From contig CP084608.1 of the NCBI GenBank assembly GCA_025917655.1, positions 248,001-312,000 on the forward strand: a stretch of DNA of 64,000 nt, written 5' to 3'. Position 1 is the stretch's first letter, and each line of letters opens with the position of its first letter. The notes beneath the pieces were generated by a model that saw only the letters and a program-made list of their open reading frames with translations, made no database searches and had not been told where the DNA came from. Source of the DNA: Chlorella sorokiniana (lineage: Eukaryota; Chlorophyta; Trebouxiophyceae; Chlorellales; Chlorellaceae). Below, piece by piece: positions 1 to 64,000 of this stretch. The translations under genes and the position numbers were made by a program.

Positions 1-95
1 CGCTGCTGCAGCACGTGCCTGCTGCCACCTGACGCCGCCTTGCCACAGCTGCTGCCCTCTGCTCATCTTCCCTGCTGAGCACACCCTGCCTGCAG

Positions 96-3000
96 GCCGC
101 CCAACAGGCTGCGGATGCGGCTGAATCTGGACACCGCCAGCGGGAAGGCAAGCTGGGAGGCACAGGGGGACGAGGCGCAAGTCAGGGATGTCGTGGCGGC
201 GCTTGGCGCCGCCGCTCTCAATACAGCAAACCACCCTAGCGACCAGCCAGGCGAGCAGGGGGTCGCGCAGGCTGCAGGAGCTTTGACATCGTTGTCCGAA
301 CAGCAACACGGCGACGACGCAGATTCTACTGGTAGCCAGCGGCCGATGCAGCAGCGGGCTGGGCAGCAGGCTGGCGCCGAGGGCGATGAGCAGGGTGGGG
401 TCGAGGCAGAGCAGCAGGCAGGCAAGGAGGAGGAGGAAGTTCAGGAGGAGCCGCAGCAGCCTGATGTTGGGAGGGAGGAGGAGGAGGAGGAGCGGCAGAA
501 GCGTGGATCAGAGGAGCAGACGGGGGAGCAAGGCGAGGAGGATGAGGACGAGGAGGGGCAGCAGCAGGATGCAGAAGAGGAGGGGCCGCAGCAACATGCG
601 GCAGACCAAGACGAGCAGCAGGAGGAGCAGCGGCCGCAGCAGGAGCCAGCCGACAGCCCGGCAGCCTTTGGCGGCGCCGCCGCCTGGCAGCCCCCCGGGG
701 ACAGCTTTGTTGAGGGGGAGGCCAGCGAGGCCAAGGGCAGCAAGTTTGCTTCCAAGTTTCAAAATTGCGACAACGACGGCCAGCTGAGCTGCCTGAACCG
801 CCAAGCCAAATACGTGAGTGGCCGGGGCTGTGACGGGCCAGACTGCCCTGCTGCCGTGCAAAAGCCTGCCTGCTCTGACCGCGGCCCCTGCCTTACGTTG
901 CTGCAACGGCAGCACGCTTGGCCTCCCAACACACCGTGCGCTCCTCCCCCGCTGACACTGTTCCCCGCTGCAGCCGCTGGGCACATCTGGCGGCCAGCGT
1001 CAGTTCCGCTTCCCTCACTTCTACTTGGCGGGCTTCCAGAAGTGCGCTACCACCAGCCTCTTCCAGTGAGGCCCCTGCCTGCTCAGCTAGCTGGGGCGCG
1101 ATGCAGGGCGTCAGGGCACGGGGTGGCGGTTGCAGTGGTGGCGGCGGGGCCGCCGCCCGGCGGCCGCTAGCCTCGCCTGTCTTGTTGCGTGCTCCGGCCT
1201 TTGTGTCTATCTGCCCAGCTGTGCCTCCCCCTGCCTGCTCCCGCCGCCCAGCCTTGGCACACAACAGACCCGGCCGCCGCCTCTCCATCAAGGCCTCCTG
1301 CCATCACAACCTGCGTCGACTGCTTGCGCCCCACCCGGTCCCCACCCCTTGCCCGCAGCCACCTGACGGGCCACCCCCAGGTGCAGCGGCCCTCCAACAA
1401 GGAACCCGAGTTCTTCACCCGCAAGTGCAGCTATAACGCCATGCGCTGCGTCACCTCGCAGCAGCGCATGTACATGCGGGACGTGAGTGGCCGCGGGCGA
1501 GAGAGTGCGTGGGTTTTCTAGGCGTATGTGAGGGATTTCCCTTTGTCTGCAAGCATGTGGGGCTTGGGGTGGGTGGGTGGATGGCGGCAGGGCGCTCCCT
1601 CTTGCTGCGAGGCCTGGTGAGCGGATGGCCTCCTCAGCTGCCGCTCTCGTCTGCCTTCTCTGCTGCAGACCCTCGGCTTCCGAACCGTCCAGGCCGCAAA
1701 CTTCACCAAGGCGAGCTGCACTGGCTGCCTGGGGGCCAACACTGACTGGCCTGCAGGCGTGGCAGCTGCGTCTGTGCCTGGCAGCCGCTTCGGGCATCTA
1801 TGCGGCTCTGGCGGCTGCGCACGGCGGCGGCAGCCGGCCGCCTCACAGCCTCCTTGTCTGCCCGCCTGGGCGCCATGCCCCGCACGCGCCATCGCCGCCA
1901 TGTGACACCCCGCATTGCCCTCTCCGCCTTGCCGCCCCTGCGCAGGCGGCCTTCGAGGGCAGCACACACTATGCGCTGGAGGGCGTTGGCTGGCCATGCA
2001 GCTCAGGGAGCACTTCCCCTGGATCAAAATTGGTGCGCAGCCGCTGCCTGGCGCCCGTGGCCGCTCCCCCAAGCCGTCAGTCTGGCTGCTTCCCGCTGCC
2101 CAGCCAGGCCAGCGCCTGCCTGGCCCTGCGACTTGCAGCAGCCAGCCCGTCTCTCACATTGCCGCCTGAGCTTGGAACTGCCGTTACTGGCTGAACCAAG
2201 CTCTGGCTGTGTACAGTCTTGCGCTCATGCGGCGATGCGTGCATGCAAAGATCGCACCTCCTCTCGTCTACCGCCTCCTCTGCAGCTCTCACCATGCACC
2301 GCCGCCCCTCCATGCACTGGTGCTCAGATGTGTCGCTTCTGTTTGTCTGCCCGCCTCTTTCCTATGCAGTGATCAGCATGCGGGAGCCCATCTCACAAGC
2401 CATCTCCATGCTCAACCATCAACTGGACCACAAACGAGTGTGAGCGCTGCGCGCCGCCCCCAGCAGTGCCTGCTCTTGCTGTGATGCTTGGCAGGCGGAG
2501 GGGTGGCCCGTGCGCCGTGCTGGCCATGCCACCCCTCTGGCCCTGCCGCGCCTCCAACTCGCCCGGCGATGCCGCCCCAGCGGCCCGTTTTTGGCGTTTT
2601 TCACAGATTGTCAGAACTAGAGGCCTGCTTAGCTGCTGGCTGCCTGCCCTGCAGGCCCGACTGTTACGACCGCGACAAGGGGCTGGTGTTCGATTGCGTG
2701 CTGGAAGACCTGGGTGAGGCGCCGCCCTTTCTTCGCCTTCCGTGCAGCTTCCTTCCCGCAGGCGCTTGCCTCCCGCGAATTCTGTGGTCTCTTGCCTGGG
2801 AGGGGCGGCGCTTCCACGCTGCGCCCACGCCAGCTGTCGAGAGCATGGCGCACCTGCTGCTCACGTTCCCTTTCCGTTTGGCTCGTTTGTTCTCGCTGCC
2901 TCAGACTATGAGAGCCGGTATGCCAAGTCCATCCGCCCCTGGGTGAAGCACATTCCGCGGCAGCAGCTGCACGTGATCCAGGTGGGGGCGCTGCGTGGGG

Positions 3001-3947
3001 CGGCTGGCAGGGCAGCGCCGCCGTTGGGCGGTGCCTGGGTCTGAGTGCTTTTGTGCCATCGCTGCGGCCGCTGCTGCCCCCTGCCCAAGGAGCAACCTCT
3101 CGCAATCCCCTTGCCCCCAACGATTGCAGTATGAGAACCTGACCTCCACCGCCGGCATGGCGCCCGCGCTGCGCGACCTCAAGCGCTTCCTGGAGCTCGA
3201 CCCGCTGCTGCCCTCCGACGACCTGGGGCTGTACAACTACCGCCACCAGCGCAAGACCGGACACGTGCGCGCGCGCCGCGCTGCTTCGGACCTGCACCCG
3301 CTGCCCTTGCTGTGCCGCTGTGGGCAGGGAGATGTTCAGGGACCAGGGATTCAAAGGTCCAGAAGGATCGCAACGAGAGCGGGCGGGCGCAGGGATCGCT
3401 GACAGTGATCGATTTTGCAGCGGGGCGGCTGCGGGTGCCGACGCCCGCATGCCCGCTCGTCTCCCGGCCGCCGCTGCAGAAGGACGGGTGGCCGATGAGT
3501 CGCAGCCAGTATGAGCAGCTGCTGGAGAAGGCGCGGCGCAACGCAGAAGAGTGAGTGGCGGCACTGCCGTGCTGCCGGGTGGTTGCAAAAGGAAGCCCCC
3601 TGAGTTTGCCTGGCCTGCATGCCCGGACCGCATGGCCTCTGTGAGCGCCGCCCTTGTCTTTCTCCGTGTCGCTGCCTCGCAGGATTGTGGAAATTGTGCG
3701 GGAGCAGGGCTTTGGCGACCCAGAGGCCTGGATGGCCAACTGGCAGGCAGCGTGGCAGGTGCGCAGCGCCAGAGCTGCGTGACGCCGGGGCTGCTGTGGG
3801 GGAGTGGTTGTGAGAGGGCACCGTGCTGCTGTTCTGGCTGTGCGGGCGCTCATGCTCCCCTCGCACCCCGGCTGCTGCCTGCAGAGCAACTTGGACGGCC
3901 GCTGCGGCAAGGAGCCAGAGAGCCAGTGCTGGATCCTGCTGACTTGA
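96..3947 (+). CDS. Sulfotransferase family protein, copy 1 (5' end outside window)
   Basis: Predicted Golgi-type carbohydrate sulfotransferase that would transfer sulfate from PAPS to a glycan. The visible part starts at an acceptor (CAG ending at 95); by analogy with copy 2 the N-tail and membrane anchor lie upstream of the window. Exon 96-813 is a long Glu/Gln-rich stem. Exon 974-1065 carries the 5'-PAPS loop GFQKCATTSLFQ (family pattern GxxKxGTT, here Ala for Gly). Then come an exon at 1359-1482 (EPEFFTRKC), FEGSTHY near 1960, the 3'-phosphate loop VISMREPISQAISML near 2370-2440, YENLT near 3130, LPSDDLGLY near 3215, GWPMSRSQYEQLL near 3488 and a short last exon ending in TGA at 3945-3947. 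Near 1988 the frame slips one base between FEGSTHYALEG and WLAMQLREHFPWIKI. Both PAPS motifs are visible. The acceptor sugar cannot be told. Confidence 0.84.
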
Positions 3948-4516
3948 GCACGCAGCACGGCCCCCGCCCCCATGCACCTGTGCTGCAAGCAGGCATCCTG
4001 GATGCCCGAGACTGAATTTTGCGAGACATGGAATGCGTCTGCTGCTGACGCCATCGCGGGAGCCCCTGTGAAAGCCTGTTGCCGCTGCCAGGGCACTCGC
4101 ATGGGGATGCAGCCTGCTCCTGCATGTAAACCCTTTAAATACCCTTTCCCCCCTTCAGATCTACTTGCTGCAAAGCTGGCCCGAATCCAAATATCAGTTT
4201 GTGCGCAAACATGATGAACAGCAGCATGGCTGTCAGCGGCTGCCGACGGCTGCGAGCCAAGACAGGAAAGCTTGGCTTCAGCAGATCAAAATAAAGCTTG
4301 GCTTCCACAGATCAAGGATCTCGCTTGCAACGACTGCCACTGCAGCTGGCAGCAGGCTGGGAGTGGCTGCAGCACTGGCCGGGTACCCCGCTGGCGCATG
4401 CGGTGCGAGTGCCAGCAGACAGACTGTTGCCGCCGGTATAGTTGTCGATAACCGGCGGTCAGAGAAGAGCAAATCGCGCATGATGGTGTGAGAGGCTCTA
4501 CCAACTCTCTGCTTCA
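3948..4516. other. Intergenic: 3' flank of copy 1 and 5' flank of copy 2
   Basis: No convincing coding exon lies here. It holds the 3' untranslated part of the first sulfotransferase and probably the promoter of the second. A short inverted repeat sits at 4430-4458 (CCGCCGGT ... ACCGGCGG, 8-bp stem, 13-nt loop). I see no clear TATA box. Confidence 0.5.
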
Positions 4517-7500
4517 GTGATGAAGGCTCGGAAAAGACCCCTCGGGGCCGCTCAAGGGCAAAATGGTCATTGCCAATCCTACAGGCAATGCAATGATCAG
4601 GAAACAATCACGGCCATGGGGCTGGGCAGCCTCAACAACCGGTTGAACCAGACAACGACGTGGCAACGGTGCCGAGTTTCGGTGGAGGAGCTTGCACATT
4701 GGGCTGTAAAGGAAGCGCTGACATCATGCCTTAAATTAGCCAGGTTCAAGGGACGTCAGGATGAAGCCGCAACTCTCCCCGGCGCTCCCCGTGTCAGTCC
4801 ACGCTCGACTGGCAAGCCTCGCGGCCCAAAAGACTGGTAAGTCAACGCGTGCATGCAAAGAGCCGAGATTGGGGGTGCTCTGCAAGCGTGGCAGTGCAGC
4901 CACCGCCACCCGTCGGCGGTCGTGCGGCCGTCGATTTGCCTGGCGGCCGTCGATTCATCCTCCCCCTGTTTCTTTGTCATGCAGGCCGCTGAAGAGGTTC
5001 CTGCTGACCACTGTAGCAGTCATCTTGCTGTATGCCTGGATGCAGCATCCAGCAAGGTGGGTGCATGTGCGTTGCGCGGCAAGCCCACAGCTTTCCCATG
5101 CTCTCACTCATCAACACTTGGCCGTCCTTTGCTCCTATCTGCAGCTCAGTTTTAAGCAGCCAACAGCGACAAGCTGCAGCGCGCCGAATCGACTTGCACG
5201 CATTAGCTGCGAAAGACGGCAGCCTGACCTTGCACGCTGCTGCCGACACACGAGGGGACGGCACAGCAGAGCACACGGTGGCGGCTGCCACAGATGCAAC
5301 AGCTGAGGGCCTGGTTGGCGGAGCGCTAGCAGCAGCCGGCGAAAGCCGCTTGGAAGCACTAGCAAAGGAGGAGTCAGAGGTGGGCGAGGACAGCGTTGGG
5401 CAGCCAGCAGCGGCGGCGGGCAGCAATGCGGGCGCTGCTGACGACGACGAGGGGGTCGAAAAAGCTGCAGCGTCTACCGACGAGGAGCAGCGGCCAGAGC
5501 GGCAGGCTGAGCAGGAGTATGAGCAGCAGCCAGAGCAGCAGGCTGAGCAGGAGTTTGAGCAGCAGCCAGAGCGGCAGGCTGAGCCGCTGCCAGAGCAGCA
5601 GCCAGAGCAGCAGGCCGAGCCGCAGCCAGAGCAGCAGCCAGAGCGTCAAGCCGTGCCGCAGCCAGAGCAGCAGCCAGAGCGTCAAGCCGAGCCGCAGCCA
5701 GAGCAGGAGCCAGAGCGTCAAGCCGAGCCGCAGCCAGAACAGGAGCCAGAGCGGCAGGCTGAGCAGGAGCCAGAGCAGCCACAGGGCGGCAGGGGCGGCG
5801 ACGCGCCGCCGCTCAGCCCACTGGAGGTGGCGCTGGGGGCTGCAGCACGCTGGCCTGCATCCGCGACGCCCACAAGCAGGTGCCTGCCCGCTCTAATCAA
5901 CACATTTGAGGGGCGACAACCGGTTTCTATTGGCTCTGCCCAGCCCTTGCCGTGCGGGACTCCGGCATCAGCAAGCCTTGCACCCCGCCCCGTGCCTCCT
6001 GCCCCCAGCTGTGCCGACGCTGCCGCATACGCCGCCCGCGCCCCCTGCCCCCGGCGCAGCCCAAGCTCCCGAGCCAGTTCAACTTCCCGCATTTCTACAT
6101 ACTGGGCTTCCCCAAGTGCGCCACCACGAGCCTGTACCAGTGAGCTCCGCCGCCCTGCCACAAATGCGGTGGCCTAGCTTGCCCGCAGCGGTTCAGAGCG
6201 CCTGCTTGCCAGCATGACAAGTTTGATGAAGGGGGCCTGCACATTTGTATGCAGTACCAGCCTTGAACTTGCTGGATTCCTCCCGGGGAGGGGGCAAAGA
6301 GGGGGCGGGCCTGCGAAAGGGAGGCCTTGCTAAGCTGGTTCCTGCGTTGTGGCGCCCGCTCTCGTGTGCCGCAGCCACCTCATCCAGCACCCCCAAGTGA
6401 TGGCGCCCCGCATCAAGGTGCCCAACGGCTCTGCTTTCCTTCTGCTGCCGCCCGCTGCTGCCGCGCCTCCTGCGCTTGCACAGCCGGCACAGCCGGACAG
6501 GCCAGCTGGCTTCACCCCGGCGCCTGATACCCCGGCGGCATGCCTGGCCGTCGCGTGCCTCCCGGCGCCTCACACTTGGCGGTTCCTCCGCCCATCCCCC
6601 TCCTCGCTGCAGGAGCCCAACTTCTTCACCAGCCGCTGCAACAACAGCGCCGTGGGCTGCTCTCCGCACGAACAGCGCAAGTACATCAATGATGTGAGTG
6701 CACGGGTGGGGGCCGGTTGGCTGGGTCTGTTCTTTTCCTTTGGGGTGAGGTGGGGGAGGGATAAATGAAGCAGGATGTGTTTATGTGGGTGGGGGGTGGA
6801 GGAGGGGAGGGGGTGGGGCCAGGCGGCGGCGGGGGGCGCTTGGTCAGCGGATAGCGGTCGGGGGAAATCTGTATGCCAGTGCCTCCCCCGCGATGGATGT
6901 CAGAGGAAGCCTCAGCTCACCCTCTCCTGCCCTGACCCGGCCCTTCTCTCACTTCTGACTGTCCCTCCCTGTCGCGCCTGCCTTGCAGACGCTGCACCTG
7001 CCCATTGCGCTGGCCGCTCGCCTCTCTATGGCAGTGTTTGAGGGATCCACCCACAGCTCCCTGGTGCGCCAGGCTGTCATCGTGCTGCCTTCAGAGCTGC
7101 CGCAAAGCCGCTGCGGCTGGTGCAGGTCGCGGCGGGGGCAGGGCAGGGCATTTGAAGGCCCGGCCACGCGGCTGGCTAACCCTGCTGACACGTGCTGCTG
7201 CTGCTGCCGTGCTGCCCCTGTGCCGCAGGCAGGGGAGTGGCTTGCGCCGGAGCTGCGACAGCTGATGCCTTGGGTGAAACTGGGTGAGCTCTTGCTGCAC
7301 GTTTCCACGCGTCCTGGCCGGGCTCAAGACGCCGCCCCTGCGCTCCACAAGCCTCGCTTGTGTCTGGCCGCCTCTTTCCTCTGCAGCGTTCACCATGCAC
7401 CACCGGCCCTCCAAGAACCGTTGCCCATACGCGCGGCATCTGTTTGTCTGCCCGCCTCTTTCCTCTGCAGTGATCAGCATGAGGGAGCCCATCTCCAGGG

Positions 7501-9417
7501 CCATCTCCATGCTGCAACACAACCTGGACCACGACCGCCTGTGAGCCCCCCAGCCGCCGCCGCCCGCGTTGCCTCTGCCGCTGCCCGGTTGCCGCCAACG
7601 TGTGGTGGCTGCGCGGCGTGCTTCACGCGGTGCTCGCAGCGTGCTAGGCCTGCACCGGCTGCCTGCTCCTCGCCGCCGCCGTCACCCGAGCGCCGACTGC
7701 TGCCCCTTGCCCCCGGCAGTCCCAAGTGTTATGACGCGCAGCGGCGGCGCATCTTCCGTTGCATTCAGGACAAGCTGGGTGAGCGCAGCGCGCTGCCCTG
7801 CTGCGCTGTCTTGCGCTCATTGTCCTCCGCTCAGCTGGCCCGCCTTGTTCTGCACCTGCCATCCGCGTGCTGTACACCCCTCAGCGGCATCGCCCAACTC
7901 CAGCCTGCGGCAGCGGCAGCCCACCCACGCCCTCCGCCCTCCCTCCGACTAAGTACCGCCGAGTACCTCAACACTCCTCTCCCACCTGCCCACCCTGCTG
8001 CTGGCGCAGAGGAGGGCAGCCTGCGGTACGGCCCCCGCCTGCGGGCCTGGGTGGAAAGCTTCCCGCCGGAGCAGCTGCACATCCTGCAGGCGCGCCAGCC
8101 TTGGCACTGTGCACGCCCGTTGTTGCTTGCTGTTGTGGGGGGCCGAGCAGTTGCGGGCTTTGGGGCCGCGCCGCCCCTGCTGCTTCAGGGCTGCGGTTCC
8201 TGTGTGTGCTTCGCTGCGCCCTGCCGCCAGCCCAAAGATGTCTCCAGTTTCCGCCGTGAGGGCTCGCGGCGGGCCCGCCGCTGGGCCAGGGCTGCATGCG
8301 TCGCACCTTCCCGCAACAGGCCGCACCGTGCCGTACCGCGCCACCCTTGCTGCCGCAGTACGAGAACCTGACCTCGGACGCGCGCACCACCCGCGCCCGC
8401 TGCGCGACCTCAAGCGCTTCCTGGGCATCTCGCCGCGGCTGCCCTCAGATGACCTCGGCCTGCACAACTCCCGCAGGGACCACTACGTGAGGAGCGGCAG
8501 AGCAGCGGCGCAGCGCTGGCGCCCGTCACCCCGCTGTGCTGCCGCGCTGCCGCCTGCCGCCGTCCAGGGCGGCCGCTGTGAAGCCGCTGGGCCGCCTGCC
8601 GCCGCCAAGGGAGGCCGCTGCGAAGCCGCTGGCCCGCATCCTGCAGGGGCAGGCAGCCCCGCTCACCGGTTGAGCTGGGCTGGCGCTGGCCGCCCCGGCC
8701 CGCCCCGCTGCTTCATCCTCCCCAGTGGCGTCTGTTCCCGTGCCTGCCCGCCTCACAGCTGGCCAGTGCTTGCTGCTCACGCGCCCCCATTTTATGCCGC
8801 CGCTGCCGCGCAGGCGGAAGGCTGGCCCATGACGCGGCGTGAGTACGGCGCCCTCGTGGGCCTCGCCAGGAAGATGCGGAAGAGTGAGCAGCGGCGGCGC
8901 CGCGCCCCCGCATGCGCCTGCCTGGTGCTGCGGCCTGCCTGGGGGCGAGGCCGCTGCCCGGGCGCGTGCTGGGGTGCCCCGCGCCCGGTAAGGGCGGCTG
9001 GCACTCCTCCCTGGGCCGAACCTGACCACGCCTTCCACCCATCGACGCTCCCTTTTGCCAACCGGCGCAGCGTTCTGGACGTAGTGCGGCGCCACGGCTT
9101 TGCTGTGGCGGACGAGTGGATGGCAAACTGGGAGCGGGCATGGCAGGTGGGACGCCCACCCAGTCGCACGACAGCATCAAGAGGATGCCGCGCTGCCGCC
9201 AACAACCTTGGCATGTCGGCAGCAGCGTGTTGCTGTCGCTGTGCAGAGCGTACTGCTCCCACACAGTGCAGCAAGCTCTGCTATTGTTGCGCCTTTGCCG
9301 CAGCGCCAGCATGCCAGTGTTTGCCACGGCCAGCCATCCGCGCCCTTGCCGCAGGAAAACTTGCGGCGCTGCGAGTCGCAAAGAGGCGATGCGCTGTGCA
9401 TGATCCCCGCCACGTGA
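4517..9417 (+). CDS. Type II membrane sulfotransferase, copy 2
   Basis: Tandem paralog of the gene before it, complete in the window. Exon 1 (from ATG 4517, or a later Met such as the one near 4613) encodes a basic cytosolic tail ending PRGPKD. Exon 2 (4985-5056) gives a signal anchor, RFLLTTVAVILLYAWM. Exon 3 (5145-5879) is a Gln/Glu/Pro stem with a short repeat. The catalytic part has the PAPS loop ILGFPKCATTSLYQ (exon 6060-6139), HLIQHPQV (6375-6417), EPNFFTSRC (6613-6693), FEGSTHS (6989-7063), WLAPELRQLMPW (7229-7283), VISMREPISRAISML (7471-7540), KCYDAQRRRIF (7720-7778), YENLTSDA near 8360, EGWPMTRREYGAL near 8817 and a Cys-containing C-terminus ending TGA 9415-9417. Two apparent frame slips (about 5800-5840 and 8380-8400) could mean pseudogenisation, but similar slips occur in most genes here. 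The intron after GFPK...YQ has the same phase as in copy 1. Confidence 0.84.
5499..5786 (+). repeat. In-frame PEQQAEPQ-type repeat in the stem of sulfotransferase copy 2
   Basis: About 17 degenerate copies of a 12-18 nt unit (variants of cagccagagcagcagccag). In frame they read as alternating PEQQ, PERQ, AEQE and AEPQ units. The region lies between the signal anchor and the catalytic domain, where Golgi enzymes carry a flexible stem. Copy 1 has a Glu/Gln-rich stem at the same place but not this repeat, so it probably expanded after the duplication. Confidence 0.9.
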
Positions 9418-9438
9418 GCCCCGCCCCGCCTTGCCCGC

Positions 9439-9494
9439 CCCCCGCCTTCCGCACCTTGTAAGCTGGCCCCCGCCTTCCGCACCTTGTAAGTCGC
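9439..9494. repeat. 28-bp tandem repeat between convergent genes
   Basis: Two adjacent copies of a 28-bp unit containing CGCCTTCCGCACCTTGTAAG, just past the stop of sulfotransferase copy 2 and at the 3' end of the convergent BTB-like gene. TGTAA is the usual green-algal polyadenylation motif and occurs once per unit on the + strand, so it may serve as a doubled 3'-end signal for the sulfotransferase. That use is inferred. Confidence 0.75.
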
Positions 9495-11092
9495 CAGCTT
9501 CAGCGACATGCGGGCCAGCTGCCAGTAGCGGCACGACGCTGTCGCGTGTGTGCGGCGGCGTGGTCCCAGTGCTCAGCCACGCGGCACAGCTTGAGCAGCA
9601 GGGCGGGCGGCAAGGGCCCGTGCCCGTGCCCAGGGACAACTGGCCTCCGCCCTGGTTCGCCGCCTCAGCAACCCTCTGGTTGATGCTGGTTGGAGTGCCC
9701 CCGATGCCCAGTGGGCGCCCTCCTCTTTCGCTCCGCTCTTACACATACGAGCCTTGCTCACAAAAGGATGTGTACCGTCAGATGCTTGGAACGGCTGACC
9801 CGTCTGCCGTCGGGCAGCGTAATAACGCCAAACGTTCCCAGAGTCACGCCCGCGGTGCCACACAACATGCCCTGGAAATGTTGCACGTGCGGCCTGCCAT
9901 TCAATGGGTGCTGCACAAGCTGGCACACAACGGGCAGCGCAGCCCCTGGACGCACCATGCGCAGGACGAAGGTGATGGCGTGGGGGATGGGGTTGTGGCA
10001 GGGGCGGCATTCCAGCACAAGCTGCACGCCGCCCACCGCAAACGCGGGCGACGTGACCTGGCTCATTGGCGCAACCAACAGCGGCACATGCCACGACTTG
10101 CTGCCAAACGCTCCAGTGAGGGCGCGCCCCACGCCCCCGGGCGCCCTGGGCGCCAGCGCCGCCAACAGCCTCCGCTGCAGCGCTGGTCGACAGCAGGCCA
10201 GAGCTCCGCCCTCTTCCAGCTTCATCAGCGCCATAGCGGCGGGCCAGCACGCAGGCGTTGCGAGCACGCTGACCATGCGCTCCAGCTCGAACGTCCGCAG
10301 GCCATCCATGTTGACCTCTGACGCCAGCCAGAGGCGGGCGCGCGACGTCGCTCCACATGCACAGGGCGTCCGCCGCGCTTGCATCCGCCGCACACTGCAG
10401 ATGGTGCGCTTCCAGCCTGCCGATGGGCGAGGATGCACGCGGGTCGGCCTCGGCACGGACGCCAACCAAGCTTTTGCTGGGCGGCGAGCGTGGGCCACGG
10501 CAGGGCAGCCCACCGCTCCGACACGACCCGCGCTTCCAAGAAGTCGGCCAGGCGCGCCACGCCCTCCAGGTGCTCCTCAGCCTGGTGCAGAGCCTCTGGC
10601 GTGGCCTCCTCTGGGCGGTAGAGGAAGCGCAGGAAGAGGGCGACCTCCAGCAGCGGCAGGGCTGCCAGCGCGGCGGGCAGCGCCACCAGCGGCGCCTCGC
10701 GCCCCGGAGGGCCCCCTGCTTCATGGCCTGCGACAGGGTGCAGGCAGGGGATGAGGAAGTCATGGGAGCGTAGGAGGGATGGAGGCTCAACGCTGGGAGC
10801 AACTGCCTTCCGCCAGGCAGAGCCGGCAAGCGTTCGGGCGCACCTGGCCGCAGTGCGCGCTGCTCTCCAGCTGGGTCAGCAGGGCGCCCTCTACCACCTT
10901 GCACCGCATGCCGATTATCTGCATGTGCACTGGCAGCCGCATGGTGCCCGCCAAAATGAAGGAATCGGAGTAGCGCAACATGGCGGGGCTTGGCAGGTAG
11001 AACAAGGCCGGCCGCGCGGGGTCGAATTCGTCAAATGCGAGCGCCATGGTGCCTGGAATCATTGAGAAAAGTAGTGCCGGGGGGCCCTGCAT
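9480..11092 (-). CDS. BTB/POZ-like domain protein
   Basis: Probable substrate adaptor of the BTB class (such proteins commonly dock on Cullin-3 ligases). Exon 1 starts at ATG 11092 (other Mets at 11062 and 11047). It contains YSDSFILAGTMRLPVHMQII and KVVEGALLTQLE, the early BTB strand-helix pattern with the conserved His, and ends at CAG|GTGCGC near 10851. After an intron the second exon (from about 10738) has LPLLEVALFLRFLYRPEEA and VARLADFLEARVV, the later BTB helices. Downstream, about 10340-9760, is a beta-rich stretch (SPAFAVGGVQLVLECRPC, HAITFVLRMV) that loosely resembles a MATH domain. Frame changes near 10400-10500 mean further introns or indels that I could not resolve. The 3' boundary is uncertain and may overlap the sulfotransferase tail. 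MATH identity is only a suggestion. Confidence 0.6.
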
Positions 11093-12111
11093 TCGTGTGC
11101 TCAAGAACCCTGGCGCGCAAAGTGCATGATGCCGTCCAGATGGCGAACAGTCCTGATGTTCAGCGCTTTTGTCGTCAAAGCATTCGGCTACCAGGAGAGG
11201 CTACCTGCGCGCCGCGCCGCCACGAACTGGGACGGGGCTGCCCTGCCGCCGCCATGGTAGCGCTACCAGAACTTTGTTGCCAGCGCAGGTGACAGGCTGA
11301 GATGATGGATGACAGCCCTTCACAGTTTGACGCCCACGGCATCGCTGGCAACGAAGGTCTGGTGTTGTTCAGCCTAAGATGGGTTCACACCTGTTGTGGT
11401 TGATGGTGGGATGCCGCCAGCAGACAGCCGTTGGTCTCCTCTGCCGCAGGGACCTGCTTGTGACGCATGTTACCAAACTACTGCTAATGCTGTACAATCC
11501 GCTATTTCTATTGTTACTACGCTTGTTTCTTTGTGCAAAAGGATGCGCACTCATGAACGCCAGGTGGCATGCCCTGCTACCAACGCTGCTGTTCCCTACC
11601 CAACTCCCTGCACACTGCTTGTCGCCCTGGAGGTCGCAGCATGCCAGCTGGGGGTTGCTCTTGTGGTTAAACGAGGGGTTCACACATGTTGTGTTAGCGT
11701 TGACATAGGGCTTGGGGCAGCTGGGCAAAAACTGGGCGGCGGGGCGACGGTCTGAGATCGCATCAAGGAATAGAGCCAAGGGATTTTTTAAGATCTTGAA
11801 GGAAGGATGAAGGGGAAGGGCTGTGCATATAGAAATATGAAGCTGAGGGCATTGATGGCGAAGGAATAAACGGAGCAATCAGAGATCGGAACTGGTGTTC
11901 TGTGGTGTGTTCACAGCACCTGCGTCGCAGCAGGGCTAGCTGCCTTGCGCGAAGAATCAGCAAGACCAATCAACAGAAGCCTCATGCAGCAGGCCGCTCC
12001 ACGGGCCTGCTGCCCGTGCTGGCGCTGCTGTTCCCGGCTGGCGCTCACTGCCAGCCAGCGGGTGCTGCTCGCTCGCGCGTGCGCACGGCTGGAACTGCTG
12101 GCTTGCCGCGC
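11093..12111. other. Intergenic, lower GC, no supported gene
   Basis: Noticeably richer in A/T than its surroundings. It contains open frames on both strands (for example 11369-11878 on the minus strand), but none has recognisable motifs or splice continuity. Two similar stretches, GGTTCACACCTGTTGTG near 11384 and GGTTCACACATGTTGTG near 11679, form an imperfect direct repeat about 295 bp apart. The region probably holds the 5' flank of the BTB-like gene and the 3' flank of the SOD gene. Confidence 0.5.
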
Positions 12112-14500
12112 TCACTGCCAGTTGGCGGCGGGGGTGAGCACGTCGATCTCGTCGTAGGCGCGCTTGCCGTTAAGCGCCACGGAGTACAGATCGCTGACAC
12201 CCTTCCAGTTGATGACGTCAAAGAAGGCGGAGATGTAGCTGGCGCGCACGTTGTAGTACTTCTGCGGCAGGGGGAGGCGGGGTGGCGGTGGTGGCGGTGG
12301 GGGGCCGAGAGAAACAGGGGGAGGGTGCGAGAACGACGGCAGGCGGACGGCCACAGTAGAGGCGGCGGCCGCAGCGGCACTCCATGCCCGAGGCCGGTTG
12401 CTTTTAAAGCATTTAAAGCAGGGATGAGACGCACCAGGTAGTAGGCATGCTCCCAGACTGCACGGAGAGGACCACGAAAACACACATTTTCAGTTTGAGA
12501 ACAAGTTGAGTTGCTGTACATTTGAATGTCATAAAATCATTTCTCCTTTGTGGGCCAGGAACCCTCACCGTCAATGCCAAGGATGGGCAGGCCGGGCATG
12601 GGGGCGTTGCCCAGCAGGGGGTTGTCCTGTTGGAGGAGGGAAGCGGCCGGGCACAGGTGAGCAGGCCTGGGCAGTCCATAGCAGCTCCCCAGGAAATGCC
12701 CTCGTTTTGAGAGCATGCAGCGCAAGCATATCCGCTACATGGCATGCGAAAGCAGGAGTGCACCCAGGAAGGCGGCGGCAGCAGGGGTGGCGCCACCGGC
12801 GCCGCTGCCGCCGCCCCCTCGACCCAGCACACCCACAGGCGCGCCACCTACCTGGTTGGGGAGGTCACGATCTTGAGGTCGCCGTCATCAACGACCAGCC
12901 AGGCCCAGCCGGAGCCGAAGACGCCGGCGGCAGCTGCCGAGAAGTTGGCCTTGAAGTCCTCCAGGGCGCCAAAGGTGTTCCAGATGGCGTCCTTCAGCTC
13001 CTCAGAGGCATCGGAGTCAAAGTTCTGCGGGCAGGAAGGGGGCCGGAAGGGGGGGGGGGGTAGTCATGCACACCAGGGCAGGGGCCGCCGTCAGCCTGTG
13101 TACAGGCTGTACCCCGCAGCCAGTACTGGCCAGAAATGTTGCAGGCCAGCGGGCCAGGCCACAGACCGGCGTCGGGTGGCACCGCTTTCGAATGCCTCCC
13201 CTCGACAGAAGTCGACACAAGTCACCACGAAGCGGAGCAAAGATGCGAGCAGCACGCCGGCAGCGCTGCCAGCACGAGCACCGCGTGCGCAGAGGTGGCC
13301 GCCAGAGCCCCGCCACGCTCTGCCCACCTGGGAGTAGGCGGGGGCCAGGTTGTGCAGGAAGAAGAGGCCGTGGTTCCACAGGCCGCCAGCGTTGTTGCGC
13401 ACCTGGCAAGAGGGGGAGGGAAGGGGCGGCAGATGGGCGGGCGGTCAAGCCGTCAGCTGCCAGCCATGCGCTCCTGCCACAGCAATCTCGAACAGAAGCG
13501 GGTCCTGCGGCCAGCCAAATGCGGTGCCAGCCCGCCGCCTCACCAGGGTCTCGCACTCGGGCTTGATCTTGGGGCACTTGCCGCCTTGATGGACGCCTTG
13601 ATGCCCAGCACCTGCGGCAGTGGTGAAAAGCAGACCGTGAGCACGGCGGACAACGACAAGCCTGGGGGATGCAGCGCAGCGGCAGCTTGCAGCATGGACT
13701 AGCAGCAAAACAGCGAACAGGGCAGATTGCAGCCAAGAGGGCCGCAGCCCTCTGCAGCCCTGGCCACACCCTGCAAGGCACCCCAAGGAGACCCATGCCA
13801 GGCAGCTGCGTCACCCCACAGCCGCTGGCCGAGCCGCAGCCACACCTTCAGGTCCAGGCTGGAGCAGGTCTTGGTGGCGCCGACGTCGCGCAGCAGCTGG
13901 ATGAGGCTCTTGTCCTCCAGCTCGGGGCAGAGGGGGAAGATGGTGTTGTTCAGGTTGGTGACAAAGGCGTTGGCGTGCCTGCGCAGAGGGTCGATGAGAG
14001 GAAGGGTGGGAAGGGAGTGAGGAGAGGGTGGTCTAGCTGTCTAGGCGAGGAGTGCAGCGCTCCACAGCCACAGCTTCTTCCCGCCCCAACCCCACCCCCA
14101 CGCAAGGCAGCCGCGCGGCAGCCGGCAGCTGTGTTGCTGGCGCGCCGGCGCATCGACGCCCTGCAAGCTTGCCTGACCCAGTGGAAGACCTGCAGGGTGG
14201 ACAGGCAGGGAAAGTGAGGATCAGAAGGTGAAATGCGCCACCAGTCACTTGCAGCCAGCGTAAATGACTGGTGGGGCGGCAGAGGCAGAAGAGTCTGGAG
14301 GGCGGCCTGCCACCATAGCCGGTGCAGGCAGCCTCGCCCCAGGCCAGCTTGCTCACCATGGTCATGTTGTCAATGGAAGGCTCGAAAGCAGTGGTCTCAT
14401 AGGGCAGCTGGTCCACAGTGAGCGGGGCGAAGGCGGCGGACGCGCCACCCGCGGCCACCACCACCACGGCCAGGCACCACAGCGCCAGGGAGCGAGCCAT
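12112..14500 (-). CDS. SOD: Secreted Fe/Mn-type superoxide dismutase
   Basis: Converts superoxide to O2 and H2O2 at an Fe or Mn centre. Nine exons read: 14500-14357, 14189-14173, 13978-13846, about 13610-13540, 13402-13328, 13024-12852, 12626-12569, 12457-12435 and 12261-12112. The N terminus is a signal peptide (MARSLALWCLAVVVVAAGG), so export is predicted. Metal-site motifs are all present: MVFHWVRHANAFV (first ligand His, made only if the 17-nt exon 2 is included), NNAGGLWNHGLFF (second His), GSGWAWLVV, and DVWEHAYYLKYYNVRASY, where the exon 7/8 junction makes the ligand Asp and Trp-Glu-His. Length after signal removal suits the family. Near 13590 the frame slips by one base between ASIK and KCPKIKPECETL. 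GIDVWEH favours the MnSOD side, but the metal cannot be fixed from sequence alone. Confidence 0.93.
14173..14189 (-). other. 17-nt microexon of the SOD gene with a GC donor
   Basis: Minus-strand read is ctgcag, then exon GTCTTCCACTGGGTCAG, then gcaagc. Joined to exon 1 (ending ATG at 14357, phase 0) and exon 3 (from 13978) it makes M-VFHWV-R-HANAFV, restoring the family pattern M-x2-H-x3-H with the first metal-ligand His. Without it that His is missing. The donor AG|GCAAGC fits the known GC-AG donor consensus. Confidence 0.8.
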
Positions 14501-15883
14501 GTCTGCGGTGATGCAAAGGCGCAAAAGAACGATGGTTTTCAATTGGGGGACACGCGCACGGCGCGGGTGTGCGCGGCGAGCGCGAGTGCTCAGCCGTTCC
14601 CAGGCCCGAGACTCCAGCCAGCTTGCAATGGTGAGCCCCAATGTTTGCCACTGTGCTCACCTGATGAGCTTGGGGTTGGAAGGATTCAAGTGAGCTAGGG
14701 GAGACTGACGGTGCACGCGGGAGATGGGCCCAAGTTTGTCAAGATAAAAGTGTGGACTGCCAGACAGACACGCTTTTATACGACTACAAGGGAGATTCTG
14801 GATAGCTTCAGCTGGTAACGCGTCGAGAGGCTGGGCATGCGACGGATCCTCCCAGTCAGGGCATACAGCCCTCTCGTAAACCTGACGCGGCTCAGCGTCT
14901 CCGCGTTTGATGCCCGACATTGAGGCGGATACGCTGACCGATCGGTCAGAAATCCGCAAAGCGCAGCTTGCAGTGCCCAGCCCACCACAAGCCGTGTGCT
15001 CCTCCAGCGGCGCAGAAGCCTGTCCACGCTGCCCGTCGGGTAGGCGGGCTCGCAGCTCTGGAGCCCACCCCCGCTGCCATGCAACCGTTACTTGCTCTGT
15101 CAGCCTGCAAGCACAGAAGAGGAGTTGTCGCTGCGAAGGTTGCCCACTTGCCAGCAAAGGCAAAGCGCAGGTTGCACCCACCGTGATCGACACAGCTCAG
15201 ATGCTCCACCTTAGGAGGCCGCTCATCAGGCGCCCACAGTATGCACCGACTGACGCCAGATGGCTGCATGCCTCTGGCTCGACTAGCAGGGTGCTGGCGC
15301 ACAGCAACAACAACTCACGCACGCAGCGCGTTGAGGAGTCCCCTGCGCAAGGCTGGTCATTGATCAATCGAGGGGCTGGCCCGGCGGGCAGGCACATGCA
15401 TGACAGCAGCAGCCTCCTGAGCTCTGTTGCAAGCATGCATGCATGTAGACACCCCGAAACGAGCCAGCTTCGACACAGCCCCAGTTTGCTTGGCATCCAC
15501 GGCTTGGGGCGGCTCGAAGGTGGCGGCCAAGCGGCGCGCATGCTGGGCGGCGCCACCGCCACAGCGCACGAGTCTGCAAATCAGGTGCAGCTCACCGCAG
15601 CCACGGGCAGATCGGCCCGTCACGGCGGCGATAGCCCGTCTTTCTATGTCTGCCTGCCTGCAGCAGCAGCAGGGACCTGGGTGGACGTGGGTGCCGCCGC
15701 CGGACTCACGGCGGGCCTTTGCTGTCTCGGGCCCTATGCAAAGCTGATAATTTAGATTAACAACGCATTCAAAAGCCATGGCTGCGCAGGCAAGCTTCGT
15801 GACGCTGTTTCGGTTGGGAACCCCAACCGGGGTATGGCAGCCCACTGTGCCTCCGAATGTAAAAACACCGTCAGCGGCTCCAA
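14501..15883. other. Intergenic between divergent SOD and membrane-protein genes
   Basis: Holds the upstream regions of two divergently oriented genes. An open frame of 282 codons at 14907-15755 (+) has no family motif, no hydrophobic pattern and an irregular composition, so I do not call it a gene. A second start for the downstream gene is possible at 15778, but that frame diverges from the membrane-protein frame. No clear core promoter element was seen. Confidence 0.5.
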
Positions 15884-18800
15884 ATGCGACGAAACCCGCA
15901 GCGCGCCGCCCCTTCCGCGCAGGCCGCCCTAGCGCTAGTCGCCGCTGCTGCGGGCCTGCTTGTGCCGTTGGCGGCCGCCATCGAAACTGTGCCAGTGGAC
16001 TGTCAGGCGCCTCTGTGGGCCAACCTGCCGCTGGCCAAACAGCACACGCCGGCAGACGACTACAACCCTTCCTCCCTGGATTACTATCACGACTGGATGC
16101 TCAAGCACGTGCTGCCGCCGTTTGTCTTCTCTTGCATCGCCGCCGCCCTCCTCCTCGCCTTCCTGCTGTGGCGCCTCGCCCGCCTGGCCGCCTGCACGCG
16201 GTGCCTGCGCGGCCCGCGCCTGCGCGGCGCTGCGGCCGGCAAGCTGCTGGCGGCTCGCAGCACGCGCTGGCTGCGCGCCGCCGTGCTGCTGCTGGCGGTT
16301 GCGGTGGTGGCGGGTGCGGGCTACGGCTTCTCCACCATCCAGCCCCACCTGCAGCCCGCCGGGGTGGCTGTATATGACGACACAAAGGTGAGATCAAGTT
16401 TTAACCTTAAAGGCGAAGCTTCATCCTAAATCGGCAGTCTGCCGCGGCACAACAGTGGCCCCTCTCCCCCCCATAGTCAGCCTGCCTGTCCCTGCGCACC
16501 ACCCACCCCATTGGCCACAGCATGACCCCGACAAACCACCCGCACCCTCCTGCTGCCGCAGGCATATGTGGCAGACGGCCTGGCCGCCGCCAACGCCACG
16601 CTGGCGGCCACGCGCGACCTGCAGGGCCAGCTGGCATCCATCCGCCAGAGGGCGCTGGACCTGGGCCTGGAGCAGCTGCAGCCGGGCCTGCTGGAGGTGT
16701 GTGGGTTGGGGGGTATGCCATGCGGTTGTCGAAGCGGCGGGCTTGTGTGTGGTGGTGGCGGCGGAAGGGTCTCTGGGTGGATTGTTGGATTGTTCTTTGG
16801 TTTGGTGCAAGGCGGAAGGGAAGGGGATGGGGGCAACTTTGGAGGCGCTGCCCCCTGCCAACGACCCTCCCTCCAGCCTGCCACCCATCAACCCTCTCTC
16901 TCCACCCTCCGCTCTTACAGACGGTGGATGAGTTCGGGCAGCGGGTGGACGAAGTGGCCGACGGCCTGGGCACCGCCACGAACGATATCCAGACGGCCGT
17001 GCTGAACCGGCTGCAGCGCCTGCAGAGCGACTGGCAGCCGCTGGCCGACAGGCTGGACGTTGTGTGAGCCCGCCGCGCCGGCTGTGTGGCTGCCTCCGTT
17101 GCGTGCTGCCAGCTGCCGTTTTTGCGTTGACGCGCGCTGCACGTGATGGCTGCTGCCTGGGGTGCCACCGGCAGCCGCGGCATCACTCGCCGTCGTCGCC
17201 CGTCGCTGCACCCACAGCTTGTGGCATCAGCATGGCTCGCCGTACGGCCTCGCTCCGGGCAATCACCTCCCTTCCACCGCTTCCCGGAACCCCCTGCTAC
17301 AGCCGGACTGCTGCTCTGTATGCCTGCTTTTCGCTGGTTATCGCCGCGGCGGTGGGCGTGGCAGCGGGCGTGCTGCTGCCCTGCCCGGGCCTGGCCAGGG
17401 GGTGCCTGGGCGCCCTGCTGGCCTTCATCCTGCTGGCCTGGGCCGCCGTGGCCGCCTCCACAGCTGGGCTGAAGCTGGGCAGCGACGGGTGAGCGGCCGG
17501 CGGTGGGCGGGCGCGCGCTTGAGGGAGCGGCTGGAGGGAGCTCCCGCTGTCCCCCTGTCCCAGCAGCTGCCTCGGACGCCCTTGCCCGTTGTGCCTGCCA
17601 AGCTGTGTCCCGCGCTTCTCACACTACCATGGCACTTTCCTTCTTCTCAGCCTGCCTGCCGATCAAGCTCCCATATCAAAACTGCCCCCCGCCCCCCCTG
17701 TCCCCCCCCGCCTCTCTCCCTAAGTCACTCCATCCATTCTTGCCTGATCCCTACATTTATCCATTCCCCCGCCCATCCACCCACCCACTCGCCCTTTCAC
17801 CCCGCAGCTGCATGGTGGTTGAGACCAAGGTGATCGACGCGCTGGTGGCGGCGGCCGAGCGGCAGAAGGCGTCGGGGGAGGGCGTGCTGGCGGGGGTGGG
17901 GGTGGGCGGCACCCTCGCCCTGGCCCGCTACTACTTTTACGGTGAGGAGGCGTTAAAAAGGACTGAAAGAATGTTGCAATAACAAATGGATATAAACCAT
18001 GTGCTGCAGTGTGGCGTGGGATGTGGGGTGGGATTTTGGGGCTGGGGCTGGGGCGCAGCGGGCGTTTGGCGATTTGAGGGGGATCGCCGTTACAGCGCTG
18101 CTTTGAAGCCCCCCCCCTGCCTCCCCGCTCGCCTTGCTGATGCTACTGCTTCCTCCCCACTGTCTTGCCCTGCAGGCGTGGGGAAGAGCCCGTCGGAGGT
18201 GCTGTACGATCTGACGGGGCTGGACGTACCGCTGTTGCTTGATGAGGCCAACGCCACGGTGTCGCATCTGCAGAAGGTGGGCGGGCACCCATCCTTTCTA
18301 ATAAGCGTTCCTCGGCAGCTTGCTGCTGCTGGAAGCGCGTGTGCCACGCCGTCGCCCTGCAAACGTTCATACATGCTTGGTGTAGCTCGGTGGGGGGCCG
18401 ACGGCAGTGCCACGGCTCCCTTCCACCCGACTCGCTATCGGTCGGGCCTGGCTCTGGCCCAGCTTGGCCTGGCGCCAGCCAATGCAGAGCTGCTTTTGCC
18501 AGCCAGCTGAACCTCGCTGTCTGCTCTGCGCTAACCAATAGAGCTGCTTGCCATCCAGCTGAACCTGAACCTCGCTGTCTGTTGCGCAGGCGGCATACCT
18601 GTTGGATGGGGTGCAGTCGCCGGCGCGCACCCTGCCCGCCAACCTCGCTGACCTGGCGGGGGCATCGCCTCGCTGGCAGCCAACGTCAGGTGGGCTGGGC
18701 TGGCAGCGTGCGCTCGCAGCGCAGCGGCAGACCGGGGCACCCACTTGTTTTGTCAGCACGTGTCGCGCCTTTTTCTGTGAGTGAGCCTCCGACATTCCGA

Positions 18801-20133
18801 CAGCAGCGCGGAGCCCATACAAGGGTGCAAGGGCGCAGCCTGCTTTGCCCGCCTCCCTCCCCCTATGCCAGCTGCTGCGCCCTGCTCACCGCCTCTGCCC
18901 TCCCCCGCAACACACCCGCTCCCGCAGCGAGCTGGAGGACGCTCTCTCGTACGAGCGCTTTGCCGCCGCCTACTCCGCCGCCAAGTCCTACGTCTGCTGC
19001 GACCTGCTCAACTACGCGGGCGGCCTGTGGCTGGCGGCGCTGCTGGTGGGCGCTGCGGGCCTGCCCACCGCCCTGGCCGCCTTTGCGTGGGTGGCTCGCA
19101 TGGACCGGCTGGAGCCCCGCGGGTGAGCCTCCGATGCCTTGCTTGCTGCGCTGCCGGGTGCGGTTTTGCTTGTGGCTGTGTGTTGGTGGGATGTCTTGTT
19201 GCTTGTGGCTATGTTTTGGCGGGATGAGTTCGGTTGGCATCGTGTGGCGTCGGCTGCAGAGCGAGTAGCAGCAGCCCGGCGACGCCCACGGCGAGCCGCG
19301 CGGGCTGCCGGGCGGAGAGGCACCAAGAGCGCACGCACGTGGCCTCCCATCCGCCCACCCCACCTCCACCCACCCCACCGCCTTCCTCATTGCAGCTGCT
19401 GCCACGTCTACCGGCGCCTCGACTATCGCCAGGATACTGTGGCGGCAGTGCCCGAGCTGCCAGACAAGCGGGAGGAGATTGGCGAGAACGACGTGCCGGG
19501 GCCGGCGGCGGGCGGCGGCGGCGCGGGCGGCAGCGCCGCCTTTGCCCTCTCCCTGCATTCCAAGCTGGCGGTGATGGCCAGCCTGCCGCGGCAGCGCAGC
19601 GACGCCGCTGAGGAGGGGTTCCGCATCGCCGCGGCGCCAGCTGGCGTCGCCATGACGCCGCTCAGCGCGCGCAGCGCGAGAGAGCAGGAAGAGCTGCTGC
19701 CGCTGCCCGACTGGACCCCCTCCGCCCCCGCCATGCCCCTCAGCGCCCGTTCGCTGCCATCTGGCCGAGGCCTCGCGCTGTACACCGGCCACTGGGCCAG
19801 CCAGCAGCCGAGCGGCGCCCTGCCGCCTGCCCCCCCGCCGCCGCCAGCGCCCCGCCCCGCCGACAGCGCTCCCGGGTCGGTGCGGCGGGGAGCAGGGCCC
19901 CAGCGACTGCGCCTACGGCACCGCCCCTCCGGGCCTGACGCCCGCGGCGCTGGCGCTGCTCCCCCGAGCCTCTCGAAATGGAGTCGGTTCCAGAGGCGCC
20001 CACCCCTCAGCCAGAGCAGCGGCAGGAGCAGGCGGGGCAGGCCAGCGGCGGCACGCCTGGCGGCCGCTCGGCGCTGCGCAGGGCGGGCGCGGCCCTGGCA
20101 CGGTTGAAGCTGGCGCGGCGAGGCGGCAACTGA
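15884..20133 (+). CDS. Multi-pass membrane protein with signal peptide and long cytosolic tail
   Basis: Not assigned to a family with confidence; topology recalls prominin/tweety-like plant membrane proteins. Exons: 15884-16387, 16562-16696, 16921-17063, 17303-17488, 17808-17941, 18176-18276, 18590-18689, 18928-19122 and 19396-end. Signal peptide (ALALVAAAAGLLVPLAAA), then helices VFSCIAAALLLAFLLW and AAVLLLAVAVVAGAGYG, an amphipathic lumenal stretch (exons 2-3, TVDEFGQRVDEVADGLG), the pair YACFSLVIAAAVGVAAGVLL and LGALLAFILLAWAAVAAS, a second lumenal loop (exons 5-8) and a last helix GLWLAALLVGAAGLPTALAA. The tail is Pro/Ala-rich. Exon 7 needs a one-base shift in a G run near 18655 to give GGIASLAANVS. 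The C-terminus is unsure: the open frame stops at 20107, but a conserved-looking end (ARLKLARRGGN) stops at 20133 in another frame. Confidence 0.7.
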
Positions 20134-21339
20134 GGGCGCAGCCGCTGTGGCCCCCGCCAATATCTTTAGCGGGCTTGGAATGCCACTTGCCCGAACCCCC
20201 ACCTTTAACGACTAACAGCCATCAGTTGGCAACTTCAGATTCCTTGTTGCCGTGGCTTTGACCGACCCTTGCCATGTTTCTTTTCATTTCCCTAGCCCTG
20301 CCTCCCCCTGCTGTATCTTTGCCTGCCAATGACCCAATAAACGGCCACACCATGCCTAGCGTTGCTTGACTGGCCTGATCATTTCTTGGCCCTTACCTCC
20401 CCCAGGCCGTGTACCACCTTGTTGTTCCTTCGTCTATTCTTTCCACCCCCTGTCAAACCAGCCGCACAGGCTGCCCTGCATGCCCTGTAACCTCAGCCAG
20501 CCAAACCACGGGGCATGTAGCGTGTCGGAGTTGGTGGCCGCCGCTGTGCTGGCCCTGCCACGGCCAGCAGGTCCACTGATTGCCCCGTGGTGACAGATGG
20601 TGCAGGCAAACACTGCCGTGGGTGATCCATAGCCCCGCTGCTGCTCTGCGGCTTGCTTGCCTGGCACGGTGAGCGGTATCTGACAAAGGAGCATGCGCGC
20701 CACAAGCATGCTTGCTGCAGCCAGCAGCAAGGCAGCCCGCACATGCCAGGGGCCCGGGTGGCTGTCTGAATCAATCAAGGTTTTAGTGGGCGATGGTGTG
20801 AGGGGTCAGCAGTGCGGGTGGTGCTCAAGAAATGAAAGTCTGAGAGTGAGGGGGTGTGGTGAAGGCCCCACCAGGGCTGCACGCCAGCCGCAAAGGGGCA
20901 TCTGGGCGCCTGCAGCTGCGCCTGCACTGCCGGCAGCTGAAAGGTGGGGCCCCGTCTCCTTTTCGCCTGGGTGTCATATCCGCAAACAAAACTCCGGGCT
21001 GCCGAGGTGCCTGCCGCTGTTGCTCGCAGCCTGGGTGTGTGGGTGCGCCTTAAGGGCTGGGAGGCGCCGCGCCGTTCTGTTGCTTGGCGCCCTGCAAGCC
21101 AGGCGGGAGGGGGAGGGGAGGTGAGTGCAACAGAGTGGCTGCGGCCAAGCAGAAATACCACGAGGGGAAGGCCATGTGGACATCCCGCGATGCAGCCCAA
21201 GCGGCCCTCCAGCACAAACAATGCCCTTTGATTGCCAGCGCCCAGCACCACCCTCCCACCAGCCCACCCACACCACATCACATCAGAAACAATACACAGC
21301 GACGATGCCGACAAAGGAGGCTCCACAGCGCAATACAAC
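20134..21339. other. 3' flanks of convergent genes; possible membrane-segment ORF
   Basis: Contains an AATAAA at about 20335, a plausible 3' end signal for the upstream gene. On the minus strand an open frame at 20434-20778 includes a hydrophobic stretch (VRAALLLAAASMLVARMLLC). It could be a further 3' exon of the coiled-coil gene giving a tail anchor, but its acceptor phase (near 20770) does not fit the last clear coiled-coil exon, so I leave it unassigned. Confidence 0.4.
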
Positions 21340-24300
21340 TCATCGCACACGGGCCCCAGCGCTCACACAGCAGCAGCAGAGTCTCACCAGCGCATCAAAC
21401 AGCTGGTTCTGCAGCGTCTCCATGTCCGTGTTGTGCAGCTGCAGCAGGCGCAGGCTCTCGTCGGCCGCCTATATTTGGGTGGGTGTGGTGTGGGGGCAGC
21501 AAGGGAAGGTTAGGAAGGAAGGGTGGCAGATGGAGGATGCATGTGGGGGTGGATGCGAGCGGCTGTTGGCATTGAGTGAGTGAGGGTGAGCTGTTTTGGG
21601 GGGATCGGGGGGCCCATCAAAGACACGGCCGGAGCACAAGCCGGTGAAGAGGGCTCGCACGACGCAGCCGGCAGCGTCAATGCAAGGCAGTGCGGGGCGA
21701 CAGCCTGCCCGCCCACAGGCCCAACGGTCCGAGCAGTGCCCCCCCCCACACACACAACAAACACACGCACAAACACACGCACCTCCTGCGCCGCACTCCA
21801 CGCCTGCTCCAGAACCGCCGACCGCCGCCGCTCCTGCGCCGCCGCCTCGCGCGCCTCCTCCAGCGCCGCAGCCAGCTCATCCGGCAGCAGCGACCGGGCG
21901 GCGGCAACCTCCTGCCGCGCCTCGTCAAGCTGCGCCGCCAGCTGCGACGCCTCGGCCCGCGCAGCCTGCAGCTCGCTCGCCAGCGAGGACTTTTCGCTGC
22001 GAGCGCAACCACCTCCTGCAAGCGGGGCGGTGGACGTTTGGAGTTGAGCGTGGGCTGGGAAGGGAATTATTGGGAGGTGAGGAGGAGTCCACTAATTCGA
22101 ATGGGGGCTCTCAGGGCCGCCGCTGGAGTGCTCCAGGCGCTGCCGCAAGGGCCCCGTGCGAGTTGAATCAACTTGAATCAACGGCAACAGCACAAACGAG
22201 ATGAGATGAGGGTGCAGGTGCCTGGGGTTGCGCCTCACCCTCTGCGCCTCCTGCCGCATCGCCGCGCTGCGCTCACGCTCCACAGCCACCAGCGCGGAGG
22301 CGGCCGCCATCTCCTTGCGGGCGGCCTCGACGTCGGCCGCCATGGCCGCCGCCGCCGCCACCTCCTGCCGCACCTCCTCCAGCTGCTCGTCCAGGGCCGC
22401 CGCCTCCACCACGGCCTGTTCCCGCAGCGCCAGCAGCTCCTGCTGTACCGCCGTCAGCTCCGCGTCCCGCTCCTCCGCCGCCGCCTCCAGCTCCGCGAGG
22501 CGGGCCGCCAGCTGGGCGGCCTGCTGGCGGGCGGCGTCGGCGTCGGCGGCCGCGGCGGCCCGCGCGCCCTCCAGCGCCGCCCGCCGCTCGCGCTCGATCG
22601 ACAGCAGCGCGGAGGCTGCCGCCATCTCGCGCCGCGCCGCAATCACCTCTGCAGCCACGTCGGCCTCCTGGGCCGCGGTGCGCCCCAGCCGCCCGGCGGC
22701 CTCCACCGCCGCCTGCAGCGCATCACGTTGCTCCGCCAGCTCTCGCGCCTGTTTCAGCGCCTCGTCGCGCGCACGCGCCAGCGCCGCCGACCGCTCCCGC
22801 TCCACAGCCACCAGAGCGGAGGCCGCCGCCATCTCCTTGCGGGCGGCCTCCAGCTCGGCGGCGGCCGTGGCGGCGCCCGCCCCCTCCGACCGAGCCTCCT
22901 CCAGCGCCGCCGCCAGCTGCTGGGCCTGCCGCTGCGCCGCCTCCAGCTCCGCCTGCACGCTGTGCTTCTGGCCCAGCAGCGCCTCCGCTTCCTGCGAGAG
23001 GCAGTGGCAGCAAGGTTGCGGTGGGGGGTGCTCAGACCAGCCATTTGCCTTGCAAGCTCCCCCCCCGCCCAGCGCATCCTGGCAGGCCCGACTTGCTTGC
23101 TGCACCCCCATTATAATGGGCAGGCCTGCACCCCCACTAAAAAGAGAAAAGGAGAACATTCTGCTCCACCGACGACCCCCCTCCCCATCTCAACCATCTC
23201 AACCACACCTGCTGCGCCTCAGCCCAAGACTTTTCCAGCATCGCCGCACGGTCGGCGGCGTACTCGGCGTCCCCGCGCCGCCGCCGCCTCGCGCTTGGCG
23301 GCGTCCAGGGCCGCCGCCAGCTCAGCGGCGCGCCCCGCCAGCTCCCGGCCTCTTGCTGGGAGCCGGAGCGCAGGTCGGCAATCTGCGTGCGGCGGCGAGG
23401 AGGGGCAGAAGGAATAAGGGGAGTGGGAGGGGCGCGGCAGGGCGGCGGGGGGGAGGGAGCCGCGGTGGAAGCGCTGAAGATGTGGCGCAGCATCCACACG
23501 TGCTGAGGCAGCAGCCCGGCCGGCTGCCCCTGCACGCCGCAAGCCCCAAGCGGCCGCCGCGCGCCCCACACAGGGCAAACACCCCCACAGCATCCGCTGC
23601 GACTGATCTCAGCATGCCAACTTTGGTTAACAAAATAAAACAAGATAGAGAAGCTGGCCCACCTCCTCCCGCAGCGCGTCCACCTCCCGTTCCAGCTCAG
23701 CGGCGCGCCCCGACCCCGCGGTGGCCTCGGCCAGCGCGGCCTTGGCGGCGGCGGCGTCCTTCCAGGCAGCCTCCAGCTGGTCTGCCAGCTCGTTGGCGTG
23801 GCCCGACAGGCGCTGCACCTCCTGCTGCCACGACGTGCGCACCGAGGCGAGCTACAGTGTGCGGATTGAAGATTTGGGGGTGTGTGAGGTGCATGGTGGG
23901 TGGGTGAGGCATGCAACCGAACAGCCAGCCTGTTGTGAAGTGAGCAAGGATAGGTGTGGTGGATGGCAGGCGCAGCCCAGCAGCCTCCCCCTGGTTCGAA
24001 GGCAGGCACAGCAGCGCTACGGCTGCAAGAGGTAGGCATCAGCAAGGTGCAAGCCCCCTGCCCTGCTCAGCTGCCTGGCACCCGCACGTATTGCATGCGG
24101 CTGGCTCTGCCCACACACGCTCACGCCCCCTGCAGAGGGCGAGCCCATCCCGCTGGGGGAGCAGGCAGAGGCCACCCACCTGTTTCTCCGAGGCAGCCAT
24201 GGCTGCCAGCGAGAAGCGGGCCTCCTGGTCACGTGACTGCAGCGCCTCCTGCACTTCCGCAAGCTCCTGCTTGGGGGCAAGGAGGGCGAATGGATGGAGA

Positions 24301-27300
24301 AGGGGGTGGCGCAGGGGTTGGTGAGGCAGGGGGTGGGGGTTCAAGGAGCGTGTGGGTGTTCTCTCTAAGGTCCCCAGTACACACCCTTGGCTGCTACAGT
24401 AGACTGGGTTCACTGTATAAACAACCCCCATCTCCCCCCTCCAACCCACCCACCCACACAGCACCCACACAGCCCACCTGCTCCACCCGCTCCACCGCCT
24501 CGCTCCGCGTCTTCTGCGCCTCCAGCAGGCTCTTGGCGGCGGCGGCCGACAGCGCCTGCGCCTCCTCCACCTCCGACGCCAGCGCCGCCAGCCGCTGCCG
24601 CAGCTCCTGACGCTCCGCCTCCGCCTCGTCCAGGGTGCGCTGCCGCACAGACGACACCTGCGGTTGGTAAATTTTATGGGGGAAAAGGTGTGTGTGTGTG
24701 TTTTTTTGGGGGGGGATAGAGCATGGTGGCTTGTGGGGCCGCACTCGCTGCCAGAGCAGCAACCATGTGGGGGTTGCGGGCTGCATGCGGGCACCCACAG
24801 CGCGGCGGCAAGCCCCGCCCACCTCCTCCTCCAGGCGCTCCACGCGGTCCCGCAGGCGGTCCCGCTCGCCGACCGCAACCGCCAGCTCAGCGGCGGCGGT
24901 GGAGGCCTGCGGCACGTCAGCCACGAACACACAGTCAGCTTGGAGATCCAAGAACCGTGGAAAAAACGAAAGGGGGCAGCGGAGGCGTGGAATCCTGGTG
25001 CAACAGAGTGCCCATCCCGTGCTGCCACGCCAAACAAGCCGCTGCACTTATATCGGCCTGGCTTCGCCGCCCCTCCCCCAAACAAGCACACCACCACCAC
25101 CATCCCACCTTGTCTTCAGCCTCCTCCAGTTGCTGCTGCAGCTGCTGCCGCTGCCCCACCGCGGTCTCCAGTTCCCGCTCCAGCGCCTCCAGCGCGGCCT
25201 CCCGCTCGGCGGCGGCTGCGCCCTCCGCCTCCCGCTGCGCCTGCTGCGTCGTCGAACCGGAGCCCTGGAACTGCGGGGGCGGTTGTGGGCGAGGGGTGAG
25301 GGCGGGGAGGTTGAGGGGGGCTGATCGGCCCGAGCGCATGGCAGGGCCCACAGCTGCAGGGCACGTGCGTGGCAATTCCAACCAAAGCCCTTTCGAGACG
25401 CAAGAAGAGAGAAGGATTGAGCGGGGAACAACGGCTGGAGGTGGAAAGAACAGTTGCCAGCAGCATGCTTTTGTAAAACACATACCTCGCCGAGCTGGCG
25501 CCGCCCCCTCCAGCTCGTCCTGAGCGGCCGCCAGCTGGCGCCGCACCGCCGCCGCGTCGTCCTCTGCCGCCCGTGCCGCGTCCCGCAGCCGCGCGCGCCG
25601 CCGCCTCTGCCGCCTCCAGCGCCCGCCGCGCTTGCTCCGCGTCGCGAGCGGCGGAGTTGCGACCGTCAGCGGCATCCGCGGCAGCGCGACGGGCATCCTC
25701 CACCTCTCGGCCCAGTCGGAAAGCGGCGTCTTCCTTCCGTGCAAGGGCCTGCCGTGCGTCGTCTGCCTGGCGTTGCAGCTGCGCGGCAGCCGCCTGCTCC
25801 CGCCCCAGCTCCGCACGCAGGCCATCGGCCTCGCCGCGCAGCTGCCGGGCAGCTTCCTCCTGGCGACCGAGGGCGTCCCGCAGGCTGTCTGCCTCCCGGT
25901 GCAGCGCCGCCACAGCCGCTTCCTCGCGAGCCAGAGCTGCCCGCAGGTCGGAAGCATCCCGTGCAGCCGCCGCCGCCTCATCCTCACGCTGCGCCACCTG
26001 GCGCCGCAGCGTCTCCACCTCGCCCGCGCCGCGCCTGCCGCGCTTTCCTCCCGGCCAGCGCCTGCCGCGCGGCGGCGAGGTCGCCCCGCAAGCCAGCCGC
26101 CTCCCGCTCGGCCTGCCCCAGCTGCTGCCGCAGCGCGTCCGCTTCACGGCTCAGCCGCTCAGCCGCCGCCTCGCGATCCGAAAGCGCCCGCCGCACTCCG
26201 TCAGCCTCCCGCTGCGCCGCCGCCGCACGGCTCTCCGCCGCCGACAGCGCCGCCCGTGCCGAGTCAGCCTCAGCCGCCAGCCGCGAAATGGAAGAATCCT
26301 TATCGGCCAAGGCCTGGCGCAGGCCGTCGCATTCGTGCCGCAGCGCTTGCGCCGCGCTTTCCTCCTGCTCGAGGGCGCGCCGCGCCTCGTGCGCCTCGTG
26401 ACGCAGGTTCTGCGCGGCCGCCTCCTGCGCCGCCAGCTGCTTCCGCACGGCTTCCACCTCCTGCGGCGCCGGCCAAGAAGAAAGAACATGGCGCTCATGC
26501 GGTGCTGGCGACAGGCCGGCAGCAGCAGCAGCAGCAGCATCCAGCTGGCCCAGGAACAACACCACAATGTTATGTGCACATCATTGTTCACCGTCCAGCA
26601 AAAAGGCACGGTCTGACCCGGGCTTGAAGGTGTGCCAACCGCACAACTCACCTGCGCAGCCGCGGAACGAGCCTCCTCCAGCGCCGTCACCCGCTCTTGC
26701 TCCGCTCGCACCAGCTCGTGAGCAACAGCCGCCTCCCGCCGCGCCTCCTCCAGCTGCGACGCCAGCGCGTCGGTTTGCTGCGCCAGCTGGCGCTGCTCCT
26801 GCTGCGCAGCTTCGCGCAGCGAGCGCAGCTGCAGGGAGGCGGGAAAGCAATGGGGGAGGGGGGCAGCGGGGTGGACAAAGCAATCCGCAGGGTCATGTCC
26901 CACAGTCGGCTTGTATTGGCCGGGCCGGCCAGGCGCTCGCCGCCTTGTCAGTGCTTGCAGCAGGCGCGCTGAGCGGGCAGCTATGCATTGTGGGGTCGGC
27001 CAGCCACCCTCCAGCGCACGACCCCACCCCACACAATCGCAATCTCCCCACGTTGGGCGCAGAAGAGTGCCACAGACTCGAAAACATCGTTACAATTCAC
27101 CCAGCCAGCCACCCACCTCTGACTCCAGCTGGGCAAAGCGCTGCTGCAGCTCCTCGCGCTCGCCGGCGGCAGCCGCCAGCTGCGAGCCCAGGTTGCCAGC
27201 CTGCAGCGTTGGTGGCGAGGGGTGGGGTGGGGTGGGTGGGTGGGGCAGGGGGCGATGCGTGCGGGCACTGTGAGAGGAGCAAGAGGTGGAATCTCCCGTT

Positions 27301-30300
27301 TTGTTGCAGGGTTGGGCCTGCCATGAAGGGCGCACTTCACCCTCCCGGCCAAGTGCTGATGCACTGGCGGCGCGGGGCAGGCGACGCTGTGTGCTGGAGG
27401 GAGCCGAGCAGCCGCCCCGGGCAAGCAGCGGGCACAGAAGAGAGCGCAGCGGGCACAGAAGAGAGCGCAGCGCAGCGCAAGAAACCGCCCCCTCACCTTG
27501 CCCTCCGTTTCCGCCAGCTGCCCCTCCAGCCGGGTGCGCTCCTTCACCGCAGCCTCCAGCTGCGCCCTCACGGCGGCGGCGGCCTCCTGCTGCCCCGCAG
27601 CAGCGCTCCTCAGCTTCCCGCTGCTTCACCCGGGTGTCCTCCGCTTGGTGCGCCACTGTCTGAGCGGAGCGAAGCACGTTCTCCAGCTGCAAAGCAGGAA
27701 GCAAAGCATTGCGCAGGAGCAGGTTGCACAGGATGCTGGAGCAGGGCAGGAAAGAGTGTGTGCATGGGCGGGGGTGTTGAACCGATGCAGGCCAGCGTGG
27801 CGCCAAGCAGCCCAATAATCGCAACACAAGGCAGTCTGATTGCGAGTGTGCTGGATGCAGGCGGCGGGTAGCAGCAGCAACAAGTGCGCCAGCGACGGAG
27901 TGGTTTCGGCCGCCGCACCTCGCGCCGCAGGTGGTCCCGCTCCTTGGCGGCGGTGGCCGCCTGCGTGTTGGAGCGCTGCAGGCCTTGCTGGAGCTGCGGG
28001 CGGGGAGGGGGAGGCAGGGAACAGTTGTCGAAAGGAGCGCCAGGCAAGTATTCCAGGCAAGCACTGGTTGCTTAAATGCCCGTGGGAATGGGAAGAAGGT
28101 CCTCCCATCTTGCGTGACGCAGTGCGGCCCAGCCGGCCGCTTCTTCCCATCGCCGCCGTCGCCTGCAGCTCCAGCAGCCATGGGAACCGCCCTCACCTCT
28201 GCCAGCTGCTTCTTGTAGGCTTCGACCTCGTCCGCCCGCTGCCGCGCGGCGGCCGCCTGCTCCTGCGCCGACGACAGCTGGGAGCGCATCTGGGCCACCG
28301 CGGCCTCGGCAGCATCCTTGCTGGCCACCAGGGCCGCCGCAGCAGCCTCCGCCTCCTCCTTGGCCTGGCGCAGGTGAGTGGCGGCCGCTTCCTGTTCCGC
28401 CAGCTGAGCGCGCATGTCCTGCGCGACCTGCGGGGGAGGAAAGGGACGGAAACAGCGTAAAGGCAGCGTTGTTGGGGCGGGAGCCAAGGGGTGGAGAGGA
28501 GCCAAGGGGACGGGAGGGCACAGGATGAGGGGCAAGGGGGCTGGGTCCCGACACCACATGCCATGGAATGCTGACGCGGACAGACAACCACGTTTCGCCT
28601 CTACGCCCCCCCCCCACACACACACACACACAAACACACGCCCCCAGCCCGTCGCATCAAGTGAGAGCGCGGCACCGCCGGGCGCCGCACCTGCGCCATG
28701 CGCGTCATCTGCTGGCTCAGCACCACCAGCTGGTCCTGCAGCACCACCACCTTGCCCCGCAGCAGGTTGAGCAGCTGCTCCTGCGCCGCAACCTCCTCCC
28801 CGCTGGCCTCGTCCTCGCTGTCGCTGGCCGCCGCGATGTCCACCGCCGCCGCCGCCAGGCGCCCGCCGCCGCCTCGGACGCGCTGCGCGCCTCCTCCGCC
28901 GCCGCGGTGGCCTGCAGGGGCGGCAGCGACGGACGGCGTGTTGTGTCTAGACGCCTGTGCAAGAGTGGCAGGCACTGTTGGCAGAGTGGAACGCCAGGCA
29001 GACATGGAGAGCCAGGCAGGGGGCACGGAAGCGGAGCGAGCAGCAGGCGAGACAAAGCGAGGCGGTGCGACGAATACGCTGGGCGGCCATGCCTTGGCAA
29101 TGGCGGCCTGGGCGCGATGCAAGGCGGAGGCGGAGGCATCCCCGCCCGCCTGCGCCTCCAGCTGATCCTGCGCCGCGGCCGCTGCCGCCTGCGCTGCCAC
29201 AAGCTGCAAAGAGGAGGGGCAGCGCGATGCAGGCAGGAGGGTCAGCAGGCGCGTTTTGGCGGACATGGCGATACCGGCTGGCCGCAGGCAGGCAAGCAGT
29301 GGGGTCACAGCGACCGCTGCACCGAGCATGTCACTCAGCAGGGAAGACAAGCAGGCACGCACCTCCTTCTCAAAGGCAGCAAAGCGCTGCTGCAGCTGCT
29401 GCCGATCGGCCACCGACTCTGCCAGCCTGGCCTCCAGCTCAGCAGTCTGCACAGCATCGCACAGCATGGCCTGGCAAGGTTCAGGCGCAGGGCCTCGATC
29501 CCAAAAAAGATTCGGGGAGTGAAGCCAAAGCAGCCACAGGCAGCTCGCTCCACAGCAGCAGCTCAAGCCCGCTAAGCACGCGGGCAACGGTTGGTTCGGA
29601 AAGAAAATTCACGGCAGGGCGGGCTGCTTTGTGTCAACACTCGGCAGCACAGAGCACAAAGCCAGTCCAGGCGGCGGCTGAGACGGCGCAGGAGCAGCAG
29701 CACCCACCCTGCCCTGCGCCTGCTGCAGCTGCTGCTGCACCGCCTCCCTCTCCGAGGTGGCGGCATCCAGCTCCTCCTGCAGCTTCTTGGCAGCCGCCTC
29801 CTGCTGCCCCAGCTGCTGCCGCATGTCTTCCGCCACCTGCTTGGCAATGGAAGGGGGGCGGGGGTTGGCGGGGAGGAGGGGCAGGACATCAGAAGTGCAG
29901 GTAGCCGCAAACGACACCTAGCGACAAGCACAGCGCAGGCCCGGCCTGGCCGACTGCAAGAAAGATGGCTTGCATGTGATGTTGCAGTAACAAAGGCAGT
30001 ACCACGGCCACCTCTTCAACAGCCGCGGAAGGGGGCTTCAAGCATGGGAACTGCCACAACTGGGCAAGGTGAGCAAGCGGCAGCGCGTCGCTCAAGGGGA
30101 GCAGCACTAGAGCAGCAGCCGCCACGCACCTCCACCGTAGTGTGCATCTGCTGCATCAGCACTTTCAGCTGGTCCTGCAGCACCGACACCTTGCCCCGCA
30201 GCTGCTCCAGACGCTTCTCCTGCTGCTCAGCCCTCTTCACCGCAGCCCGCTCCGCTTTCTTCGCCGCCACCAGCTCGGCCTTCTTGACAGCCATCACGTC

Positions 30301-30798
30301 GGCCTTTTTGTTTGGCGAAGGCGGCGGCGTGCGGCCCGAGGCCGCCTCCAGCTCCGCTGCAGTGTCTGACACGGCAGTGGCCTGCAGAGAGGGAGGTGCG
30401 CGGCAGGCGGCAACGGCGGCACCTGGCGGTCAGGAGGCTGTCGGAGGCAGCGGGTGACAGCCCTAGAAATGGAGATACCCCTGCTGACAACCTGCTGAAC
30501 GGTTACGCTGCACCGTGCTTCAGTGAGACACGGCAGCAAGTGCCGGGCTGGGCTGCGCTGGGTGCAGGCGCCACAGGTGTGGTGCTCGGCCAGCAAGCCG
30601 CCAACGGCACAGCAGGGCAGGGGAACGGCTGCAGCTGCTCACGGGCTTGTCTGGCGGGGCGGCATTGTCGCCTGAGGATGCCCATAGAATCGTGGCGCGG
30701 CCTGCATTGGGCCGTCTGGCCCGCAAACGGGTGACGGGCCGGTGTGCCACAAGCCCCAGGCTGCCCTGGGGGCGTTGCGTGGCCACCACTTGCTGCAT
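21340..30798 (-). CDS. Plastid-targeted giant coiled-coil protein (filament/MFP1-like)
   Basis: A very long alpha-helical rod. Exon 1 (30798-30643) encodes a transit-type leader: Met-Gln-Gln start, Arg/Ala/Thr-rich, almost no acidic residues. Exon 2 (30381-30130) joins in phase and opens the rod with a Lys-rich stretch (NKKADVMAVKKAELVAAKKA) and RGKVSVLQDQLKVLMQQM. More than a dozen exons follow (for example 29839-29708), nearly all heptad coiled coil rich in Ala, Glu, Gln, Arg and Leu. The block at 26460-25600 carries about 22-residue repeats (EADGLRAELGREQAAAAQLQ type). The block at 22850-22250 repeats EMAAASALVAVERERSAA. The last clear exon has ESLRLLQLHNTDMETLQNQL and an in-frame TGA at 21340-21342. 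A stromal or thylakoid structural role, like MAR-binding filament protein 1, is inferred from leader plus rod only. A frame slip lies near 28870, and exon limits are approximate. Confidence 0.68.
28611..28638. repeat. CA microsatellite in an intron
   Basis: Tract of CA dinucleotides after a C run, inside an intron of the coiled-coil gene. Similar CA/GT tracts occur at 42417-42433, 42485-42503 and 42720-42733 in introns of the unassigned minus-strand gene. Simple repeats in introns appear to be a general habit of this genome. Confidence 0.9.
28693..30381 (-). repeat. Internally duplicated coiled-coil modules
   Basis: Within the coiled-coil gene, RGKVSVLQDQLKVLMQQM (about 30200-30140) is echoed by RGKVVVLQDQLVVLSQQM (about 28770-28700). 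QVAEDMRQQLGQQEAAAK (29839 onward) is echoed by QVAQDMRAQLAEQEAAAT (near 28430). DRQQLQQRFAAFEKE (near 29400) is echoed by EREELQQRFAQLESE (near 27130). Order and exon position are preserved, so a multi-exon block was probably duplicated. Confidence 0.75.
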
Positions 30799-31452
30799 GG
30801 CAGGCTGCAAGTCGAACAAAGCGGTAGCCGAAAGCCGGGCAGAACCCCAGTTGCTGCGGCTGCCACCGTGGCGGCCTGTGTTAACAACGGGCGCAACAGC
30901 ACAACACCAGTTCTCCTGAGGGCGGCATTACAGCCCGATCGCGAACAACAGCCTGTTCTGCGGGCCATTCATCAGTTCAAAGGCGGTTTTGAGTGGGTTT
31001 CCGCCCGTTGCCATCGCAGCCCCACGCCGGGTGCCGAGCCTGCCGTCTTCCAGCCCCCATCTGATGTTTTGAGTTCCCGACAGGCTGATAATATCGTTGA
31101 GCGGCGACTCAAGCCAGCAGACGCGCTCATGCATGAGGGTTTCGGCACTGGCAGCCCCGCCTCTAAACACCGACAGCTGCGGCGCCCGGCAGCTTGCTTC
31201 CAGATTTCCGGGCTACAAGCCGAAGCCTTGTATGCTTGTCACAATAAGAGCGCATATTATGGTGGTCAGACAGTCGGAGAGCATGGTATCACTATCAGTA
31301 CTTGGTTTTGCGGACGGCCACGGCCTGCGTCCGCGACAGCGCGCTTGCTGGATCCCTTTTATAAGTGCCAGAGGGCTCTGTATAGTCAAGGTACCTGGTA
31401 GGTCGGGGTCGCTGGTACTGGGATGCTGTCCTGTATAATTTTCAGGCCTGCG
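30799..31452. other. Intergenic; no supported gene
   Basis: Open frames exist on both strands (30742-31401 plus, 30928-31170 minus). They lack recognisable motifs and conflict with each other. The part next to 30798 is presumably promoter and 5' leader of the coiled-coil gene; the part next to 31452 is 3' flank of the sialidase-like gene. Confidence 0.5.
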
Positions 31453-34400
31453 TCAAGGGCTGAGGTACCGCCTGAAGTTGGCAATGCGCTTGAACGTGAT
31501 CTGGTTGCTGTCGTGGTAGCTGTGTGCGCCGTCGTAGGCCGTGCGGATGGCGGCGAGAAGGTCGGAGCCGTCTATCACTATGTCTGCGGGGCGCGGAGTG
31601 CATGTGTGTGTGCGGGGGAAGGGGGTGGAGGGGGCGGGGGCGCCAGAAGTCGCCTTCGGCCTTCCTTTCTGGCCAACGGTGAAGGTGCCAGCAGCAGCAC
31701 GACAGCACCGCAGCCGGCCCCACCAGCGTAGTGGTACCCCGTGTGCCACAGGCTCTGCTCCCAGGGAAGCCCGTCGTTAGGCAGCAGCACGGTGGCGCCA
31801 ATGCGCCAGTCCAGCAGGTTCCGGGAGTGGGCCTGCGGGGGGCCGGGTGGCAGCAGGCTGCATCTTGCAGGCAGCGGGGCAGGCGCAGGCGCAGGCGGTG
31901 CGCATGGGGAGGGTGCGGAGCAGGCAACAAGGACACGCCAGCGTTGGCCAAGGCGCGGCTGCCTGGATGACGCCGTCGCCCATCCGCACAGGCATCTAGT
32001 TGCAAAGGGGCCACCAGCGGATCCAAGAGCGGCGCTGTCGGGGCGGCTTCTAGCGCCCAGCCCAGGGCCAGCCGAGGGGCAGTGCGACGCTCTTGAAAGG
32101 TGTGCTGTTGTGGGGAGCGGCGGCAGCACCCACCAGCACCAGGATGTTGCGGGCGTCGGGGTTGGAGCCGTAGCGATCGATGGAGGGGTTGGTCAGCGCC
32201 ACGTACCGCCCGCTGGCAGCATCGTACCTCACCTGGACGCGTGGTGGACGCACACAGGGGTGGGCCAAAACAGTGTGGTGAACAGTCAGGGAAAGTTGGG
32301 GATCAGACAATGTGCCCACATTATGGCAGGGCAGCAAGCCAAGTTCAAAGCAATCATCTGCATTATCAAGCGCAGGCCCAGCTTGGGAGGGCAGGTGCAG
32401 CTGCAGGGAAGCTGCAGGGCCGCCCGGCAGGAGCACCTGAAACTTGTTGCCGCCGCCCGGCATGTCCAGGAAGCCGTGCCAGCGCAGCGGACGCGGCGGC
32501 GCCGAGGGGTCGGCCGCCCAGCGCGCCCACGCAGGCTCCTGCTCTCCCACACCCTCGCCCTCCTCGCTCACGCTTGCCGCCGCTGCCGACTCCTCTCGAC
32601 TCATGCGCAAGTAATGCTGCGCACTGCTGGCCGTTGCCCCCGTCCCTTGCACGAGCAGCTGCCGTGCCACTGCGGCGACTGCGTCCTCCGCCGCCGCCGC
32701 CTGCTCATCTGCCGGCGGCGAGCCCAGCTTGAACAGGCAGGCCTGCTGCAGGCCGTACAGGCGTCCCTGAGCGTCAAACACGCGGCAGCGTAGCAGCAGG
32801 CCCACGCCGCCGCCGAAAGGCAGCCGCACTGCACACATGGGAGGGCAGAGGGGGGTTCAGGGCCACACCCTGCGTGAGATGGGCAGCGGCAGCGCAACGC
32901 GCAGCTGCATCTGGCTGACGGGTGCGGCAGCAGAGCGCAGCCTGTCTAGCAGCGACGTCTGCAAAGCCTGCCCAGCAGCACCAGAGATATGACGGCAGAG
33001 GGGGCCGCACCGCCCACCTGCGTTGCCTTCCAGGTAGCCGCCGCTGCTCACTGGGCCCGGCACCCACGGGAAGCATGGCGGTGCTGGGGGCAGGATCAGG
33101 GAGGGGGATTTTGTGGGGGGTGGGGCGGGTGGGTTGAGGGTCCAGGGGGCGTGCAGCAGGGGATGGGGCGGCTGCCGGCAGCGCAGCAAGCCGCCCGCCC
33201 TCCCAGAGCAAGCCAGAACCAGCAGCAAGCTGCGCATTCTGCACAGCGTGGCCTGCAGGCGCTGCCAAGAGCGAGCCGCAGCCGACACAGATAATCTCGC
33301 TGCCTGGCAGAGATGCGTAATCACACTGGCCATGCAACACACTGCTGGGCACCACTGTCCACTAGCGCCAACACACCGCTGGGCTGCGCCCGCTGTACCG
33401 CAATGCGCTGTTGGGCTGCGCGCAGCTGCGCCTGTTGTACTGCAACGCGCCGCCGGGCCGCACCTGTCGAACTGGTAGGCACGGGTGGCGGACCAAGCGG
33501 CCGGATCCAGCAGGTCGCCGCCCGCCGCCGCGTGGATCAGCAGCGCATGGAAATCCTGCGGCCAGCGCAGGGCGTCGCACCTGCGGGGAGGAGCAATGCA
33601 CCGCCCGCCGGGCCCAAGCGAGGGAGTGGGGACAGAGCTAGGGGCTGGAGGGGGCTGGGAGGCGAGCCAGCAGGGGCGGCTGCTTTGCTCAAACCGCCGC
33701 TGGCAAAGGCAAGGCACCGGAAAGGCGCGAGCCGCTGTGGCAGGAGAAGGCCGCAAGGGGCATTGCGAGGAGCCAGCAGGGCCCTCACCACAGCTCCATG
33801 CCGCGCCACAGGCGGCCGCCCTCCAGCAGCACCGGCACCGCGCCTGCACACGGGTGGTGCGACAGAATAAGTGGGCGGCTGCCTGCTTGAGCTGTGGTTA
33901 AGCGCAGCGCCTTGCTCGGGAGCGACTTGGGAAGAGGGTTGGCCAAGAAAAAAATGACATTGAAGAGGAGGATAGAGAAGAGGCGGACAAAAGACCCACT
34001 CCCTCCCGTATCCGCCGCCTCCCGGCCGCCCTGCTGCCGGCCCTCCGCCCTGCCCAGCAGCCCCGCGCACCCGTTGCAAACTGGCAGCCGGGCGGCGGCG
34101 CCATCAGCGAGGAGCGGTTCCAGGTGAGGCCGCCGTCCAGGGAGCGGGCGATGCTGACGGCGTTGCGGAAGCTGTACATGTCGTCTGTGCCCAGAAGGTA
34201 CAGCGCACCTGCGGTACAGAGGTGGGAAGAAAGCGCGGGAGCAGGGACCATGTTGGGGGTGCCATCGGGAGGCCAGGCAAAAAGGTTTCAGGTGTCGAGG
34301 CAGCCAGCTGGCGTGCAAGCTGTCGGATGAGGGCTGCGCTCTCCGGCCGTTGCACCCGTCCAGCGGGGGACCGCCTCGCCAGGAACGAATGGCTCGCCGC

Positions 34401-35135
34401 GCGGGCGCTTCACCTCGGTGCACAAAGATGGAGGACCAGTACTGGCCGTCCACGATTGAGCGCTGCACCCAGGTCAGCCCGCCATCGGTGGAGGCAACCA
34501 CGGCGGTGCGCTTGGGCTTGCCCCAGTCCGGAAAGAAGTCCTGCAGGCATGACGCATCCATGGGTTCAGGACCTCACCCACACATAATCGCAGGGGAAGC
34601 GGTAGCTGCTGCAGCGGCCGCTGCTGCGAGAACCAACGGTGCATTTGCCGGCAGCAGTGATCAGGAAAGCGGGAGCGGGCTCCACTGGCGGACGCCGCCA
34701 AGACGCACGTGTGCAACGATTATGGTGTCGGCATCCAGCTTGGTGATGGCTGGGGAGCCGAGATAGACGCCAGTGGATGCATCAGAGTAGGCCACACGGA
34801 TCAGGCCCTGGTTGGCCAGCGGCGGCGGGCTGAGCGTCGGCGGCCGCGGCGGCAGCCGCAGGTGCGGTGGGATGGGCTGCGGGCGTTTGCCGTGGATGGG
34901 AAGGAAGTCCTGCATGCGGTGCGGTGAAAGCAACATCCTGTCACCTGCTAAGCTTGCATGACAGCACAGGGTGTGAGAGCGGCGGCAGCGGCGGCGGCAC
35001 GAGTGCAGGACCAAGCCGGCGTGTGCTGCGGGGCGGCATGCGCAGCTTGGTCACCGGCATGGGATCCGTGGTCACGGGCTGCAGCCTGGCGGCGACCGAG
35101 AAGAAGAGCAGGAGGCCGGCGATCAAGTACCCCAT
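31453..35135 (-). CDS. Sialidase-like (Asp-box/BNR) glycosidase-fold protein with N-terminal anchor
   Basis: Predicted beta-propeller of the sialidase superfamily, probably in the secretory path. The start chosen is Met 35135, directly before a hydrophobic anchor (MGYLIAGLLLFFSVAARL); an in-frame Met at 35198 would add 21 residues. Recognisable blocks in order: DFLPIHGKRPQP, LIRVAYSDASTG plus YLGSPAITKLDADTIIVAHV (about 34860-34700), DFFPDWGKPKRTAVVASTDG, GALYLLGTDDMYSF, then RCDALRWPQDFHALLIHAAA, VRLPFGGGVGLLLRCRVF, VRYDAASGRYVALTNPS, NLLDWRIGATVLLPNDGLPW, and a final exon ending NFRRYLSP with the stop at 31453. Two canonical Asp boxes, STDGGLTW (near 34480) and SLDGGLTW (near 34135), support the fold. 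I did not identify the full arginine triad and Tyr/Glu pair, so catalytic activity and substrate are open. Several exon joins are approximate. Confidence 0.76.
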
Positions 35136-35499
35136 GATGTCGTGGAGGGCCCTTGCGGCCCGCCCAAACTCCGTGGAAGCCGGGTGAAGTATCGGCACCG
35201 CTCAACAGCGTACCCAACCGCCACATGTCGCGGCCACCTGCTGCCACCTCAGACTGCCGCCGCCTGTTGGTGCCTGCAAAAGAGTAGGCTCGCTTGCTGC
35301 TACTTACAAGCTAGCTGAAAACGTATCAATGACATCTATAAACAAACATAAATCCAAGGGAAACAAGGGCGAGACCTTTATCATGGCGAGCGCCTCACTT
35401 CGCCTGTGCACACAAGCAAAGCCCCGCCCCCACTTGTGACGTGCTCACTTCCAGTGCCCCACCGGCGGCGCTCACTTGCCGCGCAGCACCTGCGGCGCC
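35136..35499. other. Short intergenic between two minus-strand genes
   Basis: Upstream region of the sialidase-like gene and 3' flank of the FAD oxidase gene. It includes an A/T-rich stretch at about 35290-35370. I see no gene in it. Confidence 0.5.
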
Positions 35500-38400
35500 T
35501 CACTTGCCCAGCACCTGGGAGTAGACGGTGTGCCTGAACACGTTGTCGGGGTCGTACCGCCGCTTCACCGCCTTGAGGCGCTCGAAGTTCTTGGGGCCAC
35601 CCACCGTTGCGGCGGCGTAGGCGTCGTCGATCTTGTTGTCTGCAGGCGTGCGGACGTATCAACAGACGAGAATCTCAAATCCTGGGGTCTGCATCGTCGT
35701 TACGCTGGGCTTGGTCGTGTGCCCATGCATTGCAAAGCTATGCTGAGGACCTGTCAGCAGGCGGCAAGCACGCTTGAGCGGCGCAGCCAGCGCCGCTCAC
35801 CCTCCGCCAAGTCCAGGCCGTTTATGTACTTCATCTTCCCAGACAGCGGGTACAGCGAGGCCGCCATGCGGTCAGCGTACTGCTTGCCCACAGCGTGCGA
35901 AGCGGGGTCGGCCCACCCTATCTGCGACACCCACTGGATGTCTGCGGCGGCGGCGACCCAGCAGGGGTTGGCGGTGAGCTCACACACCGGCCACTCGCTG
36001 CATCCCCAAGGAACAGACACACAGCGTGGCGCGTGCAGGCAGGCAAACAGGTGCGGCAGGGGCTCACCGCCCTCCTTGAGGCCCACGGGCGACTGGGTCT
36101 CCCTCAGCTTTCCGCCCATCAGCTCGATGAAGGACAGAGTGAGGGCGCACTCGGGCACAGGCAGGTCATCGGCCACGGCCTTGACGTAAGCGTCGATGAA
36201 GGCGTCGTCAAACTGCGGCAGCAGCCAAGCGGCCAGCAAGCTCGCTCCACGCACGGCCAACACCCGTGCAGCGGGTGCAGCCGGGCGGCGGCGGCGGCCG
36301 GGCAGCGGCCCCGCCTTTCGCGGCCACCTTTGCAGCCGCTTTTGGCCATGCACTGTAGCCCCAATTTCACATCCTCGCCCCCATCACACACACACACACT
36401 CTTGCATATCTACTCCACCCACCCACCTACCCACCCACCCACCCACCCAACACACCCACCCCCCACCTGCTCCCCGCTCATGTGGCCGCATCGGCAGGCC
36501 TCGTAGTGCACCGGGAAGGCGGCTTTGAGGCCGGTGACGCCCTCCAAGTGGGTGCTCTGGGTCTGCAGCCAGCTGGCCTGGCCCACAGTGTCCTGAAGGG
36601 GTGCAGGAGGGAGGAAAAGGAGCGGGCCCATGGGCCAGACAGTGCAGGAAGAGCGTCCCGTGGTTGGGAGGAGGAAAGCTCTGGGTGCGCAGCCTGTGGA
36701 AAGAATGGCCCAGGAAAGTGCCGCAGGATCGTCCCGTGGTGAGCGTGGCCTGGGCGAGTGGCACAGCGCTGGTGCATTCCCAGCCGCGGTGGCAGGATCC
36801 CAGTGGTGTTTAAGCGTGGTGATGCTGCCACATCGCCCCCACGCCCTTATAAAGCAAGTCTGGCCGCCGCGTGGCGCAGCCAGCGAGGCGCACCTGCACA
36901 GGCTCGGCGCGCGCAGCGGCGCCAGCGCAGCCTCGGCCGCCTCGCGGGGCGCCCATCCAGGACGACGCACATTGAGACGAGCATGGGGCCCATCTCGGGG
37001 TGCATCATGCGGCCAAGGTTGAAGCCGATGCCGGGGTCGGGCAGGGCTGTGTCCTTGATCCAGCGCAGGACGGACCTGAGAGGCGGGCAGCGGCGGCGCG
37101 GAGGGCACGTGAGACGGGCTCATTTGGAGGCAGCAGCGGTGCTATGCGGCCGGCAGGCAAGGGGCACCGTGGTGCCTGCGCAGACTGCGACGACTGTTGG
37201 CTTCTTCTCAATTGATCGAACAGGGTGACCCGTTGAAAGCCCCGCACACAGGGGCCGCTGCTGCTCCTTCCCCTGCCCTGAGCACCGCTGTGCCGCACGC
37301 GTGGCGACCTGTCCCGCCTCACTTGTAGGTGGCGTGCTCAGGGTCGTCCCGCCACACCAGGGTGCCGGTGAAGGCGCCGCTGACATCATGCAGCGCCAGC
37401 TTCAGCTTGGTCACAACGCCCAGGGAGGTGCCTGCGGTGCCAGGGCAGCAAGCAGCAACACCGTATGATCTGCTGCGACAGCCCGCAGCCGGAGCACCGA
37501 ATGCGGAACGGGCGTGGGAGTCGAGGGTTCCCCTCCAGGGCTGCTTGCATCCCCGAAGCAGCGCAAGTGTGCACAGGCAGCAGCGCTGTCTCGGCACAGA
37601 AGCAGGGGGCTGCGGCTTGGCGGCAGCGCACCAGCGCCGCGCAGGGCCCAGAAGAGGTCGGGGTCGGGGCCGGCCTCACTCGCAACCACCTGGTCCAGGG
37701 AAAAGGGGGGCGAGGGGGGCACCGGCGTCGCTCAAATGACAGCGCTCCGTGCCCGGGCAGGGGATGCCCTCACCAAGCCGCAATTACAGCCAATTCACAA
37801 AGCCGCACGTTGCGACCTTGGCTCGGGCTGCGCAACTCGGAAAACACACACACACACCCTTCCTTCCTGTGTCTGCCCAGCTTGCCGGCTGGCGCCGGCA
37901 GCGCTCACCACTGAGCCGTCTGCCATCACCAGTGTGGCCTCCAGGATTCCGTCGCAGGCGGGGCCAAAGGCGCGGGAGAGGAGGGAGATGCCGCCGTTGA
38001 GGACCAGGCCCATCCCCACCACGTTGCACACGCCCAGCGGCGCCGCCAGCCTGGAGCCGCGGCAGGCAAACGCAGCGAGTCGGGCGAAACAGATGGGCTC
38101 CTGCCAGCTTCCCGCAGGTCAAAACGGCCGCCCATGACTGGCTGCTTTGCTGCGAATGCCTCAGCCCCGTCCCGCACCCCGCTGACTGCCACAAGGCTGA
38201 GCCAGGGTGGTTAGGCGGCGATCACTCCAGGCCAGCAGCCCACGCTGTGCAGCAGGCTGTGGCGTGTGCTGACGCAAGCATGCGCCGCGTGGCGGCGGAA
38301 ACACGCGTGTGCGCACCCGTGCAGAGCTGTTTCGCGGTCCAAGTCGACTGCCAGCGCGCCGGCATCCACCAGGGCAGTGCGGCTGGCAGGATCCACATAC

Positions 38401-39125
38401 ACGCTGCGCGGTGCAGCAGGCGGAAGAAGGACACAGGTTAAGAGCGGTTGGTTGCTCTGGATCTCCATGCTGGCAGGGACGCTCCCGCGGCAGCTGGGCG
38501 CAGGTACAGCTGGCGCGCGCTCCAAGCGGCCCGTGAAGCCGCGCGGCCAGGTGGCGTGCTGGCGCTGCACCCGCGGCGGCCGCAGGGGCGGTTCTTGCTG
38601 GAAGCGGCAAAGCCGCCTGCTCCGCTGCCCCCGGTCTGCTGCAGCTGGATGCTTAAAGAACGATTAAGATTACCACAGCCCGTGCAAACCTGCTCATGAG
38701 GGACATATCAATCAGAAGGCCACCGTCCGCCCAGCTGGGGTTGCCCGATCCATGGCCGCCGCCGCGCACGGCCAGAGGCATGCCGCGCGCACGCGCCCAC
38801 TTGACAGCGGCCACCACATCGCTGGTGCCTGCGGGCCAATGCTCGGGGGTGTAAGCAAGGGAACTGGCTGGAATTCAAGGTGGGCCCCGCAGCGTTGCTG
38901 CGACATGGGTGGCAGTGCCGCCTCCGCAGCTTGCCGCAGCTGAAGGCTGCACAGGCCGACTCACCCCTGGGCTGCAACGACCAACGCGGGGCTTGGAAGC
39001 ACGTCGGGGGCGTGGTAGGCGCTCACCGCCCAGACCTGCGTCGCCTGCTTGAACGCGTCGTCCTTCGGCAGTAACAGCCGAGCGCCGTGGCCCAGCCCGG
39101 CCTGCAAATCTTCGAATCCCTCCAT
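35500..39125 (-). CDS. Berberine-bridge-type FAD-linked oxidoreductase
   Basis: Flavin-dependent oxidase of the BBE/PCMH class, which oxidises sugars, alcohols or alkaloid-like substrates with O2. Exon 1 starts at ATG 39125 and ends PSPALVVAAQ. Exon 2 (from about 38828) has the FAD-anchoring RGGGHGSGNPSWADGG, whose His is the usual 8-alpha attachment point. SVYVDPASRTALVDAGALAV follows (near 38390). LGVCNVVGMGLVLNGGISLL and FGPACDGILEATLVMADG (38040-37920) match the family's GVCG...GGG block, with the Cys that can give a second flavin bond. Then PDPDLFWALRGAG, SLGVVTKLKLALHD, FIELMGGKLRE and, at the C-terminus, NFERLKAVKRRYDPDNVFRH with TGA at 35500-35502, the standard BBE ending. A frame slip lies near 36945 (before REAAEAALAPLRA). 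I see no obvious signal peptide, unlike many plant members. Substrate unknown. Confidence 0.88.
36413..36462. repeat. CCACC-type simple repeat in an intron
   Basis: About 50 bp of imperfect CCAC units inside an intron of the FAD oxidase gene, next to the donor of the exon ending CGHMSGEQ. Confidence 0.85.
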
Positions 39126-39979
39126 TGTGGATGTTTGTCAAGGATGAGTGCAGCGGGTGTGGCTGTCTTCAAGAAGATCACGAAATCCAGCTCAGGACAG
39201 GGCACCTTCTTCGCCAGCTGGCAAATGATACCATGGTATGCCATCCCACCTGGGCTGCCTGCTGCATTTGCAACTTGATGTGCGAGGCAGCCCAAGCCTG
39301 ATTGCAAAATTGGACCGAGCACTGCCACATAGCGCGTAGACAGGGGTGGGAGGGCCTGACGGTACCTGAAGAGCAGGCTGCTGGAACTGAGCAGCACCGC
39401 TTGAAAAGAAAGCAGTGGCTGGCTGTGACTTTAAACTTTGCACGGTTGCGGGTGCTGTTGGGAAGCCATGCCGCTGGCAAGTGCAAGTGGGGTTCTCTGA
39501 ACCGCCGGTACATGGGAAGCAGTAGCAGTGAGTTCAGGAGAAGGGGAAAATGCAATTGAAGCGACTTGCAACAGATTTCACATTTATATGAACGATCCTA
39601 ACTATGATATTGACCGACAAAAGGCAGGCTTGGGCTGCAACACCCCTTGGCACGGCAAGTGGCGGCAAGTGGCGGCAACAGGCGCAAAGCTTGACAAAGC
39701 CTTCCAACCGAGCTGCCAGGTATACCAAACACATCCCTAGGAATCTATGCAGTCTCAATATTGATGTATACCGCCTCAGGCCCGTAAAAACGCCAGATTC
39801 GTGGAAGTTGCCGTACCTCGGCCTGTACCTGGCTTCACTTACGAGCTCGCTCCAAACGGCGAGCAAAGCAATCCAGCGCTCCGTGATTGTTCAACGACCG
39901 TCGCCGATCCGGGTTCCACCTGTGCACTTCCGCAGCCTCCTTTTCAGCAGCTTGAGACGGCAACACAGCCTTCGCAGCC
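39126..39979. other. Divergent intergenic region
   Basis: Shared upstream region of the FAD oxidase (minus) and the small plastid-type membrane protein (plus). Open frames on the minus strand (for example 39178-39555) show no recognisable motif. GC drops in 39540-39800, as expected of promoter or leader sequence. Confidence 0.5.
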
Positions 39980-41520
39980 ATGAACGCACATTGGAGCAGC
40001 AGCACAGAGCACTGCAGGCGACCTGCCGCGCTGCCGCTCGCAACAGGCCGACAGCAGCGACGCATGCTGGCGGCGGCGGCAGCGTCGGCACGCTGGCGGC
40101 CCACGTGCCGCGCACAAGCCAGCTACGAGCCCGAGCGGCAGCAGCCTGGCGCTGGCAGCGGCGGCGTCGGCCAGCAGCAGCAGCGCAACCTGCCAGTGCC
40201 CATGGCGCCGCCGCCGCCACCACCACCGCCGCCACCGCCGCCGCCGCCGCCGCAACAAGGCCTGCCGGTGCGTTGTGGCCTGCTGCTGCTGCGTGTTTCC
40301 CAGCTGCGCGCGGGCCATTGCTGTGCCTTTGATAAGCGTGCATGGGACCCTTGCCGCTGGTTTGACTGTCGACGGCTGCCTCCCTGCCCTGCAGCGCATC
40401 AGCAAGCGTGACTTGGTGGCGGGCGGCGCGTTGCTGGGCGCACTGCTGGTCGGCGTGCGCATCAGGTGAGCTGGTGCTGTGCCGGCGCATGCTGGGAAAC
40501 GTGTGCTGAATGTCGCGTAGGCATGGATGGGCCACACTCCAATGAGCAAGCCTCGCTTTTTTTCTTTCGTGACGCGCAGCCAGGGCTTGGTCACGCGGCT
40601 GCGCCCGCCCGTAGAGGAAAGCGAGCTGGCCTACACCGCGGCGCAGCTGGGCGTGGCGGGCATGCTGCCGCAAGGTGAGGCCGGCGCTGCGCCCGCTGCA
40701 AGGCTCCGTGCTGGTCTTTAGGGGAGTGGCTGATGGTGTTGGTGTGTGGGGGGGGGGGGGGGGGCGGGGGGGGCACTGGTCGCTTGGGGGGGGGGGCTGT
40801 GCCGCCCGTGTGGCGTTGCCAGAGATCAGCAGGCTGGGGCAGCCTTCTGCGCGCGTGTCGCTCCCGCCCCAGGCCTCCTTTTTCCTCTGCCGCCATCTCT
40901 GCAGCTGCAGCAGCTGCATCCTTTGCCACCCCTGCACCCTCTTGCGCCCCCTTGCGGGCCCACCCACCCCACCTCTGCCCAGAACTGTCGCTCACCCCAC
41001 CACCCCACCTCTGCTGGTAGCAAGCGCTGCCTCCACCCCCGCCCACAGTCGCGGGCAAGCCACTCCTTCCCCCACCCACCCCCACACGCAGTCGCCCCGG
41101 TGCTGGACCCACGCACCAAGAAGGCGGTGGCCCTGAGCGTGGTGGGGCGGGAGGGGCGTTCCTACGTGGCGCGCGTCGACCCCCAGCAGCCCTCCCGCCT
41201 GCTGCTACAGGAGCGAGGCAGCAGGGGCGCTCTACGCGCTGCAGGTGGGCGGGCGTGCAGCGGACCGGGTTGGGCGGGCAGGCGGCGGCCCCTGGCTGTT
41301 TGTGTGTGCGGCAAGGAGATGCGCGCACCCTTGAACCACAGTCCTCGCTTCATCACCCGGGCGCACACCCAAAACTACGATGCCTTTCGTTCTCCTCCTC
41401 CCCACTCCTCACATCCCCCTTCAGACCCGTGTGGACGAGGTGAACATCGACAACTGGCTGGCCATGGAGCGCCTGTTCGGCTCCCCCGACTGGGAGCGCT
41501 CCCTGCAGCGCCTGCGCTGA
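39980..41520 (+). CDS. Small plastid-type single-pass membrane protein, function unknown
   Basis: Five exons: 39980-40267, 40395-40465, 40580-40674, 41092-41244, 41425-41520. Exon 1 is a transit-like leader (Ala/Arg/Ser-rich, few acids) followed by a run of about 15 prolines coded by a CCG tract at 40205-40252. Exon 2 supplies one membrane helix (LVAGGALLGALLVGVRI) just after the Lys/Arg-rich RISKRD. Exons 3-5 (SELAYTAAQLGVAGMLPQ, PVLDPRTKKAVALSVVG, RSYVARVDPQQPSRLLL, VDEVNIDNWLAMERLFGSPD) form a small soluble domain ending RSLQRLR. One frame slip near 41215 separates SRLLLQE from SEAAGALYALQ. I do not recognise the family; plastid location is inferred from the leader. Confidence 0.7.
40744..40797. 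repeat. Long G-rich homopolymer tract in an intron
   Basis: Two near-pure G runs (about 40744-40770 and 40787-40796) in intron 3 of the plastid-type gene. They could form G-quadruplex DNA and are a likely site of length error in the assembly. Confidence 0.85.
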
Positions 41521-42010
41521 GCCCTACACCCGCCCGCACCCAGCCGTGGCGCGACGGCGGTTGTGCGGCGGCGACGCTGAGCAGGCCGCGGCGGCAACAA
41601 GTTGCTGCAAGTTGTCTGCGCCCATGGAATGTTCTGTGTGTGCGTGCCGAGTGACGAGCGAGCAAGCGAGCGGCTGAGCTTCTGGGGTGTCGTTTTCTCT
41701 TCTGCTTCGTGTGAACTGATGCAGCGTGATGCGCAGAATATGTGAACAGGCGGAGGCCCTGGCTGGCTTGATGCTGCAGCAGTCCCTGAGACCCGGAGCC
41801 CCTGCTCAGCACCACGCTTCCTTCCCAAGAGCTGTCAGGCACACGGGTATCTGCAGGCTAGGCAGATCTCGCAGCATTACATGCGACACTCCCTTTCGTG
41901 GAGGGGTGGGCGCAGACCAGCTGTGAGGCGCAAAACCGTCGCCTGCCAGCAGCGGCCCCGCCGCGGCCGCCTCTCCAGGTCTCGGGCAGCCGCCGACCCC
42001 AGGCCCCGCT
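41521..42010. other. 3' flanks of convergent genes
   Basis: Tail-to-tail region between the plastid-type gene and the minus-strand gene ending at 42011. No coding signal was seen. Confidence 0.5.
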
Positions 42011-44407
42011 TCAGTAGCAAGCCTCCTCCGCGGTCGGGCAGAAGTCGGGCTGCCAGTCGGCGTAGGCCTGCCAGTCGTAGCCTGCAGGCAGCGGCGCCAC
42101 CCGCCGCAGCGTCCATTGCTCCGCCACCAGCTCCGGCTGGCTGTAGCTGGGGTAGCGCTTGAGGGCGGTGGCGGCGACGCCGCACCGCCGGAAGTAGGCC
42201 TGCAGCGCTGCCGCAACATAATCCTACACATTGACAGTGGCATGTTGTGTGTGTGAGAGAGTTGGGGAGGAGGGGTGGATGGGGTGGGGTGTTGGGGCGG
42301 GGTTGGTGCGGCCGCCGACGCCGGCGCAGCACCAGTGGGAGCAGGCTATCTGCATTCATGGGCTGCCTGCTGGCCAGCAATACCCGCGCACCACTGCCTC
42401 CCAATCCAGCTGCCCACACACACACACACACGCGCAACCCCCCTTTCTCTCTATCTCACACACGCTCTCCGCGCCGCCCCCCTCACACACACACACACAT
42501 TACCCTCCCCCAACACACCCACACCTACACACACACACCTGGCTGAAGCCCTCCTCGGAGTCGAGCGCCGCGGTGGAGCGCAGCGTGGCGGGCGCCTGCA
42601 GCCAGTACTTGAGGAAGGCGGGCTCCCCAGGCTCCAGGTGTAGTGGTTCTGTGGGGGAGGGGACGTGGGTGCAGGCCGGGGTTGGGTCGGGGTTAAGGGG
42701 GAAAGCTTGGCTAACTCTGTGTGTGTGTGTGTGTGGGGTGGGGTGGGGTGGAGTGGGGGGCGCCCAGCGCGTGCGCGGCAGCGGCCAGTCTGCACAGGGC
42801 CGCAGCCGCCCCTCAGCCCCTCACTCGCTCCTCGTTCCTCGAGGCCCCGAAAAGGCGACGGCGGCGGAGGCGAGGAAGCCTGCGGCGGGCGGCGGGCGGC
42901 GGCCAGATCAGCATGCGCAGCGCACGCAGCGGGGCACCTCGTATTCATCCTGGGACAGGCCAAACTGGGCGCAGGCGGCGGGCGGCCACGAAACCTGCCG
43001 GGCGGGCGGGCGGGGGCGGGCGATTGGCGTCGCGCGCTACCAGCACATGCAGCACGCTTCAGACATGTCGTCACCGCAAACAGCTGGAACACAGAAAACA
43101 AAACAATCAGAGTTCAAACACACAGAGCATGCTCACCTCGGTCTGCGAAGTAGCGGAGCAGGGCCTGGGCGCCGCCCCGCACAGCATCCAGCTCGGGGCT
43201 GGTGCTGCGGATGGCGGCCAGGTCGTCGGCGGCGCCTGCGCCTTGCGCGGTCGTCGCCAGCTCAGCGGCGGCCGCCAGGTCAGCTTCCACGTGCTCCAGC
43301 AGCACCGCCCCCACCGACAGCCGCAGCACGTCTGCCGGCGTCAGCGGCGGCGACGCCGCCGCCTGGGCCGCCGCCGCCGTCGGCCGCACGGCCGGGCAGG
43401 CCCCGCGCCTTGAAGGCGGCGGCGGCGGCAGCCAGCTGCTGCTCGGGCGTGCCGCCGTAGGCGCCATCGGCGCCGGGCGCTGGCCGGTGGCGGCCCAGGC
43501 GGCCTCTGCGGCGTGGAGCGCCATTTCGGGGAGCCGGCATGCATGCGCTCCCAGCCCGACAGGGCGGTGGAGCCCGAGGCTGCCAGGCTGGCGCCCAGCT
43601 GGCGCCCCAACGCCTTGTACTGCAGGTACGACTGCAGGTCAAACCAGGCGCGGTCGGCCAGCGCCTCGGGCCCCTCCTGCGAGCCGCAGTGCCCGCAGGC
43701 GCGCGCCTGCCTGAAGTAGGGCAGCTCCTGCGCCTGCAGCGCAGCAAGGTCCCGCCGGAAGCGCGGTTCATCCAAGCCGGGCAGCTCGGCAGCAGCGGCG
43801 GCCGCGCTGTTGGCCACGTCGGCCGGCACCCCTCGCCGCAGCGCCTCCAGCGGGGCCGCCAGCAGGGCGGCAGCCAGCGCGGGGTCGAGGCGCAGCTGGG
43901 CGGCGGCGGCGGCGACCGCGTCGTCGGCCGCCGCCTGCGGCGCCGCCCCGTGGCTTCGGACAGCGCCTCGGCCGCCTTGCGCCCGTACAGCTGCGCCTCC
44001 TGCTGCCACAGGCTGGCCTCGTTCTTCAAAGAGTCCAGAAGCGCCCCGGGCGCCCATGCCAGGCCTGGAACCGACAGCAGCAGCGTTCGCCTGCAGCACG
44101 GGGGCGGCAGGAGGGAGGGCGGTCGGGCCGAGCCTCGCGGCGATCGATCGGGCAGACGGATCGGGTCTGGGCACCTTGATTGCCGGTTCTCGGGGCGCGG
44201 TTGGACACGGCGTGGAGCGTGTGTGGTGGGCCGCTGGCTCGGCGTGTGTGGTGCGGCATGGTTTTGGGGCCGATCGCTCGCTCCGATTGGATTCATCGAG
44301 CTAGAAACGTCAAGGCCCAATTGCACTCCAGCTTTGATGGACGGCAAGTCTGTGCCGAGCTGCATCTTGAAGGCAGCAGCGCGCTCGGCGCATGCCCTGC
44401 TGCGCAT
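42011..44407 (-). CDS. Unrecognised multi-exon gene, Ala-rich with a CxxC motif
   Basis: Family not recognised. The probable start is Met 44407 or a Met about 14 codons on. Recognisable blocks on the minus strand: LLDSLKNEASLWQQEAQLYG (near 44040), AAALLAAPLEALRRGVPADV, ELPGLDEPRFRRDLAALQ, then ELPYFRQARACGHCGSQEGP (near 43715), RAWFDLQSYLQYKALGRQLG, GTPEQQLAAAAAAFKARGLP (near 43430), TPADVLRLSVGAVLLEHVEA and DAVRGGAQALLRYFAD (43345-43145). After introns come exons near 42960 (QFGLSQDEYEVPRC) and 42600 (PAFLKYWLQAPATL), and a clear last exon 42222-42011 (YVAAALQAYFRRCGVAATAL to TAEEACY, stop TGA 42011-42013). Frame slips near 43400 and 43950 fall in GC-rich runs. CGHC might bind metal or form a disulfide. 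I offer no function. Confidence 0.55.
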
Positions 44408-45355
44408 CCATCAATTCGACGATAGAGGAGCCCCAACCTGTTGCAGAGACCCCGAAACTAAGTTACATTGTCTCGCTGTAATTCACATTAGTGCCTCCCC
44501 TTCAAAGAGACTTGAGCTGCATACAGGTGCCAGCCGGTTGCGCCAGCCACGGGGTGGCGCCAGCACATGCAACCTGAACCACGGGAGGGGCTCAGATGAC
44601 AAACGTGACCACTCATGAGCAGTGCCTTAAGAGGCGGAAAACGACTCAAACTGGAGCACTGGGCAAGCGTGGGTTACCAGCATGCCCAGCAGACGTTTTG
44701 TGCCCGCACCTGTCTTTGCCAGTGCTTTCTTGCGTCGCTGAGCGGCTGCCAGGCAGCAAGAAGAAGCGGCGGCGGCAGTTGGAGCGTGAAACCGTCCCCT
44801 TGGCGTGCCCTGACACCATTTCACGTTCCCAAGCGGCGCCCGCCCCACCAAGCACGCTGCATTTGGGGGCTTGTGGGCTGGGCGCTGACCCCGCTGTCAC
44901 TGCTGGCAGCTGCAGGCGGCGAAAAGAAAGTAGCGCGGCGCCGCCGCATAAACAAGAAAAGCTCCTTTTTGTTGCTGTTTACGCTTTGTAATCTGCCGGC
45001 ACCTGACCTGCACGCCCACCATTGCGTCTCCTGCTGAGGTGAGTCCATTGTGGGGCGCAGCGCTGGTGGCTGTTCGCTGGTGCCAAACCCAAACCTTGGA
45101 CCGCTATTGTAGCGGCCTGGGCGGCCTGCCTTGCTTGGCGCAGGCCTGACAAAGGGCTTGTTAAGCACTGCTGCTGCCTCTGTGACCTGTGAACCGACGG
45201 CAGGATGACGGCGGTCCTGTCATCCCGCCGTCATCCCGCCGCCTTGGTGGTACGTCCGCCAGCTGGTGCTTGGTTGAATCAGCAACTTCCTCCTATCTTC
45301 CCACTCTATCCTCTTTTTGATTGACAATCTGCAGCAAGCGGCGACAACCTCAACC
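44408..45355. other. Intergenic; no supported gene
   Basis: Divergent upstream region of the unassigned minus-strand gene and of the small secreted protein. Open frames at 44596-44991 and 44615-45037 (+) overlap in different frames and show no motif. A local repeat of CCGTCATCCCGCCG occurs near 45215-45245. Confidence 0.5.
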
Positions 45356-46310
45356 ATGCGTGTGGCTGCCTTCATGATGCTGGCGTTGGTGGCCAGGTGG
45401 GTCGCCGCCTTCCCGTCCTGCCCTTCCAGCTCTGCCAGCCGCTCCTATCCTGCCCCCTCTCGCCCGCTTGCCCGCCTGCCACCGCCTGGCCACCGCCACC
45501 CTCTCCCCTGGTTCTGCCGCCCTCTCGCTTTGCAACCAATACTGAGCATTGCCAATTGCTCTCACACGCCTTTGCTCTCACGCCTGGAATCTCTCACGCC
45601 TTGCTCTCTCACGATGCTGAGCATTGCCCTTTGCCGTCCTCTCCCTCCGGCGAATGCTGTGCAGTTCCGTCTTGCTCGTCCCTGCAAGTGCCGATGGGCA
45701 GCAGGGCGCCAGGCGCAGCCTGCTGGTGAAGCCGGGGAACTGCTGCAAGGTGTGCCAGGACGTCGAGTGCCAGCCCGGCAAGTGAGCAAAGAGTGGCAAG
45801 TGGTCCGCCCGCTGCCCTGAAACAGTGGACACCTCACCACCAACAGCCATGCCGCGGCTGCCTTTCCTTGAGCCTTTCTTCTGCTGCTGTCGAGGGCTGG
45901 TGCATGCACGCACGCCATGCCAGTCCCCGCATGCTTGGTGCCCACAACACCCGTCCCTTACGCATACGTCGTCATATGGTGCGGTCTTGCTTCCCCCTGT
46001 GGCAGTCCTGCTGATGCCTGTTTACAGTGCAGATTGCTGGTGGGCCCAATTCTGCAGGCAGTGTGCAACTTTCAGAAGCAATACACCCAACAACCCCCAG
46101 GGGGAGTGCACCTTTACGTGCAAGCCCCTGGGCAGCAACCTGGCCGGCTGGACGGTCAGCCTGCGCTGCCTGCCGGCAGGGCTGCCCGCTAGCAGTGTTG
46201 CCTGGCCAACAGATCACGCCAGCACCCGTGCTCGCATGCGTCCAGCTTGCTAGTTGCCGTGCTCCGCCAACTCTCTGCTCATGTTTTCCGTGCTTGCAGT
46301 TCTGCCGTTA
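45356..46310 (+). CDS. Small secreted cysteine-rich protein
   Basis: Exon 1 (45356-45396) encodes a short signal peptide, MRVAAFMMLALVA. Exon 2 (45665-45781, from the CAG at 45662-45664) adds SSVLLVPASADGQQGARRSL and KPGNCCKVCQDVECQPGK. Exon 3 starts after TTTACAG at 46021-46027 and gives DCWWAQFCRQCATF then ECTFTCKPLGSNLAGW and SLRCLPAG. About ten Cys in some 80 mature residues, with a CCxxC cluster, point to a disulfide-stabilised extracellular domain that slightly resembles von Willebrand C modules. The last junction is uncertain: a CAG near 46296 could open a final exon ending TTCTGCCGTTAA. Function unknown. Confidence 0.58.
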
Positions 46311-46765
46311 ACTTCATAAAGGCGACAGACAGCAAACCTCAAAGAAGCAGCTTGCCAAGACAGCAGCAGCCTGGGAACTGCACGATACGAAAAGAGCCAA
46401 CCCAAGCCACCTTCCCACAGCTGTGCGTTGTTTGCTTTGCAGAGTCCTGTGTGTGCCTCGCACTGCGCAAAGTAGAGAAGATGCAATGCTCGCACCAACT
46501 TGTAACCATGTAGCGATGGCATCTTAAAGACAGAGTTGCTTCTCTGAGCAGCAGCTGCATGCGGGGCGGGGCCTGGGGAGCAGCACTTTTTCTCGCCGCA
46601 GCGGCAATGTGCAGAGCAGGGGCTTATGCCCATAGCCCGCAGCTTCCCTGGGCATAGCGCCTGGCAGCAGCGGCAGCTATGGTGGCAGCGGCTGTGATGC
46701 TCGCCAGTGCTGCTTGGCGCCACATCAAGGCTGCCTCCAATCGGCAGCGGCGCGCCATAAGCCGT
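46311..46765. other. 3' flanks of convergent genes
   Basis: Between the secreted protein gene (+) and the Tudor-like gene (-). Nothing coding could be supported. Confidence 0.5.
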
Positions 46766-48856
46766 TCAGCCGGTTGCCCTGCCTGCCGCGCTCGCTGCGC
46801 CGCCGCCAAGCAGAGTGACGCAGCCACGCACCCAGACCACCGCGGCCGCCCAGCTGCGCCGCAGCAGCAGCCACCGCAGCTCCTGCCACACCGGCTCCCG
46901 CCGATCGCCATCCGCCAACAGCAGCAGCTTGAAAGACTGCAGCGGTGGCGGCAACAGAGCAACGGCTGTGCAGCACTGCATATTGAGCCCACTCATTGGG
47001 TAGGGCGCCCCCTCCTCCAACTGCGGCCCCACCGCACCAGGGGAATTGAGCAACTCAGGCGGCGTTCCTGCCCTCACCAGCAGTTCTGCCTCGCCGAGAC
47101 CACCCAAGCCCCGCAGCAGATCCAGCGCCTGAAAGGCGGCAGTCAGCCCTGCGGAGCAGGCCACGCTGGGCAGCGGCAGCGCCGCAGCACACACAATGTC
47201 CAGGTGCTGCTGCAGGCCCTCCCAAGAGGTTGGCACAGAGGCCGCATCCACAGCAGTGGTGGTCGGCTGCCACAGACCGCCACCGCTGTGCATCTGCCCG
47301 CCGCCGCCGCGCTCCGCTGGGTCGGCGCTCCGCTGGGGTGGCGGGCGGCGTCGGCTGCTGCATAGCAGCGTTTCCTGGCTGCCGGGCCGGCTGCGGCGGC
47401 CGAGCCTCCAAGACCACTTGCCCACCTGCACAGATCAGTGCTCCGCCTGCTGCTGCAGCTGTCGTCCCCATTCGCCCCGGCTCCTGGACTGAGCCTGGTT
47501 CCGCGGAATTAGGGCAGTCCCCGCTCTCTCCAATCGAAATGCCTGCACCCGAGCAGGCGGCTTGAGGCTCTGGCGCCGCGCAGCCGCCCCGCTCTGAAGC
47601 CGCTGGGGCTGCGGGGGCGCAGGCGCTGGGTGGAGTGGGGTGCACGCAGGGATGCTCTGCCTGCCGCTGCTGAGTTTGTCGCTGCCTAACGCTCAACTGC
47701 TCCGAAGGCTGCGCCTGGCTGGGGGTGGAGGTGGCTGCGGCAGCTGCGCCGAGGGTGCAGCGCCGCTTCGCCTCCGGCTGGGCTGTGGCGGCGGCGGCGG
47801 CGGCAGGGGCGCCAGCGGAGCGCAGCTGTGCTGCCTGCTCTGCGCCCTTGACCCAGGCGTGGGCCGCAGGGGGCAGGCTCACCACGCGGCAGCGCTGCGG
47901 GCTGGCAAACACAAAGCCCCAGCACTGGTCCTCAGCATCCTCCGCCTCCTCCTCCCCGTCTGGCTCATAGCTGCGTGACGGGGGAGGGAAGCAAATGGTG
48001 CCGAGCCCAGGTAAGCACTAAAGATGCATCGTGGCTGGGCCACTGCCTGCTTTCAAGTGCCTGCCACGCGGCGTCCTTGTGGCACGAAAGATGGGAGAGC
48101 GCTCCGCGGCGGGGCTGGCCCTTACCTGAGGAGGCACCAGAAATCAGCTGCATCCCTCCCCTCCAGGTTGAGGTCAGAGCCACGATTGACCTGTGACACG
48201 TGGAGTGAGAGAAGAAGGGGGAAGGGGGTGAGCGAGTGAGAGAGGGGGGAAGGCAGCCAGGGAGTGGGGAGGGACACGAAGCATGGAGTGAGAGAGGTGG
48301 GAAGGCAGCCAGGGAGTGAGAGAGGGGGACGGGAGCCAGCGAGTGACAAAAGGAGGAAGGGAGCCAGGGAAGGGGGTATGTGAAGGCGGAGGGCGAGGGT
48401 GCAGGGTGCGCCGTCGGGAGGTGGGGCGGCGCCGGGAAGGGCAGCAGGCACCCCGGGCCCCAATGCAGCACGGCAGGCCAGCAGGCCGTCCTCCTTGCCT
48501 CGGCAATCGTGGCACGGTACCATCCATCGAACTTTTGTGTCCTGCAGTGCACGTGACAAGACGCAGCGTGCGGTGAAGTGCGACCACCGATGGCGGCAGC
48601 ATGCAAAGAGCAGACAGAGGCTTCCCATGCCGCCATGCCACCTGAAACGACGCTCGACAGTGGTGCCCACAAACAGTTTCGCCTCCTCCACCGTGCTCGG
48701 ACGCAGCTCTGAGAGCATAGCTGCAGGCTTGGTGGTGCTGCCTCCTGGGCGCTGAAGCAGTTCAGGAATCGCAGTCAGCCAGCCCTTCTGAGCAAAGCAC
48801 CTCTCCCCACGCTGGTGGCAAGCGCCTGCTGCCCTGAAGTACACTGGTCCGTCCAA
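46766..48856 (-). CDS. Possible Tudor-like domain protein with long low-complexity region
   Basis: Start Met 48856, or an in-frame Met at 48718. Exon 1 contains STVEEAKLFVGTTVERRF and ends at AG|GTGGCA near 48643. The next exon (from about 48544) restores frame as RTQKFDGWYRATIAEA, so the joined text reads GTTVERRFR-TQKFDGWYRATI, the pattern of a Tudor/Agenet-type small beta barrel. The following exons give VNRGSDLNLEGRDAADFW (near 48190) and SYEPDGEEEAEDAEDQCWGF (near 47970), then a long Ala/Pro/Gln-rich part. The C-terminal frame (about 47430-46766) reads TSWEGLQQHLDIVCAAALPL and ends at 46766. The exon ending IAEA lacks a GT donor; GAG|GCAAGG is a plausible GC donor. A frame change near 47350-47400 is unresolved. 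Chromatin or methyl-mark reading is only an inference. Confidence 0.5.
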
Positions 48857-49037
48857 GCAGGGTGGCGGCAGCCTTGGAGGCTCCAGCCAACGTAATGAGG
48901 CGCTTCTGTGCCTAAATAATAGCTGCCAGCGAAAAACGAAGCTCGCAGTAATCTGCTGCGGCAGCTCTACCCCCAGACCAAGCTCAACCTTACCTTCTGA
49001 ACGAGGGCATTCCCAGTGGCATGAGCTGTTGATGGGC

Positions 49038-49472
49038 CTAGCAAGCCTTGGAACAGTGGTTGCACACTTTCAAAGGATGGAGTTCTTGATGGTTGGCCAA
49101 GAGGCCAAGAGGCCAAACGTCGAGAACTCCTTCCTTCTGAAAGTGTGCAACCACTGTTCCAAGGTACGCCAGCGTCAGCCTGCGTGGCGCAGGAGGCGCA
49201 GCAGCTGCCCCGCCTCTGTGCCCTGGCCAGCCGCCGACACTGCCAGGCCCCCACCCTTCCAAACCTCCACCTGACTGGTGCCTGTTGCCCCCTCCCCCTT
49301 GTTGATGATTCAGGTGTGAAACCGCAGTCAGGATGTTCTTGGCGGCTGCGGCGCTGCGGCGCTCCGCCGGCCAGCGGGCTGAGCATGCGCCCGAGGGCCG
49401 CTCCTTGCCATCCACCAGGCAGTTGAGCAGCGTCAGGATGTTCTTGGCGGCATTGACGTCGCGGTTCCACAC
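49038..49472 (-). pseudogene. Antisense copy of the same TnpB/Fanzor-like terminus
   Basis: Minus-strand open frame beginning VWNRDVNAAKNILTLLNCLV (from about 49474) and keeping the catalytic-type Asp. It continues into a second, broken AAKNIL piece (near 49340) and ends, after unrelated sequence, with LKVCNHCSK (near 49050). The order is the reverse of a working gene: the zinc-ribbon half follows the NRD half, so this strand cannot encode a normal C-terminus. It is best read as inverted duplicated debris lying inside the intron of the + strand copy. Confidence 0.7.
49046..49164. repeat. Inverted repeat 1 (about 54-bp arms)
   Basis: Left arm begins CCTTGGAACAGTGGTTGCAC at 49046. The right arm is its reverse complement ending CCAAGG at 49164. 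The outer 26 bp match perfectly; the inner part has one gap and a few mismatches, with a loop of about 10 nt (GGCCAAGAGG repeats). Both arms encode KVCNHCSK on their own strand. Confidence 0.92.
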
Positions 49473-49593
49473 CTGAAGAAAGAAAGAATCGCACGTATTT
49501 CTTTCTTTCTTTCAGGTGTGCAACCGCAACGTCAATGCCGCCAAGAACATCCTGACGCTGCTCAACTGCCTGGTGGATGGCAAGGAGCGGCCC
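49395..49593. repeat. Inverted repeat 2: near-perfect palindrome of about 200 bp
   Basis: Arms 49395-49477 and 49511-49593 are reverse complements with two mismatches over 83 bp. The spacer is itself a partial palindrome (AGAAAGAAAGAA ... TTTCTTTCTTTC), leaving a loop of about 9 nt. Each arm carries the splice acceptor and the NR(D/N)VNAAKNIL exon on its own strand. The two mismatches change VWNRD (left) to VCNRN (right). Confidence 0.93.
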
Positions 49594-49749
49594 TTCGCGC
49601 TGCGGCACCCCGCCGGCCAGCAGGAGCATGCGCCCGAGGTCGCCAAGCCGGAGGCGGCCGCGGAGGGGCTGCTGGAAGAGGAAGCCGAGGAGCAGGGCGC
49701 GGCGGCAGGGCAGCAGCAGCAACAACAGCAACAGCGGGCGGTTGCGTAG

Positions 49750-50009
49750 GGCGCGGCGGGGACGGTGCGCCAGCAGCAGCGTGGCCAGCACCACACCAAC
49801 TAAGGGAGCGGCGGACTGGCCGACAGCAGTCCAGACCGCCCCTATCCATGTGGAAGGGAGGGGACTCCATCATGTATGTTGTTTGAGACGTGTGATGAGC
49901 CTAGCAACAACAAGCTATCTCAGCAAGAGTCTGATTCCAACCCGCCACTAAGCAGCGCCATTGCGTGTTTTGTGGGGGTGCGCCTGAATGCAATCCAACT
50001 TCAGTAATT
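49750..50009. other. Short 3' intergenic
   Basis: Between the stop of the nuclease remnant and the stop of SART1. No gene seen. Confidence 0.5.
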
Positions 50010-53000
50010 TTACCCACGCAACACTGGCTGCGGGGCAACAGCAGGCATTGTGTCAGCGTCTCCCAGCTCAGCGCCTGGCCGACTTGGGCGGCGGCGGCGC
50101 ATGCTCTCGTTGCCCTTCCGCTTGATGCCCAGCATGGCCTCCACCTGCGGTCAAGAGGAGGCAGAGGCAAGCGCAGGAAGGTAGGCACTCAATTTGAGGC
50201 AGTACAGGGCACGCGGCGGCGACGGCGGACGACACATGGCAGGCACCCTTTTGGCACAGCAGCAAAATGGGCAGCTGCACTGCAGCTCGCTACCCACGCC
50301 AAAACAGCTGTAATGGCAGGGACGGAGCGCAGGCGCGGCCGCGGCAAGGCAAGGGAGGCAGGCGGGAGCGCAGAGCCGCCGCTTCTGGAGCAGGCCGGCC
50401 CTGTGGGGTGTCCCTACCTTGGCGTTGCCCGTAAGCGGCTCCTTGCCCGGCAGGCTGGAGAGCACGGGGTGGGGGCGGTGAGCTGCTCTGCACGGTCCAC
50501 GGTGGCATAGCCTGCGGGCGGAGGAAACCGAGGGGTGGGGGCGAGGGCATGTGCGTGGGCTCAGCAGAGCGGCAAGCAGACCAAGAGGGCGGGAGTTGAA
50601 GCCAGCAGAAGTGGATTGGAGGAGGACAAGGAACCGTGAACAGCCCTCGCATCGGCCGGCCTGCGCTAGACCAGCCAGGCTCCAACAGAGCCCCGCAGAA
50701 ACCACAAGCGCGCAGGCGTCTCCCGCACCTGAAGCCGCGTCGCGGGACTGCCCGGCTTGATCGTCCCGCTCAGCACCACGTAGGGCGCCGCCGCCTGCTT
50801 CTGCACCGCCTTCATCTGCGCCAGCGAGGCGCCGCCGGACGTGGCCCCAACCTCCGAGGCCAGCTTCTTCTTGGCCACCTCCTCCGCCGCCTTCTTGGCG
50901 CGCCGCTCCCTCGTGTTCTTGGAGGGCTGGATGCCGTGGAACCTTTTTGGGTTGTTGTTGAGGGGGAAGCGGGGGGGGCCATGGCGGTGGTCAGGAAGAG
51001 CTTTGGGGCCAGAGATGCACGGGCAGCAACCGAAGGGCAGCGGCCAATGCAAAGTCCCACGCGCCCCCAAAGAAAAAAAGTAATACGGCGAGCGGGCAGC
51101 CCCGCGCAGGCAGGCCCCGCCCGCCCTCACCGGTAGCACAGCTGGCGGAAGGCCTCCTTGGGCGTCAGCACGCGTCCGTACTCGTCCTTTCGGGTCAGCG
51201 CCACCTCCACGTCCAGGGCCACCTGGTCCTCCTGCCGCCCCCGTGTACACCTCATCCAGGCCCTGGGTGGAAAGAAGGGGGAAGGAAGGCACGGCGCGCA
51301 AAGCACGTGAGAAGCGCGATCGGTGGAGGGGCACGTCGACAAATCTCGGCCCCGCGTCGAGGCCAGGGGGCGGGCAGCGCGGCCCAGGAGGCGCAGGCCG
51401 CGACGGGCAGGAGGGAGACGATTTCACGGGAAGCTCGGGCTTGCGGGGTGTGCCGCGTGCGAACAAGCAGCAGGCCCGCCCCACCCCACCTGGATGTTGA
51501 CTTTCTTCGAGTCGTTGGTGCGCCCGACCACTCCACCGGCGCGTCCAGATCGCCGCGGTCCTTGAGGAAGGCCAGAGCGCCCGCCAGGCCTGGAGAGAGG
51601 GGGATGAGGGAGGGGCGCATGTTCGTTGCTACCGTGTTTGTTGCTTCAAGTGTGGGACTGGGGCGGGTTCGGAAAAGGGGAATGGGGTAGGGGGAGAAGG
51701 GGGGCCCTGGGGAGGATGGGGCGGGGGTGGGGGGATGCGCACGCACGCAGCACCAGACAGGGGCCAAAAGCAGCTGGGGGTGAGGCTCAGACCCTTCAGG
51801 CCAAGGGCGGGCTGGTTGGGCTGGCGCGGCCCCGTCCCTGCGCCCTGCCATGAGCCTGCCGCTGGCCCGCATGCGGCGGACAGTGAGGCGAGCGAGTGAG
51901 CAGCGGTGGGCACACACCTGAGCCGATGGTCTTCTCCCGGGTGATGCTCTCGTCCTCCTCCTTCACCTTGGCCCCCTCCCCCTCCCGCCTCCGCCTGCTG
52001 CCTCCGCTCCGGCTGCGCCTGCTTCGCCCGCAGCTTCTGCTTCATCTCCGCCGCCGTCGTCTCAGCTCCAGCGGGCACCCACCCGGCCCACAAGCTGTCT
52101 GCGCCTGCAGGGGGCAGAACAAAGATGGCGCACAAGTGGGAGGTCAGGAGCAGCGGGCAACAGGCAGGGCGGTGCCTGGCGGCGCAGGCTGCCTTGAGGG
52201 ACGAGCGTGGGCTCAGCGGCAGCGTGGAGCGTGGACTCGGGCGGCCCAAGCTTGGGCAGCGAGCGGATCCAGTCTGACCAGCCGTGTGCAGGGCCCCAGG
52301 CTCACCTTTCCCTTCCGCCTCCTGCTCCGTCTCCATCGGCGCTTCGCCCAGCCCGTAGTTGTCCTCCTCCTCCGCGCCGCCCTCCTCCTGCTTCACCGCC
52401 GCAGGGCCCTGGCTCTCGTCAGGCTGCTGCCCGCCGCCGGGCGCGTCTGCAGCCGCAGCTGCCGGCTCCTCTTTGATCTGGATGGTGCGCGCGAACTCGG
52501 CGACGTTTGTGAAGACCAGGCCTGGAGGGGGAGGAGGCAGAGACAGGTGAAGGGAGCAGGTTGTGGGGGAGGGGGAGGGCGGGGGAGCAAAACGCAGCTG
52601 CCGGGCAGCTACTGCAGCCCTTGCCCCGCTCAGTCACACGCAGCTGCATGCAGCAGCAGCCCGATGCAGGCGCTGGCTGGAAAAGAAGCCGCAGCGGCGG
52701 CACGCACCGCTGTCCGCCGGGCGCCGCCCCGCGCGGCCGCCGCCTTCTGCGCCTGCTCCCGCCGCTTGATCAGCCCGGCCGCAAGGCTCTCCGGCCCCTT
52801 TGGCTCGCCTTCCTGCTTGACAGCGTTCTTCTGTGCCAGCTGCCGCGCCTGAAAGGGAGGAGGAACCGGGTTCGGGGTGTGTGAGGGCAGGCTGCCCACT
52901 GCACAGCGTCCCCAGCTGGCAGCCTGCAAGCCCTGCGCTCCCTGGCAAGCCTGCCACGGGCCCCCAGATACAAGTGCACGCAGCACAGCACAACACAGCA

Positions 53001-56000
53001 CAGTATGGACAACACCATGTCACGAAAATCTAAGCTCCCTGTTCTTCCCAAACAACACCAGCGTACCCCGCCCTCTCAACAAACACACACACACACAAAC
53101 ACATTTCTTGAAAACCCACTTGCTCAGCGACTGGTAGAGGTCCTCGTCTTCGTCCAGCCCGCCTTCATCCTCCGCCGACGCCGCCTCGGGCCGCAGCGCC
53201 AGCGACGCATAGTTGGCCTTGTTCAGCGCATGCTCATACCTGCGAGAAGAAGGAGGGAGAGGGGAGTGAGCGTGCCAATAAGAAGTCAGGCAGGGATGGG
53301 GGAGGGGCGAGCGCGAGCAGGCCGGTGCAGCGCGCGTGCTGCCCCGAGCGACAGGCGCAGGAGCAAGCGGGGGCAGCGGCTGCCGCACCTCGCGCGCTTC
53401 TCGGCGGCTGCGGCTGCGGCGGCGGCCTCTCGCTCCTTGGCGCGCTGCTCCCGCGATGCGCGGCTGCCCAGGTCGCTGCCTCCTGCAGCAGAAATGCTTT
53501 GGCAGTGGTCACGAGAGTGGTCAAGGGGCAGGTGGGCAACGCCCTCAGCTAGCCGTAGTGCTGCAGATGCCGCAAGGCCCATGGGATGCGGGCGGGCACA
53601 TGCACGCGCAACGCAGAGAAAGTCATCAGTCGGGCGCGAGGGCAGCGAGGGCAACACGAACGGGGTGAGGATGGGACACAGGCGCTGCCGAGGCGCACCC
53701 CTGGCAGCCGCCTCGGCTTCCAGCGCCGCCAGCTCCTCCTCCGTCAGCGCTTTCTTCTTCAGCCGCCGCTCCTTCTTCTTCTTTGGCTTCTGGAACTGCA
53801 GCGGGGGAGAGGGAGGGGGTGGGAGGTGGATGGGTGGGTGGGTGGGTGAGGGGGCCAGGCGTGAGGAAGCAACCGGGTGGACGTGAACAGAGAGTTGGGG
53901 GCCCATAGCCTTTGGCAGAACCTCAAAGCCCCATTGGTTGCAAGCGGAAACAAGCAAGCCATCAGCCGTGTTGGCAGCACGATTGCATACCTTGGCCATC
54001 TCTTCAGCCGTGTAGTAGTCGGCTGCCTGCTGCTGCACCGCCACGCTGGCGTCCTCGGCGGCGGCGGCGCGCCGCCCGGCGCCCGCCGCCAGACGTGCTC
54101 GGATCTCTTCCTGCCGCTTCTGCCGTGCCGCCTCAATCGCGCCAGCCTCGTCAAGCTGCAGCGGCAGAGCAGCACGAAACCGGGGCAGACTGTTGCAGAT
54201 ACAGCTGGGCAAGGCGTCAAAGAGTACGTGCGACTGCGCGGCCCCAAACCACAGTCCTACCAGCCACGCATGGCCCAACCCCAAGGCCACTACACAAAGC
54301 CCCTAAACTGTCTTCGCAATTCCGCTGTAGCCCCATCCGCCCTCCCGGACACACCGCCGTACGCCCTGCCCCCACCCCCAGAAAAAAACAACTACAAATT
54401 GACCTTCGCCATAACTTCGCACTCACCTGCATGCTCTGCTCCTCCTCTTCGTCATACTTGTCCAGCAGCCCCCTCCGCTTGCCGTCCTCCTCCCACAGCG
54501 GCTTGGCCTGCTTGCCGGCCGCGCGCCGCGCCTTGGCCCGCTCTTTGTCCTCGCGCTGCATTGGTGAGGAAGGGGCAGGGAGAGGGAGGGGTGGTGGAAG
54601 GGGTTGCGGAGGCCGGTGTGGGTTTGCATGGGTGGGTAAGGGATGCGGGGGGCCAGGGAGCGGCGCTGACGGCTCATCACAGGAACGGGCCATGCTCCCC
54701 CTCAGTGCCCCCCTCCCCCTCGGGCGCAGCAGCACCCGCACATGCACGTCGTGCTTTCGTGGGTGCGGTGGCAGCAACGCACCGCCAGAATATTCTCCAG
54801 TACCACGTCCTGGTCGTCCTCAACCAGGTTGCCCTTCTCGTCCAGGATTCCCTTGTCCTCTGCAGTAATGGAGGGGCCGGGACAGCAGCAGTACACAAAA
54901 CTCGATACAGTTGACAGCAAGAAGGAAGTAGGACAGACAGGCAGGCAGGGAAAAGTAAGTACACAGGGCGCATAGGCAGCAGGAGAGTTGCCAATGCTGC
55001 TGGCAGAGCACGCATCGCGGCGAGCCTGGTGTTGGCCTCGGGCCCCGGCTCCAGCGGCGGCGGGCGCGCCCAGCCGTGCAGGGTGGCGTGCCAGCGGCGA
55101 CAAGCGCGACAAAGAGCACCCACCGAGCGTCAGGATCATGGTTTCGCCCTCCTCCAGCTCCTCTGCTGTGTGCTTGACCTTGGCTCCTGCCAGCTCAGCG
55201 GCGCTGGGCATGCCCTCCTCATCGTCCTCATCCTCGTCCTCCGCCTCCGCCTGCCGCCGCAGCTCCTCTGCGCGACGGCGCCGCTCGGCGGCCGCCTCGG
55301 CGCGGCGCCGCTCCTCCGCCGCACGGCTGCGCTTGACCCAGGCCATGACGTCATCCACGTCCTCGCCAGCCTCACCCAGCTTCTTCTGCCGGTCCAGCGC
55401 GTCCTGCTGCTGCCGCCGCTCGCGAGACCTACGAGGTGCCGGGGAAGCAGGGGAGAAGGCGTGGGTGGAGAGCCCCTGCGCTTGGCTGCTGTTGGAAAGG
55501 GCCTGTGGAGCGCGAGTGCGCGGCGTGCAGCGAGTGGCCAGCCAAGCGCGACGTGTAGACCAGCACCGCCGCGCAGGGCTGACGTAACACAGGCAGCCGC
55601 AGCAGCGCAGCGCATGCTGGATCAGCAGGGCTGAATTGCTGGCTGCATGAAGGCTGAAGGGCTGCAGGCAGGAGGCAGGCCCAGCCACAATGGGTCGGCT
55701 TACTGTTTTATGCGGTCGGCCAGGTCTGCTGCCTTGGCCACCTTCTCTGCTTCCTCCTTGGCTGCCAGCTCCTCCTTGCTGGGCCCCTTGGGCTCCTCCG
55801 CCTCCATCTTAAGAGGCTTCAGACCCAGCGCAATGCGCATCCTGCAAGGGGAGGCAAGCAACGCAAGTGACGGCCGTCGCAGGGTGGGGCGGCAGTGGCG
55901 GTGGCGGTGTAAGTGCGCCGCTTCCAGGGCCGTTGGTGATGGCGTTCCAAATTCGTTGCTCTTCTCATTGCACATAAGATAACATTTCAGCTCACTTGTT

Positions 56001-56066
56001 CGTCTCCTCAATGGACATGGCCACCTCCCCGCCGGCCGCGCCATCGCCCTCGCCACGCCCGCTCAT
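50010..56066 (-). CDS. SART1: SART1/SNU66 U4/U6.U5 tri-snRNP protein
   Basis: Nuclear pre-mRNA splicing factor needed to recruit the tri-snRNP to the prespliceosome (Arabidopsis DOT2/MDF, yeast Snu66). Start ATG 56066 (MSGRGEGDGAAGGEVAMSIE). Conserved blocks in order: MRIALGLKPLKMEAEEPKGP, VDDVMAWVKRSRAAEERRRA, LAGAKVKHTAEELEEGETMI, KGILDEKGNLVEDDQDVVLE, LLDKYDEEEEQSMQ, EEIRARLAAGAGRRA, FQKPKKKKERRLKKKALTEE, YEHALNKANYASLAL, GLVFTNVAEFARTIQIKEEP, LAGALAFLKDRGDLDAPVEW, TRKDEYGRVLTPKEAFRQLC, FHGIQPSKNTRERRAKKAAE and, in the last exon, KVEAMLGIKRKGNESMRRRR before TAA at 50010-50012. About 15 exons. Frame slips of one base at about 51240, 51522 and 51970-52010 each sit in a G/C run and break an otherwise conserved block. 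Family and completeness are clear. Confidence 0.94.
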
Positions 56067-56519
56067 GGGGCAGCTCGGTAGGGTATCCGCTGGTGTCTAT
56101 ACCTGAACTGGAAGACGGTAGAGCGCTAGAGAAGCGAAGCGCAGTTTCCAGATGTGAGGTCCCGATCGATTAGTGCCCAACTTGCGCTGGTCGTTGATTA
56201 TCGGGAGGAAACTATGTCGGAGAATCGGCCAGTGGCCCAAACTGAACGCGAGGTATACTAGGGCCGAGTTGCATCTGTACATATCAGTACACAACCTCTG
56301 CCGGTCGAGAAGGGGTTCCTTGTCTGCATCGGCCTCTTTTAAGCACCACTCCCGGTGTCCTCGATCACCTGGGACGTGCAGTGGCTGCCTTAGCCTTCTC
56401 CCAACACTTTGGGCGTTGCCTTGACAGCCGCTGGCCCTTGACTGAAACCCGTTTCACATTTCAAACAGCTTTGTTCATTGATAATCGCCAAGGACGACAC
56501 CCTTCGGGGAGCTGCAGCC
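56067..56519. promoter_or_regulatory. 453-bp divergent promoter region of SART1 and ABCE1
   Basis: Head-to-head start codons (56066 minus, 56520 plus) of two housekeeping genes leave only this shared upstream region. It is lower in GC than the coding parts. I see no canonical TATA box. Joint control of splicing and ribosome-recycling factors is an inference from geometry only. Confidence 0.55.
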
Positions 56520-59500
56520 ATGCCGCCCAAGAAGAAGCAGGATAGCGGCGAGCAAACGCTCACCCGCATTGCTATTGTCAGCGGCGATAGGTGGGTACCG
56601 CGAAGCGGGGTTCTCCAGCACCCATGCAGTGCAATGCAGCAGATTGGGGTGGGCGGCGGCTGGCAGCGGCAGCCGCTCTGGCCCCTAAAGACTTGCTGGG
56701 GCTCGCAGCTGAGCTGTTGGGTGGCGGCAGTCGGAGGTCGGAATGCCCGGCTGATGGACGCCTCCATGCCAGGCGCCGTTCCTGTTGGCTCGCTCGCTGC
56801 CGCTTGCTGCCCGGCCAACCGCTGGCGGCTGCTGACTGTGCAGGTGCAAGCCCAAGAAATGCAAGCAGGAGTGCAAGAAGAGCTGCCCCGTGGTCAAGGT
56901 GGGTGCTGGCAAGTGGGTGCTCGAGATGAGCACTTGTGCTCGACACCGGCAACAATCACCCTGCCGCCCACTGTCCTAACAGCTGCTCGTCCAGCCACCC
57001 AACTTGGCCACGCTGCATCTCTGCCCCCGTAAATTGTGTCTTGTCTTTGCCTGTCCTCTTGTCGCCAGGTGGGCAAGCTGTGCGTGGAGGTGACATCCAA
57101 CGACAAGATTGCCTGGATTTCCGAAGATCTGTGCATCGGCTGCGGCATCTGCGTCAAGGTGCGGCCGTCCCGCTGGCGTAGCGGCAGCCACGTTTATGGC
57201 TGCTGTGGCGTGTGCATGTGCAAGTGTGCCTGCTGTGCGGTGTCGTGTCAGCACCATGGCTGAGGGGGCCATACCAGTCTGCTGTTGTTGTGGTGGAGCG
57301 GCGGGCACGGCTCGAAGGGCCAGCGCAGTGCGGCCAGCAGCAAGCAGCGCATGCAGATGCGCAGGCATGCGCTGCAGCTGTCAGGTGTCTGTTCTACGGC
57401 ATGTGGATAGGGTGGCCCCTGCTGGCATGGCCGGTTGTTAGGGGCCAGCATGACAGGGAGTGTGGTGATTCACTTTGAGCTGGTTGCGGGCTGAATCAGG
57501 CCAGACGCGGCTGGTGGCGACCGTTGACGCCAGCTGGGGCACAGCAAACTCTTGCCGGGAGCAGCAGCGGCGACCCAACCACGCCCTCCCGGCGCCCCAC
57601 CCGCGCCCTCCCGGCGCCCCTGTAGCATCCGTGCAGCATCGCAGCCCGGCGCATGCGGCCCCGCTCAGCAGCTCGGGCTCTTTAACAGCGCCCTTGCAGC
57701 CCCCTGGCCGCTAGACTGCCCCCACGCTGCTCGCCGACCCTGCTGCCTGCCCTCCCCCTCCTGTTTGTTTGTTGATGGCTGCAGAAGTGTCCCTTTGAGG
57801 CAATCATGATCATTAACCTGCCCAAGGACCTGGAGAAGGAGACGACGCACCGCTACGGACCCAACTCCTTCAAGCTGCACAGGTGTGTTAGGGCGCGTGC
57901 GTGGGTGGGGTGGGTGGGTGGCGGGTTGAGAGAGTGTGCGTGTGTGTGTAGGGGGCGGGTAGGGCGCGCGGCTGAAGGGGACTGCTGCACGTATGGTGTG
58001 CATCACCCAGCGCTGACCTGCTGGCCCGACAAGGACCCTGGCTGCTCGCCGCTCGCTGACGCTCGGCCGCGGCCGCTGCTACCCCCTTGCAGGCTGCCGA
58101 TGCCTCGACCCGGCCAGGTGCTGGGCCTGGTTGGGTCCAACGGCACTGGGAAATCCACGGCACTGAAGATCTTGGCGGGCAAGCTGAAGCCCAACCTCGG
58201 CCGCTTCGACGGCGTGAGCGCCGCTGCCTGCTGTTCGCTGGTTCTTGCCCTTGCCTGCTCTTGCGCCTGCTTGCAAAGACCAAATTTTGCCAGTGCTTGC
58301 ATATGCATGCACCTCCTGCCTATCAACCTGTTTCTCTTGCACTGTCTGCGCCACGCAGTCGGCCCCAGACTGGTCGGAGATCCTCACATACTTCCGCGGC
58401 TCGGAGCTGCAGAACTACTTCCAGCGGTACGCCCTGCAGTACCACCGTACCGCACACGAGCTGCGCTGGCGCTTGCCGCGTCGCCCACGGGTCTCTGTGG
58501 TGCCGGCCTGCATGGTGCTGACACGCCGGCCCTCACAATCCCTGCTGGCGCTGCAACTGCACCAGGGATTCCCACCCTGCCTCCGTGCCTGCTGCTTTCC
58601 ACCTGTGCAGGGTGCTGGAGGACAACGTGAAGGCCATCATCAAACCGCAGTACGTGGATCACATCCCCAAGGTGCGTACTGCTGCACGGCAGGCTTGCGG
58701 CCCCCCGCCGCTATTGGGCGCTGCATCGTTGCCTCAGCAGCCCTGCTACCGCTCCATGCACCTGCTCCTGCCAGCTGCACAGCTGTGTGTATCGCCTGTT
58801 GCCTGCTTGCTTGCTCACACATTCACGCAATGCAACACTGCATGACTTTCTGAGCTTCCCTCCTTTGCTTTCTTCACGCAGGCGGTGCGCGGGAACGTGG
58901 CGGAGGTGCTTGCAGAGAAAGACCAGCGGGGGCAGCGTGCGGCGCTGCAGCGAGATCTCGATCTGGAGCAGGTGGGCACCTTGTGGCCGAGCCAGCGCAA
59001 TTTGGGTTCCTGCTGATTTGTTGTTCGTGTTGTTGAGGGCGTTGTAGGCGGCTGAGACCGTTGAAGGGCTGCAGTGTCGGCAGCATGGCGGCTGCACTTC
59101 TTGCGCGCTGGCAGCGCAGGTTGCTGACGCGTCAGCTGCATTGCCAGCGTGGCGCTGCCGCTGTGCAGGCCAGCTTGCGCTCTGTCGCGGCTCGGCACGC
59201 CCTTCAGCATCCCCTCCCCACCGCCCTTGCTTGTGCTGCTGCCACATAACTGCTGCACCGCTGCCCCGCTGCCCCCAACCAGGTGCTTGACCGCAACGTG
59301 GAGAACCTGTCTGGCGGGGAGCTGCAGCGGTTTGCCATCGCAGTGGTGGCGGCGCAGGAGGGTGAGGGCCTGCATCCCGCCCCGCTGCCCTCCTCCCCCA
59401 TGCCTTGCTTTCCTCACCTCGTTTCGGGCCAAAGCAGCTTCGCTTCAAGCCCCGCCTTACACACAACTTGGACATTCATCCACTCTCCTCACCCCACCCC

Positions 59501-62500
59501 CACCCATCCACACACCCACCCGCCCGCCCACCCCTCCCCACCCACAGCCGACGTGTACATGATTGACGAGCCCTCCTCGTATCTGGACGTGCGGCAGCGC
59601 CTGAAGGCAGCAGAGGCAAGCCACCGCCTGGGAAATGGCAGCACCGCCCTCGCCGGCCGTCTGCTGCTGCTCATGCGTGCCGCCTTTCCAACACGCACCA
59701 GTGTCCTCGCCCGCACTTTTGCACTGGCGACGCACGCCCACACATTCACTGAAGTGTGAAGTGGCAGCACCACCTCCACCCCTCCACCCCCACCCCGCCG
59801 TGCCCCTTCCACTCCCGCCCGCAGGTCATTCGCAGCCTGCTGGCGCCCGACAAGTTTGTGATTGTTGTGGAGCACGATCTCTCGGTGCTGGACTACCTGT
59901 CCGACTTCATCTGCTGCCTCTACGGCAAGCCCGGCGCCTACGGTGAGCCCTCCTTGATTAGTCTGCAGTTGTGGCTAGCAGACGCTGCTGCTGTGCGTTG
60001 TGCTGGGCAGCTGCGTGCAGCTTGCAAGTCTACAGGGGGTGTTGGTGGGAGGGATGTGGAGAGGGGTTGAGTTTTGGCAGCAGGCAGAAGAATCTAGCTC
60101 GGCACGTGCACACCTGCCCGACTAGCCCGTGCCGCTCCCACGCTGCTTACCTGCTTTCCTGCATTTGGCTCCATCCCTGACCTCGCACAACCTGGCGCAC
60201 CCGCCTTCCACTTCGCCCTGTCCCGCCTCATGTGCGGTGTGAACCCCCCGATTCCCCCCACCCCCACCCCCTCCGATCCCCCACCCACCCCACCCCACCC
60301 CACCCACCTCCCGCCCCACACACATGAACACACACGCCACAACACCTCGCCCCCTTACGCCCGCTGTGCAGGCGTCGTCACGCTGCCCTTCTCGGTGCGC
60401 GAGGGCATCAACATCTTCCTGGCCGGCTTTGTGCCGACCGAGAACCTGCGCTTCCGCGAGGAGGCACTCACCTTCAAGGTGGGGGCTGGCGCAGGGCCTC
60501 TTGAGTGTGTGCTGTGTTGTGGGTGTATAGTTTGAGCAATATTCAGAGAGCGGCACTCTGAAGCAGCGGGACGGGGCCTGTGGCGAGCCTGCTCTGGCTC
60601 TTGCCCCCAATCGATCGGCACAAAACCAGACCAAATCCTGGTTTATTGTTACATGCCTTGCCAGGTTTCGGACCAGGGGACCGAGGGCGACGAGGAGCAG
60701 AAGAAGTTCTTGAACTACAAGTACCCGGCCATGACGAAAACGCAGGGCAACTTCACGCTGCACGTGAGACGCACCCGCTGTGCCTGCCGTGCCTGCCGCG
60801 CCCTGGCTGTGCATGCCTGCATCAACGGGATGATCTCGGCACCCCCGCTGCCCCCTGCACAGGTTGAGCCCGGCGAGTTCACTGACAGCGAGATCATCGT
60901 GATGCTTGGGGAGAACGGCACCGGCAAGACCACCTTCATCCGCATGCTGGCGGGCATGCTGAAGCCAGGTGGGTTATCAAACTCTCCCTGCCCACAGTTC
61001 AAGCGGTTACGTTGGGAGCTGTCGCTTTCTGCATCCCTGCCCACAGTTCAAGCGGTTACGTTGGGAGCTGTCGCTTTCTGCACTGTAATAACACCACACA
61101 CATCTGGCATTGTCCGTCAACTTTTCAGCCCCCCTTCCCCCCCAAAAAAGAAAGAAGGAATTAAATCTAAAAACTTCCCCTCCTCCCTATGCTCCTGTGT
61201 TGGTGCAGACAACGAGCTGGAGGTGGAGCTGGACGAGTTTGCGGTGTCGTACAAGCCGCAGAAAATCTCGCCCAAGTTCCCGGGCACGGTGCGGGACCTG
61301 CTGCACAAGCGCATCCGGGACGCGTACCTTCACCCCGGCTTCCAGGTGGGCGGGCGGCAGGTGGCAGGCCCCTGCTGGGCCCGGCTTGAGTCTGACTCTC
61401 GAAGGATGTGGGTGCTCTGTTGGAGCGTGGTGGGGCGATGGGAGTGTGAGAGGGGTATGCCTAGGCAGGCGCTTGGAGAAGGGCGCTGCCTGTGTTCCTT
61501 CCTCCAAAGCTTGCGCGGTCTGCAGCAGCGGCAGCACCTGGCATTCAACTCGGGCCACCAGCGCCGCCGCCGCGCAGCCACCGCCACACGAGCAGGCTTA
61601 TCTGCACAGCGGGCGGGGCGCCGGTGTGCTGAGTGGCAGTCCGCCTTCCCACCCTCCCTGCCAACCGTTTCTCGCTGCTGCCGCAGGCGGATGTGATGAA
61701 GCCGCTGTCGATCGAGCACCTGATGGATAACGACGTGCAGACGCTGTCGGGAGGTGGGTAGAAGCGTCAACAAGCCTGTCGCTGCGTCTGTTCTGCCTTC
61801 ATCAGACGAGCAGGGCATCAGCGGCATGTGTCTCCCAAATTCTCCTGCCTGGCTGTTCTGACGGGACGGACGCCGAGCATTGCAAACACGGCACTCGGCA
61901 TTGGCCGCGGCGCCGCCAGCCGGGCCCTGCATCCCCGGGCCTTGCACCAGATCACCCTTTAACATCACACCCACCCACCAAACTCTGCTCGTGGTCGACC
62001 GATCCTAATGCAGGCGAGCTGCAGCGCGTGGCCATCACGCTGTGCCTGGGCCAGCCCGCCAACGTGTACCTGATTGACGAGCCGAGCGCCTACCTGGATT
62101 CGGAGCAGCGCATCATGGCCGCCAAGGTCATCAAGCGGTGAGCGGGGCCTGCTTGCGCTGCGTGGATGGGGTGGAGGAGATCCCCCTCTGCGTCTGCCGT
62201 TGCTGTGGCGGCGGCAGGGCGGGTGGGGAGGGCTGCGGATGGACGCGCTGCAAGCGTGGGGAGGCAGGGGTTGGTAGCAGCCCGCAAGAGCTGCTATCAA
62301 GAGCAGGTTCCGGGAAAAGCGTTGCAGTGCCCGCCTGCCCCTCACTCCCGCTTGCCCGGCCCCCTTGCGGCATTCACGACCCTCCCTCTGCCCCCACCGC
62401 CGCCACCTTCCGCCCAGCTTCATCATGCACTCCAAGAAGACGGCGTTCATCGTGGAGCACGATTTCATCATGGCAGCCTACCTGGCAGACAGGTGTGTGG

Positions 62501-63598
62501 TGTGTGTTTGGGAGGGGAAGGGGGTATGTGTGTGTGTGAGTGTGTGTTTGGAAGGGGCGGGGAAGGGGGATCGGGGGCGTTGGTGCTGAAGGGATGGGGG
62601 GATGGGGGAGGCGGCAGTAGGTGCAGGAGGGAGGGGGAGCTGTGGGTGGAGGGGGAGCGGGGGCACTTCTGCTGCCGTGCGCACTGAGCGGGGCGGCTGG
62701 CGGGGGATGCCTGCTCGTGGCTGGGGTAGGAGTGGTGGCATGCGTGCGCGAGCAGGAGGGCAGACAGCAGCCATCTGGTTGCCAGCTGGTGCCGTGCCAG
62801 CGGTCCAGCGGTGCTGTGCGTGCCTGCGCCCTGCAAGCCCAACAACGCACCAGAACACACGCTTGCTATCGCCTCCGTCGGCCCCCGCTTGCAGGGTGAT
62901 TGTCTACGAGGGGCAGCCCTCGAAGGAGGCGACCGCCAACTCGCCGCAGTCGCTGCTGACGGGTGCGCCGCGCGTGCTGCGCCTGCTGAGCATGCTGTCC
63001 CCGTGTGCCCTGGTCGCTGCCCTGCTGCCGTGCCGGGCAGCCAGCGCCAGGCTTGCAGCAGTCGTCTGCCCCGCTGCTTTCCTTGGCCGGGGATGGGAGC
63101 GAGCCAAAGAGCGGCTGGCCCACCCCGCACACCCTGTCCTAGTCAGCCAGACGCCTGCAGTCGGCCCCAGCGCTGCTTGCATGTGCATGCGCCCCTCATT
63201 TCCTGGTTCCCTCCTCTGGCCCACCCCAACCCCTTGCAGGCATGAACTCGTTCTTGAAAAACCTGGAGATCACCTTCCGGCGGGACCCCACCAACTTCCG
63301 GCCCCGCATCAACAAGAAGGAATCCACCAAGGACCGGGAGCAGAAGCTGGCAGGAACCTACTACTACCGTGAGCGCTGCCGCGGTGCCGCCCCAGCTGTG
63401 CATGATGGGAGGGTGGTTGTTGCGCTGGCGGCACAGCGATGGCCTGTGAAGGGTTGCGGCAGGATTGGACTTGCCGGGGGCGCCGTTCGAGGCTGGTGGG
63501 CCTTCCCACACTCAGTTGGGTGCTGAAATGCGGTGGTCGTTTGCTGCTGACCATGATGTTGCTGGCGTGTGCTTCTGCCCGCTGCAGTGGAGGACTGA
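56520..63598 (+). CDS. ABCE1: ABCE1 / RNase L inhibitor, ribosome-recycling ATPase
   Basis: Twin-ABC ATPase that splits ribosomes after termination and aids initiation. Twenty-one exons were traced with consistent phase, from ATG 56520 ([20 protein letters not shown]) to TGA 63596-63598. Iron-sulfur region: [18 protein letters not shown] (exon 2) and [16 protein letters not shown] (exons 3-4), supplying all eight Cys. NBD1: Walker [18 protein letters not shown] (exon 5), signature [12 protein letters not shown] (exon 9), Walker [13 protein letters not shown] (exon 10), H-loop [11 protein letters not shown] (exon 11). NBD2: Walker [17 protein letters not shown] (exon 14), signature [12 protein letters not shown] (exons 16-17), Walker [13 protein letters not shown] (exon 17), H-loop [11 protein letters not shown] (exon 18). 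The C-terminus AGTYYYLED is completed by an 11-nt last exon (63588-63598). Intron 10 starts GCAAGC, a GC-AG intron. No frame slip was found in this gene. Confidence 0.98.
60986..61083. repeat. 49-bp tandem duplication in ABCE1 intron 14
   Basis: Two adjacent, essentially identical 49-bp units (each starting CCCTGCCCACAGTTCAAGCG) at 60986-61034 and 61035-61083. Each unit contains a CCCACAG that resembles a splice acceptor. The used acceptor is further on, at 61208. Confidence 0.92.
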
Positions 63599-64000
63599 CA
63601 TGGTACCCTCGGCTGCCTGTACTCGCACCTGCCTGTCAGGGACGAAAGGGAGCCTGTTTTGCAACGGTTGGTGCAACCGTATCAGCATGCCAACAGACTG
63701 ACAGCTTGACTGGGAGTTGCACAGCGCAGATAGCAAGCTGCAGCTGGTTGTGGCCGCATCGGCGCTTGAGTTGCGCTGCCCTGCCATTGTTGCGAAGGCC
63801 TCCCTGTGCTGCGAACACAGAGCATGCTACATGCATGTAGTCGTTGTATGCAGCAGGTTGTAACCCGCTCTGTTGGACTAGTCAGGCGGGTGTGCTCCGC
63901 CGTCGGTAGCATTCCTGTACTTGGTCGCAGTACAAGTTTACTCAAAATCAGGCATCGACGATAACCGGTATCGTAACGTAGTTTTTCTCTTCAGACCGCC
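63599..64000. other. 3' flank of ABCE1
   Basis: No gene seen. TGTAA, the usual green-algal polyadenylation motif, occurs near 63859 and may mark the ABCE1 3' end. Confidence 0.5.

Follow-up and report, generated by a model that had tools for sequence, protein, structure and literature searches.

The 3' end of an apparently dead Fanzor1 gene in Chlorella sorokiniana: probable rearrangement through fold-back or template switching

How did one short stretch of the Chlorella sorokiniana genome come to carry the end of a nuclease gene as several pieces in both orientations? The window, that is, the whole stretch of 64,000 nucleotides that was analyzed (contig C7, 248001-312000), belongs to a 38.8-Mb genome of 15 contigs, and the G+C content was ~66%. 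The first-pass annotation of the window described a TnpB/Fanzor-type terminus broken into nested copies, and proposed that strands had been switched repeatedly at one site, possibly while breaks that the element had made were being repaired.

The mosaic of inverted and direct copies was confirmed. Between 49046 and 49749, two Fanzor1 exon pieces (A and B) recur with five orientation changes, in the order antisense A; sense A with the intron and an exon B start; a 20-nt inverted core; a sense tail; antisense B; and sense B to the stop (Table 1). All five changes fall in 49046-49639, which supports repeated switching as a description of these ~600 bases. A sequence search located both of the annotated inverted copies of the DNA encoding KVCNHCSK (plus strand, 49140-49160; minus strand, 49050-49070). 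The acceptor TTCAGGTGTG lies at 49309 and 49511 on the plus strand and at 49468-49477 on the minus strand, within a base or two of the annotated places. The NAAKNIL core was likewise present as sense (49537-49556), antisense (49432-49451) and inverted stub (49327-49346), but the stub has 20 nt from 49327 and not 19 from 49328. The block that was annotated as direct copies at 49351 and 49597 was also recovered, with GCGCTGCGGC starting at these two positions and GCATGCGCCCGAG at 49383 and 49626. In 49029-49749, exact inverted matches reach 66 nt (49394-49459 with 49529-49594) and direct matches reach 20 nt. The maxima in 500 dinucleotide-preserving shuffles were 20 and 14 nt, respectively, each obtained in one shuffle.

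Table 1. Pieces of the Fanzor1 relic in the window. C2 is the contig that carries the related relic.
Piece	Position	Strand	Basis
Antisense exon A piece (KVCNHCSK), palindrome 1 left arm	49046..49100	-	27-nt exact inverted match 49046-49072 / 49138-49164; fold z -14.5
Sense exon A piece (..RPNVENSFLLKVCNHCSK) to putative GT donor at 49164	49103..49163	+	Alignment to C2 relic, from position 6350 of C2 stretch
Putative original intron, 150 bp (136 bp in C2 relic)	49164..49313	+	49111-49254 vs C2 stretch 6350-6494: 76.7% (146 columns); splicing predicted
Exon B start, first place (TTCAG acceptor + 13 nt)	49309..49326	+	17/18 identical to 49511-49528
Inverted 20-nt exon B core (NAAKNIL stub)	49327..49346	-	Exact inverted match to 49537-49556
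Direct copy of exon B tail	49351..49396	+	vs 49597-49639: 3/43 differ, plus 3-nt gap
Antisense exon B + pyrimidine tract, palindrome 2 left arm	49394..49488	-	2/84 differ from 49511-49594
Sense exon B + pyrimidine tract to stop (VCNRNVNAAKNILTLLNCLVDGKERP...), palindrome 2 right arm	49499..49749	+	Open frame of 90 aa, end 49749; C2 homology 49513-49784, 75.4% (285 columns)

The sense copy of exon A starts at the center of palindrome 1, GGCCAAGAGGCC. The junction TTCAG/GTGTG, found first at 49309, probably marks where exon B originally started, because the intron that it would make is close in length to that of the C2 relic. Antisense B is 88.9% identical to C2 over 81 bp and, like C2, keeps W and D of WNRD; sense B reads CNRN at the place where antisense B and C2 have WNRD, and thus the Asp of the RD motif was lost on the sense strand. 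Two other origins of the antisense pieces were rejected. A single inverted copy of A-intron-B does not fit a minus-strand order of B then A, and a cDNA origin does not fit a pyrimidine tract that continues beyond the acceptor in antisense B, or an antisense A that stops one base past the donor with no exon B after it.

The identity of these pieces was supported through a relative. A DNA search of the genome found one other related place, C2:2382349-2382759, and a protein search found C2, the window locus, and one weak place on C1 (E 0.129). The C2 exons, joined across the predicted intron, matched PF07282 (Cas12f1-like TNB; curated cut-off 26.3 bits) at 41.4 bits (E 1.6e-10), and the first exon frame alone reached 14.7 bits. 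The joined window pieces, a composite, scored 25.6 bits, just below the cut-off, and the antisense frame scored 11.7 bits (E 0.31); the two sense frames alone matched no Pfam family, and the 90-aa exon B frame matched no solved structure in a PDB search. The best of the six PDB matches of C2 at E ≤ 1 were the Fanzor1 proteins of Parasitella parasitica (E 0.0016) and Spizellomyces punctatus (E 0.0029), and the alignment includes WNRD and extends almost to the query's end. These E-values are modest, and the Pfam match is the stronger evidence for the family. Taken through the C2 relative, the annotated TnpB/Fanzor-type C-terminus is therefore supported, and the pieces appear to be of Fanzor1 type.

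Fanzor1 and TnpB proteins contain the motif [TS][TS]xx, a C4 zinc finger, and then RD, according to passages of PMC3627910. C2 has TSSHCSKC..CNHC..WNRD, and its zinc ribbon, WNRD and LNCL.EG.ERP tail align with Fanzor1 of Parasitella and Spizellomyces. The window copy differs in being a scrambled 3' fragment in which the first CxxC is missing and RD has become RN; of the motif, the sense copy retains only CNHC and NRN, antisense B keeps WNRD, and the complete [TS][TS]xx-C4-RD motif is absent. The sense homology to C2 starts at 49111, and the window holds only the 3' end, with neither the catalytic upstream part nor a full-length gene found there. By eye, the C2 relic itself seems to be broken by frame shifts, and two C2 frames upstream had no Fanzor match in the PDB. 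Outside the relic, window positions 40001-60000 gave only two short DNA matches to C2 at E ≤ 1e-3 (47708-47804 and 54018-54090), both to a repeat of alanine codons and taken as low complexity. Positions 5277-5474 of the C2 stretch, just upstream of the Fanzor relic, consist of a ~65-bp tandem repeat that is rich in alanine codons.

An intact Fanzor parent was not found by DNA, protein, PF07282 or PF01385 searches of the genome. In place of the full-length copy for which the annotation proposed a search with the exons and profiles, the searches found two places, C2 and the 3' fragment of the window, neither of them intact. The PF07282 search gave nothing above the cut-off and also missed C2 and the window locus, where the domain is split by an intron; another intron-split Fanzor copy could therefore be missed in the same way. 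Below the cut-off, PF07282 matched C4:1010111-1010200 (24.1 bits, one internal stop) and C3:922212 (12.4 bits), and PF01385 matched one place on C13 (16.1 bits). Three forward frames at C4:1010111 were read and looked like chance, and a sub-threshold Mcm10 match of a 100-aa query (13.4 bits) was also taken as chance. In a search for viral relatives, 13 stretches matched a pattern and none was confirmed.

Self-comparison placed palindrome 1 at 49046-49164 and palindrome 2 at 49361-49627. In the outer part of the latter, the two copies of the direct-repeat tail pair imperfectly, and the true arms are 49394-49488 and 49499-49594. A sample of 25 stretches and 301,224 bases (the window, four selected stretches, and 20 taken at spaced positions on C1 and C2; ~1.9 kb was counted twice, as one stretch overlaps the window) contained seven near-palindromes with E ≤ 1e-4 and arms <1000 bases apart. 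The two described here were the strongest (302 and 129 bits), and the other five reached 44-50 bits. Under the same criteria, the C2 relic had no palindrome. Folded as RNA, 49355-49633 reached -243.2 kcal/mol (z -23.0) and 49040-49170 reached -94.7 kcal/mol (z -14.5), and none of 200 shuffles was as good in either case. The hairpin loops are ~12 and ~10 nt.

Across five pairs of copies within the mosaic, 11 of 218 positions differ, with gaps left out (A arms, 5/53; B arms, 2/84; tails, 3/43; exon starts, 1/18; core, 0/20), and no heterogeneity was detectable among the pairs (p = 0.31). The comparison of A with B arms gave no evidence of different ages for the two palindromes (p = 0.11). Divergence from C2, in contrast, amounts to 23-25% of columns in the sense copies, 16% in antisense A and 11% in antisense B. 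The mosaic therefore formed after the relics separated. In the B arms, both differences are sense-side changes, at sites where C2 has the state of antisense B. The five differences of the A arms are made up of two sense-side changes, two antisense-side changes and one that could not be polarized. This pattern is as expected without selection.

We consider it likely that DNA synthesis with local fold-back or template switching rearranged the 3' end of a dead Fanzor1 gene in the nuclear genome. At a break or a stalled fork, a DNA 3' end would fold on short self-complementary sites (GGCC near 49105 and the pyrimidine tract near 49494) and would then copy its own strand, which could yield the inverted duplication of exon A and the sense-antisense-sense set of exon B; one further switch would leave the 20-nt inverted stub. 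The polymerase mechanism, the initiating lesion and the choice between one event and several are what we infer here, and a single multi-switch event is possible. With ~200 bp between them, two palindromes of this strength are unlikely to have arisen independently by chance, and the mechanism must therefore account for their clustering. Clear microhomology occurs at one junction only, where AGG (49394-49396) is common to the exon B tail copy and antisense B; none was present at 49326/49327. The TTTC tract that flanks palindrome 2 is absent upstream of the first exon B start, which leaves one piece unexplained. In passages of PMC7467729, foldback inversions of yeast involve small-loop hairpins of <15 nt with stems down to 4 bp, and the loops of 12 and 10 nt here are similarly small. 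Human DUP-TRP/INV-DUP junctions share 0-4 bp, and in one case 47 bp, in the rows shown in PMC10766186, and these rearrangements have the same sense-antisense-sense order and few junction bases in common. The foldback, template-switch and DUP-TRP/INV-DUP systems of these two papers, however, involve kilobases, whereas the pieces here are 20-100 bp, with several nested in one 700-bp relic. The literature searches found no paper linking Fanzor to foldback, or to palindromes and inverted duplication.

Inverted arms with short loops are a known artefact of long reads, and the arms and loops of the window resemble it. An assembly or read artefact from inverted chimeric reads is nevertheless extremely unlikely, because a single read folded back on itself would yield neither the 11 differences in 218 positions between the copies nor an antisense B that retains the C2 state at the two sites where the B arms differ. 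It is also very unlikely that the rearrangement arose when breaks cut by the Fanzor nuclease were repaired. The rearranged stretch is indeed a Fanzor relic, and no palindrome this strong occurred elsewhere in the 301 kb examined; but the targets of Fanzor and TnpB nucleases lie at the flanks of their elements and are not known to lie in last exons, no element boundary was recognized at the switch points, genome searches found no intact nuclease, and the C2 relic carries no palindrome. This suggestion of the first-pass annotation thus gained no positive support.

The stability of the hairpins agrees with another reading, in which the inverted duplication of Fanzor exons is a young miRNA- or siRNA-like locus whose transcript is cut by Dicer into small RNAs against Fanzor mRNAs. 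Inverted duplication is one origin of miRNA genes in Arabidopsis (passages of PMC5511227), and their hairpins of coding-exon copies resemble the predicted ones described here. The genome has matches above the cut-offs for Piwi (34.1 bits) and Dicer-dimer (33.3 bits) domains and two for RNase III on C3, as well as one RNase III match below the cut-off on C1, ~4.5 kb from the Dicer-dimer match. Moreover, both arms and C2 carry the same 22-mer of exon A without any change, and a genome search with up to three mismatches returned these three places only (reversed control, 0). However, simulation gave a chance of ~0.24 for 22 consecutive identities in 400 positions that are 77% identical, antisense B has only 88.9% identity to C2, both B-arm differences break a pair, and of the five in the A arms two leave G-U and three break the pair. 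Genome searches also found no working Fanzor target, and we regard a hairpin-RNA locus as improbable. A hairpin gene made by inverted duplication of the last Fanzor exons might once have fed the Dicer and Argonaute pathway of the host and so have silenced copies of Fanzor. This would account for the presence of dead copies only, but it is slightly less probable again.

The locus is a clear case, on a small scale, of repeated and nested strand switching within a single dead gene, and the unrearranged relative on C2 in the same genome allows the changes to be polarized. If the hairpins were transcribed, RNA interference would be tied to the loss of a family of RNA-guided nucleases. A table in PMC3627910 lists one Fanzor1 in Chlorella vulgaris NJ-7 and five in Chlamydomonas reinhardtii. 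No such element as the copy-rich one of Auxenochlorella, as described in parts of PMC12633428, is present here. Matches to SART-1, a tri-snRNP protein, on the minus strand at 55125-55430 (56 bits, above the cut-off) and 51130-51207 (25.1 bits, below it) place the relic downstream of a splicing-factor gene, in convergent orientation. Seven further open frames in the vicinity gave no match to Pfam at 0.01. The introns, together with the SART-1 and Dicer-type matches, point to a eukaryotic host. Upstream of the relic, positions 48200-48400 form a purine-rich stretch that resembles a GA repeat.
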